Assembly (NCBI RefSeq): GCF_036711975.1
Contig: NC_091971.1
Location: 7,013,501-7,077,500, forward strand
From: Onthophagus taurus
Lineage: Eukaryota; Arthropoda; Insecta; Coleoptera; Scarabaeidae
Reading direction: 5' to 3'
Length of the DNA: 64,000 bases
How positions within the stretch are numbered: position 1 is the first letter of the stretch; each line of letters begins with the position of its first letter. Positions 1 through 64,000 of this stretch are shown here, in pieces. The translations under genes were made by a program, and so were the position numbers. The notes below the pieces were generated by a model. The model searched no databases, was not told the DNA's origin, and worked only from the letters and a program-made list of their open reading frames with translations.

Positions 1-3000
1 ACTGATTTTCATAGGAGATTCCTCTTGGTCCAGGTTCACCTTTTTCACCTTTTTGACCTGGATCACCACTATAACCTAATCCAGGAATACCAGTGCTTCC
101 TTTAGCGCCAGCATTACCAGGGTATCCCTTTAATAAAGCAATTAAATAAAATGGTATTGTTTATATTGTTTATATGTACTCTTTCGCCTTTGTCCCCCAT
201 AGGCCCTTGCCTTCCATCAGGACCCGTTGGCCCAGGCGGTCCAGTTAACCCATGCACTCCATCACGACCAGGTTCACCTTTTTGTCCCTTGAGTGATATT
301 TCACAATGAGCCGCTTCTCCTTTGTCTCCCTTTGAGCCAGGGAATCCAGGCATTCCTCTAGGACCAGGAACACCGGAGTCTCCTTTTTCACCAGGATATC
401 CCTATAAAATTTATAATTAAGTAATTAATTTTTTATAATTGAGTTGTACTTACATCCGTGCCATTACAACCATCTAATCCAGGAATACCTGGTTCCCCAG
501 GGGGACCCATTACTCCAGGTATTCCATGTACACCCGGGTATCCCGGAACACCACTTTTTCCTCGTTCACCTTGAGGTCCTCTTGGCCCAATCAATCCAGG
601 TTCACCTTTGCTTCCTTTCGGTCCCATAATACCTTCACCTCCTTGGTAACCTCGTAACCCTTTTTCTCCTGGCCGACCTTGAGTACCTGGAGGACCCTAC
701 AATATTTGCAATATAATAAAGTGGTTACAACCTAATTCTAAATAAAAACTGTGGTTTTTATGTTATTTACCCGACTGCCCTTTTCCGCAAAACATTTCGG
801 GATACATCGTTCCGTGTCGTTTTTCGGACCCAATGCGCTTCCCGGTGCTTCGAAAATATCGAAATTGGTATTGGGTGGCCTACTTCTTCTATACGGACTA
901 GCAGCGTATGGAGAAATATTTGGCATGTAATTTCTTTGCGATCCTGATGAATATGTGTTCAACGCGGTGGGTTGGGGAGAATGAGGTGGCCTGTAGTTAG
1001 CGTTATACCCCAGAGTATCACTTCGTCCATAGAGACCAGTTCGATCATTTGAAAAGTATTGCTGAAAATACCAAATATCAGAAAATTTTAACTTGATCTG
1101 ATGTATCACACTCTATATCTGTCATAAAATTAATTTTTAGACGCATAGATGGTGCTGTTTGTTAATATTTTGTTCGGCCATCTTAAAATTATGATTCATT
1201 TGTTTACGGCCATCTTGGATTTTATAAAAATAGTAATACAAAATATCTCAGGAAGTATATTGACTAAATAGGTCGTGTTTGGATTCTTTTTAAAGGATTT
1301 TTCATAAAGATGAAGAAAATTTGAAAATTATAGTCAAAATTTTTAACCGGAAGTTGAACCATCTTTGGAATGAGATGTTAACTTATTTATCACGGTGATT
1401 TATAACTGCACGGTGAGATGGGATGGAAATTCTCTTTTTATATATTTTTTTGTAAATGTGAGAAAGCAATTAAATTTTAAGAAAATTCGTGTGGATCTTT
1501 TTGTTTGTAATGGTTATATTGCAGTTGGTTCGAAGAGTTGAACGAACTGCGAAGTTATATCGCCAATTAAAACGAAATCGTACAGCGGGCCACCAGACAG
1601 GTAAATTGAGTTGTGTTCTTTCGGCCAATATTAAGAGGAGTACCGCTAAGTCCTCTCGGAGGAGAGTTTTTATTAAGTGACCCACGAATTATTATTATCG
1701 AAAAAGAAAGCGCAACAACGTATCCATCGAAGATCGCCTTCGTTCTTTCGTTACTCATACAAAGGCTATAACAATGAGCTTTGTTTCGAATACATTTATC
1801 GATAACGGATCCCATTACAACACTATAACTCTTAATATTTAAACTCTTAATAAAAAATTATTAATAGGTATTCAATGTTGCAAAATCTTTCTTACAATAT
1901 TTGTTGATTATACAATTCATAGTATTCTATGAATGAATTGTGATAATATTATGTAACCTTCACGAACGAAGGCGTCGTTAAACCCACTTCGAACTAACCT
2001 ATCTTTAACATTTGCACACTTTAAACTCAAATTCGTACTTAAACAAGATATAACTCATGCATCAAACGTTCTCTTGGGCATGTAAACTTGACTTGTTATT
2101 AGATAAATCATTAATGGTATTAGGTTAAGTTGATTCACTTTATAACAAACCAACACGAAATCCATTCAAGACGTGTTATTCAAATTCCATTACCGTTTTC
2201 TCTTCAACGTCGAATGAAATTCCATCTGGAAAGATTTACGATCGTTGATGCCCTCAAAGCCTATTCACCACACTAACCTGCTACACCACATATAAAAATA
2301 ATAAAAAACCATAACGTCTTTACGAGATGAATGAATTCGCTTTCGTTAATATTATTTGAGGCGAAGATTAATTGTTGACATCACTATTTAGTCCTAAATA
2401 AAAACGCAGTAATACGCTTGAAATAGAATCGGCACATATAAGTAAGTTTCGTATTGTTTTCTCTATGACTTTTTACGGCTCTAAAATAAATTTTAATTGT
2501 CGCGTATAAGAAAAGAAATCGTTTTAAAATTAGAAATTATGTTTCCTTCTGATAAAAAAACGTGATTTTAATGTAGGTTGTTACTACCACGCATAAAACA
2601 CAATTAGTAAAGTGTATTAACGACAAACGTACTAGTACATAATGGGGCAGATAAATGGTTACGAAAATAAAAATTAGTTGACCTCCCATGTATCGTTTTG
2701 CGTAGGCAAACGGTTATAAATGTACGAGTTGCATTGAAATGTTAATGTTTATACCGTTCATTATAAATCTAAAATTGTGTACAATACGTTTAACTAATTT
2801 AGGTCATTTTAAATTTGTCTAAATTTGTAAATAGTAGGTTAAACACCCTGCTGTTAAGGGTCGCTTCCCTTTTGGGGGTCAAAACAGGTGGTTAAAGTTA
2901 CAAAGAAATGAAACTTACCGCCGATGTATAAGACGTCAACGCAATGATGGACGCCACGAACCTAGAAAAAGAAAAGAAAACGTTAAAATTTGTCGTGTTT

Positions 3001-5993
3001 GTGTGTACGATTTCCAAGAAGTGATGCTTTTCAATGGTGCTAGTTCAAAAAGAACGGACTAAATGTCATTCGGTTGAAACAATCACTTCTTATCAATACT
3101 CGCGTCCGGTCTTTGTATGAGTTAACTTGATGCTCATTTATTATAATAATAGAAATTATTTCAAGTTTGATGATTTAAATCGTTAATGAAATCATATTGA
3201 TTTTATTTCTAGTGATTAAGTATTAATTTATCTATGAAATTAAATATGAACTGGTCTTTAATTGTTTTTCTGTCTTTTTTTGTCCTAGCGGCTAAATCCC
3301 CCATCCTTCATAATACCTTCTACCTACTTCCTATTTCTATACAATATAAATTTCCCATTTAAATTCCTCCTTCTTCATTAATTTTTAATCATATATAAAT
3401 ATATATTTTAATATATTTGTCATAAACTAATACATATTTTTACAAAAGTTTACCAGTAGTATGTTTATCTAATTAATTATTCAAATTTAACTAAATTTAA
3501 TTGTTAATTAATTTTGTTCATTTAATGATGTTAATCTGCAAATGGCCATGATTTTTGCTTCTGTGCATAACAATTTCTGTTGCACTTGCTCATGATATTG
3601 TTTGTCTCTATAATATTGTGCATGTAAGCACGATATTTTATTTCTGACGAAAATTATTCTTCTGCACATAATGTTTTGCATCTTAGCATGACATCTTATT
3701 TCTGAACAAGATTTTGCTTCTGCACCTGTCCATGATATTGTTTCTACTCATCATATATTGAATATATAATACAGTTGAGCTGTCGGGCTGATTGCGAAGA
3801 TCTTGTGGAAGATTAAAACGATTCTTCTTATAGATAGATAGATTCACAACGGAAAAAAACCCGAATAACTTAATTTTTTGTGGAAAACCGATAATCTTCG
3901 AATATTAATTTCAAAGTGATCGGGGTTTTGAATCTAAAAGCTAACGTGATGATATTCAACCTTTATGAAACCTGTAATAGCAACATTATCTCACGATTAA
4001 CGTAAAATTAATCGTCGATTAGAAGTTGTTTTTGGGTAAAAACATTTTCATCATAGGACTAGAACTGGCATTAGACCTGGAACTAGAAATATTTGGGTTT
4101 AGCCGTGCGTCTCTTGAGACGGCTTCTAGTTCTAGGTCTAGTGTTAGTTCTAGTTTTAGTTCAATAAAAATATACAACAATCTAGCGCTGAATCACAATT
4201 AAAACTAGAACTAATACTATACCTAGAACTAGAATCATCTAGTTTTAATCATCTAGTTATTTCTAGTTTTACACTAGCACTGTTACTAGAACTAACACTA
4301 GACCTAGAATTAGAATCATTCGGGTTTAGCTGTCTTGAGAGACGTGCGGCTAATCCTGAATGATTCTAGTTCTAGGTCTAGTGTTAGTTCTAGTTTTAGT
4401 TCAATAAAAATATACAACAATCTAGCGCTAATAACAATTAAAACTAGAACTAACACTGTACCTAGAACTAGAATCATCTAGTTATTTCTAGTTTTACACT
4501 AGCACTGTTACTAGAACTAACACTAGACCTAGAATTAGAATCATTCGGGTTTAGCTATCTTGAGAGACGTGCGGCTAATCCTGAATGATTCTAGTTCTAG
4601 GTCTAGTGTTAGTTCTAGTTTTAGTTCAATAAAAATATACAACAGTATAGCGCTGAATAACAATTAAAACTAGAACTAACACTAGACCTAGTACTAGAAA
4701 GTTCTAGAAAGAAATTTTTCTAGTTCTAGGTCTAGTGTTAGTTCTAGTTTTAGTTAATTTTTATCTTATATTTAAAAAAATTAACGATCGATTAATGATT
4801 GATTAAAGTTAACATTGTTAATTGACGTTTATAAAAACTTTCCTAACTTAACAGGACGCTATTCGATGATTAGCGATATTAACGTTCGATGATCATTTTA
4901 TGAAATAAACTTTTAAACTTGACGTCAAATTAAGCTTATTAACGTCGAGCTTCATAAAAATTAATTCTAATTAAGGTGAATAATTAATTAATGATAATGA
5001 CACAAAATCGATTTTAAAAAAATGAGAAATAAACTTTTAAAGTTAATTGGGAATCCTATTTAAACTGGAAAAATCTGCATGATTTAGGTTAATTGGTTTA
5101 TATTTATAATATTTAATTACGAATTTTAAGCGCTCTAATAATTTTATCTTCCAAAAATATCATAGTAAATATCCCAAAATCATTAAAAAAATACGCTATC
5201 TCATTTGACATGTCCTAAATTGATTGTATTATCGTAGGTCACACTCCAACGTTTGACACTAAATTCCAAATTATATAGCGATAAAATAATTTGCGTAATT
5301 TTTTTAAATAAAATTACATAACAATATAAAAAAGTCTTAATTATCTCGTTTTCCGTTATTATAACATTTGTGATCTTTGATCGAAAGAGTTCAATAAAAC
5401 ATTTTTTTTTGGTAAATAATATGGTCAAAAAAAGATTTATAATCACTAATTATACGAAGGGAAATAAACGCCTGGCTATTAAAGTACATAAATTAATTTA
5501 ATCGTATCTTATAACACTCCTTCTTTCGGAAAATTATAACTAATTAATTTTTATGCGTCTCCTTATCGAAATCCGGAATTTTATAACGACCACCCGTGAT
5601 GATTCGACCGAAAATAAGCATCTTTTATCGTAGATCTCCCGAAAATGTTTTAACCTTATCCTTAATAGCTCCTACTGTACACCGTTTACAAGCTCAAAAC
5701 TAGTCACTCTTCCTCTTTTTCTTTTGTAGCGCTGATTGAATAAATTCCGATTATATCTTGTTTCAGTCAAGATAAACCACGTACGGTCGGCATCTTTCAG
5801 CGTTTATTCCGAAGCAAAATAATGTTTAGATTAGGAGAATAAGGAGAACAGATGCCCCTGTTATCTGTTGTAATCACTTCAGGAAGTTGGTAATTTTTAA
5901 GATTTTTTTACTAACTTATATTAAAATTTTTTTTATTGTTGTTATTAAATTAATTAAAAAAAAAAATACTTACGTAAATCCGTGGACGTTCAT
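1..5993 (-). CDS. vkg: Collagen alpha-2(IV)/viking-like chain, 5' part (partial)
   Basis: Basement-membrane collagen IV chain, secreted. Exons on the minus strand: 5974-5993, 2919-2961, 771-1061, 454-696, 180-401 and 1-127, continuing past the left edge. All junctions are GT-AG and keep frame. The first two exons (20 and 43 nt) build a 21-residue signal peptide, MNVHGFT then [14 protein letters not shown]. Exon 3 starts with QYFSNDRTG and gives a Tyr/Pro/Asn-rich non-helical leader ending in [10 protein letters not shown], which resembles the 7S start of vertebrate alpha-2(IV). Gly-X-Y repeats follow, with the conserved 7S motif CNGT (also in the neighbouring chain). The alpha-2 assignment rests on the 7S cysteine pattern and on the partner looking alpha-1-like. 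The start was chosen because only this ATG exon joins in phase to the signal-peptide exon. Introns of 3012 and 1857 bp carry repeats. Confidence 0.88.
3540..3745. repeat. Degenerate tandem repeat in vkg intron 1
   Basis: Short phrases such as CTTCTG(T/C)(G)CA, CATGATATTGTTT and TTATTTCTGA(A/C) recur with uneven spacing, as in an old decayed minisatellite. No coding content. Confidence 0.5.
4057..4755. repeat. CTAG-rich foldback elements, tandem cluster (locus 1)
   Basis: At least three hairpin units in tandem with periods of 240 and 224 bp (measured between copies of TTCTAGTTCTAGGTCTAGTG at 4124, 4364 and 4588). Each unit has arms built from CTAGAA/CTAACA/CTAGAC words around a GGGTTTAGC...GTCTTGAGAGACG...GCTAA core, and units are joined by a conserved spacer of about 45 bp containing ATATACAACAATCTAGCGCT. 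It lies in the first intron of the alpha-2(IV) gene. Confidence 0.85.
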
Positions 5994-6399
5994 CGTAATG
6001 TCTGTATCCTTCCCCAAGTCGGGGAATATACAAAGTCACTGCACAATTCGTATGTGATGAAGTACACGCGTTGTTGCGCACCACTGAGAGCGCTTAAGCT
6101 AAAGTTGGCTCGCAGAAGTCTGGTCTTCATTCCGGACCCTACTTCCAAGATGCGCGACTTCGCGTACTTCTCACAAAATCTTCATTTTCTCCCAAACCAT
6201 CAAAGTTATTTCAAAGAAATTTTCACAACCCCTCCACAACACCCTTCGCTACACCTCCCCTAAATTTCAACGAAATATCTTAAACGAAACCACTAAAAAT
6301 ACCCGTTTTTTAAGGTTGCGCTTGAAGCTTAACACTTTTATGGAGAGGGGCTCCTTACGAGAATTTCTGGCTCCTGAGGACAACATGGGGCAGTAAGCT
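5994..6399. promoter_or_regulatory. Shared divergent promoter of the two collagen IV genes
   Basis: Only 406 bp separate the two collagen start codons, so both promoters and both 5'UTRs must lie here unless there are untranslated exons further out. Head-to-head collagen IV pairs with a shared promoter are the known arrangement in mammals and Drosophila. I see no clear TATA box. A minus-strand TCAGT at 6083-6087 is a possible arthropod initiator for the alpha-2 side. An inverted repeat, TTCCCC-AAGTC-GGGGAA, lies at 6010-6026, in what would be the alpha-2 5'UTR. Transcription start sites are not visible from sequence alone. Confidence 0.75.
6340..6396 (+). promoter_or_regulatory. In-frame upstream ORF before the alpha-1(IV) start
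   Basis: An ATG at 6340 opens 18 codons, ending in ATG GGG CAG TAA at 6385-6396, one codon before the main ATG at 6400. It is in the same frame as the collagen start, so only this stop codon separates them. If the transcript begins upstream of 6340 it could lower or tune translation of the collagen chain. This is inference; the start site is unknown. Confidence 0.4.
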
Positions 6400-9300
6400 A
6401 TGCCGCTGCAACCGGGATGTTGCCCGGCAAGGCTCTTAGCCGTGGCACTGTTTGTTTCGTTTGTGGTTAGCGCAGCCGAAGCATCGGTAAGTTCATTTTA
6501 TTTTTATTTCGTCTCGGTCGTGGTTCGTCTTCTTACCGCTCAGGTATCTTACCTGGAAACCGCGAACGTTCTTAATTTCTATCCCCCGTCGTATAAACCG
6601 GACGAATTGACTTTGCAAAAACGTCTTAATTCCGCAACATTTCTGCGCATGTTCAACCCCCTTTATTTATATTTAAACATTATACAACCAACAAACTATT
6701 TTTATTCGAAAGCGTTTTACGCTTCATTATAAAGATTTTATAAAACGATAAATACATCATTTTCTTTATCTAGATTGAATCTGGTAATTAGATCTTGATA
6801 AAAACTAAAAAACGCTTAAATACACGTGGCGTTAAGCTACCGCGCATCATTTATCATATCTGAGTTTCAATTTACAAATTGAATTCGTTGTTTTATAGGT
6901 TTTACAAATTACTTTAATCTTTTAAAAAATATCTTTTAATTGGTTTTATTAAGAAGCTTTTAAATCAAATTTTAAATTATCTATTAATTACATTATTAGG
7001 CATGATTATTTATTTATAAATACTGATTGATTTTCTTATTGGATTTTAAGTTATTTAGAAAATTCTTTAGAATGTTGTGTATGGGATTAAAATTTTTGCT
7101 CACCCTACCATCTTTTACCACTCCCCCCTCAACATTTCTTTTAATATCTGTTCATCATTTCTTATGTATCTCAACATCATCCTCATCTTCGAACATCTCC
7201 TACAACATCTATCGGTAATATGACGTTTATGGCATTAAAATTGTTTTTGGCATATCTCATCATAATCCCTAAACATAATCTCCTAACATTCCCAAAACTT
7301 CACCCTCAATATTGTTGTTCCTTCCTCAACAGTTTCTCCATTACCCTGGATCAACATCCTTCTAATATCCTTGGATATCGTGTCTGATACTTAACATAGT
7401 CCCTAATATTTCCAACTCTATCCTTGCCTCCCTCAATATCTTCAGCATCATCTATCAATATCGTCCTTGATATTGCTAAACAGTCCCTGATATTATTCTA
7501 CAAATTCTTTACTATTACTCGTGCTGCCCGTAGTTTGGCATAGAACTCATTGCAAGTTGCACTTCTTCGGGAAATGTCCAAGATGTCTGGTTCCATGCAG
7601 TATTATACCGACATAGTCTTTCCATTCTCTTCATCTGCCGCGTGCCCATCTGACTATGTCCTGCATCCCATTGTCCCTGATGTCTTCGCTTCTTATGCGG
7701 TCTAGCAAAGAGTAACCAGCAATTGCTCGAAGGGTTGTCATCTCTGTGATTCTGGGGAGCCTTTTGATTGTGATGTTTTTCACCCCTGTTTCAATGGCAT
7801 ATGTCATCTCCAGTCTTATAGTTATCTTATCCTCACCTTCATCTGATCCTCACCTTACGTTTTGTTTCTATGTATTTGTTCCTCCATATTGCATCCTGGA
7901 GCACCCTGGGATTAATTTTTTGGCTATAGTTAGAGACTGCGTTTTCTTCGTGGCTATCTTCTAAAGTACTATTTTAGTTTTCTTTTACATCTTCTAATAT
8001 CATCAACCAAGAGCGTACCTGACTTCGTCTGATCGTCTTTAACATCAAAATAATTTCTGACATATTTCAACATAATAGCATTGCGCAACATTATCTATGT
8101 TTGTTTCTGATATAGTCCAATATCGTCGTATCTGAATTTCCGAATATCCTTGATATCTCTTAACACTATTCTGGCATGTCTCAACGTCATGCCATCAACA
8201 GCATCCGTGGCAAGGGACGATGTTTTATCCACATCGTCCCTTGTTTTTGGTTCTGGTCCATTCATCCTCAACATCGTCTATGGCCTTTTCTTTATGATCT
8301 TCCTCAACAACTTCAAATTCGTTGAAATAGACAAAACATTTTTGGTATTGCTAAACATTTTTGCTGATATCTCTTAATTAAATCCATAATTCTAAACTAA
8401 GATGGTATAATATTCGTAGGAATCAGAAAAAGGAACAAATACATTTCCTAGTCATCCGGAACAACGATCCTAAAAATTAATTGAAAAGCTTTTATCTGGA
8501 AAAAATTTTTTGGGTCAAATAGAATTCTTTAGTGTCATAAAGAAAACCAAAAATCTTTTAATTTGATACCCAACAACATATATTTTCGGCAAAATAACAA
8601 GATAACCTCAAAAAATGACAGTTAATAGTCGCCATTTTCGATTTCATTTGTTTTTATTTATAGAGTTTTACATCTTCGAGAGCTTTTAAGATAAATTCGT
8701 GGTGTTTGGACTTAAATAATTTAATTTTTCATTTTAAATCTTACCTTAAATATATTAATCGATTTCATGAACTAAACTAACCTTTAAAGTATCATGCATA
8801 TTAAGATTTAATGTAACATTAGAAGTGTTTTCTTTTTGCATTTAACTTTGTTAAATTTCGCGTAAACAACCTTCGAATAACGGGGGCATTAAAATCCAAC
8901 AAATTTTCGAAATGATTTGGTCCGCATCTATTAATAGGAATTACAGGCGAACCATTTCCTGCCGTCAAACTTCAAGGAATAATGAAATGTTCGTTCAACA
9001 CTTAACATTAGATTCGAATTTAGAACGTAGTAAATATTTGGTACTATATAAATTTAGCACATCTTTAATTATAAAAAATTGTTGACACCGAAATCTAAAT
9101 GATAAGGTTGTTCTAATTTTCGTCATTCTTTCTAGAAGGTTTTCATTTTGACAGTTAGTTCCTATTTGGTAATTTATTTAGTACGGGGTCAGTGTCTTCA
9201 TATCTGTGACACTGATATCAGCTTCCCGCCTCATTGTACCAAGAACTTTCCGCACTATGCTTCATTTTTTTCCGGTATCATTCGTGAACCGTCAAAGATT

Positions 9301-12300
9301 AACAAGTCAAGTAAATAATTTTTTTCTAGGACTAATGTTATTCTTAGCACGCAATCTTCTTTTTTTGACCTCTCAAAAAGAAATAACAATTTTTGTTAAT
9401 AAAATTAAAAACGTTTCTCAAAAATAATCCGTAAGATGATATATGAAGATAATGTACCACCCACCCGTTAACCAATAATTACCACTTTAAGAGTCGATTC
9501 GAATACAAAAAGAGGTATCCCATCCAAAAGAAAGAGTTAACCCAACGTTGAGACCACGTGAAATCGGTAATAATTATGTCGTTACGGAACTTTTTTAATC
9601 CCATTCTCCAATAAAAGATAATTGTTCCAAGTATTAACCCGAGTTATTTCATTGTATGAAATCGATGCGCCTTCCCCGGCAATCAATTAATCAAAAATAC
9701 GTAATGATGCCGCCAAAGAAAAACTTCTCAACATTATTCCTTCGACTTAAATCTCAAAGAATGACCGGCATTTCTTTTTTAGTTATGCTGATTGTTAATT
9801 ATGTGGAAATCTTGTTTTTTTGTAACATAAGTTTCTGTGACAGTATTAAATTTCTGCTTTGTCGGATGAAATGATTTCGTTCACTTAATTAAAAAAAATT
9901 GCATAATAACCCGTTTGGTACAGTGTAGGAGTTTTAACTATTCTAATGCTTCCTATTATATCACACCGGATGTGATAAGCCGGACATCTATCGCATCTTC
10001 CTCCCGTTATCGAAATGGCAATGAGTTTTTTTTTCTAACGCTTAAAACTTTTGTAATACTCTCCGTAAGATAGAAAATGTATTCGTAATAAAACGCTATC
10101 GACACGAGGGTCACTTTAGATAAACTCGTAACGAATTTTATAAAGCTTTAAAGCTACATCAAACTGATTGAGATGTAATCTAAATAACCGCCAATGATTC
10201 ACACTTCTTTGAAAGGAAATGCTGATTATAAAAAAAATATGGGTACTGACAGAATTTTTTTAAAAATGGATTCATCGTCAAAAATAAATAATGCCGTAAA
10301 AATCGGTTTTGTTTATTTACACTATTTAACGAGTTTTATGCACCACAAACCGCATGACGCAATACGATTAAATTGTTAATGATAAAAAAATTTAAAGAAT
10401 CACAAAGATTACCACAGAAAACTATAAAGTCGCAGATTGTTATAAATTTTCCAGTGCGTAGAACGATATTCGTTTCGTGATACTACATACATATAATTTA
10501 ATGGCGGTTATTATTTTAACCCAGGAAGTATGAACACAGAACTTCATGCTGTATCATCGTAAACCTAAGATATATTTAGACGTAGGTGTAAACATTCTTT
10601 AAAAGCCACTTTGGTGTTTATAACTTGTTATGATTCGCTCACAAAATAATCTTTATTTTTTTGTTCAACCCAACTTGCGTGTGAACTAAAACTAGTACTA
10701 ATCTAGATCTCTAACATTGTCACTAGAACTAACACTAGATCTAGAACTATCACTAGAACTAGCGAGTTTAGCCGCACATCTCTCAAGACGGCTAAACCCG
10801 AATGATTCTAGTTCTAGGTATATTGTTAGTTCTAGTAACAGTGCTAGTGTAAAACTAGAAATAACACTAGATCTAGAACTACAAAGTTTCTAGTTTAGCA
10901 AGTTTCAAGCTTAACAACAACTTGTTTAATTTAATTTGGGCTACATCGTATTCCTTACCATCTATAGCAGCAGTTACGACAATTAAATTATTACTGTCAT
11001 TTTGTACTTTTCTGGAAAATAGGTTTTTTTAGATTTATGGAAAATTTAAGGTTGATCAGAATTTCTGATTTACTTAGTTTCAACTGCATTTTATTCCCCA
11101 TCATCTCTAAAGCAGAATATATAGAATAAAATACTTTTAACATTTCCCCTTTCTTAGGAAAACAAATTTTCCATGAATTCTTGGAACTTTCAAGTTCAAC
11201 AGCATTTTTGGTCAAATTAATTTGAATTGCATTTATTGCAGCAAATGTGGAAATGAATTGTTTTTGATTAAATAGTTTTGTTTTTGGAATTTTATCAATT
11301 TTAGATTCAGCAGAATTTTTGGTCAATTTAAATCAAAAATATGTAATCAATATCCACATTATTTCTTGCGTACATACAGACAAATGTTATACTTCCGCGT
11401 TTATTAGTTTCATTCATTGACGTTCCAGTCACGGTTGATAATCTTTAACCTCTATTAATCACATTTAGTTGAAGTTTTTAGCACGCGTCTCAATTGCACA
11501 ATAGAGTTTGTTTATAACCGTTAATAACATTGTAGCCGTTTTAAAGTGTTTTTGAACTTCTCCCAAAAAAAAATCTTAAAATCTTCTCCTCCCCTTAATT
11601 ACACTTCATCGTTGTTTCTTCCGTGAATTTCCACATCAACATCTCTACGGCGTAATCTCAAACCAAAAGCAAAAAGAAAGAAAACAATCTCGGAGAGGAA
11701 GAAAGCGGCCGACAGCTTTTGACGACTTCTCTCCCTCTTGACTTTAGGATTTTCCAAGTATTGCGAAAAGCAACAAGACGGAGACGAACAGTGACCGATC
11801 TTGGTCTTGGACGAGAAGTCCAGACGAGGACAGGTAGATAATTTATGAACCCGTCCAGACTGCTGGTCACATTCCACGCGTCTTGAGCTCTCGACCCTCG
11901 TCGTGAGTCACAGCTGCAATACACACACTAAGGAAAGACTCTCCTCGGTTATATAATCCGTCGACGAGCGCGGAGGAGAAGACGTGCCGCGTTCTCGGTC
12001 AATTCGTCTGTAAAGAAAGAGACTTGTGCGAAATGTTTTGCAGCCCGGGTCTCTTCTTTGGTCGTTATTTGAACCGACTGCGTTCCAAAACGAATTGGTC
12101 AGCGGGCGTTTCAAATTAGTGTTATATGGTGATGACCAAAAGAATGATATAAAAAAAGAATTGATAATAAATAAATATTATAAAAATTAATGAGAATAAT
12201 TTAAGTGAAACTCCATCGTCAAATTTGGTGGTGTGCTAAAAGTAAATTAGTCTTTTGGTATATTCGAGATCGTGCTGGTTTATCTGTTGGAGTTAATTAC

Positions 12301-15300
12301 CCGGGCGCAATGAAAGGTCTTTTTCGTTCTCTGTCTCTCTTGAAACGAACCACCTTGTTAATACCAAGATCGCATTAATCCCGGGTTGTAAATCATCGAT
12401 TTTACTTACCGGGTCCTCTCCTTAACAAGGACCGGGCGCAAGGGAATTTCGTTTCGAAAGGCAAAACGTAAATCAGCACCGCGCGTTTTTGCGTTCGCCA
12501 GATATCAGATGACCGGGTCCGATTGCACGCAAAAGCGAAATCCATTAAACCAGTCCCTGGGTAACGGGAGGACGACATGAGAAATCGCTCTCGAAAACCG
12601 AACCGTTAAGGAGATTTATTCGCCCTTAATTGTTACACGACTTGTAAATAACGTTTCTGATCCCAATCAGCAAACTTCAACTTCTCCACCCAACCCAACA
12701 ACTAAGTAACCACATTTCCGCGACAAAGCACGACAACGTTGCCAAGAAAAAATCAACTAGCCAGCTGAGACATTTGCATCGAACCGAAGAGCCACACAAA
12801 GTCGTTCTCGTTGGACCGTTTCCAAGTTCAATGTTGCTCGGACGTCACGGTTAGATACCTTAAATCCTCCAAGTTCTTCCGCGACATCATTCGATTTACC
12901 GTTTACGTAGAGAAAGTTACATCACAGTTCTTGTCCGAGAGTACAGCACGTCCTCTGACGGTGGACAAATTGTATTGCGCTCACGCTGTCAATGCACTTT
13001 CAGACGGGCGAACGTGTAACCTTAAAGAAAACCGAGCTTCGGTCATAAAACCTCACTTAAAACCAACCGACATTTCTTTATATTTTTTTACCGTTCACAA
13101 TGATTTTATTTTACCTCAAAAACCATCATCTAATTTAATAGAAAGTAATTAATTTTTATTTAATATCTTATTTTTAACTTGATTTAAAAAGATTCATCCA
13201 TTAAAGATGTTTATCGGTTAAACGTGGCATGTTCCGTCGTTTCCGCTATGGAATTACTACAGGTTGCCTCTCTCGTGTAATTACCCCGTTCATTTCGTTT
13301 CAAAAACCATTTCGACTCACGTGAAGAGGAGGTCGACCCTACACTTCGTAAGAGGCACTTTGTGCTTTGCCCCGATTTAATTTCGTAAGATTCCGGTAAC
13401 GCAACATTCCGGCGGTTCACGGAGTTTAAGCTTAAAAATACCCTCCGGCGTTTATAAATAGTTTTACGCGTGCACGCATCACATATAGGGGGTTTTTACT
13501 CGAGAGCTGACGAACGCCTCTGGAAGTTCTGGTTTCAGTGTTGTGGATGAAACGGCCGACAAAAGCCGTACTGTTCAGTGTTTATAAACAGAGATCTATA
13601 GATAGACGTTCAGAATAGAGACTCACTAGAGGACGAAGAGGCGAAAGACGACCAAGACGGTTATGTCATTCATTGTTAAAAGAAAAATGAGTTATTGTGA
13701 TTTGAGGATTAGAAATTGTAGATGTAATAAAAATTATTGATGGTTGATTAAATCTCTTCTTTTATATTCTATTAAAGGATAAACCATTTTTGGTTCGGAG
13801 AGAACTATTTTTTTCATGGATTATTAAATACTTAATAATACCTTAAGAAACTTATAGTTTAGTTGAAACTTTTTATTTTGCTAAGTTTTCTTAAATTTTA
13901 ATGATTAGTTAGGATGGTTGCACATATTTTAATCTTATGCAAAAAATGGTAAGTGTAGTAGGATGAATTTATGGGGTTCTTTCTAAGAACTTTTTTAGAA
14001 CACTATGTTATGATTATTCTGTGAATGGAAGTAATTCCTCTTGATAGTCTGAAATCTGGTCTCTCTATCGTCTATCGCAATCGAAGATAATTACCGTGCT
14101 ACTTTTTATGTTCATTCTTGCTACATGGCGAATCCATCTCAACCTTTGCACTTTGATAAATTCTTCATTCTCTTCCATGTTTCTGACATATTCTGGTCGT
14201 GTTAAGATCTTGTATAGAACTAATTTGATTTTTTTTGTAGCTTATAGCCCATGGAAACGTTTGTTGTCTTCATCAGGAATTCCTTCTTCTACCGCCAGCC
14301 TTTGCTACCATATACTTGATCTTTGTAAAATTTATTTTCTCCAACTCCCTTATCAACCTTGTAAAGGTCACCTTCACCTAGTTTTCTGTTCTCCCTGTAA
14401 TATCTATGTCATCGGCGAATGCCAAGACCTTTTCCAGGGTAATATTAAAAAGTAGAGATGACGACCTATTTCCCTGTTGTAGACTTTCGTGGTTCTCAAA
14501 TGTGACTTTACAGGAAACCTTTCTGAAGACTATCCAATGCCTGTATTATTAAGCTATGTTGCATTTTATGTGGTACAGGTTCAAGTGCATAGTAGTTTAT
14601 ATTGCCAGTTATATGATATTTTCAGTATAAATATAGGATTAAAAATTAATAATAACTTCCCTTTTTTTTCTTACCCCCTTAGAAACTTTTTTTTTAACTA
14701 AAACAAACATCGTCGTTTTCTTAGTGAAAACATTCGCTTCCTTACCACACTTAAGAAATACCGATATAGAAAAATATACAAACGAACATCCGGTGTGCAA
14801 ATTTTCGTTGAGGACTTAGATGAGAAACAGGAAGTCAAGTCGTTGGCCGGAGTAATACGGGTGGGCATCGACGATGAACGACCAAAACCTCAATTTATTT
14901 ACATTGTCGGATCGAGCGGTTCGGTCTTAAAGGCCGTGAATGGGGCATTTGCCATACGATACCCCGTGGCGTGATGCTAATGGTATTCTCATACATCGTT
15001 CGGGGTGATAATTAGTTACACATTCCCACAATATGTTTTCTTATGACGTATACTAAGGAAAAAATATATGGGGAAAAGATAACATGATGAGATGTAGTTT
15101 TTGAAAGTAAATAAAGTGAAACGTTAAAAAAAAAGTTAAAAAGGATAAGCTGGATTAATCGAGATGGGTTCCAGTTTTTTTATAAGGTCCACTTTCACTC
15201 AACCTTCTAAGTTGAGTAAAAAAACCTTATATTTTCATGATTCATTTTAGATTTTTAACTCAAAATCTAGGATAACGACCTAAATAGAAACAAACGAAGT

Positions 15301-18300
15301 AGACATAAACGAAATGGGGATAAACACGAGTTTCTTAAGAAAAGCTTCAAAAATAACTTTTCTATCGAGGTCAGAAGTTCGTTTTTTTCGTTCATCTGGA
15401 TTGAAAATATTAGGCAATATCTAAATCTATCTAGCATCTCGGTGTAAAGGTGAACGAACCGTTTCTGTTGGAGAACTCATACACGTATACACAAATACAT
15501 ACACATGGGGGGATGGTCAGCGAATTTATGTCAGATCGGACGTCATAAAGAGAGCTTGCCTCGACTATATAAATCACCAGTGCAGAGAATAAACGTCCGC
15601 GATTTCTTTTTTTCTGTTAAGAGAGAAGGCCCCGTATGAGATATCGTCTTGAAAGTTCGTGGTGCACGCAGAGGCAACTTGATTGTGTTCAGTGTCCAGG
15701 CGAGCGATTCTCGACTTGATGCTTATTGATGTTCGATTAATACGGGCCGACGAAGGGCCCCACAAGCGAAAGAGAGAACAAGGAGATGAAGGGAAAACAA
15801 GAATTAAAAGAGAAAGGAGAAAAGGTGGAGAGCGCGCCGAGAGGGTTGTTTACGAGCGGCCAGGTTAATAACAATAAAACCGATTTCAATTTGCGGACTC
15901 ACCCACGAGATGCCCTTAGCTGTGGTCGTTTTGGCCTCGTGGGTGACTGAATCTTCTCTTTCTCTTTGAATCACATTTATAAAGAATAATGCTAAGAAAT
16001 AGCCGCGAGACATAGGAGTGTTACTCTTTTTTCTTTAGTTTATTCAAATCATTTGAATCTCTTGATTTAAGTTAATTATATATGCCTTAAACAAACAATC
16101 AGCACTTCCAGTTTCTAAATTAACCTCCTCTTAACAGTTTCTCTCCAGCTCCTTTGTACTAAGCTCCAACAAAAACAAATTGTTTCGGAGAATTACTTAA
16201 TAGTTCTATAAACAGCGATGTACATAACTCGGTTTTCAATTTTTCTAAACCAACAAATAGTCGTCGTTCTTGGTTAGCCTTTCAGTCGTATTGCTATCAA
16301 ACCAAGCGCGTGACCGTTCGTTTTGTGGATCGCGCCATCTGGAATCCTTGCAAACAACAATTTATGGAATCTTAATTTCTCAATACATCATGTGTCGAGT
16401 TTTTCCCTCGATGCAGATAATTATGACATGTCGAGAATTTCATAAATGTTAGTAAATAAAAAAGGAAAATCGTTCGAGAATTTATTTTCCCGGAAATCCT
16501 TTGGTATTAAATTTCAGGATATAACTTAATTGAAAACGTTTACATTCCGTTTAGAAACTATTTGGAATATCTGAAATTTATCGGTTTTAGCTAATAACTG
16601 TAATAAAGTTCCAGTATTAGATTTCTTCTGTAAAACTAGTTGAATCGAGTTAATAAGTAACTTTGGTTTCAATCGGTTTAATAAATTTCACGGCCTACCA
16701 GTCTTTAACGATTAACCATATAAGTACAAAGTACTTTACACGTACTGAATTATGACTCACTAACCGGCTATTTAGAACTGTTGTGTTACAAAAACCAATT
16801 AATCTTATTGAAACGGTACTTAAAAAAGAAGCAACCCGATTCAAATATATGGGTTAATACGTTTGTTTACAAAATTATTTTAAAAATTATCTTGGTTAAT
16901 AAATCAGTCACAATTGAAATGATTATGTTGATTTGCTTATGCAAATAAAGAAAAGTCAATATAGAGCGTTTCATGATGTCATTCTTATTCATAATCACTA
17001 ATATAAAACGAGAAACATCTGTAGCGTTTTAATAAATGCAACTCAATGAGGTTTGATATGTATCAATCATGTTGATATTATTCAATACATGAAGTGGAAA
17101 TAAAATTACTTAATGTATATTTTATTCAGTTCAAATTGCTACAATTAATTACTTTGTATAATTTAGGTCAATTTTTTAAATTTATGTTGATTCCTTTTTG
17201 TATGAGAAGACATCTTCAATGTTAAACATCGCATATAGTAGCGCCTCGGCCGCAAACAACCTCTGTTTACCTAACAATAAAGAATGTATTACATCGTCGG
17301 ATGAAGCTCATTAAATCAATCCAGTTAAAATCATGAAATTTTTACTAATTATACTAAAATAAATATAAATTTCAATAAAATACGTCAAATTATTATATCA
17401 ATAGTGATAACGAAGTTAATACAACCTAAATATATCTTTTTGAACCTAAGCTCGTGTCTACATCCATCATTAGTATCTCCATTTCATTGAAACAAAAACA
17501 TCTTTTTAAGTCATCATCAAAAAGTAGGTTGTTTATTATTGTTATATTTTTACTATGCAATGCACTTTTTTAATACGTTTGTAAACAGTCCAAGTATTAC
17601 CTTTCCGCCTATTGCAGCAAACCTTTAAGGTCTTCTCACGACGCTTCGAGTTTCAGTCTGCTGGTCTTTATCGGAATGTCTTATCTTAAAGTGTTTGACC
17701 TCTTCGAGGTTATATCGCAATACTAAAACCTGATGCGAAATTAATTTAGTTTCCACCAAAACGAAAGAGAAATTCTAAAAAAAAAAAATACATCATAACA
17801 TGTATTATTCAAGACGATTGCTGCGAGTGCATGGTTTATTTATATCGCTTAGCTGGGTAACATTTATTAGATTACCTTATTAACGCCCGGCAACACCTAC
17901 TGGTTACAAATGTTATTTACAAGTTTTTAGTATGAGTAAGAAAAGGCGTTAAATTGTAAACATAGAACTTAAATTATAGGAAGTTATTTATTGATCAAGA
18001 ATTTTGATCTTAACCATTTTAAAAAATTGCGTAGGTTAAAAATTGCATTAAAAAAATAAACTGCCTACATAACATTGTAGGATGTAAATTTTGTAGATGA
18101 CGTGATCTTCCGCGGATACTTTGTGCCATTTTCGTGATTTATATTTTTTTTATCAAGACGTACCGGATGCGTAGCCGCAATCCTGCGTGATATAAAAAGT
18201 AATTATAGCAACTTTTTGACAACCGTTTCCTCCCAAAAAGGATTGATATTTTCAATTTATCTCGTCCACCCGAAAAACCTCACCGAGTTGCAAAACAAGT

Positions 18301-21300
18301 TGCCGAGTGAAATGCGTGGGATATATTGATATATTTGCATAAAACTCGATTATTACAACATGTATAAGACATCTGTTTGCATTGGTATGACCCATTTTTA
18401 GGCGTTGTTAAAACATACAAAGCGAAACAGTTAAGAATCAATATTACAAGAGATTATTTGAAGATTGAAAGTGACAGTTACAAGAGATGTTATCAAGACA
18501 ATACGAATCATTTTTCTAAGAAATTTCTAACACCACACCATCGAAGATCTAATGATGGTCAATGTACGTTCATCACACCGATGTCAACGACACCAATACT
18601 ATTTACACACAGAGCGAGTTGTTCGTAAGCGGTCGTAGGTGCCAAATGAGAAAAGACATCGTGACATAAAGTTATATTTCGTTTCGCAAGTTGGTCGGCG
18701 GAAGGAAGGACAAACATTTGCCAACAGGGCAAGTTCATGGCCTGTTTTCTTCGCTCAATTATTTTTAGTCGGTGACACGATTTAAAGAAGCCAGCATCTT
18801 GCATAATCATCCGCTTGTTCTAAATTGCGTTTGGTTTTAATGTCCGAAGAAAGAACATCTGTTCGCGGCAATGGTTATTTTCGAACTATTACATAACGCA
18901 AAACACATAAACGGACTCAAGCGACAAACATCTGTAATCGTATAGTATGCCTATGAGCGAATTATAACGGCACCCAGTTGTGTATCATCAGTTATTTTTA
19001 AGTAGCCATTGTTTTCGTTGTATTAATATACAGTGTACGCCAAAAAGTCAACAATACTCTCTTTATTTTGGTTTTATTGAATCTAAGTTTCTGAAATTTT
19101 GTTTGTATGAAATCTTGATTTTTCGATCTAAAATATTTTTAAAATGGTTACCACTTGTCCACCAAAAACTTCGTTTCAATGTTAAACAGCGCATATAGTA
19201 GCGCTTCGGCCGCAAACGACCTCGACTTATCTAACAATAAAGAACGTATTACGGATCATTACTGGATTTAAAATATACTGTATTAATTCATTCTAAACAT
19301 TATCTCTTTGCTTCCAGTACTTATTAAATTTATAGGTTCAATAATTAATTAATTTATTATGTTGATCTGAATAGAGAAAAGAAACAATCTTAATTGTCTA
19401 AATAAACGTTTTCTCTTCGAACTTACACCTATAATTACAATTATCGTGGTGAGTGTAAATCGTGCAGTGCGAAGAGAGAGTAAAGCAAAAAGCGGTCTCG
19501 GTAATAGAGATCTATCGTCGAGTTAGACCCCCTAATGACGCCCTAATTAACAGCACCATTGAACGCGGTGGCGTGCGTTCATGCGAGAGATCAGGAAATC
19601 GCTCTTAAAGCGCAACGAAAACAGTTATTACGGAGTAATCGGGCTATTTAGTCCTGAATCTTTAATTCAGCACGATCTTTGATGGTTTGCGCAACTGGGC
19701 ACATGTCTCCGCCGGCAATAAAAAGCTCGATGGATCGTAAACGCGATTTTTTCCGCTCGTGCTATATCCGGAGGTGATGTCACAAGCGATTCTTCGAATC
19801 ACAAAGAGAACCGACATGAAAAATCTTTTAGGACAAGTTAAAGGTTAATGTGTTAATCTGTTGGCTGGAATAGATAACGACAATTGACCGAAGAAGCACT
19901 TTTAAATTAGCCGCTAATAAAAGCCATAGAAAACCATTTCGAAGTTTGTGTATATAAGAAACCCGTCCAAGGGCATAATAAAGATAAGCCATGACGATGA
20001 CCCGCAGACATTTGGACATTGAGAGGTTGTGACATCGCGCGAAATTAACGCACTGTTTTTAAGACACAATGTTATGCGTGAACTTTGACAAAAATAAAAT
20101 TATAATACCACACAACGCGCGTGTAATATAGATAACAAAACTGTAAATAGAATAATTACGTATTAATTAGGAAGTTATAAATAGTTTTGAAAGATATAAA
20201 ATACAATGTTGAGTGTACAAAAAGTTGTGAAAGAATTGTAATAAAAAGAAGAGGAATAAAAAGTTACGTTTTGTACCGTTATAAAAAACGTGACACGCGT
20301 ACGAGACATATTATTAAGTCAAGTACTCAAATGATGCTCAACGCGAAAGCAAGCAGAGATTTTACGGTACTGGTGCATTGTCGAGCTGACCCAAATGCAC
20401 AAACAACCTCTTGTATATACACATACGTACGAAGTGAATCATTATATTGCTTTATTTTATGTAGTTACAGCTGTGGGGGAGAAGACAAGATTTCAACAAT
20501 AAATTTATAATTAGGTTGTTACGATATTTAACAAACTTATAAATACGAAAAGTTTTATATTACATAGATACATTGTTGTTGAACTAAAACTAACACTAAC
20601 ACTTTTACTAGAACTAACTCTAGACCTAGAACTAGAATCATTCGGGTTTATCTGTCTTAAGAGACTTGCGGCTAATCCTGAATGTTTCTACTTCTTGTTT
20701 CTTCTCAATTCTAGTTTTAGTTCAATTTAACAAATTTTTCTTTGAAACTATTAAAAATATTTGCATTGCACGCAAGGTTAAGACCACTTTGTTACATTGT
20801 TGTATGTTGGCGTGAAAATAACCTATAATAATTGTTTAGGTAATAATCATAATATTGAAGTGTCCGTGACATTTTCTTAATAAAATATTTCTAAATATAA
20901 CCCTTTTGAGAACGTTGCGATTAAATATAAATTTTAGTTCAGTAATTATTTCAAAACGGTTTATCTTGGTGAACTTAGATAAACAACCAGTTATAATATT
21001 TGTTTATCATGTGGATGTAGGAACGTTCGCTTTCGCTGAAATTCAAACGAAAATAAATAAGAACAAGGACCTTGTGGTTGAGTAACGACGATAACCAAAC
21101 AATTGGGTCATCCAACTCGGAAATATTGCCGACACATTCAAAATCTTCAGTTAATTTTTTTTCAAAAATTAACCACACAAATTTATAGATCTTTGCAAAA
21201 GAAAACATCAAAACCTAACAGATGTTGTAACTTGTAATGTAACAGATGTTGGCTGGTATAGCGATTAAACATAAAAGAAGTGTCATAAACTTTTTGTATT

Positions 21301-24300
21301 TAACATTCAAAAGTGAATACACCATCACACGATGAGTAATTCATGCGTAATCTTCTCTTTGTATCGTCGAACTCTCGCCTGCAGATTGTTGTAATCGGAA
21401 TACACAGGCAAACCGTATCAGAAACGAGCAGTTCCTAGCTCGTGGCCGATAAATACACCATTCAATGTTGTGTATCGAGCAGGATTGGCTTAAGCAATCT
21501 TTTATTTATTGTTATAATACCCAACAGATTGGCTAAAAGAAAAAATGCTTATCTTAAAAATTATCTACGGATATAAAAGTTAATCGCTTTTCTGTAAAGT
21601 AGATCGATACAACTATCGTTCACGGTCAGCTCCTCTTTGCTAGTACCAATCTTTACTGTGGTTTTAAACGTCATGTAGAAAACCACAGAATCTATTGAGT
21701 TGGAAATATTTAAGAGGAAGTTATTTTTCATTTATGGGTTGGTTTACAGTAAACTAAAAAGGAATGGAACTTTAATGTTTCTTTTTATAACATTTTTTTC
21801 TTATTAGGCAGCTTTTTTTGTATTACTTAATTTCTTTACACCATTTCTAGATTTAGGGTTAACTCCAAGCTCTTATTTAATCTTTCATCAGGGATTCATT
21901 AAACTTGCTTAGAATTGACTGTAAGTTTTGTTCAAAATTTGTGGTTAGAGAAGTGCCTAAGTAAATGCTAAATCCTGACCTGTCTATAGATCGAACGTCC
22001 TATTCTGTTATGCATTTATTCCGGTTCATTCAATGCTAAAACCCCGTGTCGGTAGCCGGTGGTTATATAAGATTCTTTTTCAAGTTTTATCCTCGTATGG
22101 AATTTTACCATTACGAGGGCGTCGATCGGCGGCGGGTAACGGGAACGGGAATCGGTGTCGTGGCAAATAGTGCGTGTTCCCATCTAATGGATCAGATAAA
22201 AGAACAATTGGATATAGGCCGAGATTTCGAAACTATCGCCAAGTCAAGGGCGTTTCGTAAAATCGAATAATCACTAATTGACGATGATAATTTAATGCGT
22301 ACAGAAGCGTTTAAAGAAATTTTGCTGTTAGTGTAAACAGTCACTAACATTCCAGCCTTACAAGGAAACAGCATCGAGTCTAAAGGAACGTGTTTGAAAT
22401 ATTCTGCGAAATAACGAAACATCCAAATAACACTCTAGTAAACACAAAATGCATAATTTATTTTCCATATATTTTCGTGTATGTGGGCGATTCAAAAGCA
22501 CCTCAAGCGTGTTGGATGCTGTTTACTTCTAAAAAATAAAAATTAACCAACAGACAATATTCAGAGTGGGTGTATCCAATTGATTTATTACGGTTCCCTC
22601 CTACATGCTAAGCCATTTTACGCCAAGGTAAACATTGAGATATGTTACACCCCAAACGCTTCTGATCCTTCCGAATACTTCAACCAAAAGGAATCCGTTT
22701 GGTAATAATATGAAATTGAGGACAGTTTACACAAACAAATCATATCGCAAAGCAACATCATCGTTGCGTTTATTTTAACGACATTTATAACTTCCTGGCG
22801 TCGCCGTGCAGTTAATCGTGTTTAAGAACGTTTAGAAAACAAGATGCATACATACCTCGGTAATGAGATTAACATCTAACTTCCTTCGAGCTTTATAATT
22901 TTGAAGTAAAAACAAACAGCCGCCTAACATAATGGAATATTACACTTAGAGCCTTTCGCTCGTCTCGCAACCCTAAAATTACCCTATCGTAAAATTTCTT
23001 AACGCCTATCGCGTACGTACTCATCATGAACGTTCTTTCCTTTAACGGGTTATATCTTGCGCCATCAAATTAGGGGATTCTTCCGACCGAAGTCTATAAT
23101 TTAAGAGCGTCAATGCATATTTTCCGTTACACTTCAAAGAAACAATCACTTAAGTCATTACACGCATTAGCTTCCACGTTTTGCACACAACACCGTAATT
23201 CTGTGTAGTTTTAATATAACCCGGGGGTAATCGGAATGCTTATGTCATAAAAAAACATTAACGAGTATGATGAAAAAAACAAATTGAAAAGAATCTTATC
23301 CTATATTTGCTTTAATCAAAGTTAATATTTGAGGTTACATCATCTCCAAACTTTTTTAATATGGTGTAACTAATTCCATATACAGTGTCTGCCAAAAAGT
23401 TAACAATGTTCTTTTAGTTCCATTAAAACTACATTCCTGAAATATTGATTATATGGGATGTAATAAAGAATCTAATGTTAGCTGATAAAAAATTACTTAT
23501 TCTAGAATATTATTAGACTAGATATCAACTTTTAATTATATCCAAACTGTATTTACCATTTTTTGGAAATATCTCCAAATAAATCGTGTTATAAAAAAGT
23601 GGATTTTATAACAGTTGGCCCGGATATATTGAATCATTGTTTTAAAAATAGGAGCTGTGACCAACAATTTTAACGAGACATCGTAAAGTGGGCTTTCTTG
23701 CATCGGCAATAATTGCGTGGTCTAACAAATCTGGCCCAGGCGTAAATTTCTTTGCACTCGATTCCCAAACGTTTCGCAGTAAAGCACCAACTTATTTTCG
23801 GACATTCAATATGTGTCGAGTCCCGTACAAGCGATACATTACCGATTTGTTGTGGCTATAAATACATGACGATTGTTTCGTAATGTATGTACAATCTAAA
23901 ATATCAAAAAAATTTATACCATGTTTTAAAAATGTATATAAAAAGAGTTGCATGTATCATAAAGTTTCACAAAGGTGGGCGTCATGTAAAAACTGTGTAC
24001 AAGATCATAAAAAAGTGAGAGACGATCCAATTAAGAAAAATATCCGAACTTTCTAAAGCGTGCGCTGTCACTTGATGGTACCTACCCAACGGTGGTTGGG
24101 TTGTTATGGTTGACAGTTACTTTTGGGTGGATTGATTGAGTTATTGTCCGGCGATGAAATTCGTTCGTGAATGGACCGAAGTAATTGTGGTATTAATTGC
24201 GAACGCATCCAACAGCATGTTTCGAAGGCGTGCTTTCACTTCGGGTCGGAATGAAATTTTTTGGGGTCCATCTGCCCATCATTTGCAAGAACGGTTTATG

Positions 24301-27300
24301 GTAAAGGTTGCGAACCTTATTCGGTAATTGGGTCAGTTTTGCATCGGACAATTTACTTGAAAGGTCTGCTGGAAATGGAGCGCGTCATGGAACGCCCCAA
24401 TTTCGTATGCACCGATATAAACAAACGGTCAGTTATGAAACTATCGCATAAATTCGAAATTGACCGTTGAAATTGATTAATACATTTAGATCAAGGTATT
24501 AAATCTTGAACTATTTTTGTACTGAGAATTATAAGAAATATTTCGTCATTATTTGATAATCATCTACAGTAGTCAATCAAAAGAGGAACCGTGTAACTAT
24601 TTCACCTGCCATATCCATATTTGTATTTCAAGATGATTAACCATGTCCATATTTAAACTTTACAACGAATTTACATAGAATCGAATGATGCCTTCGTAAC
24701 GTTGTTCATTGTAGCTTTGTCGGCAGCAAAATCCTCAAAGGGCCAGTAATTTGGTGTAAACGCAACGCTATAAATGGTCAGGAAGAAGAACTATGTTCAC
24801 TCTTCCATTTGTATTATGTCACACGACTTAATTGAGATTTACTGAAGCACTCGGCGAGAGGAACATTCGGTTAAATTTCACTGTATCCCAAATTCGTGCC
24901 TCCATTACATTTTTTCTTCTTTCATTTTGGTTTTATGTAGTACCGTTAATAAAGCCGCTCTCGTGTACCGGGCCCATTTTAATTTAATTTTGTAAGGCCA
25001 TTTTTTACGCCCAGTAGAGTTCATGCTTCTTCCAGGAAAGGCTAATTGAAAAAAATTATTGTGTTCATGTTAACTTAAAATATTCTTTTTGGGCAAAATG
25101 AGTTTTATTTCATTTTAGATACTCAATGAATCGTTGAAATAGCTTCGCTTTTTACATCCCAAAATGATTAACAAATATGAAAAAAAAATAATAAATATTT
25201 CTTTTAAACCGGAAAGATTAAAAAAATCAAACCAGACATAATAATGTAAACGAAAGTATCGAATCGGCGCAGAATTTCGTAAACGAAACCATATGCCCCA
25301 ACAAGACTCTTGCGTAACATCCCAAGATTTCGTACTTTTCATGATGCAACTGGACCACCAGACCAGAATAAAAATATACAAACGAGTTGGCCTTCCACTG
25401 CGGAGACGATAAAAAATGGAACGATCCCATTTACAAGGGAACCGTGTATAATAAATTTATACTCTCCCCCATTGATAGGATAGCAGAGTCCATATTTCGA
25501 GTTATGCCGAGAGTATGGTGATGTGATAAGTAGCCGCTTAAGCGCTTAAAATGACTTGACTTCGTATCTGGGACGAGCAAGATCTTGAATCACGGTCTGG
25601 AAGCTACGTTTCTTCTTTTTATAGAAAGCTGTTCGAGCAGTTGGTGTATTCATGTAATTTTTTTTGCCAATATCTCTTAAGAAGCATAAATCCATTAAAA
25701 GCTTTTTTAAGAAATAAAAATAAACAATGGATTATGTTGACTTAGTGAAAAGCAGAGAGAATTAAGATTATCGAAAAGTTGATTAAATATTGAAAGTGTT
25801 TTTAGTAAAATCCATTAAGCTTAAGTTATGATATAAAGATACAGGATATTGGTTTTACAGATGTTTGTCTTGTAAGATTTTTTTGCTTCTTTAAAGTTCA
25901 TTACCATCTTAAGCTCAAATATTTGCGAAACGACTAAAACTAGAACTAGCCGTAAGACTGCAAAACCCAAATGTTTTTAACATTCTTTTTAACTTTCTAG
26001 TTCTAGGTCTAGTGTTAGTTCTAGTTTTACACTAGAGCTGTTACTAGAACTAACACCTCACTAGAACTAACACCCAGAATCATTCGGGTTTAGCCGTCTT
26101 GAGAGGACGTACGGCTAAACCCGAATGATTCTGGGTGTTAGTTCTAGTTTTACAGTAGAGCTGTTACTAGAACTAATAGTATACCTAGAACTAGAATCAT
26201 TCGGGTTTAGCCGTCTTGAAAGACGTGCGGCTAAACCCGAAACTTACTAGGTCTAGTGTTAGTTCTAGTTTTAGTTCAATACAAATTTACAATAACATGG
26301 TGTTGATTAACAACAAGAACTAACACTAACACTGTCACTAGAACTAGATTAGACCAAGAACTAGAAACATTCGGGTTTAACCGTCTTAAGCGACACACGG
26401 CTAACCCCAAATGTTTCTAGTTCTATATCTAGTGTTAAGTTACATGGATTTAATAGAAAAAAGTAAATAATAAAATTTGTTAATTATTATTTACATCCAT
26501 TTGTTTTTGACTTAAAAAAATGACACATTTTGTCAAATCATATAATAATTGGGAATACCCAAAAAATACATTTCCCAGTAAGATAGTAATTCGAAGATTA
26601 CCACCAAATTTTACACTCGATTCTTTTATTAAATATGTATCGCCGTTACCTAAACATAATTATCTGCGGTTTGTTGAAAGTAATGGAAATGGAGTAAATT
26701 CTTTTTCGAGAGTTTATATAAATTTTACGAATTGGAACGAATTACTTTTGTTTAAACAAAAATATGATAATTATATATTTCTGGATGATGGTGGGATAGA
26801 ACATCCGGCTGTGGTGGAATTTGCTCCATTCCAAGGAATTCCGAAAAATTCGAGAAAGAAAGATAATAAAAGCGGTACCATACAGTTTGATGAATATTAT
26901 AAAGACTTCCTAAGAAAGAGGAACATAAAAACGTCAAGCACGGAGAAATTTGAATTCGAGATTCAAAAACGTGAAAACACCGCTGCGATAACGCCACTTT
27001 TAAAATTTATAAACGAAAAAAAGGGGGAAAAGAAACAACATTGCGATGATAAAAATTACATTCGAACTAAAACCGTAGATAATTGTATGGTGTTTGTAAA
27101 TAGCAGGGTGAGACGAAACCAAAAATTTAAGTACAGGAGACCGAAGTATCTCGGCTCTTTGTATACAAACTCCTAAATTGGAACCAGATGTTCTTTTTTA
27201 TAAAGTTTTCGGATGTTATTTTTTTAGCAACGTATAAATTTCAAAGGAAACTACCGAAAATCCAGATGCACAAATAAACTTTTAGATACATAAAATTTCC

Positions 27301-30300
27301 GATATCATTAGTGGGAAATATTCGTGACGATCTTAACAGAAACGTCACGTTTAGCCCCACAAAATCCCGTTGTTGCCCTTAGGGTATAATAGCGATGTAA
27401 TGGATGATCTACACGCAATCGAAGAGAAGATTTATCCCCTATTAAATTCGTGATATGTGGGTGTCATTATGCAACTACAAATAACAAGTAAAGTAGTACG
27501 AAACTATAAAGATCAATGAAATTTTATATTATATTTTATTAATTTTTAATAAAAATGTTTTGTATCACATGTTTAGCGTCTCTCAAGACATTTGAAACAG
27601 CTACCCAATAAAAAACTAAAAGGTTAATTTTAATTCTTCCTTTCAGTCTTGCAAAGGATGTGCTTACGCACACAAATGCAATTGTACTGGCATTCAAGGC
27701 AAAAAAGGTGATGATGGTATACCAGGAAATATCGGTATTCCTGGTGAATATGGTGATATAGGAGAAGACGGCCCTCCAGGTCCAAAGGGAGAAAAAGGAG
27801 CCGAAGGAGAACGGGGTAACGTCGGTGACAAAGGATTTAGAGTCAGTATTTAATTACAAATTAATTCTCTTTTAACGTGATTACACTTTCAAGGGCGGTG
27901 ATGGCGAGAAAGGAATGCCCGGTATGCCAGGTTTATCTGTAAGTATTTTATATTCTTATTTAACTCAATTTGTTTACATAAATTTTTTTAGGGTGTCACT
28001 GGTGCAAGAGGTTACAGAGGCCCAGTGGGTTTGGATGGTTGCAACGGTACAGATGGTAATCCGGGTGTTAAAGGTATACCTGGTGATCACGGTGCTAGAG
28101 GTGATGCTGGAGGTGAAGGTGCCACGGGTGCGAGAGGTGATCCAGGAGAAGGTGGTGGTAATTCGATCGGTATCAAAGGTGTCGCCGGTATAAGTGGAAT
28201 TGATGGAATTTCTGGAAACCCAGGACCACCAGGACAAGCGGGATCTTTTGGCCCTCAAGGACCACCCGGACAACAAGTACACAAAAAGAAATTCTGTTAA
28301 AACATGATTCTAATTAAATTCGTTTTAGGGTGAACCCGGTTATGATGGACATCGAGGTCCAACTGGAGACCCAGGATTACCAAGTACTGGTCACAGAGGT
28401 GCTAAAGGACAACCTGGAGATGTAGGCGAAACTGGACCACCTGGACGAGTGCCCTGGAACTTTACCGAAAATCAAACGAACATCGAAAGCGAAAGAGGAG
28501 AGACGGGCGAACCTGGAAGTCTTGGATTCGAAGGTGAAATAGGAAGAAAAGGTGAAATGGGAGATCGTGGACCGATAGGGTTGAGGGGATTCGAAGGTGA
28601 TAGAGGTTATAAAGGTGACCCTGGAGCGGACGGATCGCGAGGTAAACAAGGAAGACTTGGACCTGAAGGTCCTCCTGGTGAAAAAGGAGATAAAGGAGCC
28701 CCAGGTTATGCTGGGGAATATGGTGAAGATGGTTTTACTGGTCTTCCTGGTGAAGCAGGACGAAAAGGATCACCTGGCGCTCAAGGTCCGCCCGGCATAA
28801 AGGGAGTATGGGATCCTACACAGAATTTAGGAACTAAAGGTAGTAGAGGACGACAAGGACCTGATGGTTTTAGGGGTCTTAAGGGTTAGTAGATCAACTT
28901 AATAAATTAACGTAATATTAATAATTTTATTTTTCTATTTTTTAGGTTCAGCTGGTTTACCTGGTAAAAGAGGAATGCCTGGTCCTGTTGGATCCCCAGG
29001 TCAACCAGGTCTTCCCGGGCTTCCTGGATTACAAGGTAAAAAAGGTCTCCAAATAAAAGGAGAACGTGGTGATGACGGTTTCCCTGGTCATGATGGAAGA
29101 CGAGGTGAACACGGTCTGCCGGGATTATGGGGCAACAAGGGAAAACCTGGTGAACCCGGCTACGATGTAACTGGCCCTAGAGGAGATAGTGGTATCCCTG
29201 GATTAAATGGATTTGCTGGTCCACCTGGAGACATGGGAGATGAGGGTGAGAGAGGGCCAAAAGGTTATCCTGGTACCGGAGTTCCTAAAGTGGGACCAAT
29301 GGGAGATCAAGGACGTCCAGGATATCCCGGGGACGCAGGTGATCCAGGACGACCAGGTTATGATGGATTAAAAGGTTTAAAAGGACGACGCGGTGATGAT
29401 TGTGGATACTGTATGCCGGGATTAGATGGCTTAAAAGGAGAAAGGGGTGATGATGGATGGGATGGCGAAATGGGGGGAATAGGTTTCCCTGGACTTACTG
29501 GAGCTAGAGGAGCAAAAGGAAACAAAGGGCGACCCGGTGTTGCGGGACCTAAAGGACAACCAGGCACGCCTGGCGGTCCTGGTATACAAGGAGCTCAAGG
29601 GCCTAAGGGTGTAACCGGAAAAATAATTATTCCTCAGAGTCAGGTGGAGGTCGGAGATAAAGGTTACAAAGGATTTGCAGGAAGAGTTGGCCCGGAAGGT
29701 GATCGTGGATTCCCTGGAGCAATAGGTTTCACAGGTTTAAAAGGTTTTAAAGGAGAAGTTGGTGTATACGGTGAAATCGGATATCCTGGAAAAGATGGTA
29801 TAGATGGACTACCCGGTAGGATTGGTCAAAAAGGAGAACCAACACTAATAGCTAAAGAATATGTTCGTGGAGATAGAGGCTTTCCTGGAGAAGAGTATGT
29901 TTTTTAATATTGTATAGTTTGTTCCTTATTCTTAGTTACAAATTATTTTTGTAGTGCTCAAAAAGGAGAACGTGGTGATGCTGGACCAAAAGGTGAACCT
30001 GGATACATATCAACCTTAATTTCAGCTTTAAGAGGTAGTAAGGGGTATAAAGGACCACCTGGAGATGAAGGTTATTATTACATTTTTAAGCAGATTTTTA
30101 AATGTTATTTAATAAAATAAATATTATTTTCAGGCTTACCTGGTTTAAGAGGTATTAAAGGTATTAAAGGAGATATGGGATACACTGGTCTTCCAGGTGC
30201 ACCTGGCAAAACCGGAGAAGTTATTCAAGGTCCCGAAGGTATTAAAGGTTTCCCAGGCTTAACTGGAGATCAAGGGTTACCTGGCCGCCCTGGAGAACCA

Positions 30301-33300
30301 GGTACTCCAGGACCAAAAGGCGAGTCTGGTAGATTTGGAGAGAAAGGTAACAGAGGAGATCATGGACTCAACATACTTAACGGGAAGATTGGAATCATGG
30401 GACCTGAAGGTGCCAAAGGCTTACCAGGTGATTTTGGATTGGATGGCTTTAAAGGACGATCCGGTATAGATGGTGTCAAAGGTTACAAGGGTGCTAAAGG
30501 TGCACCAGGTCAAATTGGACTACCCGGGCAACGTGGTAGGAAAGGTCACAGGGGAATAATGATTCCCGGATCGCAAGGGCCACAAGGCAGGCCAGGATAT
30601 AGGGGTTATCCCGGAATGTATGGAGAACTTGGTGAACGTGGTGACGAAGGTGCCGTTGGTCCCGATGGTGTAAACGGTCTTAAGGGAGAACCAGGACCTT
30701 TCGGCGATAGAGGTCCAAGTGGAGATATAGGATTACCTGGATTTAATGGAAGACCTGGACCAGCTGGTATTGATGGTTGGGACGGCCCCTTAGGTGAAAA
30801 AGGAGACATGGGATATCCAGGTTACCCGGGAGAACCAGGCCCTGCGGGACTTACCGGATTGAATGGACCAAAAGGAATTATGGGAGACATAGGATTTCCA
30901 GGCAACGATGGGTTACCTGGTTTACCGGGCATTCCTGGCCTACGTGGAGATGAAGGCTGGCCTGGAAGACGGGGACCAAAAGGAGAACCTTCATTTAGTG
31001 GACCCAAAGGAGAACAAGGTGATCATGGACCCACTGGTGCACCTGGAGCTGATGGTTATGATGGATGGGATGGTGCTAAAGGAGAACCGGGAATTCCCGG
31101 TGATAGTATCTTTGGTGAACGTGGTTTAGCCGGTGAAGAAGGAAACGATGGAACAATGGGGAAACTGGGTTTTCCTGGAATGGTAGGAGATCGTGGTGAT
31201 ATTGGTTTTCCCGGACCAATTGGACAACGTGGTGAACCAGGTTTTGATGGAGCTGTAGGAATCTTAGGAAAAAATGGCATTCCTGGTCAAAAAGGAGAGC
31301 AAGGAGATTATGGATTTGCAGGAATAAAGGGTATTAAAGGTGAAAGAGGAATGGATGGTGATCCGGGATCTATGGGACTTCCCGGATTAATGGGTGACAA
31401 AGGTTACTCTGGTTTTTCTGGCCGACCTGGTGAGAAGGGTGCAAAAGGCAACGTTGGATATCCAGGATTTTCCAGCCACGGAACCGGGGAAAGAGGTGAT
31501 TTCGGCGAACATGGAATGTTCGGATTGGGAGGGGTAAAAGGTGACGTGGGCGATGAAGGCTATCCAGGTTTACCAGGACTTAAAGGAATTAGAGGAGATA
31601 AAGGTTTTGAGGGATTACCGGGACCGGCAGGACTCCAGGGAGCGAAAGGAATGATAGGAGATATTGGTTTTACTGGTGCACCAGGTTTCCCAGGACAACA
31701 TCCAGAACGAGGTGATATGGGAAAGGAAGGTTTACCGGGAAGAGAGGGCTTTCCGGGAGTAAATGGGCAGAAAGGAGCTCCTGGTGAATACGGCGAAGAA
31801 GGTTTAAAAGGCGAACGGGGTCCAACTGGCGAAATTCGAATTGGAATGAGAGGTGAACCTGGTGATACTGGACTACCAGGTACTCCTGGATTTCCTGGAA
31901 GAGCGGGAGAACTCGGGGCTATTGGAATTCAAGGAGCACCAGGACGGAAAGGTTTAATGGGAGATCCTGGATATGGAGGAAACAGTTCTAAAGGTGCAAA
32001 GGGTGATGTCGGTTTCCCTGGTAAGTAAAAATCTATATGGATAAACAGTATTGTTTAAACATTTAATTTTTAATTTAGGTTTAATTGGTGCCGCTGGCGA
32101 TAAAGGTTTTATTGGTGACATTGGCCTTTCTGGTAGCATTGGAATAATTGGACAGAAAGGTTTTCAAGGCGAACCAGGAGATCAAGGTATTCCAGGTTTT
32201 CAAGGAAGAACAGGATATATCGGCGATAAGGGAATGATGGGAGAATACGGAAGAGATGGTAATCCTGGATTACCAGGACTGAGTGGTGACGCTGGATATG
32301 CTGGATTACCCGGATTATATGGATCCAAAGGAAAACGTGGTCCTCCCGGCTTCAAAGGCATTCGAGGTGATGGTGGATTACCAGGCCGAAACGGAATAGC
32401 AGGTCTTGAAGGTCCACGCGGCATGCGCGGTGACGACGGTTTCCCAGGACAAGAAGGTCGTGTCGGGTTACCTGGAGCAACTGGTTTACCAGGAACTCCA
32501 GCACCTTCTCCCCCAGGACCAAAAAGTCGAGGTTTTTATTTTGCTAGACATTCTCAATCAGAAAGAATACCGGTTTGTCCAAGAGATACTGTGAAGTTAT
32601 GGGACGGATACTCATTATTGTACATACTTGCTAACGGTAAAAGCCACGGACAAGATTTGGGGTCACCCGGAAGTTGTTTGAGGCGATTTAACACTATGCC
32701 TTATTTATTCTGTAACTTGCAAAACGTTTGCGATTATGCACAAGCAAACGATTACAGTTATTGGTTATCTACAACTGAGCCAATGCCGGCAATGATGACA
32801 CCTATACCAGCTGTTGAAATGAATAGATACATATCAAGGTTGGTGAATTTTTAATAATTATTCCAAATTGTTTTTAATATATTTGATTTTTTGTAGATGT
32901 TCAGTTTGCGAAGCTCCAACTAAAGTTTTAGCACTCCACAGTCAAAGTTTAAATGTCCCTACTTGTCCTAATGGATGGGATGAAATCTGGCGAGGGTGGA
33001 GTTTCTTCATGGTACTCAAATTAACTCGTTACATAAACTTATCAATTAATTTAATAATTTTTGTAGCATGTAGATGCTGGTGCTGAAGGATCAGGACAAT
33101 CATTAATGTCGCCTGGTTCGTGTTTAGAAGAGTTTAGGCCAAAACCATTTATAGAATGTCAAGGTCACGGGCGTTGCAACTACTACACGACAGTTGTCTC
33201 TTATTGGTTGAGCATTATCGACGATTATGACATGTTCAAAAAACCAAAACCACAAACTATTAAAGAAGGAATGGATTTAACATCGCATATTAGTAGATGT

Positions 33301-33504
33301 GCGGTGTGCATAAGAAGAGTTCCGCCACCGGTACCAACCCGACATGAAGACGATGGTGTTCCCAGCACGTACAGAAAACCACAACACAGAGCTGGACAAC
33401 CAAACGTATTCCAACCAAACAGAAATTTGCCGCACCGAAGACGACAAAGACCAAGAATGAGACACAGCGGTAGACCATACAATCGTGATGATCGAGTGCC
33501 ATAA
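6400..33504 (+). CDS. Col4a1: Collagen alpha-1(IV) chain, complete
   Basis: Basement-membrane collagen chain. Exons: 6400-6486, 27647-27841, 27894-27938, 27992-28276, 28329-28884, 28946-29894, 29955-30070, 30134-32020, 32079-32838, 32897-33011, 33067-33504. This gives 5433 nt, 1810 residues, in frame at every join. Exon 1 is a signal peptide ending in AAEA. Exon 2 starts the 7S domain with SCKGC and KCNCTG, the four-cysteine alpha-1 pattern, and CNGTD follows in exon 4. A long interrupted Gly-X-Y helix with many RGD tripeptides runs to about residue 1520. The NC1 domain (about 1521-1749) has both C4 repeats ([30 protein letters not shown]). The Met of the PMPAMMTP stretch and the Lys of PQTIKEG match the positions that form the sulfilimine crosslink. 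A 61-residue Arg/His-rich tail follows NC1, which is unusual. Calling it alpha-1 rather than viking rests on 7S and NC1 wording. Intron 1 is 21,160 bp. Confidence 0.95.
7120..8370. repeat. Cryptically simple CATC/ATCTTC-rich region
   Basis: Words such as CAACATC, AATATC(G/C)TC and CCCTGATAT recur throughout without a fixed period, giving a pyrimidine-skewed plus strand. It looks like a decayed simple-sequence array in the collagen alpha-1 first intron. Confidence 0.5.
8211..8243. repeat. Perfect 12-bp inverted repeat with 9-nt loop
   Basis: CAAGGGACGATG at 8211-8222 and its exact reverse complement at 8232-8243, with a 9-nt loop TTTTATCCA. On the collagen transcript it would form a stable stem-loop. 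Confidence 0.85.
10682..10898. repeat. CTAG-rich foldback element (locus 2)
   Basis: Same family. The central hairpin is GTTTAGCCGCACATCTCTC then AAGACGGCTAAACCCGA near 10764-10802, flanked by CTAGAACTAACACTAG-type arms. The left end GAACTAAAACTAG matches the terminal repeat of other copies. Confidence 0.85.
17205..17300. mobile_element. Partial copy of a short dispersed element
   Basis: From about 17217 (CAATGTTAAACATCGCATAT) to 17300 the sequence matches 19175-19256 closely, including AGTAGCGC(C/T)TCGGCCGCAAAC and TAACAATAAAGAA. Only the 3' part of the element is similar. Confidence 0.6.
19029..19260. mobile_element. Non-autonomous DNA transposon-like element
   Basis: The left end, ATACAGTGTACGCCAAAAAG, is the type of terminus seen in mariner/Tc1-like elements and recurs at 23381. 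The right part matches 17217-17300. There is no transposase frame. The right boundary is uncertain. Confidence 0.5.
20579..20725. repeat. CTAG-rich foldback element (locus 3), single unit with terminal inverted repeats
   Basis: The simplest copy, 147 bp. The left end TTGAACTAAAACTA is mirrored by the right end TAGTTTTAGTTCAA. The core is TTCGGGTTTATCTGTCTTAA then GAGACTTGCGGCTAATCCTG. This copy best defines the element as MITE-like. I see no clear target-site duplication. Confidence 0.85.
23381..23460. mobile_element. Mariner-type terminus, second copy
   Basis: ATACAGTGTCTGCCAAAAAG followed by TTAACAATG and CCTGAAATATTG parallels 19029 onwards (TCAACAATAC, TCTGAAATTTTG). The similarity fades after about 80 bp. 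Confidence 0.45.
25932..26440. repeat. CTAG-rich foldback elements, cluster with a perfect 38-bp hairpin (locus 4)
   Basis: Several hairpins in tandem, just upstream of the nested UPF3-like gene. One has arms 26060-26097 and 26111-26148 that are exact reverse complements over 38 bp, with a 13-nt loop (CTTGAGAGGACGT). A second hairpin follows at about 26190-26245 and a third at about 26355-26425, separated by a spacer related to that of locus 1. Confidence 0.9.
26520..27176 (+). CDS. UPF3-like nonsense-mediated decay factor, intronless, nested in Col4a1 intron 1
   Basis: A single 218-residue open frame. Residues 21-29 read KIVIRRLPP, followed by [27 protein letters not shown] and [11 protein letters not shown] (about 96-105). 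This is the order and wording of the Smg4/UPF3 RNP-type domain, which binds UPF2 in nonsense-mediated mRNA decay. A conserved helical part follows to about residue 165 (TPLLKFI). Vertebrate UPF3B is over twice as long, so the middle Arg/Lys/Glu-rich region is largely missing. The basic C-terminus ([11 protein letters not shown], then GSLY) faintly resembles the exon-junction-complex binding motif. There are no introns, and an AATAAA lies 97 nt after the stop. It is either a retrocopy that kept its frame or the species' own short UPF3. It shares its strand with the host collagen gene and sits just after a foldback cluster. Confidence 0.85.
   Translation: MTHFVKSYNNWEYPKNTFPSKIVIRRLPPNFTLDSFIKYVSPLPKHNYLRFVESNGNGVNSFSRVYINFTNWNELLLFKQKYDNYIFLDDGGIEHPAVVEFAPFQGIPKNSRKKDNKSGTIQFDEYYKDFLRKRNIKTSSTEKFEFEIQKRENTAAITPLLKFINEKKGEKKQHCDDKNYIRTKTVDNCMVFVNSRVRRNQKFKYRRPKYLGSLYTNS
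27273..27278 (+). terminator. Polyadenylation signal candidate for the UPF3-like gene
   Basis: AATAAA lies 97 nt after the stop codon of the nested UPF3-like frame and before the next collagen exon. If used constitutively it would truncate the collagen transcript, so it is probably weak or specific to the nested gene. Confidence 0.35.
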
Positions 33505-33792
33505 TAAAATCAAGTTTTTTTTGTAATTTCTTTGTAGCTGTGCTAATAATAATGTATGATTAAATAGGGTGATTCATTATTTTCTTGTCAATATTGTATA
33601 ATAATGTATTTTGTATAAAATAATTAGTTAAGTGCTGACGTAACAACATAAATGATTCCTATATATTAAGTTTAATTTTGATTATTATTAATTACAAATT
33701 GCTGGTGCTGCCCAAATTTATATAAAAACTGTTTGAATTAATAGCTTTGTTATTAAACCCACTGCCATACTTAATAAAACATTTTAATTAAT

Positions 33793-33798
33793 AATAAA
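33793..33798 (+). terminator. Polyadenylation signal candidate for Col4a1
   Basis: AATAAA about 290 nt after the stop. Others lie at 33773-33778 and overlapping the stop at 33503-33508. Which one is used cannot be read from the sequence. Confidence 0.5.
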
Positions 33799-34197
33799 CC
33801 GTTTTATTCTTTAAAAATTGATCAATTGCAGTTTAAAAACCACATTTTTTTTCTTTAAGCTTGTCCACCAATATAAAATATCTGACTGTAAGTGTAGATT
33901 GGAATAGGTTACTTTTGTTTATTTAGGTTAATGGCCCAAGGTAGATGTATTGGGCAAATAATTAATATAAATAATTATAGATCACAGTAGATATCATTTA
34001 TTCATAAAAAATATAACAACTACAAATCTGTCCAAAAACTAAGGAATGAATTTTTTTTATTACAGTACGTATGAAATGAGATGACGTGATAAGACCAAAC
34101 GTTAAACTCTTCATTATTCCAAAATTCTCTTGTATTATTACTTTTATTCAATATATCTCATATTTTGTCTTTTTGACTAACCCTCTACAAATATTTC

Positions 34198-34203
34198 TTT
34201 ATT
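34198..34203 (-). terminator. Polyadenylation signal candidate for SELENOT
   Basis: AATAAA on the minus strand, about 10 nt after the SELENOT stop codon. Such close spacing is possible in compact insect genes, though further signals downstream may be used instead. Confidence 0.45.
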
Positions 34204-34212
34204 TTCACGATT

Positions 34213-35129
34213 TTACTTAGCAAAACCGCTATTTAAATCCGCCGTAAACTGCATTTGACTGTCGATAATTTGAAACAATTCCGCGGGCTGTGGAATTCTT
34301 CCTGTTTCCAATTTCGACCACACCGGAACATCGTTTAACGATATTTCAAAAGCGCCTGATTGAATCAATTGGGACTCAATTATATTTGACAAAAAGAACA
34401 ACATGAGAACTGAGTACATTTTATTTTGAATGCACCATTCCCACCATGAAGGTTGAACCTGATTGATGTAATTAAAAATGTTTACACCACCAAGAATACA
34501 AACGATTACCATTAACTTTAAGACACCCTACAAAAAAATTGCAATGAATAAAGTAAGGTTATTAAAGTTAGGTTATTAAGTTACCAATAATCTTGCTAAA
34601 AACATGTTTAATCCAGGTGGATCATAGTTTCTTCCATCGATTATTATATCCGGGTATTTTTGTTGGATTATTGAGGCATATTCATCAAAAGCTTTGCGAT
34701 ATCCACAAGAATAACTTAAAAAAAAACCAGAAATGTCATCAAATTGCGTAATATGCAACACCTTTAATGATCCTTAACTAATTCAATTAGGCGATTGCAA
34801 GAGAACATAGGAAATACATTTGCAAAGTCATTCTGATTACATTAACATTTTAAACAAACAATTTTGTTGGTTACTAAGCAAAATACTAATTCAAAACACA
34901 TTAATAAATAGAAAAATAATAATAATTAAAGCGGAAAAAGACAATTTAAGGTTGATCTTAACAAAATATCGATAAACTGTTGATAACCTTACCAATATAA
35001 CACCTTCAACGTGGCGACATTCTGTGAAAACTTCGGTACCGGCACTTGATCATTTGATTCGCTATACGCTAACGCTACGCATAATACTAATACTATTGCT
35101 AAACGTATAGCCGCTATTTTGTGGTGCAT
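34213..35129 (-). CDS. SELENOT: Selenoprotein T homologue with cysteine in place of selenocysteine
   Basis: ER-membrane thioredoxin-like oxidoreductase of the SelWTH family. Exons on the minus strand: 34993-35129, 34585-34714, 34213-34527. All are in frame, giving 193 residues, close to the 195 of human SELENOT. Residues 1-22 are a hydrophobic signal/anchor. The redox motif is C46-Y-S-C49 in LKVLYCYSCGYRKAF, where vertebrates have CVSU, so Cys replaces Sec. The family-typical KYPDIIIDG, a hydrophobic membrane segment (LKLMVIVCILGG), ENK-like QNKMYSVLMLFFLSN and GAFEISLNDVPVWSKLE follow. No SECIS element is needed. The gene is convergent with Col4a1 and head to head with the RNF168-like gene. 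The Cys form fits insects that have lost the Sec machinery. Confidence 0.95.
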
Positions 35130-35445
35130 TTTAAAAAAATATAGTGTTGTACTGTCAGTTCTAAATCACACCGAAAAGTGACGTTTATTTGACATGCGCT
35201 TTTCCAATAGCATGAAGTTTGATACGAATTAATTTCAATAAATTTATCAATTTAAAGTAATTTAATTAAATCAATTTTAAGATTTAAATATAAATTAAGT
35301 TATTATGTTTGATTATTAAGTTAAGAAATGAAATTAAAATTGGGTTAAAAGCGCTTTGGTGATTTTCTAAATTTTACTAAAATAAAGATTGGTAACAATG
35401 ATTGTTTCCATCAAACCAGAAGCTAATTTCATGTATGTGTAGAAA
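35130..35445. promoter_or_regulatory. Divergent promoter between SELENOT and the RNF168-like gene
   Basis: A 316-bp gap separates the two start codons. It is AT-rich with no TATA box that I would trust. Both 5'UTRs and start sites should fall here. Compact divergent pairs like this are common for housekeeping genes in insects. Confidence 0.5.
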
Positions 35446-38180
35446 ATGGCCCCTCGAAAACGGTGTAGATCTGTCAAAGCGATTAATAAAGATTATAACA
35501 AATTAAGTTTAAATGACGTGTTATGCCCGATATGTAGAAACATTTTGTTGGAACCGGTATCACTTCCGTGTAACCACGGCTTTTGCTTGCCTTGTTTTGA
35601 AGGTACAGTAGCGAATTCAAACCTTACCTGTCCACTATGTAGGATAAGATTCGCCTCTTGGCATCGAATAGCCACTAAAGAGAACAAAATTGTCGACGAG
35701 AGTCTTTGGCTGGCCATCAAGAAACTCTTTCCCCATTTGATACAAAATCGAATCAATGGAGTTGACAATAACATACCACAAGGTAAGTAGCCCATTTTTC
35801 GTTAATTTCAGTACTTAAAAACGTAATTATTTTAGAAAACTTGATTAAATTAGCTGCCCCGGGAGATATTAGAAAGGAATATGAAGAAGAGAAACGAAAA
35901 GATTTATTAGAAATAGAGAAACAAAGAATCGCTGAAGTGAAAGCTAGCGAGGAACTTATAAACAAAATTTGTAAAGAGGAAGCTTTTGCAAACAATTTAA
36001 AACAAGAAACGTTACGTAAAGACGAAAAAATAGCCAGGCAGCTAAGCGAACAGTTGAATTCAAAACTTTCTCAATTAAATGTATCGAAAAAAATTAAACC
36101 AATAGAGAAATTTTTGGTTAAATCACCCACGAAAAAAGACATCATCAATTCAAGTAGTAATAAAAAGCACGTTACTAAAGTTTTATGCCAAGATAAGACT
36201 CATCCTAAATACGTAATAAGCACCAAACATAGTCACGAAGATAAACATAATAAAAACGGTTTAATTAACGTTCAAAAAGATATCGTTTTACCTTCTAATT
36301 ATTATTTTCAACCAATTGAAATCATTAAAACATCTTCACATATTTCACCTATTAGAATACCAGTTAAACAACAAAGAACAAATGTGATCAAAATAGTGTA
36401 AGTTAAAATAAAAGAAATAATTTTTAAAAATAAATAAAATAATAATTTAAGTGTAAAAGATTTTACAGCCGGTATTAATCAAGTAAATTAACACTAGAAC
36501 TAACATTATCTAGGTCTAATGTAGTACTAAAAACTGTAAGTGTAAAATTAGAATTACACTAGACCTAGAATTAGGAAGTTTTGGGTTTAGCTGTGTGTCT
36601 ATTACAGCGCTAGTGTAAAACTAACACTAGAAGTAGAAAGCTGAAAATGAGAAATCTTTCAATTCTACAATTTCGGGTTTGCACAGTTGTCTGGAGCAAA
36701 GATGGGTTATAAACCTTGATGATAAATTATATTTAAGTTAATTTTGAATGTTTTTTGTATGAAACATTTTCTCCCATCACATTTAGTTTTTGAGATATAC
36801 ATTTATTTTAATGCTGAAAATGAGTAATCTTGCAATTCTAAGATTTCAGGATTGCTTATTTGTATGTATCAAAGATGGGTTATAATCGGTTATAACAAAT
36901 TATGTTTTAGTTCATTTAGAATGTTTTTTATATGAAACATTTTCTCCCATCATGTTTAGTTTTTGAGATATGGCCGAAAATGAGAAATCTTTTAATACTA
37001 CTATTTCGGGTTTGCGCAATTGTCTGGGACAATGATGGGTTATAAACCTTGATGATAAATTATGTTTAAGTTAATTTTCAATGTTTTTTGCATGAAACAT
37101 TTTCTCCCATCACATTTACTTTTTGAGATAAAAATTAATTTTAATACTGAAAATGAGAAATCTTTCAATTCTACAATTTCGGGTTTTTGCAGTTGTTTGG
37201 ATCAAAGATGGGTTATAATCGTTAATGATAAATTATATTTAAGTTAATGTTGAATGTTTTTTGTATGAAACATTTTCTCCCATCACATTTACTTTTTAAG
37301 ATATACATTTATTTTAATGCAGAAAATGAGTAATTTTGCAATTCTAAGATTTTAGGTTGGGCGTCTGAGGACGCTCGGCTAATCCCGAAACTTTCTAGTT
37401 CTAGGTCTAGTGTTAATTCTAGTTTTAATTCTTATTCAAAGTTAGATTGTTGTAATTTTTGTTGAGCAAGCACTACAACTAACACTAGACCTAGAACTAG
37501 AAACATTCAGGTTTAGCTGTGCGTCTCTAAAGACGGCTAAACCCGAATGTTTCTAGTTTTAGGTCTAATGTTAGTTCTTTTGACAATACTAGTATTAGTT
37601 CTAGTTGTTAATCAAGGCTAGGTTATTGCAAAATTTTATTGAATTGAATTATTGTTTTAGAGCTCCTAAATTATCAACATCATTTACATCAAATGTAATC
37701 TCAGCTTTTGCAAAAGTTTGTGATTCACCATCAACAATAATAGAATGTCAAAGTTTGAGTAAAGAAAAAGAAGAGCAAATCAAAAAACCTTCAGGGAAAA
37801 AACGAAAATTACGTAGTGAAAGTTCATTAGAACAAGATCAAAATGTTGTACAAAAAAATGATTTGTCACCATCGAAAATAACCTGTCAAAGAAAAAGTAT
37901 AAGATTGTTGGGTATGCAACCGGAATTGGAAATTCTTCCGTTTCGGGGTTTTGAAAGTACAATGAAAAATTCCAGCGAAACGAATTTGGCCAAAAATAAC
38001 GCTGCCAGGATGGAACAAGAACGTAAAGATTTAGAATTTGCGAAACAATTACAAGAGGAATTGGATCAAATGAGATGGTATAGTACAAGGAGTACTATTC
38101 CGAGGAATAGCGCTTATTGTAAGAAACAAAGGCAAATTAAATTGGATGAAATTATAAAATGTAGAAGTAAGGTTAAGTAA
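35446..38180 (+). CDS. RNF168-type RING E3 ubiquitin ligase
   Basis: Three exons (35446-35782, 35836-36397, 37661-38180) join in frame to 472 residues. The RING finger is complete C3HC4: C27, C30, C42, H44, C47, C50, C62, C65, with LPCNHGFCLPC typical of RNF168/169. Residues 113-135 (ENLIKLAAPGDIRKEYEEE) match the LR/UMI region that follows the RING in RNF168. A Glu/Lys-rich coiled coil leads to a first ubiquitin-binding MIU-like helix at about 173-186 (DEKIARQLSEQL) and a second at 422-435 (LEFAKQLQEELDQ). Vertebrate RNF168 builds Lys63- and H2A-linked ubiquitin at DNA double-strand breaks and is read by repair factors; the same nuclear role is inferred here. It is shorter than human RNF168 (571). 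Intron 2 (36398-37660) contains a foldback element split by a tandem repeat. Confidence 0.88.
36490..37610. repeat. CTAG-rich foldback element split by a tandem array (locus 5)
   Basis: The left half (36490-36635) carries the usual arm and GGGTTTAGCTGTG core side. The matching right half (GCTCGGCTAATCCCGAAAC and arm) begins only at about 37360, after the tandem array. A further complete hairpin follows at about 37470-37575. All lies in intron 2 of the RNF168-like gene. Confidence 0.8.
36641..37365. repeat. 173-bp satellite-like tandem repeat, about 4.2 copies
   Basis: Units start with C(T/C)GAAAATGAG at 36641, 36814, 36974, 37147 and, partial, 37320 (CAGAAAATGAG). Periods are 173, 160, 173 and 173 bp; the 160-bp unit lacks about 13 bp (ACATTTATTTTA-like) at its end. 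Two monomer types alternate (AATCTTTCAATTCTACAATT against AATCTTGCAATTCTAAGATT). Confidence 0.9.
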
Positions 38181-39477
38181 AAAAAATAAGTTGGTGTTTC
38201 TCTATTTTTGCAATTTATTTTTTTTATTTCATTAAATTAGAACTTTCTGTATAGAATTTTTGAATAACCATATGAATATTATTAATTAATTATTAATCGT
38301 AAGATCCAAAAAAAAAAAGGTAAGGCAACTCAAAAGGAATTTTGAAAGAATTAAAGGTTACTTTTTTATTAATATTTTTTGTTGATAAAAAATAAGTAAA
38401 ATAAAAATAACGGGTTGCTAATTAAATGGCACAAAAAGTGTAGGGCTGCAAATTTATTAATTTTTAACCAGCGAAAGCTTATTGTACTGATAGCTGTAAT
38501 TTTTTCATTAATAATTTTAAATCAAATTGTCTCGAAAATTTTCATTTATTAGTTATTTACAGCTTTTAATACAATAATTGGCCCCATATTTGTTGGTATG
38601 TGATAAATGTACAATTGTGATGCAGAGTTTTTATTACATTTATTTAAAGAAAAAAGAAATGAAAAGGACGAAACAATGCCATAACCACTATTCACGATAT
38701 AAATAATAAAAATTAAAAAAGCGGACATTTCAAATAACCCATTGCAGTTAATATTTTTGTACAGTGCTTCATAATTAATTTTAGTTTATGTATCTTTTTT
38801 TTTGTTACGTTTCAAATAAATTATAAAAGAATCCAACCTTGAAAAAAAAAAAAGATAAAACGAGTTCCTTAGCTTTTAAAAAGAAAATCTGATTGATTTA
38901 ATCCTATAATCTCTCAATCAACTTTTTTCTTCTTCGTTCGTATTTTTTCTAATTCATTATTCCTTCCAAATAATTATTATACATGCAGGTGATTTTTAGA
39001 ATGATTATTAAACTAAAATTTTAATAAAAGGAGTGTTTCAATCAATTTTAGTTTGGTAATCAGTCTGATTTGAATCACCTTGTATTTGTACCTATATAAT
39101 AATGTATATTGTACAGAATAGTCGCTAACTACTATCTTTTTTATAATAACTAAGTGGAACAGTATTTTTTTGTAATTCATATTAAGTCTGGATGATTGTG
39201 ATCTTAAGAATTGTTTGCATATAATAAAAATTTATATTAAAATCAATTAATTCATTTAACATATTTAATCCTCTTCTATTTTTGTATTTATTCAATTATT
39301 TGTAGCTGAATCCGGTTTGTTGCAAAGGAAAAGTAACAGTGACAAATACAGAAACTAATGTAATTAAATAATTCTTTTTGTCTCATTAACTTAGTCAAGG
39401 TTGCTTACAACCGAGGCGCTACAATTGATTCCACATTAATATAAAATTGTATACCAGATCCAAAATAAAGACTGTCT
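38181..39477. other. Intergenic/3'UTR sequence after the RNF168-like gene
   Basis: Very AT-rich, with several AATAAA hexamers (for example 38705-38710), consistent with 3'UTR and spacer. An acceptor-like site at about 39305 followed by a 22-codon frame containing NPVCCKGK was noted, but I could not connect it to any gene. Confidence 0.5.
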
Positions 39478-39812
39478 CGCTAGAACTAACACTAAAACTA
39501 GAAACATTCGGGTTTAGACGTCTTTAAAGACGTTCGGCTAAACTTGAACCATTCTAGGTCTAGTTTTAGTTCTAGTGATAGTGTTAGATCACTAGAATCG
39601 TTCGAGTTTAGCCGTCTTAAAAGACGTTCGGCTAAACCCATACGATTCTAGGTCTAGTATTAGTTCTGGTAATAGTGTTAGTTTTAGTGATGGTGCTAGT
39701 GTTAGCTCCAGTCTTGGTGCTAGTGTTAGATCACTAGAACTAGAATCGTTCGCGTTTAGTCGTCTTAAAAGACGTTTGGCTAAACCCGAACGATTCTAGT
39801 TCTAAAGTTTCT
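39478..39812. repeat. CTAG-rich foldback elements, tandem (locus 6)
   Basis: Three hairpins with shortened cores (GTTTAG(A/C)CGTCTT and AAGACGTTCGGCTAAAC), at about 39505-39545, 39600-39650 and 39745-39800. The arms include the variant words GTGATAGTGTTAG. It lies between the RNF168-like and MIC26/27 genes. Confidence 0.85.
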
Positions 39813-40251
39813 AATTATGTATATCAATACCAATGCTGTGATGTTGGTTGCATACTTGCAATGATGACGTCGGGTACGATAATTAATTAACACACTATAG
39901 AAAGCAAGAGTGGCAATCAACAGACTTGTGCGAGTAAAAATGACAGCAAAAAAAAGATAAAATAACAGCATACAGATGAGAGTAAATCCAATGAAGGAAG
40001 AATGTTTAGCCTATTTTAGAAAAAGGATTTTTTTTTCATTAAACATTTATATATTTATAATAATTAAATAAAAACAAATCAATTTGTTTACATTAAGAAT
40101 ACCAATTCAATCATCAAAAAAAATCATTCACTAAAATCAAAATACTACAATTTTTAAGCAACTATTTATTCCCGTTTAATTATTAGTCCATTTAGTAAAT
40201 TATCCTGCAGTCTTTGCTTCCGTTTGTTTTACCTAAAATTAGAAATAAAAA

Positions 40252-40257
40252 TTTATT
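40252..40257 (-). terminator. Polyadenylation signal candidate for the MIC26/27 gene
   Basis: AATAAA on the minus strand about 110 nt after the stop codon of the MIC26/27-like gene. Confidence 0.45.
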
Positions 40258-40363
40258 AACTTTTTACCATCAATTAATCAACAATTACACACACAATCAA
40301 GCAAGATACAACAATAAAAGGAATATTGAGTTAGGAAGAAAGGAATTACATAAATTTAGGTTA

Positions 40364-41411
40364 TTATTCATCACAATTAGGATCTTCATCCATGGGATTT
40401 AAACAGGTTCCAATGGGACAGTGACAATCATCATGGATAGCGCGCTCATGTAATTCATTCACAACTTCTTCACTATCGATTATTTCAGGAACTTTTTCAT
40501 CAGTGTCTAAATCAAGGCTAAGAGGTTCTAAATCATCACCACATACCGAACTTTCTTTCTTGTCTCCTATAACTGAAGAATCAGAATTTTTATTAGAACT
40601 ACTGGAAAATAAGTTCATAAATTCTGAAAAATTTTTTGGAATACTTGGTAAAGATGGCAATGATGGTAATTCTAATGGTGGATCATCTTTTTTAACTACA
40701 AATATATTTAAATTTAATTTTTTTTATAACTAAATAAATATTTTTTTAAGTTTACACATCTTACATACCTCCATGATAAAAGTTATATGCAATTCTAAAA
40801 TATTGAATTGCCTCCTCTTTGATTTGTTCTGAGTATTCAGCAGCTTCAGTTGGATAACAAACCGCTGCCATTCCTAAAGCTCCAATTGTTGTAAAAAGGA
40901 GCTTTCTAAATTTTCCACCACGTAAACCAAGAATAAAACCGGCTAAACCACCCACAGCTATAGCACCATATCGAGGTGTTGTGTTATCTTCTTGTTGAAG
41001 GTACTCAATCACTCCTAAAAATAATAATTAATAAAATATTTAATTTGTTATGAATATAAATCGTATTTACCTTCACATTCACACCAAGCTTCTTCAACTG
41101 CATCAACAGCGTAATCTTGAATTGCTGTTAATTGACTTGACAATGAAACAATTTGTCTTCGAACATTTCCAATTTCTTGTTCTACTTTAGTTGGTGGGTC
41201 TCTCATAATTCTTTTGGGTTCTGGGGGTGGTTCACTTGTATAAATGGGTAATTCGCTGGGTTTGCAACATTTCATTTCTTTTCCTTTTTCGGAGACTAAG
41301 ACAGCTGCAGGTATCAATATTTTACCGACGATCTATTAAAAATATGATTATTAACTTAAAATTGCTAATTTTTATTGTATTTTATTTAGAACTTACCTTT
41401 CTAGAAAACAT
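40364..41411 (-). CDS. Mic26-27: MICOS complex subunit MIC26/MIC27 (APOO/APOOL family)
   Basis: Inner mitochondrial membrane protein of the cristae-junction MICOS complex. Minus-strand exons: 41397-41411 (only MFSRK), 41071-41332, 40769-41014, 40364-40695. The joins keep frame and give 284 residues. The family pattern is visible. An N-terminal part contains the ELPIY motif, and an amphipathic stretch with VRRQIVSLSSQLTAIQDY follows. Then come two Gly-rich membrane segments, at about 109-126 (GAIAVGGLAGFILGLRGG) and 130-146 (LLFTTIGALGMAA), separated by a short basic loop. After CYPTEA and YFRIAYNFYHG the C-terminal tail (about 175-284) is acidic, Ser-rich and poorly conserved, and ends in a Cys-containing segment (CHCPIGTC). 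Whether it corresponds to MIC26 or MIC27 cannot be settled, because insects often have one merged gene. Confidence 0.85.
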
Positions 41412-41892
41412 TTTTAACAGATATTAAGGAATCCTAACCTTAAAATTATGTAAACTTGACAGCTGTCAGGTGAGAATAAACTGCACTCGGTTGGTAACCT
41501 TTTTACTATTAAGCCGCGAAAATTTCTGATTTTGAATACACGATAAGTTTCTTCGCCTTATTTTTTATTTTTGTTATCGATTTTTCGCTGTAAAAGACAT
41601 TTTTTTGCACAGAAAATTGAATGAGTGAATGATGTTCACTTTTTGATGAAAAAAAAAACAAAATACTAAATAAATTAGACATTGATTATTTATTTATTTA
41701 TATTCATTTTCACGATTGTTTCACCGACATAGACATTTTTATTTTATAATCCCAATTTATGGAAGAAAAAACTTAATGATTTTCACAAACAAAAAAACGT
41801 AACAAAACTTGTATAATTGATACCCAAAAACTATAAATAAAATTATTATGCCTTAATTTTTTTGTCTTTTTTTACTCTTATTGGGAGTCACC

Positions 41893-42360
41893 TCAACTAC
41901 AATAACCTGAACATCGTTTTTTAGGATTTAAGCGGCAATCTCTATCTGATGGAGAAGGTTCTTCTTTCTTACAACCATCTTCGGCTTCTGGTTTTGGTGG
42001 ACAAGCTGATGCTTGGGCTGCTGCTCTTCTTTTACATCGCCTTTCCCGACATGAAGGCCTTTTCTTCTTCTCGCATTTAGGTTTGTCTACTGTCCCATAA
42101 CAACCTTTTTTGACGGTTTCAATTCGCGCGTAACACGGAATTAGTAATTTCTTGAAGAACTGTAACGATACAGAAACAACAATGTTAATTAATAACAATT
42201 TTAGTTATTATTAATTTTGGCGTACTGAAACGTAAGCTATTCCTCCATCAACTAAGATACTTGGTTGAAAATTCGGTGGATCCCCTACTTCCGGTACGCA
42301 CTTATTTTCACCGAACGCTTTTCCTATAAATTCAAAACCACACCAACACCAGAGACTCAT
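41893..42360 (-). CDS. Unrecognised Cys/Lys/Arg-rich small protein
   Basis: Two minus-strand exons (42226-42360 and 41893-42159) join in phase 0 through a 66-bp GT-AG intron to give 133 residues. I do not recognise the family. Residues 1-45 start MSLWCWCGFEF and are mostly uncharged. Residues 46-133 are very basic and Cys-rich (KKRPSCRERRCKRR), with an acidic/Pro patch (CPPKPEAEDGCKKEEPSPSD) and the ending KRCSGYCS. There is no convincing signal peptide. The basic Cys-rich tail recalls sperm nuclear basic proteins or a small metal-binding or disulphide-linked protein, but neither is supported by a known motif. It lies in tandem behind the MIC26/27 gene with a 481-bp gap. Confidence 0.6.
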
Positions 42361-42519
42361 CAGAATTTACTATAAATTTTGCAACCCGATTTACAATAAT
42401 TTTATCTTTTACATCTTTTAAAAAATTTTCATTTTGACTTTTCAATTTTGTTAGTTTTAATTTTTTTTAGCAGACGCCTCCTATTCCTTTATTTTCATTA
42501 TATTATAAATTGTGCAAAG

Positions 42520-43215
42520 GTGGATTTAAAAAATCGTATCACAAGGATTTACAGGAGCGAGGAAATTATTTTTGGTGTGCTAAAAATAGATTAAATTTGC
42601 TACAAAATAGTTTTTGAATCATCGTGATATCTCAATTCGTTCTTGAGATACGACTTTTTAAATTCTACTTTTATCAACTTTACCTCAATAATGACAAGGT
42701 TGTATTAAAAAGTCGTATCAACGAGATTTATAGCTACGAAGAAATCATTTTTGGTGTGCTAAAACTAGATTAAATTTACTACAAAATGGTTGTTAAATCA
42801 TCTTAATATCTCAATTATTTTTTGAGATATGATTTTTTCAAATTTAATGTTCATACATCCTGTCATACATCCGGAGGTGAATTTAAAAAAATCATAACGT
42901 CAATATTTATAGTAATGGAGAAATGATCTTTTATACACTAAATATCAATTAAATTTGCTTTAATTTGTTTTTTATATCATAATGATATCTCAATTTGTTC
43001 TTGAGATATGAGTTTTTAAATTATACTTTTGTCAACTTAACCTCAATAACGACAAAGTTGAATTAAAAAAATCGTATCACCGAGATTTATTAAATCGAAG
43101 AAATAATTTTTGGTGTGCTAAAACTATATGAAATTTGCTACAAAATGGTATTTAAATTATCTTAACATCTCAATTAGTTTTTAAGATAAGATTTTTTTAA
43201 ATTACTTATTTATCG
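42520..43215. repeat. 179-180 bp tandem repeat, about 4 copies
   Basis: Copies of TTAAAAAATCGTATCA-type starts lie with the TCGTATC/TCATAAC word at 42534, 42713, 42892 and 43072, so the periods are 179, 179 and 180. Each unit contains TTTTTGGTGTGCTAAAA (degraded in the third) and TTTTTGAGATATGA-like ends. The array ends near the serpin 3' end. Confidence 0.9.
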
Positions 43216-43257
43216 AATCATTTGTAGAAAATAAAGGCTTTAATTAAATAATTTTTT

Positions 43258-43263
43258 TTTATT
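43258..43263 (-). terminator. Polyadenylation signal candidate for the serpin
   Basis: AATAAA on the minus strand 27 nt after the serpin stop codon, right beside the end of a tandem repeat array. Confidence 0.45.
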
Positions 43264-43290
43264 AAAAATTAGAAAACATGACAATAAACA

Positions 43291-46200
43291 TTATCTTATT
43301 CTTGAGTTGAGTGGATTAACAATTTTTCCAGCCATTAAAGCGACATGAATTTCGGCGTCCATGACGAAATACAAAAACGGATGGTCAGCTTGAAACAGTA
43401 CCGGCCGAACGCTTTGCAAATTTCCTGTAAAAAAACATAAATAATAGAAAAACGCCCTCATTACATCATTACATCTAGTAAACATAAATATAGGACACGG
43501 ACGTCGTTTACTCGACAACAACGACGTCGCGTTGTCTTTAACACACAATTTCTTAACGACTATTTTGTAACAAAGTAGAAGAAGTTTTTTTTTACAATTG
43601 CAGAGGAGTTACAATTATCAGGAGACAATTAGAAGAGGTACAAAGCGGGACATTAAGGTATCGTTACGAAAAAAAAGAAAGAAAAAACAGCAATGGGCTT
43701 TTGAATTGTCGTTCTTTTCATTCAAGGTTCATTAAACGAGCAAATTCAAATTAAGGAACCAGTCCCAGTATTGTTTAAACAACAAAAAAAATTGTAAATG
43801 TAAAAGGAAGAATGAGATTTTTTTATGGTAATGTAAAATGAAAAAAATGTTCAAGATTGTTATAGATAGGTAATTTCCATTTTAATTAGATCAAGTTTTT
43901 TATGCGGGGAATTAATAACAACACTTGTAAGGAATTTTAATTGGTTATATGGAATCATTACTTACGATAATTCGGTAAATTATCGGCGTTGACATAATTC
44001 CTAATTGTAACAGTAACAGCTTGTTCAATATTTGTGACATAAACATCTTTTTCGTTGGTCATTAAACTAAAATCGGTTCTTCTTGGTTCAAAAATCCTTT
44101 GAATCCCCAACTAAAACATCAATTTTATTTTACAACTCATCAAAAATGAAATCATAAAAATTTACCTTTTGTAAAGAAGGAGTTAAAACAACATATCCCT
44201 TTAACATAAAACTTGGGATTATAGCTTTAACATGAGAGTATCTCAACGACATGATGATATCTCTTAAATTCATCGTGTGAGCTAAGTTATGGATTAATTT
44301 ATCGATTCCGGTTTCATCGACGGGTAAAATTAATAAGAGATAGTATTCTTTACTATCTAAAGGAAAGCTTAAAGCTATCGAATTTAATAATGGCAGAAAA
44401 GCTACTGGTAAAACTGCGTCATATTTCATAAAGTTTATATTCGGCTCTCTTATTGTGCCGTAAATTAAAAACGTTGGGTTTTCATCCGGAACGTAAAGAT
44501 TATTGTTGTTAAAATGGCTAGGTTTGTATTTATTATCATAATGTCTTGCTATTATGTAATCAACAATCGATCTTGAGTTACGTTTTTTAATTTCACTCTC
44601 AGAAGCTATTTCAGTTGTAACGTTTTCATCTTCGTTTATATCATTATCTTCAGTTACATTATTATCTTCATTTAAATCATTATCCTCATTATCTTCATTT
44701 GAATCATTATCTTCATTTTCATCTAAATCAACAGATTTTTCTGTAGTTGTTACCACATTTAAAGCTTCCGTTGAAATTTGAACGGTTGTAGTTTCAATTT
44801 TTGAGGTTATTTCTGATTCAGTTATTGAATTAATTGAAGTACTAATTAATTCTGTACTTGTAATTAATTCGGTAGAACTTGGATTTGATGTAGTAAAAGT
44901 TACTTCATCATTAATAATTGAAGGAGAAGTTAAAAGTTTTGATTCATCCACATTTTCATCGATTTTAAATTCAGTTGTTGTAGGAAATAAAGTAGATGTT
45001 AATAATTCTGTTGTTAAAGCAGGGATGGTTGAAGTTTTTGGATTTGATGTAGTTTGTTCAACCAAATTAATCATTTCAGTACTTTTTAAATCCGCCGTTG
45101 TTTGAGGAATCAAAGTTGTAGTTATCATTTCCGTCGATTTCAACACAGAATCGGTACTTCTCGTTTGAATTCGAGTCGTTTTTTCAGTTGGAACTGAAGA
45201 GGTTGTTTCGGTTACAATTTCCGTTACCGAATTAACTTTTTCAGTTACCAAAGAAGTTTCGGTAGTTTCAGGTACACTCTCCGTGGATGGTTCAATAACT
45301 TGCGTTGTCCCACTTTTCTCTGTCGTGGTTGAAATAGGAGGATCACTATTCATTGTGCTTGTACTAGTTTCGGTAACGTTCATCCTCATTTCAGTGGTCG
45401 TTTCAAAAACGTCGGGGTACAAAGGAATGTTGAATGAATCCAAATCGAAACCGTAAAATCTAAGGATCTCTTTATATTCGTCATTTAATTGGACCTTTTC
45501 GTTGTTTAATGTTAATCCAGCGAGAAAACCTTCTTTTGGAATGAAATAACTCTGAAATTGAACAAATATATTTTAAATTAATTGGAAAAGACTATTTTTA
45601 GAGAAGGTCTATCAAAAAGTCAAGATATCTATAATTCCGCTTCTTCAGCATAAGACCTCAACCTAAACTTTGTCTAAAATTTCTTCCAAAATTTTTAAAG
45701 CACACCAACACTTCAGAATAAAAGCCAACACAAATTAAACTTTGTCTAAACACTTTTGTTAGCAAATTTCCATGATTTTGTGTAGAAGACTTACAACTAA
45801 ATCTAATAGGTTGTGATGGTAAGCTAATAGATTCTAAATTCCAAGAAGAAGCCTGAAATTACACTGGCCAAATTGTAAATTGCAGGAAATGATGATAAAA
45901 TAATACCAGTTAACTGGAAAAGGAGACGAAATGATTGTCAAAGAATACCAGTTGATCATCAAGGAAAAACAAGTGATTGCTAACGGTTATCAGTTGACTA
46001 GTAAAGAATACCAGATGATTAGCAGAGAATCCCAGGTGATAAACAAATAGTGCCAGATCAATACCAGAGAATAATTGATGATTTACGAAAGAATACCAAA
46101 TGAATGCCTAAGAAGATGAGATGATTAGTAGAGAATCCCAGATGATAATATTATTCGTAATCAGTCTTCATGTACATCGCTATCAAATTGCAAAAATTAA

Positions 46201-47439
46201 CGTAATTATTAACGGATTTCGTTTAATTATCAGCTTATACAGATTGAAGCATGAGATAGCATCACTAAAATTATCCCGATAGTATATAAAAAGTGAACGT
46301 ATTGCATTTTAAAGCTGTTAATTCAAGGTCTTCAAACAATAAAGTAATTTGCAATTGTTAAAAAAAAAGCGGTAACATCCTCATCGTCCCAATTTATTCG
46401 ACAAATTTTGGGCTATCGAAAGTAATAGATAATTAAGCAGGTACCGTTACCGAGTGTGAATTCTATCTATTATGCTGGTAGTAATGATATTACGTAAATA
46501 ACGACAAAAAAAAATAGATCGAATTAGAAAGTTTTTTTTATTTTAAACATTTTTATGTAAATTTTTCAGCAATATATTTCAATAATTTCTTTAAATTTTT
46601 TTATTTACCTTTAAATGCCGGTGGATGTCACGCAATCCTACACGAATAACCGATACATCTTGAGGAATGCGGGCTGCTTCTTGAATTTCTTGTACAGCAT
46701 ATCCTCGAAGACCTTCACCAAGGGCAATAAGAACACTTGTGGCTCCATAAGGAGACAAAGCGATGTTGTTGTTATTATTTTCGTTGTGTGCCTTTAAAAA
46801 AGTTATTAAAAATTAATAACTCGAAAAATTTGTTGAAATAAAGAAGCAAAACAAGTTTCTTGGGGCGATACGTTTGGACAAAGGAAATTATTTAAATGAG
46901 TTGATGATGATATCACATCCTTCTCTTAAGACAAACCAAGCATGCGAAGATGGATTTGGATAATTGGATTAATTTCTCATGTGAAAAATGAAAGAAAAAA
47001 AGTGATGCTATTGTGCTGGTTAATTTATTCGAATCAGAATGGAAAATTATCCTTGAATTAGGGAAAAACGGATTCAAAAAAAACGATTTACTCTGATTCA
47101 ATCTAATTGCAGATCACGTCAATTTTTCGTTGTTAATGAGGGATTTATGTTTTGTACGCAATAAACAAGGTCGAAATTATTGCAAAACTACATTTTTTTA
47201 ATACATACTCATTTACATCTTCCTCCCATCAAAACAATATTATGCTCAAAATGATTTAATAAATACATTTTATTTCTACTTACTTCTAAGAGGGCTACTC
47301 CAAAATTATTAATAACATCAACCATTACGTCTTGTGGTAGAGCTTTTTCATAATAATATCCATTTGAATAATCATCGTAATGGCACGAAACTTTGCTCAA
47401 AACCATTAATAATAACGCAATTAAATAAAAACCGCACAT
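43291..47439 (-). CDS. Serpin with large Thr/Ser-rich and acidic insertion, probably non-inhibitory
   Basis: Minus-strand exons 47284-47439, 46609-46791, 44166-45551, 43966-44110 and 43291-43424 join in frame to 667 residues; ordinary serpins have about 400. A signal peptide (MCGFYLIALLLMV...) opens the chain. An ATG 63 nt upstream is also in frame, but this one gives the better leader. Serpin landmarks are NIALSPYGATSVLIALGEGLRG (about 62-83, shown in part), LLLILPVDETG, LGIQRIFEP, DFSLM, VYVTNIEQAV and, at the end, FQADHPFLYFV and GKIVNP. Between the early helices and sheet A lies an insertion: Thr/Ser/Glu-rich at 163-386, acidic Asp/Glu/Asn-rich at 388-423, then the dibasic KKRNSR (435-440). 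The reactive-loop hinge lacks the small-residue GTEAAAAT pattern, so protease inhibition is unlikely. Drosophila Spn100A is a long, non-inhibitory serpin and a possible relative. Confidence 0.88.
45890..46155. repeat. Degenerate minisatellite in a serpin intron
   Basis: Phrases such as AGAATACCAGTTGAT, AGAATACCAGATGATTAGCA and AGAATCCCAGATGAT recur with a spacing of about 20-35 bp. Located in the intron between serpin exons 2 and 3. Confidence 0.65.
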
Positions 47440-47537
47440 GTTTAACGATTCATTGAGATAGGTTGCGGAGAGAGGACGTAAATAATCGCATCCTCTCTTC
47501 AAAAAAGAGTGCGAACCGCCGTTGGTTCTTCAGCAAA

Positions 47538-47543
47538 TTTATA
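47538..47543 (-). promoter_or_regulatory. TATA box of the serpin gene
   Basis: TATAAA on the minus strand about 100 nt upstream of the serpin start codon. It predicts transcription start near 47508-47513, leaving a 5'UTR of about 70 nt. This is the only convincing TATA box next to a gene in the window. Confidence 0.55.
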
Positions 47544-47939
47544 CGTAAAGATATTCCCGCTGAATTACATTAAATCATATAGGCAACCCAATATACCAAA
47601 ATTATTTTATTATTTTAATCTAAAAGAAAATACGTGATATAATTAAAAATTATAAAAATTAAATTTATTAAAAAAAATTATCGATTATAAATTGTAATAA
47701 CGAAATCGTTAATTAAAAATTAAATTCATTTTTTTAATTTTTAAGATGACGCAACCCAAATGACACTTAATAGATGTGTTATTTTATTGATTTTAAACAT
47801 AAGTAAACGCTTAATGAGAAAGTAAAAATACGATAATTTGATTTGAACTCATAAAATTGATTATTTAGAAGGCTGTTGTTGATTGGTGCGAATTTTTTTG
47901 CATAAATAAAAAATGTTTAAAAACGTGGTGCGCAAATAT

Positions 47940-48295
47940 GGCGATCGGTTTTGATATGCGCGCGCACGTAAAATGGCGATAGGTTTGTTAATAAATCGCT
48001 GTCAGTTTTAAATCTTACGATATCAACCTGTATAAATGGCGTAAATAGTAAATCGTGTATTAATTGTAAATTGTAAATAGTCTACTGTATAGTTAGTGGT
48101 AATATTTTGTGTTTTCGCGAATGTTACGGTCGGTGGTGGAAAATTATAAATATAAGTGATCCGAGAGTATCTTGTGTTTGTATTGTGTGCGAGAGGGGAA
48201 TCGTTTAGCGGAGCCGACGCCGAACGTACGGTAGACGCGGATTTCGGCGTTAATACGTTCCGTTGATGAAAAAGGATCAACGAAAATAAGTACAG
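47940..48295 (+). promoter_or_regulatory. Promoter and untranslated first exon of the gene starting at 48770
   Basis: A strong donor (TACAG/GTAAGCG) at 48295/48296 lies upstream of the acceptor at 48760 before the first coding exon, so 48295 likely ends a 5'UTR exon. Three ATGGCG motifs lie at about 47938-48041, two in AAATGGCG form, which resembles the YY1/Pho core. The region is richer in GC than its flanks. The start site is not defined. Confidence 0.45.
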
Positions 48296-48769
48296 GTAAG
48301 CGTAGTTATCTAAGGGACAACGCCCCGATTGATTTTCAATCGAATTTTCGTTAGTTTTCTTTGTGTACTCGTGAACTGTCAAAAACCCCCCTATAGCAGC
48401 CATTTGTTTTCGTACCGGGATTTCAAATGTCATTCAATAAACAGTTTTTGATGTTTTCGGCTTAAATCACGTTCTCAAAAGACTTAATTCGTTCTCTATT
48501 AATATCTTCACATAAACCCCTATCGATCGTACTTAATGTAATCGCGCCCGCCTTAAAAACAATCGTGGTCATTTGCATTTATTCTACTATGCTAATATCT
48601 AACCTAGAAGGTTTGGGCATATTCGATATCGATTTTGTTAATTCTTATTACCGCTTGTAATGACGTTAAAAATACGTGAGTTTATTGTTTACATTTTGGG
48701 ATTTTTCATAAATCTTATGTTATCGTTTTGATTAAATAATTTTTTTTTTTTTAATTTTTAGAGACACAA

Positions 48770-51176
48770 ATGAAGTGGTTGGGTGGCGGTGATGGCAGCG
48801 TGGTGAGCGTTGACATGGATAGGGAGCCGCAGCGCACCCAGGATGATGCCGCAGTAGGATATGAATTTCAACGACCCCCAGATCCCGAGTTTCCAGCATT
48901 TGGACAAAAACAAGCTCGATGGGCTCTTGGAGATGACAGTATTATTGAGGTTAGAAATAATCTTATTTAAGAAGTTGTATATTGTTGATTTTAAATTTTT
49001 AGTATAACATTATCTACTGGTTCCTTAGATCATTCAATAAAAAATCTGGAAATTATGAGCAATAGGAAGTTTAAATTTTTTTAATAACACTTTATCAAAG
49101 GAACAAAAATGGTTTTCTGGGTAAAGGTTAAGGTGTTGTAAACATGTTTATCTATGTGAACTATTAATCATGAAATAATCTAAGGAACCAGCTGGAAATT
49201 TTTGTACCTACTTTTTACTCTCGGTATAACCACGATATGGAAATAATTAAATTAAATTTATTTTTGTTATCTTGAATGTTTTACAAATTGATAAATGTTA
49301 ACTAAGAAATGTATACTTGCATACGATATCTCAATACCTATTAGAATCTTGAACTTTTTTTTGGGTTTCCAATTTCACATAAGAATCCAAATCAGGTTTT
49401 ACATCATCTTGGTATCGTAGAACAGCAATTAAGTACTCAAATAAGACACCAGATATGCTGGAATACTATCAGAAAAGCGCCAGTTATGTATGGAAATTTA
49501 GTTTCCTCTTCCACACCTTCCTCACAATGTCTAAGATTGGTGTTATCTTCATATAATTCAGTTGATCAATATCAGACAAGATACATAAACAAGGAATACT
49601 TGAACAAAACATTTTGCAACTTTTATATCACTGATATTTATTTTTATTATCTTGAATGTTTTAGAAATTGATAGATGTTAACTAAAAAAATGTAATCTTG
49701 CATACAATATCCCAATACCTATTAAAGTCGAGTTTTTTTTTGGGTTTGCAATTTCACATAACGATCCAAATCAGGTTTTACATAATCTTGGATACATTTA
49801 GTATCCTAGAACAGCAATTAAGTACTCAAATAAGACAACAGAGACTGGAATACCGTCAGACAAACGCCAGTTATGTATGGAAAGTTATCATCCAATTCCA
49901 TCCATCATAATGCCTAAGATTGGTGTTATCTTCATATGATACAGTTGACCAATATCAGGCAAGAAACATAAGGAACAAGATGGTTATCTATATTAGAACA
50001 AAACGTTTTGCAACTTTGATGTCACCAATACTTAGTGTATCGTTTTTGAATGTCCTTTCTAAAGGTTCAATCTGTATAGACACATTTAAAATAATTGTTT
50101 ATTCTTATAATGAAGACTAATCCATAAAGACACAACTTAATATAACTTATAGTAATGAGTCCACTATTTAAATAATTGTTTCCTCTCTAACTATCTACAA
50201 TACATAATAAATTTAGCGACAATGGGCATATTAGAAAGTTTTTAACAAGTTATTTTATGATAAAAAATTATTTAGTTACTCTTAGAAAGTGAAAAAGGAT
50301 GAAAACCTAATATTAATCTGTTTCAACAACAACTAAAGTTATGGTTTCAGCAAAAAATTGTTTAAAAATATCTCTACCATTCTAAGAATCGTAATTTGCA
50401 CAGCTGCTACTAATTACGTTGGACATTTTTATCTGTTGCGATAAGACTAATAAAAAACTTGCATATTGTTTATATTTGTATTTACAAAAAAGAGGTTAAT
50501 AGGTGAGGTTAATTAAGTAATGTTGTTTTGTTAATAAAATATTAATTTTTCCATGACTCTTAATAAATTGGATGTTTGTTTACATTTTTGATATTTTCTT
50601 TTAAACATGGTGATTATAAAAGAAATACTTCAACTTCCTTTTTCTTAGATTAACATGACTCAGTGACAAGCAGTTAAAAAAATCGAATCAAGTAATTACA
50701 TTATCCCAGGACATAAAAATAGGTTTTCCGAATGGGAATAAACCGTTACACGATTAATGTTACCCAAAATTCTAAAATAAAAACCGTTTCTGTGTAAATA
50801 ACATTTATTATTCATTTAAATGTATTTCCTCAAGGCTAAACAAAGAATGGTTTCATTTAAAAAATATTGCGTCGGCGTTACTTAAAAGTAAAGAATCTCT
50901 TAAGTGATTGTATATTTTCTTTTCTTGCAGAGTTACGATAAGTGGAAGTACCCTGTTAATAGCAAAATGGCAACGCCCCCGACCATGTCATATTTAGCTC
51001 CTAATCCCAATATGGGACCATATGATATGAGCCAGAGTAAAAATCTCGGCCCCGATCAACAACAAGTCATGTATTTATCGAATCACTTAGCTGGTCATAT
51101 GGCCGGAAATCTTCCTATGCATCCCCAGTATATGACGCAGAATATGCAAACTCAAATTGTTCGACAAGGATCTCAG
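48770..51176 (+). CDS. N-terminal part of an unrecognised, possibly regulatory, protein
   Basis: Two coding exons, 48770-48949 (60 codons) and 50931-51176 (82 codons), both in phase 0 with good splice sites (TTTTTAG/AGACAC, GAG/GTTAGA, CTTGCAG/AGTTAC, CAG/GTAAGT). The reading stays open into a further exon that I cannot locate, so the gene is partial at its 3' side. The protein starts MKWLGGGDGSVVSVDMD, has a conserved-looking acidic/aromatic block (ARWALGDDSIIE, SYDKWKYP), then a Met/Pro/Gln/Asn-rich low-complexity stretch (MGPYDMSQSKN, HLAGHMAGNLPMHPQYM). Such N-termini are common in zinc-finger and other transcription factors, but no DNA-binding domain is visible here. Long introns and possible alternative first exons at 55-60 kb fit a developmental regulator. 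Confidence 0.65.
49255..50035. repeat. Direct tandem duplication of about 380 bp
   Basis: The block starting TTTATTTTTGTTATCTTGAA at about 49257 is repeated starting TTTATTTTTATTATCTTGAA at about 49637. Matching landmarks in order are CAATACCTATTA, AATCAGGTTTTACAT, AACAGCAATTAAGTACTC, GCCAGTTATGTATGGAAA and ATTTTGCAACTTT. It sits in the intron after the first coding exon of the gene at 48770. Confidence 0.85.
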
Positions 51177-51286
51177 GTAAGTGTCTATAAAAAGTTTTTA
51201 ATTTTTTGAATTTTTTTTTTGTAATGGTATATTTTGGCAGTTAAATTGTTTGATATAAGTACGAAGGTTTTCATGGCTGGTGTTAA

Positions 51287-51756
51287 TTGAACTAAAAGTA
51301 AAACAGAAACTACAGCCAACACTACATTAGAGTACTATCATTAGAACTAACACTAGACATAGAACTAGAAACGTTCGGGTTTGGCCGTCTTGAGAGACGT
51401 GCGACTAAACCCGAATGATTCTACTTCTAAGTATAGTGTTAGTTCTAGTAACAGTGCTAGTGTAAAACTAGAATTAACACTAGATCTAGAAATAGAAATA
51501 TTTAGGTGTAGCTGTGCGACTTCAAGACGCACGGCACTAAACCCGAAACTTTCTAGTTCTAGGTCTAGTTTTAGTTCAATAAAACTATACAACAATCTGG
51601 GGCTGAATAACAATTAGAACCAACACTAGAACTGTCATTAGAACCAACATTAGACCTAAAACTAAAAATATTCGGGTTTAGCCAAACGTCTCTCAAGACG
51701 GCTAAACCGAAATATTTCTAGTGGTAGTTCTAGTATTAATTCTAGTTTTGGTTCAA
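51287..51756. repeat. CTAG-rich foldback elements, tandem (locus 7)
   Basis: Starts TTGAACTAAAAG and ends with GGTTCAA. Three hairpin cores (about 51373-51415, 51510-51550 and 51670-51712), with the conserved spacer (AATAAAACTATACAACAATC) between the second and third. It lies just 3' of the last recognised exon of the gene at 48770. Confidence 0.85.
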
Positions 51757-54700
51757 TTTGATAATTTCGCTTTGGGTTGCTAATGTGTTTTGAATTGCAT
51801 TTTAGGTGTGATTTCTTTATTAACACCCACTAAAAAAACTGATGACATAATTCTTGAAATAATTTATAAATAACGTTTAAACATTAAAAGCACGCAGAGA
51901 GTGAGAGAAAGCGATTTTCTGATCTTTCGTAAGTATCGGCCCATTTTTGGCTAACTAAAGAGGTTACCGAGCCAAGGTGCAAGGCCGGTGCTTCGAGTTC
52001 TACTCGACGACTTCGTTTCGCGATCGCGAGAAATCTGTTTTTACTGCTATTTATCGAATAAGTTACCAATTTAACCGTTAACCTTGGTTTTGTCATTTTG
52101 AAAACCGTGTTTGCGGGAGAAGTTTTGGGGAAGGATCGATTTCATTCCTTGAATATTTATTTCAAATTTGACCGTGAAGTAGTGTTGTATAATTCAATCG
52201 AAAATGTTAAATTTTTCGTAGTGAAATGAAATGAAACATTGGGGATCGTTAACCTCCGTGACAAGTTTTTTTTTCTGTTTAGACGAAAATATTTCCTTAT
52301 TACCGAAGGTTATTATTATAAATTAACCTTGGACTTTTATGATTTCTACATACAAGTTGATTGTGTAAATGAACCGTATGGTAACAGGAATATTGATTGA
52401 AATATCGAGACCTTAATTTAACCCGATATCTAAATGGCTACTTAATAATTAATGTTATTGATGATTTGTTAACTTGGAGTTTTTTTACTTAATTAATCCT
52501 CCTAAACGAGCTCTTAAAATGTTGGTTAACATTTTGAAAAGCCACAAGAACACTGCGGTGTAATTACCTATCCAATTTTTGATCGTTTAGATTTATTACT
52601 ATACCGTAATTTCTAACTCGATATATTTCCCAACATGTAATAACACTTATCGTGTTTAATTGGTCTACGATGCTTGGTTGACTTACACAAATGTTTCGGA
52701 TAAGAGAATAAGAGTTATACCAGAGGGAATTCTCGTAAACCTGGCGCAGTAATTTTCTTGAGCTTCATCGACGTGATCATTACGACTTATGCAGCTTAAT
52801 TCGCTAATTTATTCATGTTTGAAGTTGTTAACTTATTCATGTGAAGGCTGGTGGAAACTGGTGGTGTCACGCTGGAGAAACTTTTTGATGTCGAGGCCGA
52901 TTACAAAGGAAATTATTTTAATAAAAATAAGTTTTATTAAAAAAAAGAACTATTAAAATTTACTTTCTCTGATTATCTTCGTTTACACCTAAAATTTCAA
53001 ATTCAACTCAGGCTTTTATTCCCTAACAACTTTAACGTTTGTTTATTCTCAGTTTACGTTAGTACCAGGTTTCTTCTTAATGAGGTGAGTGCGAAAACTG
53101 TGTTGAAAAGACGTTTAAATACGTTTCCGCCTTAAAATATATTGAGGCATACTAAAAGGGCACATATTTTATCTTATGGCCTATATTTCCATTAAAAAGC
53201 TGTGACCCACCCTTTTCCGTAATTAGATTGAAGTTCCGTAAACGGCAGATGTGCGTTGCTGGTAAGAACATCGCTCAACTAATTTGAAAGTAATTGACAC
53301 TTGGTTGCACAGAGAAAGTCTTTTGTGCTGTGAGTTAATTGAGTTTTTTCGTTTTATTCTCTCTTTTAAAGTTGGAATGAAATCACATCCAATTTTATAA
53401 CGTTGCGAAATAAACTTTGATAAAATATGGATGTCGACAACCGACCCTCAACATTCTAAAAATTAACAAATCTTTAAAATTGGATCTCACCTTGACTACT
53501 TCCGATGACGGCGCCGTTTAAAATTTAAATCTCACTCCTATGACCCTGAGAATCTCTTTCAGTAAAATGTTTCATTAAGTTATAAAGTGTACCATGACGG
53601 TTACCATAACGAGTTTTATATCCCATATCGTATAAGTGGCGAAACGAAGATTGAAAACTTTCTTTTTTCTCCAATCTTCTATTGACTCTAAACACCTGCT
53701 ATCAAAATGTAATCTAATCGATAATGTATATTGGTGGTTATATAACAGCTTGTAATTATCACGTCTGTAAAGTTGGTACTAAATTTTTTTTTAGTTTTTA
53801 TTGTATTCTTTGATGCTGAATATTTTGGTATGGTATGTTCCATAAAGGTTTTTCAAGGTATTGATCTTCAGTTTTCAGGTTAGTTCATCCAAAACAAATT
53901 TCAAGACTTTTTACCAGGAATAAACTCGTTCACTACCTTACCAAGGTTGCGTGGATAAAATGAGGAAAGATTGGTACCAACTTGTTGACTAGTTCAGGAG
54001 CCCTAGTATCAGCAAGCCACAGTAATATTAGGCGCTGCATCCTAAATTGAGCCTTGGTTTCCTTCTTGGCTTCGCAACTATGTACTTTAACAGAGAGCAA
54101 CAGATAGTTAATCTATTGCCCGATCCTCAACCTGAAGAACCAGTTTTAAAGTGCTGGAAACTTGCTTTCAGCCTCCTCCGTTGGTTGAATTACTATCATT
54201 CTGGTGTGAGCACTACATAGCCTGGGGTACACGAACGAGGATGTGGAGGCAGGATTTGTGGATGCGTCTTGAGTAGAGAAGGAGATGAGCTTCGTTTCTG
54301 AACATTGACTTTTAGCCCTGCTGCTTTTGATGCATGTTGCAGTTTTCTCAACTTTATCTCTATATCACAAAACTTTGTGAAAGTAAGCAAATGTCGTTTG
54401 CAAACTCAAGATTGTCAAGTCTATCTTGCATAAAATGTTCTTCTTCCTTCTGTAACGTTTCTCATCGCTCAATCCAATACCAGGAGGAACAGTATGTGTG
54501 ACATAATACACCTTTGTCTCATCCCAGAATTTACGTAGACAAACACATTGATATATTAGATTAAAATTTCAAGTATTAAGAACAGCAATTGATGAAATGT
54601 TTTTCATTCCATTAGTTGCTGCAGTGTATGCATTTGAATGCAAAACTCACGTTTGTGTTTCTTAGAATCTCGGAATTAATGAATCAGTTGTATCCGCTTT

Positions 54701-55326
54701 GGTTTGCAAATATTGGCAATCTCTTCGTGGCATAAAAAATACGTGAAAGTTTGAGTGTAGGCCTCTTCAATTAATTTCTTTATGTTCTTCTATGTAGATT
54801 TTAATTAATTTGATTTCGGTATGTTGAGATTTTTTTGTTATATTTTTATTGGTTAACACAAACATCAAGTTGTTTTAATATTTACTTCAATTGAAAGTTT
54901 AATTTATCGAACCAGTTTGATTGAAACGGTTCTCGTTTTCTTCTTCGATAACAACCCACCCAATTCTAACACAACCGTTGGAAAAAAATCGTCGTCTGGG
55001 TGCCTCGACGTGGGGCTCTCCGCGTCCGCCGCCCGCCCGTTCCGTCCGTCCGTTCGGGGCCCCGTCTGCGGCGCGGCGCGTGCGCACGTTGCTCCCGGTC
55101 CTTTGTTTGGTCCCTCTTTCAGTTCGACGCCGAATGCCGCACCTACTGACATGCAAGTAGTCGTCTCGTTCGCGGTTTCTTCGCCGGCCGGCTTCTATCG
55201 TCGTAGTTGAACTCTGTAGTTGTTTTGTGGTGTGCGCCGCGTAAGCGAGTTCTTTTTGTCATCCCTGTCGTCGGTGTCCTCGCCGTCCTGGTGTCCCGTT
55301 GGTATGGTCCCGACTCCGCCCGGGAT

Positions 55327-55350
55327 ATGAGAGACATGGGACCCGACATG
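55327..55350 (+). other. Candidate alternative first coding exon (MRDMGPDM)
   Basis: An ATG at 55327 opens eight codons that end exactly at a donor-like GTAAAT (55351) in phase 0. This is the phase of the exon ends of the gene at 48770, so splicing to a shared downstream exon is possible. It follows a GC-rich block at 54985-55330 that looks like a promoter. No transcript evidence is available. Confidence 0.25.
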
Positions 55351-56861
55351 GTAAATATTTAGATATTCTCTCCACCATTTCTGTTATCCCCCTAAAACGT
55401 AGTGTGAATGCGCGTGTCGAGTTAACTTTGTTTGGTACGCCTCCTTACCGGCGTTTTTGTACAACCCCTAATCTATCTTATGGGGGGTGTGTTCAAGTCA
55501 TTTTCAAAAAAAAATTCGTCTAGGTGACTCTATAATCTTGTTAATAATACTTGTGGTATATGTACTGAATTGTTATTGTAAAGCTCTGATAAAACAAAAA
55601 AATATATTAAGCAACAGGTTTTTTGTATCAGTCTTAATTTTGAATCTACGGAAGAAAGATGGATTGAAGAAGTATAAAAATAAAAGAAAATAGTTGTTGA
55701 TCAGTGGCTTTGTTTGAATCCCAGGTAGCTGGGTTGGGAATAGTGCAGAGTAGAGAGCAACAGCAGCCATGTTCGGCGGTTCTCAGTTCCTCTCAAGGTA
55801 GGCCAGGGTGCATGGCCTGTCTTGTTTACGTATGCAGCGTAGAGAGCCGGTCGGCGGTTTGTTGTGTGGTGTATAGGCGGGTGGTCAACCGTACTTGCAT
55901 CCAGCTTCACGAGCTGGTCTGCTTCGAACCGCTTCGTTGGTGCGGTGGTGCGCGCTAGAGCTTGCCGCTGACGCAACGTTGCCACGTTTCTCCGAGCTAG
56001 TCGTCGGCGCCGTTTGCCATTGTTTATGTCCGGTTGCTAGGAGGGTTGGTACTCTGGGTGTCTCTCTATTTCCCTCATCCAGGGTATATTCTCGGTGATA
56101 AAAATGTCCGTATCAAGTCTGAGATTACTTGCTTTAACGGTTAACGTTAAGATACGTGGTTGTTTTTGTTTTGATTACTGATTCTGGGAGATTTAAAAAA
56201 CATTATACTCTAGTTACCTTGAATTTGACTTTAACTATAATTAAAGTTATTTAATAAAAATCTTTACTATGATTTGCACAATGGACTAAACATTTCATAT
56301 TCCCCTCAGCCACGTCTAGATGGCCGCCAATACTTGAAATATAAAACGCACCATGAATTTAAAGCGACCTAAACAAGAAGAAAACAACATGACCCATTCT
56401 TTATTTTCGCTAATTTGATTTTAATCTCTTCGCGCCAACTCTATTTAATTAACAGATTTAATTGCATTGAAAAATTGGAGAAAAATGCAACAATTAAAAA
56501 AATCGTTTAAATTTGCCGCCCACTGTTGTGTTAAACGTGGATAGGTTATCGGTGACCGGTATGCAGTGTAGCGGTTTTATTGATTCAAGCTAACGTAGAT
56601 GGATGAGATTTTGACACGAAACCTAAACGCCGCCACGCGAATCCAAGTATAAATAGCATATAGGCGAGCGTGCAAGCACCAATAGGTGTCCGCTTTAAAT
56701 TGGCGTCGCTTTATTCCCTAATTCGTCGAAACGTTGTGTTGGGGTAATTGGTTAAGCTGAAAACCGCTTGTTTCGCTTTTTTCGGGTTGCTGATCAGACG
56801 TTTATCCCATACCTGGAATTGGTCATTTGTCAACTTGTATTGGTTTTCGGTTGTGATTTTT

Positions 56862-57005
56862 AACTAAAACTAACGCAATACTTAGAACTAGAATCATTCG
56901 GGTTTAGCCGTCTTGGGAAACGTGCGGCTAAATCCGAATGTTTCTAGTTTTAGGTCTAGTGACAGTTCTAATGATAGTACTGGTGTTAATTCTAGTTTTA
57001 ATTTA
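56862..57005. repeat. CTAG-rich foldback element (locus 8), single unit
   Basis: A single hairpin: ATTCGGGTTTAGCCGTCTTG, then GGAAACGTGCGGCTAAATCC, with degraded arms. The left end TAACTAAAACTAAC and right end TTCTAGTTTTAATTT match the family termini. Confidence 0.8.
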
Positions 57006-60000
57006 GGAATTTACTTCTTTTGCGTTGTTTGGTTAATATTTCTGTGGGATTTCTTTCTTATACTTTCGTATTGTGTCGTACAGTTAACTATACGTCGTGT
57101 GTAAAATCGCTAAAATTAATTCCTTGTTTACTAATTTAAATGTGAAAAGTAATGTGAGTGTGTTAATTTAAAAGGATAGCTTATGTATTTATGTTACATA
57201 AATATTAGATTGTTATCTCTTCGAAATTGTTGGGTCATATAACAGTGAGCCTTTTAGCAACACACACATTTATTGTGATGATATTAAAACGACACTAGCT
57301 GCACGTTTAAGATATCTTGATAGATATGTGTTGCGCACAAGTTAACATAAATGGTTAGTCAAGTACCACGGCAAGCCTGTTTAAAACTAACTGTACAGCA
57401 GCCATTTCTCCGCTCCGATCCAAGCCTACGACTACTTTCTAATCTGAACAAGACGCCAGAGGACTCCCACGCGGAGTTATCGACGTTTCTCGTCAATTCA
57501 AAATGCAATATTTATTTAAAAAAAAACAAACAGAAACAGCTTAAAAACAGTCGACGTTGTCCGCCTTCGAAGCGATAAAAAATTGAATAAAGGTTAAAAC
57601 CGATTTCGGCTTTTGGTTTTCATGGTCAAACCGAATATCGCCAATTTTATGTTACAACACAGTCCTGAGTCTCATTACTCCTGCAAACTACGCAAGTCTC
57701 AAAACATAAACGATTTACGAAACGCCAGGGCACAAGTCGAGATAAGAACTAATGGGCGATTACGTCGACTACGTTTTTGTATGACACAAATTGTGCGCGA
57801 AGTACCTTGAACACCGGCTGCTCAAATAAACATAATGAATGGAATTGTATATTGCATGTACAGTTTGGGTCAAAAGTTACCTTAAAAGAAACTAAAGCCA
57901 AATTCATAATATTAATAATTAAATCGTTTATTTTGAAGTTGAGTTCAACTTTCGAATTGAATGAAAGAGTATAATAACTTTATTTGAATTGACACGAAGA
58001 GTCTTGTGGGAGTTGAATTCGCATTTCTTCAAAAAGCAACGTTTTCCCTCTATCAATGTATTTGGCTTCGTTGTCGTATAGCCAATGGCGAATTGTTTAC
58101 TCAATGGTGCAATAACAATAAACGGCTTACGCAAGAACGACGTGAAAAAAAATCCCCAACTTGGGACATCTCGACTCGGAGGTACTCGGTATTTTAAAAT
58201 CAATCATATTCATGCAAACCCGTGGAGAGCTTTGGCTGGGACGTGAAAGTGGTGTTCGGGCACGTACCGGCGTGTAAAAGGAAACTTTGTCGATCGCGAC
58301 GCGGGAGCAACAAATGGCGGTGCTTTTTTTCGACGGCCTCGGTTTCTTTTTCGCCCAGACGGACGGATTACATGATGCGAAGAAACGCTTCATGGGCGTA
58401 AGAACGCGATCCGACCTCATTGTTCGTCTGTGCACGCTTTAAACTGTTTTAATGGACCGCGGGTGCGGCCTCAGACTCAAAAAGTACCCGGCTATTGTGC
58501 CAGCCATGCCTCCGTTAAAACGCCCTTTTACCACGCTGATGAACCGACTCTGCGCCGAATTAATGGTCCCTTATTTCCCGTCTAAAATAAAAACGAATTT
58601 TGTAAAGCGGAAAAACGATTTATTCTGAATCATAATTGTTTTTATCGTTTCTTTCAACTCTCTATCGTTTCTTATCTCAAGGAAGGAATTTTTTTTACCT
58701 ATAAGGGTGTGTTTGATTTGCTTTTCATATGAAGGAGATACAACCACCAACACATTTTGTATGGCATATATTTTGCGATTTTACTTTCTCTTGCTCGATG
58801 GGTGTGAAGAGAAAATATGGCAATGCTCCAAAAATCTCGTGTTGTCATTTTGATATATTTTAACAAATTAGGTTAGTTCGTGTAGCGTAGAAAGAGAAAT
58901 GTTGTGTTGATAAATAAATTACTATAATAACATAAAAGATTTATTAAATTTATTATTTTATTTTTTAATATTTGAAACAAACAATAAATCAATATAATAA
59001 TTAATTAAAATTTACATTATATTGGGAATTCCTTTCAAACTACATATTCATATTTGAATAACATACTTTTATTACCATTATAAGTACTTTTACAAGCTTC
59101 AAATTAGTAGTGAAATCATAATAAGTATCATTGTTTGTCGTTGTTATTTGAACGTTTTAAAACGAAATAGAAATATCAAACATTTTAAATTGTTTACCTT
59201 TAACAATAACTTTCGTAACATAATTAAATCTAGTAGAGCACACTTACTTCACCGAGTTTACATTATCTCATTTATGGAAAGGAATGAAAAACGAGTTAAA
59301 GCGAGTTCTTGAGACATCAGTGGTTGCTTTCTGGAAATTTCTTGCTGCACATTCGATTTTAATTCTAATCCAGTGAAGCCGTTCAACCGCGAATCTATCT
59401 GTCCCGTCGGAATAATCCGAAGCCGTACCTTAAAGGTGATTGCTCCTCGTTCAACGGTCAACCCAAACTGATATAATATCGTCGCGCGCGTGTGTTAAAA
59501 AGTCTTAACGGCTGTGGCTATAGGATACGATCATAATCTGTTTTATGCTTGTTCTTTGCCGAGATCGCCAGTCAGTCAGTCGTTTCTCGTAGTGGTCGAT
59601 TTTCTAAGGCGAGAACTGGATCTGGCCGTGTAGTAAGCAGTTTTTCTTTTCTTACCGCAACAACCGGTCAAGGGCATTCGTTCGTTGTAGACGGTCAGGT
59701 TCTTTCTGCGAGACGAAGAAAGCTCTTCTTGTTCTGGTTCTACCAATCGTTTGGAATCGAGGGTGATTTCTAAGGCTTTGTTTAATATTACTTCATTGCA
59801 TTAATCATCCTATATTTCTATTTTAGAAATTTAACTCCAAGATTACTTTAAAATAAGAACTGGTTCTTTCCGACATTGAATCGTTGTTAACAAAGATTTA
59901 ACCAAATATTTGTTGTGGATTTATTACATCCCTGATTGTTCACTTTAGATTGAAGTCAGGTTAGAGTCAGATTAATTCAATTAAGGTCCAATTAGACTTA

Positions 60001-63000
60001 ATATGATACACCGGATTATTACAGTTGATTACCGATCGGTTACCGTCTTAAAGACGTTTTTAAACGATTAATTTTGGATTAAAGTTAACGTAACGCTATT
60101 TGTTGTTAAACCACGCTTAACGCATAATTAACTTCATGGAGAATTAAGTTCAATTTTTGATAATATGAAATAGTATTAATATTTTTCGATTATAAAATTA
60201 ATCATATCATGTTTTGAAAGATGCATTAAAAAAATTATGGATCGAAAATTATTGTGTTAATAATTACGCAAGTTTATTATTTATCGTTGCTTATTTGGGC
60301 CAAGCACTCCTGCGACATTTGTCTTGTATAACAGGTATATAATAATGGTAGAGTTATTACGTTGGAGTTGAAGAAACTTTATGGTTTCCGCCGAAGGTTG
60401 CAAAATGACATCAAAATTTCATAGCTTTAATATCAGTAGTACAAACGCCATCTCTCTCGCTAATAATAAGTTTCGTCTTAATGATAGACATTGAATTTAA
60501 AGTAACAAAATTATATTGCATCCGGTAATGTAAGACTCATAATACACAAACGATATCATAAAGTTATCAGGAACGAAATAGACTCGCATAACACACAACG
60601 TATTTTAATTTCACTTTTATCGTGTGGTTATTTTTCTCGCTGTTGTTATTTTAAATAAAATCTACGTCGTCGGCGTGCATACAAAAGTTTATTGATAACG
60701 AAGTTGCGCTCGTTCGCCTGAAAATTTGGAATGGCCGGCGTGGGAAATTTATCCCGTAAACTCTCCGAACGATTAGTTTTGATTAAATAAATGGGAGCGT
60801 CACCACCAAGAATTTATCTTGAAACGCCACTCGACCTTTGAGCAAATAAGAGCGCGTCGTTAAAAATTGAAACAAAGTTGCAGAGATTCTAGTGACACAG
60901 ATCTAAATTTACTGGAAAATGCGAAGAAATTGCAAAGCACCAGAAAGGGAAAATTAAGCGATTATGGTTAATATGATATATGATAATAAAAAGAAAAATT
61001 ATTAAAAAAAGTTGAGTTGTGGTTAGTGTAGTGTGTCAGTGCTAAATTAAATACGATATCGTAATGGATATTTATTTTCATTTATGTTTACTTTTTATGT
61101 GTAAAATTTCATATATAAGTATCAAAAACTCCTTACTAGTTTGAAGCATTCAAGATTAACTCTATATGGGAATGATCTAATTTGTTTTGTATGTCTGGGT
61201 CGCAGATATAGATTAAACAATATAACCGGTCATGGCCCCACTAGTAAAACGAGCCGGAATCGTTATAACATTGACGACTCGTTCTGATATTAAATTTATT
61301 GTCTAGGTCGTGAGATAGCTTACTAACAGTTTAATATTTCATTGGTTCGTCCCTTATCTTTTAACTTTGCCTATCAAATTCGAGATTATCTCATTTTTAA
61401 ACAGATTTTCTCTGTATATATTTTTAAAACGCTGCAATTGGTCATTGTATTTTGTTTTTAACATGTTTACAAAATGCAATTTTATTTATAACTGATTATT
61501 ATTTTAAGAACAGTCGTTGACCTAGGAGGAACAGATGTAGTCATCAAAACAATTGATAACGGTGTAATATTGCGCAAATAAAATATTTTGCATATTATAA
61601 ACTTCTTGGAAAAAAGATTTAGTGTACATATTATTATTGCAAGATTAATGTATTTATCCTCGTGTTTTTAGATTAAATGAAAACATTTCGAAACATTAAA
61701 TTCGTAATTTATTTGGGAAACTATTAGCTAAATTTGGTTTCTAAAACGCAGTAAATCACGAAACAAAAGCGAAATAATCAAACGAGGTCGTCCAAAGAGA
61801 GAATCCAGAGGTTCACCGAAACACAGATGTTTACAGGAAGCGTGACGGTTGTTCAAGAGCGAAAGAGACATCTATACTTATTGCGAGGAATAGGAAAGCG
61901 AGACCAAGATGCCTTGAGCGCACATGTTGGTTTTTAGCGAGGTTGCCGCTTCTACGCAACTGTCAGACACGCACCTCTACGCCGGTCCGGCTGACTTCGA
62001 TCAGCTGTATGCGTGTGTTTGTGTGGGACCTGCCCAAGTACAAGACACGATAGTGTAGGCTGTAGGCAAGAGAAAATTACACTTTCTCTCTCTCTCTTTT
62101 CCTCTTTTACTACTCGAGATAGAGTTCTATGGATACCCAACAGCGGTGCGTGCATCTTTCATGAAGACCAGAAATGAAATTCTATCTGACCTGTTCAATT
62201 ATTTAGTGATTTTATTCTGTTCGTTCTTTCAGGTGCCACAGAACTTTTATATGTTTGAAGTGATTTTACTTGCTTAAAGCTTTCCCAACTTAAAATTGCC
62301 GAGATGGAAAACTAAAGCGTCACCGTAAATGTTTAATTTAGAAATTGCTACTTATTTCCGACTTCGCCCGTTGTGTAGAAAGCGTGAATGAAATATTTGA
62401 CGAGTTCGGATGAGTCATATTGCAATGAAGCGGAGAATTGTTGTACTATTTAATGTAGCGTAATGCGAATTCATTTGTAACGGATTATTCAAATGAATCT
62501 GTAGTATGGTCATAAAAGCATTCGCATACATTATTGAATAATAATGTGGTATTTGTATCTATTTAATGTGTGAAATCTTTCACCAACATTATTTCTGCCC
62601 TAATTGAAATGGTTTTTAACATATAAAAATAATATTGATATTTATTGCTTAAAATATTTGGAGATTATTCCAGTTTTAGCAACAGATTTTGATTGTGATT
62701 CATTCCATGTATATTTACTCAGTCTTTGTTCAATGCACATTTATTACGGAAATAAGTTAAGCTTTGAATATTTAATGATGATATAATCATTCAGCTCTTA
62801 AAAAATATTGATAATATTTCGAATAATATCTGATATAATATTAATATTTTTAATTCAGCAATTTACTCATCATTTATAATTTTCTGTATTAAAATGTCAA
62901 ATACATTCCATATTTTTTAGAGAAATTTATAGCTGGTAATTCAATTCAATTAATATAAATACAATCTTGTTTTATGACGAATTTATTTAAATTAGACATT

Positions 63001-64000
63001 TAAATTTGAATGAGAAAAAAAAACTTTTTGAACACCTTGACATAATTTAATAATCACAAAATATGTAAATTATAATCATCTTTTTGAATTTATTATTTCT
63101 TAATACTGTTTTGGGGCTAATTTTGAAATATGCAACACAAATATTTTCTTCGTAAACGAAACGTGATAACAATAGAGTGTAACACCTGCTTTCAATCTGT
63201 TTTGTAAACATTCCAGGAAAAAATGCTAAATTCTATCGGTCGTGTTCCCAAGAAAAACTATCGAAACAATGGTTATGCTTACGGAAGCAGTTTAATCGAA
63301 ATCTCAACGCGTTTACTTGCTCTTGAAGTCGGTGTGCCGTATGTTTTCCTTAGATGTTATTGTAGGCGCCGCCATCAAATTTGTTATTCCATTTGCGCAC
63401 TTTTTCGTCTCGGATTCTGACGTTTTCTCTTGTACGCTGCCGCTAACGTAAACACTCTGCCGTGCTGGAGAGAACACGTTTTCTTCCTTTCGAAACGTTC
63501 CAACGGAATCAACGACCGCTACTTTACAATTACAATTTTGACATTTTCGCGATATCAATGTGTGCTTAAAGGTCTTTAAGATGACAAATAATTCATTAAA
63601 TATTCTTCCTGTTACGATAATTCAAGTTACGTTATGGCTATGATTTTAATTATTTCACATTTTGATAATATCCGTTGTTAATAAACTTGGATAATGGCGA
63701 GTTTAATTATTACCACGAAATTTCAGTTCACCCCTCGACCTTTCATAATTTCCTGGTACTTTATTACTCATCATTTCAACGTATCAACATTACTTTCATG
63801 TAACCGACATTCTATTAGAGTTAATATATACAAGGACGTTTATGGATGTAATGTTACAATTTTATTATTTTACTCAGTTTTAAGATTGTATTTAAATATT
63901 ATTACGCTATGATATAGTTGACCATAAAAACGAAAAATTTTCTTAACGTTATATTATAGATGTTTAATAGAGAGAAATTGCAAGTTGTTATTGAAATTGC

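Follow-up and report, generated by a model that had tools for sequence, protein, structure and literature searches.

Penelope-like retrotransposons (PLEs) of the Penelope/Poseidon group offer the closest comparison for the repeat family described here. The available portions of the reports on Pen of the rotifer Adineta vaga (PMC3846280) and PAc of the lizard Anolis (PMC11167929) describe elements with a reverse transcriptase (RT) ORF and an optional tail of ~30-40 bp, whose inserts are flanked by inverted end repeats and have junction palindromes and target-site duplications (TSDs) of variable length. The same portions place the start of reverse transcription at an internal, AC-rich stem loop of the RNA, and the lizard element is reported to cleave and extend both strands in vitro (PMC11167929). 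The elements of Onthophagus taurus resemble these PLEs in their ORF, tail, inverted ends, junction palindromes and variable TSDs. They differ from them in that most of the palindromes have no ORF; the palindromes also yield pattern matches by the thousand, are arranged in 121-175-bp arrays and are carried within DNA elements.

Two further systems share part of this design. Tetris/DAIBAM of Drosophila virilis, according to the accessible part of PMC4079207, is also a foldback with internal tandem repeats that occur in longer arrays as well, but it is a DNA transposon with long terminal inverted repeats (TIRs) and 8-10-bp TSDs, whereas the beetle repeat appears to be a retrotransposon-derived palindrome. 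Helentron-borne repeats of the Pacific oyster are likewise satellite-like arrays that a non-autonomous mobile element has spread; their carrier is a different one, and the listing of PMC7492417, a partial source, mentions no palindromic unit. No PLE-derived foldback or satellite was described in the literature searched, at the level of titles and abstract openings, and a literature search by sequence string returned no match.

Here, a preliminary description of CTAG-rich foldbacks is followed up in a 64-kb stretch of the O. taurus genome (the window) and across the assembly; all the sequence evidence comes from this one genome. With a probability of roughly 0.85, we consider the foldbacks to be non-autonomous PLE derivatives; the palindrome was probably primed from two strands, and the family would go back to one founder that was later multiplied. 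The preliminary description had recognized no named family; the parent class was in fact already known, but the foldback offshoot does look new.

Hairpin Clusters in the Window and in the Genome

Nine CTAG-rich hairpin clusters were distinguished in the window by our own grouping, one of which, at 36.5 kb, is degenerate (Table 1), so that the earlier count of eight loci was right to within one. The window contains 186 CTAG tetranucleotides, concentrated at 4.0-5.0, 10.5-11, 20.5, 26, 36.5-38, 39.5, 51-52 and 56.5 kb; inverted pairs of at least 20 nt with a spacing of up to 600 bp number 132 across the window, and the core CGGGTTTAGCCG has 34 occurrences when up to two mismatches are allowed. 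In the 290.8-Mb genome, the pattern CGGGTTTAGCCGTN5-20CGGCTAAACCCG has 1310 + 1292 exact strand matches (2,602, palindromic cores being scored on both strands, i.e., twice), compared with 0 + 0 for a reversed-pattern control, and the hairpin family is therefore not a product of chance. The preliminary description had allowed that the loci might be random CTAG-rich simple sequence; the whole-genome count points instead to a dispersed, high-copy family with defined ends.

Table 1. Positions of hairpin copies and associated features in the window.
Position	Strand	Feature	Remark
4058..4755		Hairpin cluster with 225-bp tandem duplication	
10682..10902		Hairpin copy	
20579..20724		Single hairpin, both sides tail-less PLE ends (TTGAACTAAAAC...GTTTTAGTTCAA)	No TSD beyond chance
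25933..26434		Reported locus with three hairpins of head-to-head PLE 3' ends, and partial arms; outer ends degenerate	No target duplication beyond chance
26060..26148		Perfect 38-nt arms (26060-26097, 26111-26148), loop 13 nt; internal deletion common to both arms	
36490..36635		Degenerate copy	Left out of the PLE-locus comparison
37370..37640		Hairpin pair	
39480..39808		Hairpins, 94-bp tandem arrangement	
51249..51255		Candidate TSD TTTGATA, left copy	P 0.063, loose random control
51256..51288	-	PLE tail TAAGTACGAAGG...GGTGTTA, optional 3' extension	
51256..51756		Most complete window copy: PLE tail left, CTAG hairpins, tail-less PLE end GGTTCAA right	
51757..51763		Candidate TSD TTTGATA, right copy	
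56863..57000		Single hairpin	

Several other features were recorded along the way. A UPF3-family ORF (26520-27176) directly adjoins the reported hairpin locus, and a type IV collagen gene occupies 28329-32854 (Pfam 3.4e-40; C4 domain 1.6e-37). Tandem repeats of ~173 and ~179 bp, at 36640-37346 and 42517-43207, are unrelated to the hairpins, while a recurring GTGTTAATTAATTATCGTACCCGACGTCATCATTGCAAGTATGCAACC-type repeat stands beside or within CTAG arrays at 39830-39900 of the window, in L036 and in the interior of L053. At six of the ten contig ends that were read (L061, L062, L065, L067, L068 and L069), (TTGGG)n was found, two others consisting of N; this is an unusual telomere motif for an insect, known from a beetle, a damselfly, a bee and a lacewing according to the available part of PMC12564400.

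Unit Structure and a Probable Founder Palindrome

Twenty stretches were taken around the best DNA matches, a choice biased toward arrays. At least one spacing of 127 bp is present in 19 of them and a spacing of 121 bp in the remaining one (L015); further array spacings are 171-177 and 225 bp, and the largest array comprises 34 units (L009). Another 20 stretches, hand-picked from the exact core matches listed on contig C1, proved to be mosaics of one to several hairpins with few recurring spacers between them.

Most units share one loop. When each unit is oriented to its better fit, TCTTGAGAGACGTG is exact in 156 of 375 units and has up to three substitutions in 343 of the 375, these being spread over 49 of the 50 unit-bearing sources; the 375 include one false unit (window 29139, in the collagen gene), which was dropped from the arm-pair counts given below. 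Judged by eye, this loop is without four PLE bases on one arm. A single loop asymmetry common to most units speaks for one founder palindrome copied as a unit, and we infer that such a founder was multiplied, rather than that thousands of head-to-head insertions arose independently. A symmetric core, CGGGTTTAGCCGTGCGTCTTCAGACGCACGGCTAAACCCG, is nearer to the PLE sequence and rarer, with 50 matches when one mismatch is allowed.

Relationship of the Arms to a PLE 3' End

The flank at 51200-51290 of the window, which contains the optional PLE tail, was matched at all 40 scored places, its own included, and CTAG words follow this flank in 11 other fetched places and in L012. Reverse-strand ORFs in L077 and L082 encode what we take to be Penelope proteins. 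When the L077 fragment was used as a protein query, all 150 candidates scored, out of 936, gave a match, and 12 PLE loci were fetched from this search, one of which (L083) is the query's own place (L077). With the query's own place excluded, 10 of 11 loci detected solely by protein have a CTAG 3' end after the ORF on the same strand; L094 is without such an end. Among five further PLE copies, a near-identical group with equal or nearly equal protein scores, four carry the CTAG 3' end downstream, and the fifth, L098, is cut by another repeat and lacks it.

An RT domain is present in the 622-aa ORF of L088, which matches Pfam RVT_1 (E 3.7e-9) and was the only ORF tested in full length; a PDB sequence search gave one weak match, to a maturase RT (E 0.0018). 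Pfam searches returned no match to a GIY-YIG endonuclease. The motif GVYRLSCSCSKYYVGQTGR marks a putative C-terminal GIY-YIG endonuclease.

Each of the eight window loci matches 11 of the 12 PLE loci, and the best four alignments have 70-94% identity. In 12 of 17 PLE loci, the 20-nt core GACGCACGGCTAAACCCGAA, which is not made of CTAG words, is best matched directly next to those words (16-19 matching positions); the other five reach 12-14, and 20 hairpin-free control windows of 3.3 kb reach at most 13. A 22-nt A-type core, with 15-18 matches in those 12 loci, separates them less well because the control maximum reaches 15. The tail pattern, with up to three mismatches, has 683 + 607 genome matches and none in the control. 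Of the 44 PLE copies listed on contigs C1 and C2, examined with the 97 tails listed there out of 1,290, 11 have an exact tail on the same strand 300-1000 bp downstream and none has one on the opposite strand, compared with a mean of 0.015 and a maximum of 1 for random tail positions. Up to 4.5 kb upstream of these copies, an opposite-strand tail was found in 5 of 44 and a same-strand tail in 2 of 44.

On these comparisons, the CTAG foldback arm is recognizable as the 3' end of the PLE (the CTAG-word region plus the ACGCACGGCtAAACCCG core), and the foldback itself reads as two such 3' ends, outward-facing and head to head.

Ends and Target-Site Duplications

PLE copies terminate either at ...TTAGTTYAA(T) or ~32 bp further on, at ...CGGCCGTGAAAGCCTTCGTACTTATA. 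The 3' end has the tail in L084, L086, L087, L089, L093 and L099 and is without it in L085, L088, L090, L091, L095, L096 and L097. Reversed, the tail-less end is TTGAACTAAAACTA, the sequence that had been presented as a terminal inverted repeat. It is indeed a defined end; its standing as the TIR of a DNA transposon was rejected, since it is the tail-less PLE 3' terminus, placed at the outer ends, and no TSD of fixed length accompanies it in the eight window loci. A Helitron, considered on account of a CTAG end after a hairpin, was discarded because the PLE terminus and tail account for the outer ends.

Several PLE copies and short solo copies bear PLE 3' ends at both outer ends, with or without the ~32-bp tail. 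Of the two outward-facing 3' ends in L085, L087 and L091, one has a tail and the other has none; the tailed end is the 5' one in L085 and L091 and the 3' one in L087. Exact duplications of 13, 10 and 12 bp accompany L085, L087 and L091, respectively. The solo insert L076, 243-245 bp long and without a PLE ORF, has the same two-end design and an exact 12-bp duplication; the duplication of L082 matches at 11 of 12 positions. From L096, a duplication was predicted before the inverted tail at C3:453630, before the sequence there had been seen, and AAATTTATTT was found, which corresponds to 10 consecutive bases and to 11 of the 13 predicted letters; this duplication (L100/L096) is AT-rich and offset by one or two bases from the ends. 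Inverted end repeats together with a variable TSD of 10-13 bp are accordingly present in the PLE copies L085, L087, L091 and L100/L096. L101, an insert of 270 bp that has a tail at each end, showed no clear duplication, and its arms, like those of L076, have apparently unrelated truncation points when inspected by eye.

The check for TSDs suggested in the preliminary description had a divided outcome: exact duplications of 10-13 bp at five inserts, and no match with P < 0.05 at any of the eight window loci. The lowest window values were 0.063 (51256) and 0.077 (10682), the latter candidate not lying at the expected ends. The 7-bp duplication TTTGATA of the copy at 51256-51756 is weak by itself and supporting rather than decisive, given that its P value comes from a loose random control; this copy (L071) was scored as lacking a TSD because its end GGTTCAA falls outside the search pattern. 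The 20 tail rows represent 19 distinct sites, since L077 and L083 coincide; an exact TSD was found at only four of these sites, and at none of the other 15 under the criteria of the test.

Insertion Mechanism

Two-strand priming at a staggered cut is the most likely origin of the palindromes in this genome. Both strands of a staggered PLE cut would prime reverse transcription, each cDNA would start at the 3' end of the PLE RNA, and the two truncated cDNAs would join head to head into a palindrome. One such palindrome may have founded the family and have been copied by unequal exchange and by a carrier DNA element, and PLE proteins acting in trans perhaps copied it as well. Under this PLE-derivative reading, the hairpin has no host function.

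Head-to-head palindromes might also arise by self-priming on one template, without priming from both target strands. This course, with an antisense template, has been proposed for the rotifer Penelope from palindromes at inverted junctions, as the accessible part of PMC3846280 sets out, and it is a serious contender here, if the less probable one. However, the 10-13-bp duplications at inserts with one tailed and one tail-less end fit two separate starts, and the activity of the lizard PLE on both strands in vitro, as far as the available part of PMC11167929 describes it, favors two-strand priming.

The start site itself may be variable. L095, L096, L097 and L099 are 98.4-98.8% identical over 427-429 nt upstream, yet between their CTAG regions there are differences of 0, 12 or 24 bp, and the kind of CTAG word varies too; slippage at the start site would fit these differences. 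A further, rather improbable reading is that the palindrome exploits the PLE machinery as a SINE-like parasite: both of its ends would be the RNA 3' start, transcripts from either strand could serve as templates, and the RT would slip in six-base words, giving a new word count at each insertion. If so, arrays and carriers would be template reservoirs for a retroelement with two 'starts'.

A Carrier DNA Element

Part of the family travels by other means. A recurrent hairpin flank ending in ...GAAATTCCCGGTATA was matched at all 40 scored places, out of 1190 first-look candidates, and in 11 of 12 fetched copies this end, the 3' end of the carrier, adjoins hairpin units; in L058 it adjoins only a fragment of one. 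The other recurrent flank starts with TATACAGTGAATTTCAC, and the two flanks bound a single element, whose inverted termini are imperfect, the terminus TATACMGKGAATTTCAYWTAA having 483 + 504 genome matches with one mismatch allowed and none in the control. Both carrier ends, with hairpins inside, were found in L020, L051, L052, L053, L059 and L060, and TA lies beside the CMGKGAATTTCA-type terminus at 11 of the 12 ends of six carrier copies (by eye). Part of the family is therefore cargo of a TA-target DNA element, which, with its terminus beside a TA target, is a candidate non-autonomous element of the Tc1/mariner type. The carrier 5' end has no match in the window, and its 3' end has one partial match there (in the slice 8001-16200), with no CTAG hairpin in the printed flanks. 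Some arrays, in L011, L016 and L021, are bordered by a pogo-like terminus (TACAGTAAAACCTCGATATAACGG type), which may belong to another class of carrier.

These observations bear on whether the foldbacks might be an independent DNA foldback or MITE family with TIRs of its own (TTGAACTAAAACTA), which PLE copies merely acquired. The occurrence of hairpins within a TA-target element that has a terminus of its own, and the frequency of tandem arrays, would agree with such a family. We nevertheless regard it as highly improbable: the carrier terminus differs in sequence from TTGAACTAAAACTA, which forms the 3' end in 10 of the 11 PLE loci detected independently and also in four of the five copies of another group, and the TTGAAC ends of the eight window loci show no consistent duplication.

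Arm Symmetry and the Question of Hairpin RNA

The identical 38-bp arms singled out in the preliminary description were confirmed and are 100% complementary; perfect arms of at least 38 nt occur in 3 of 375 units. Recent insertion, one of two explanations offered for them, is not borne out, as the unit at 26103 has 85.9% identity to the unit consensus compared with a sample median of 93.2%. Gene conversion, the other, fares better. The arm form of this unit, with up to two substitutions, was found only in the window among the 52 loci L009-L060 and the window itself, which, together with the deletion in both arms, fits arm-to-arm copying, and the unit makes a good case of one arm copied onto the other.

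Across the family, arm conversion is partly supported. In 145 dereplicated units from 45 sources, 5475 arm-pair cells are unchanged, 1141 are broken on one side, 83 are broken on both, and 78 are changed on both sides but paired; gaps are one-sided in 301 cases and two-sided in 27. When whole right arms were swapped 500 times, two-sided paired cells had a mean of 46 and a maximum of 70, versus 78 observed, and two-sided gaps a mean of 5.7 and a maximum of 24, versus 27. Arm identity is 0.817 within units and 0.801 between them (P 0.023). The excess of symmetric changes is modest, and relatedness among units could inflate the figure.

The preliminary description also raised the production of long hairpin RNA. 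Selection on the hairpins as a source of hairpin RNA, small RNA or ribozymes is the least probable of the readings considered here. The predicted hairpins are strong, and many miRNA models match below the gathering score, as long hairpins give; these matches, all under gathering, were read as generic long hairpins, and the Rfam search of the window produced no match at gathering. The 1141 one-sided breaks stand against 78 compensating cells, and G-T mismatches (321) are about as frequent as A-C mismatches (292), so that no selection for RNA structure is seen. A hammerhead in the pLTR has been described for PLEs; here, 14 loci, including seven PLE loci, gave 35 matches at E ≤ 0.1 and no hammerhead among them, with the 5' ends lying mostly outside these loci. 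An origin as a retrozyme or hammerhead element was set aside on this result.

Implications

Read as PLE derivatives, apparently anonymous foldbacks become a legible record of PLE insertion, in which the outer ends would be RNA 3' ends and the tail would be optional at each. The poorly known insertion mechanism of PLEs would thereby be made testable from genomes. The O. taurus family would also be a case in which the end of a retrotransposon has turned into a satellite-like unit, carried by DNA elements.
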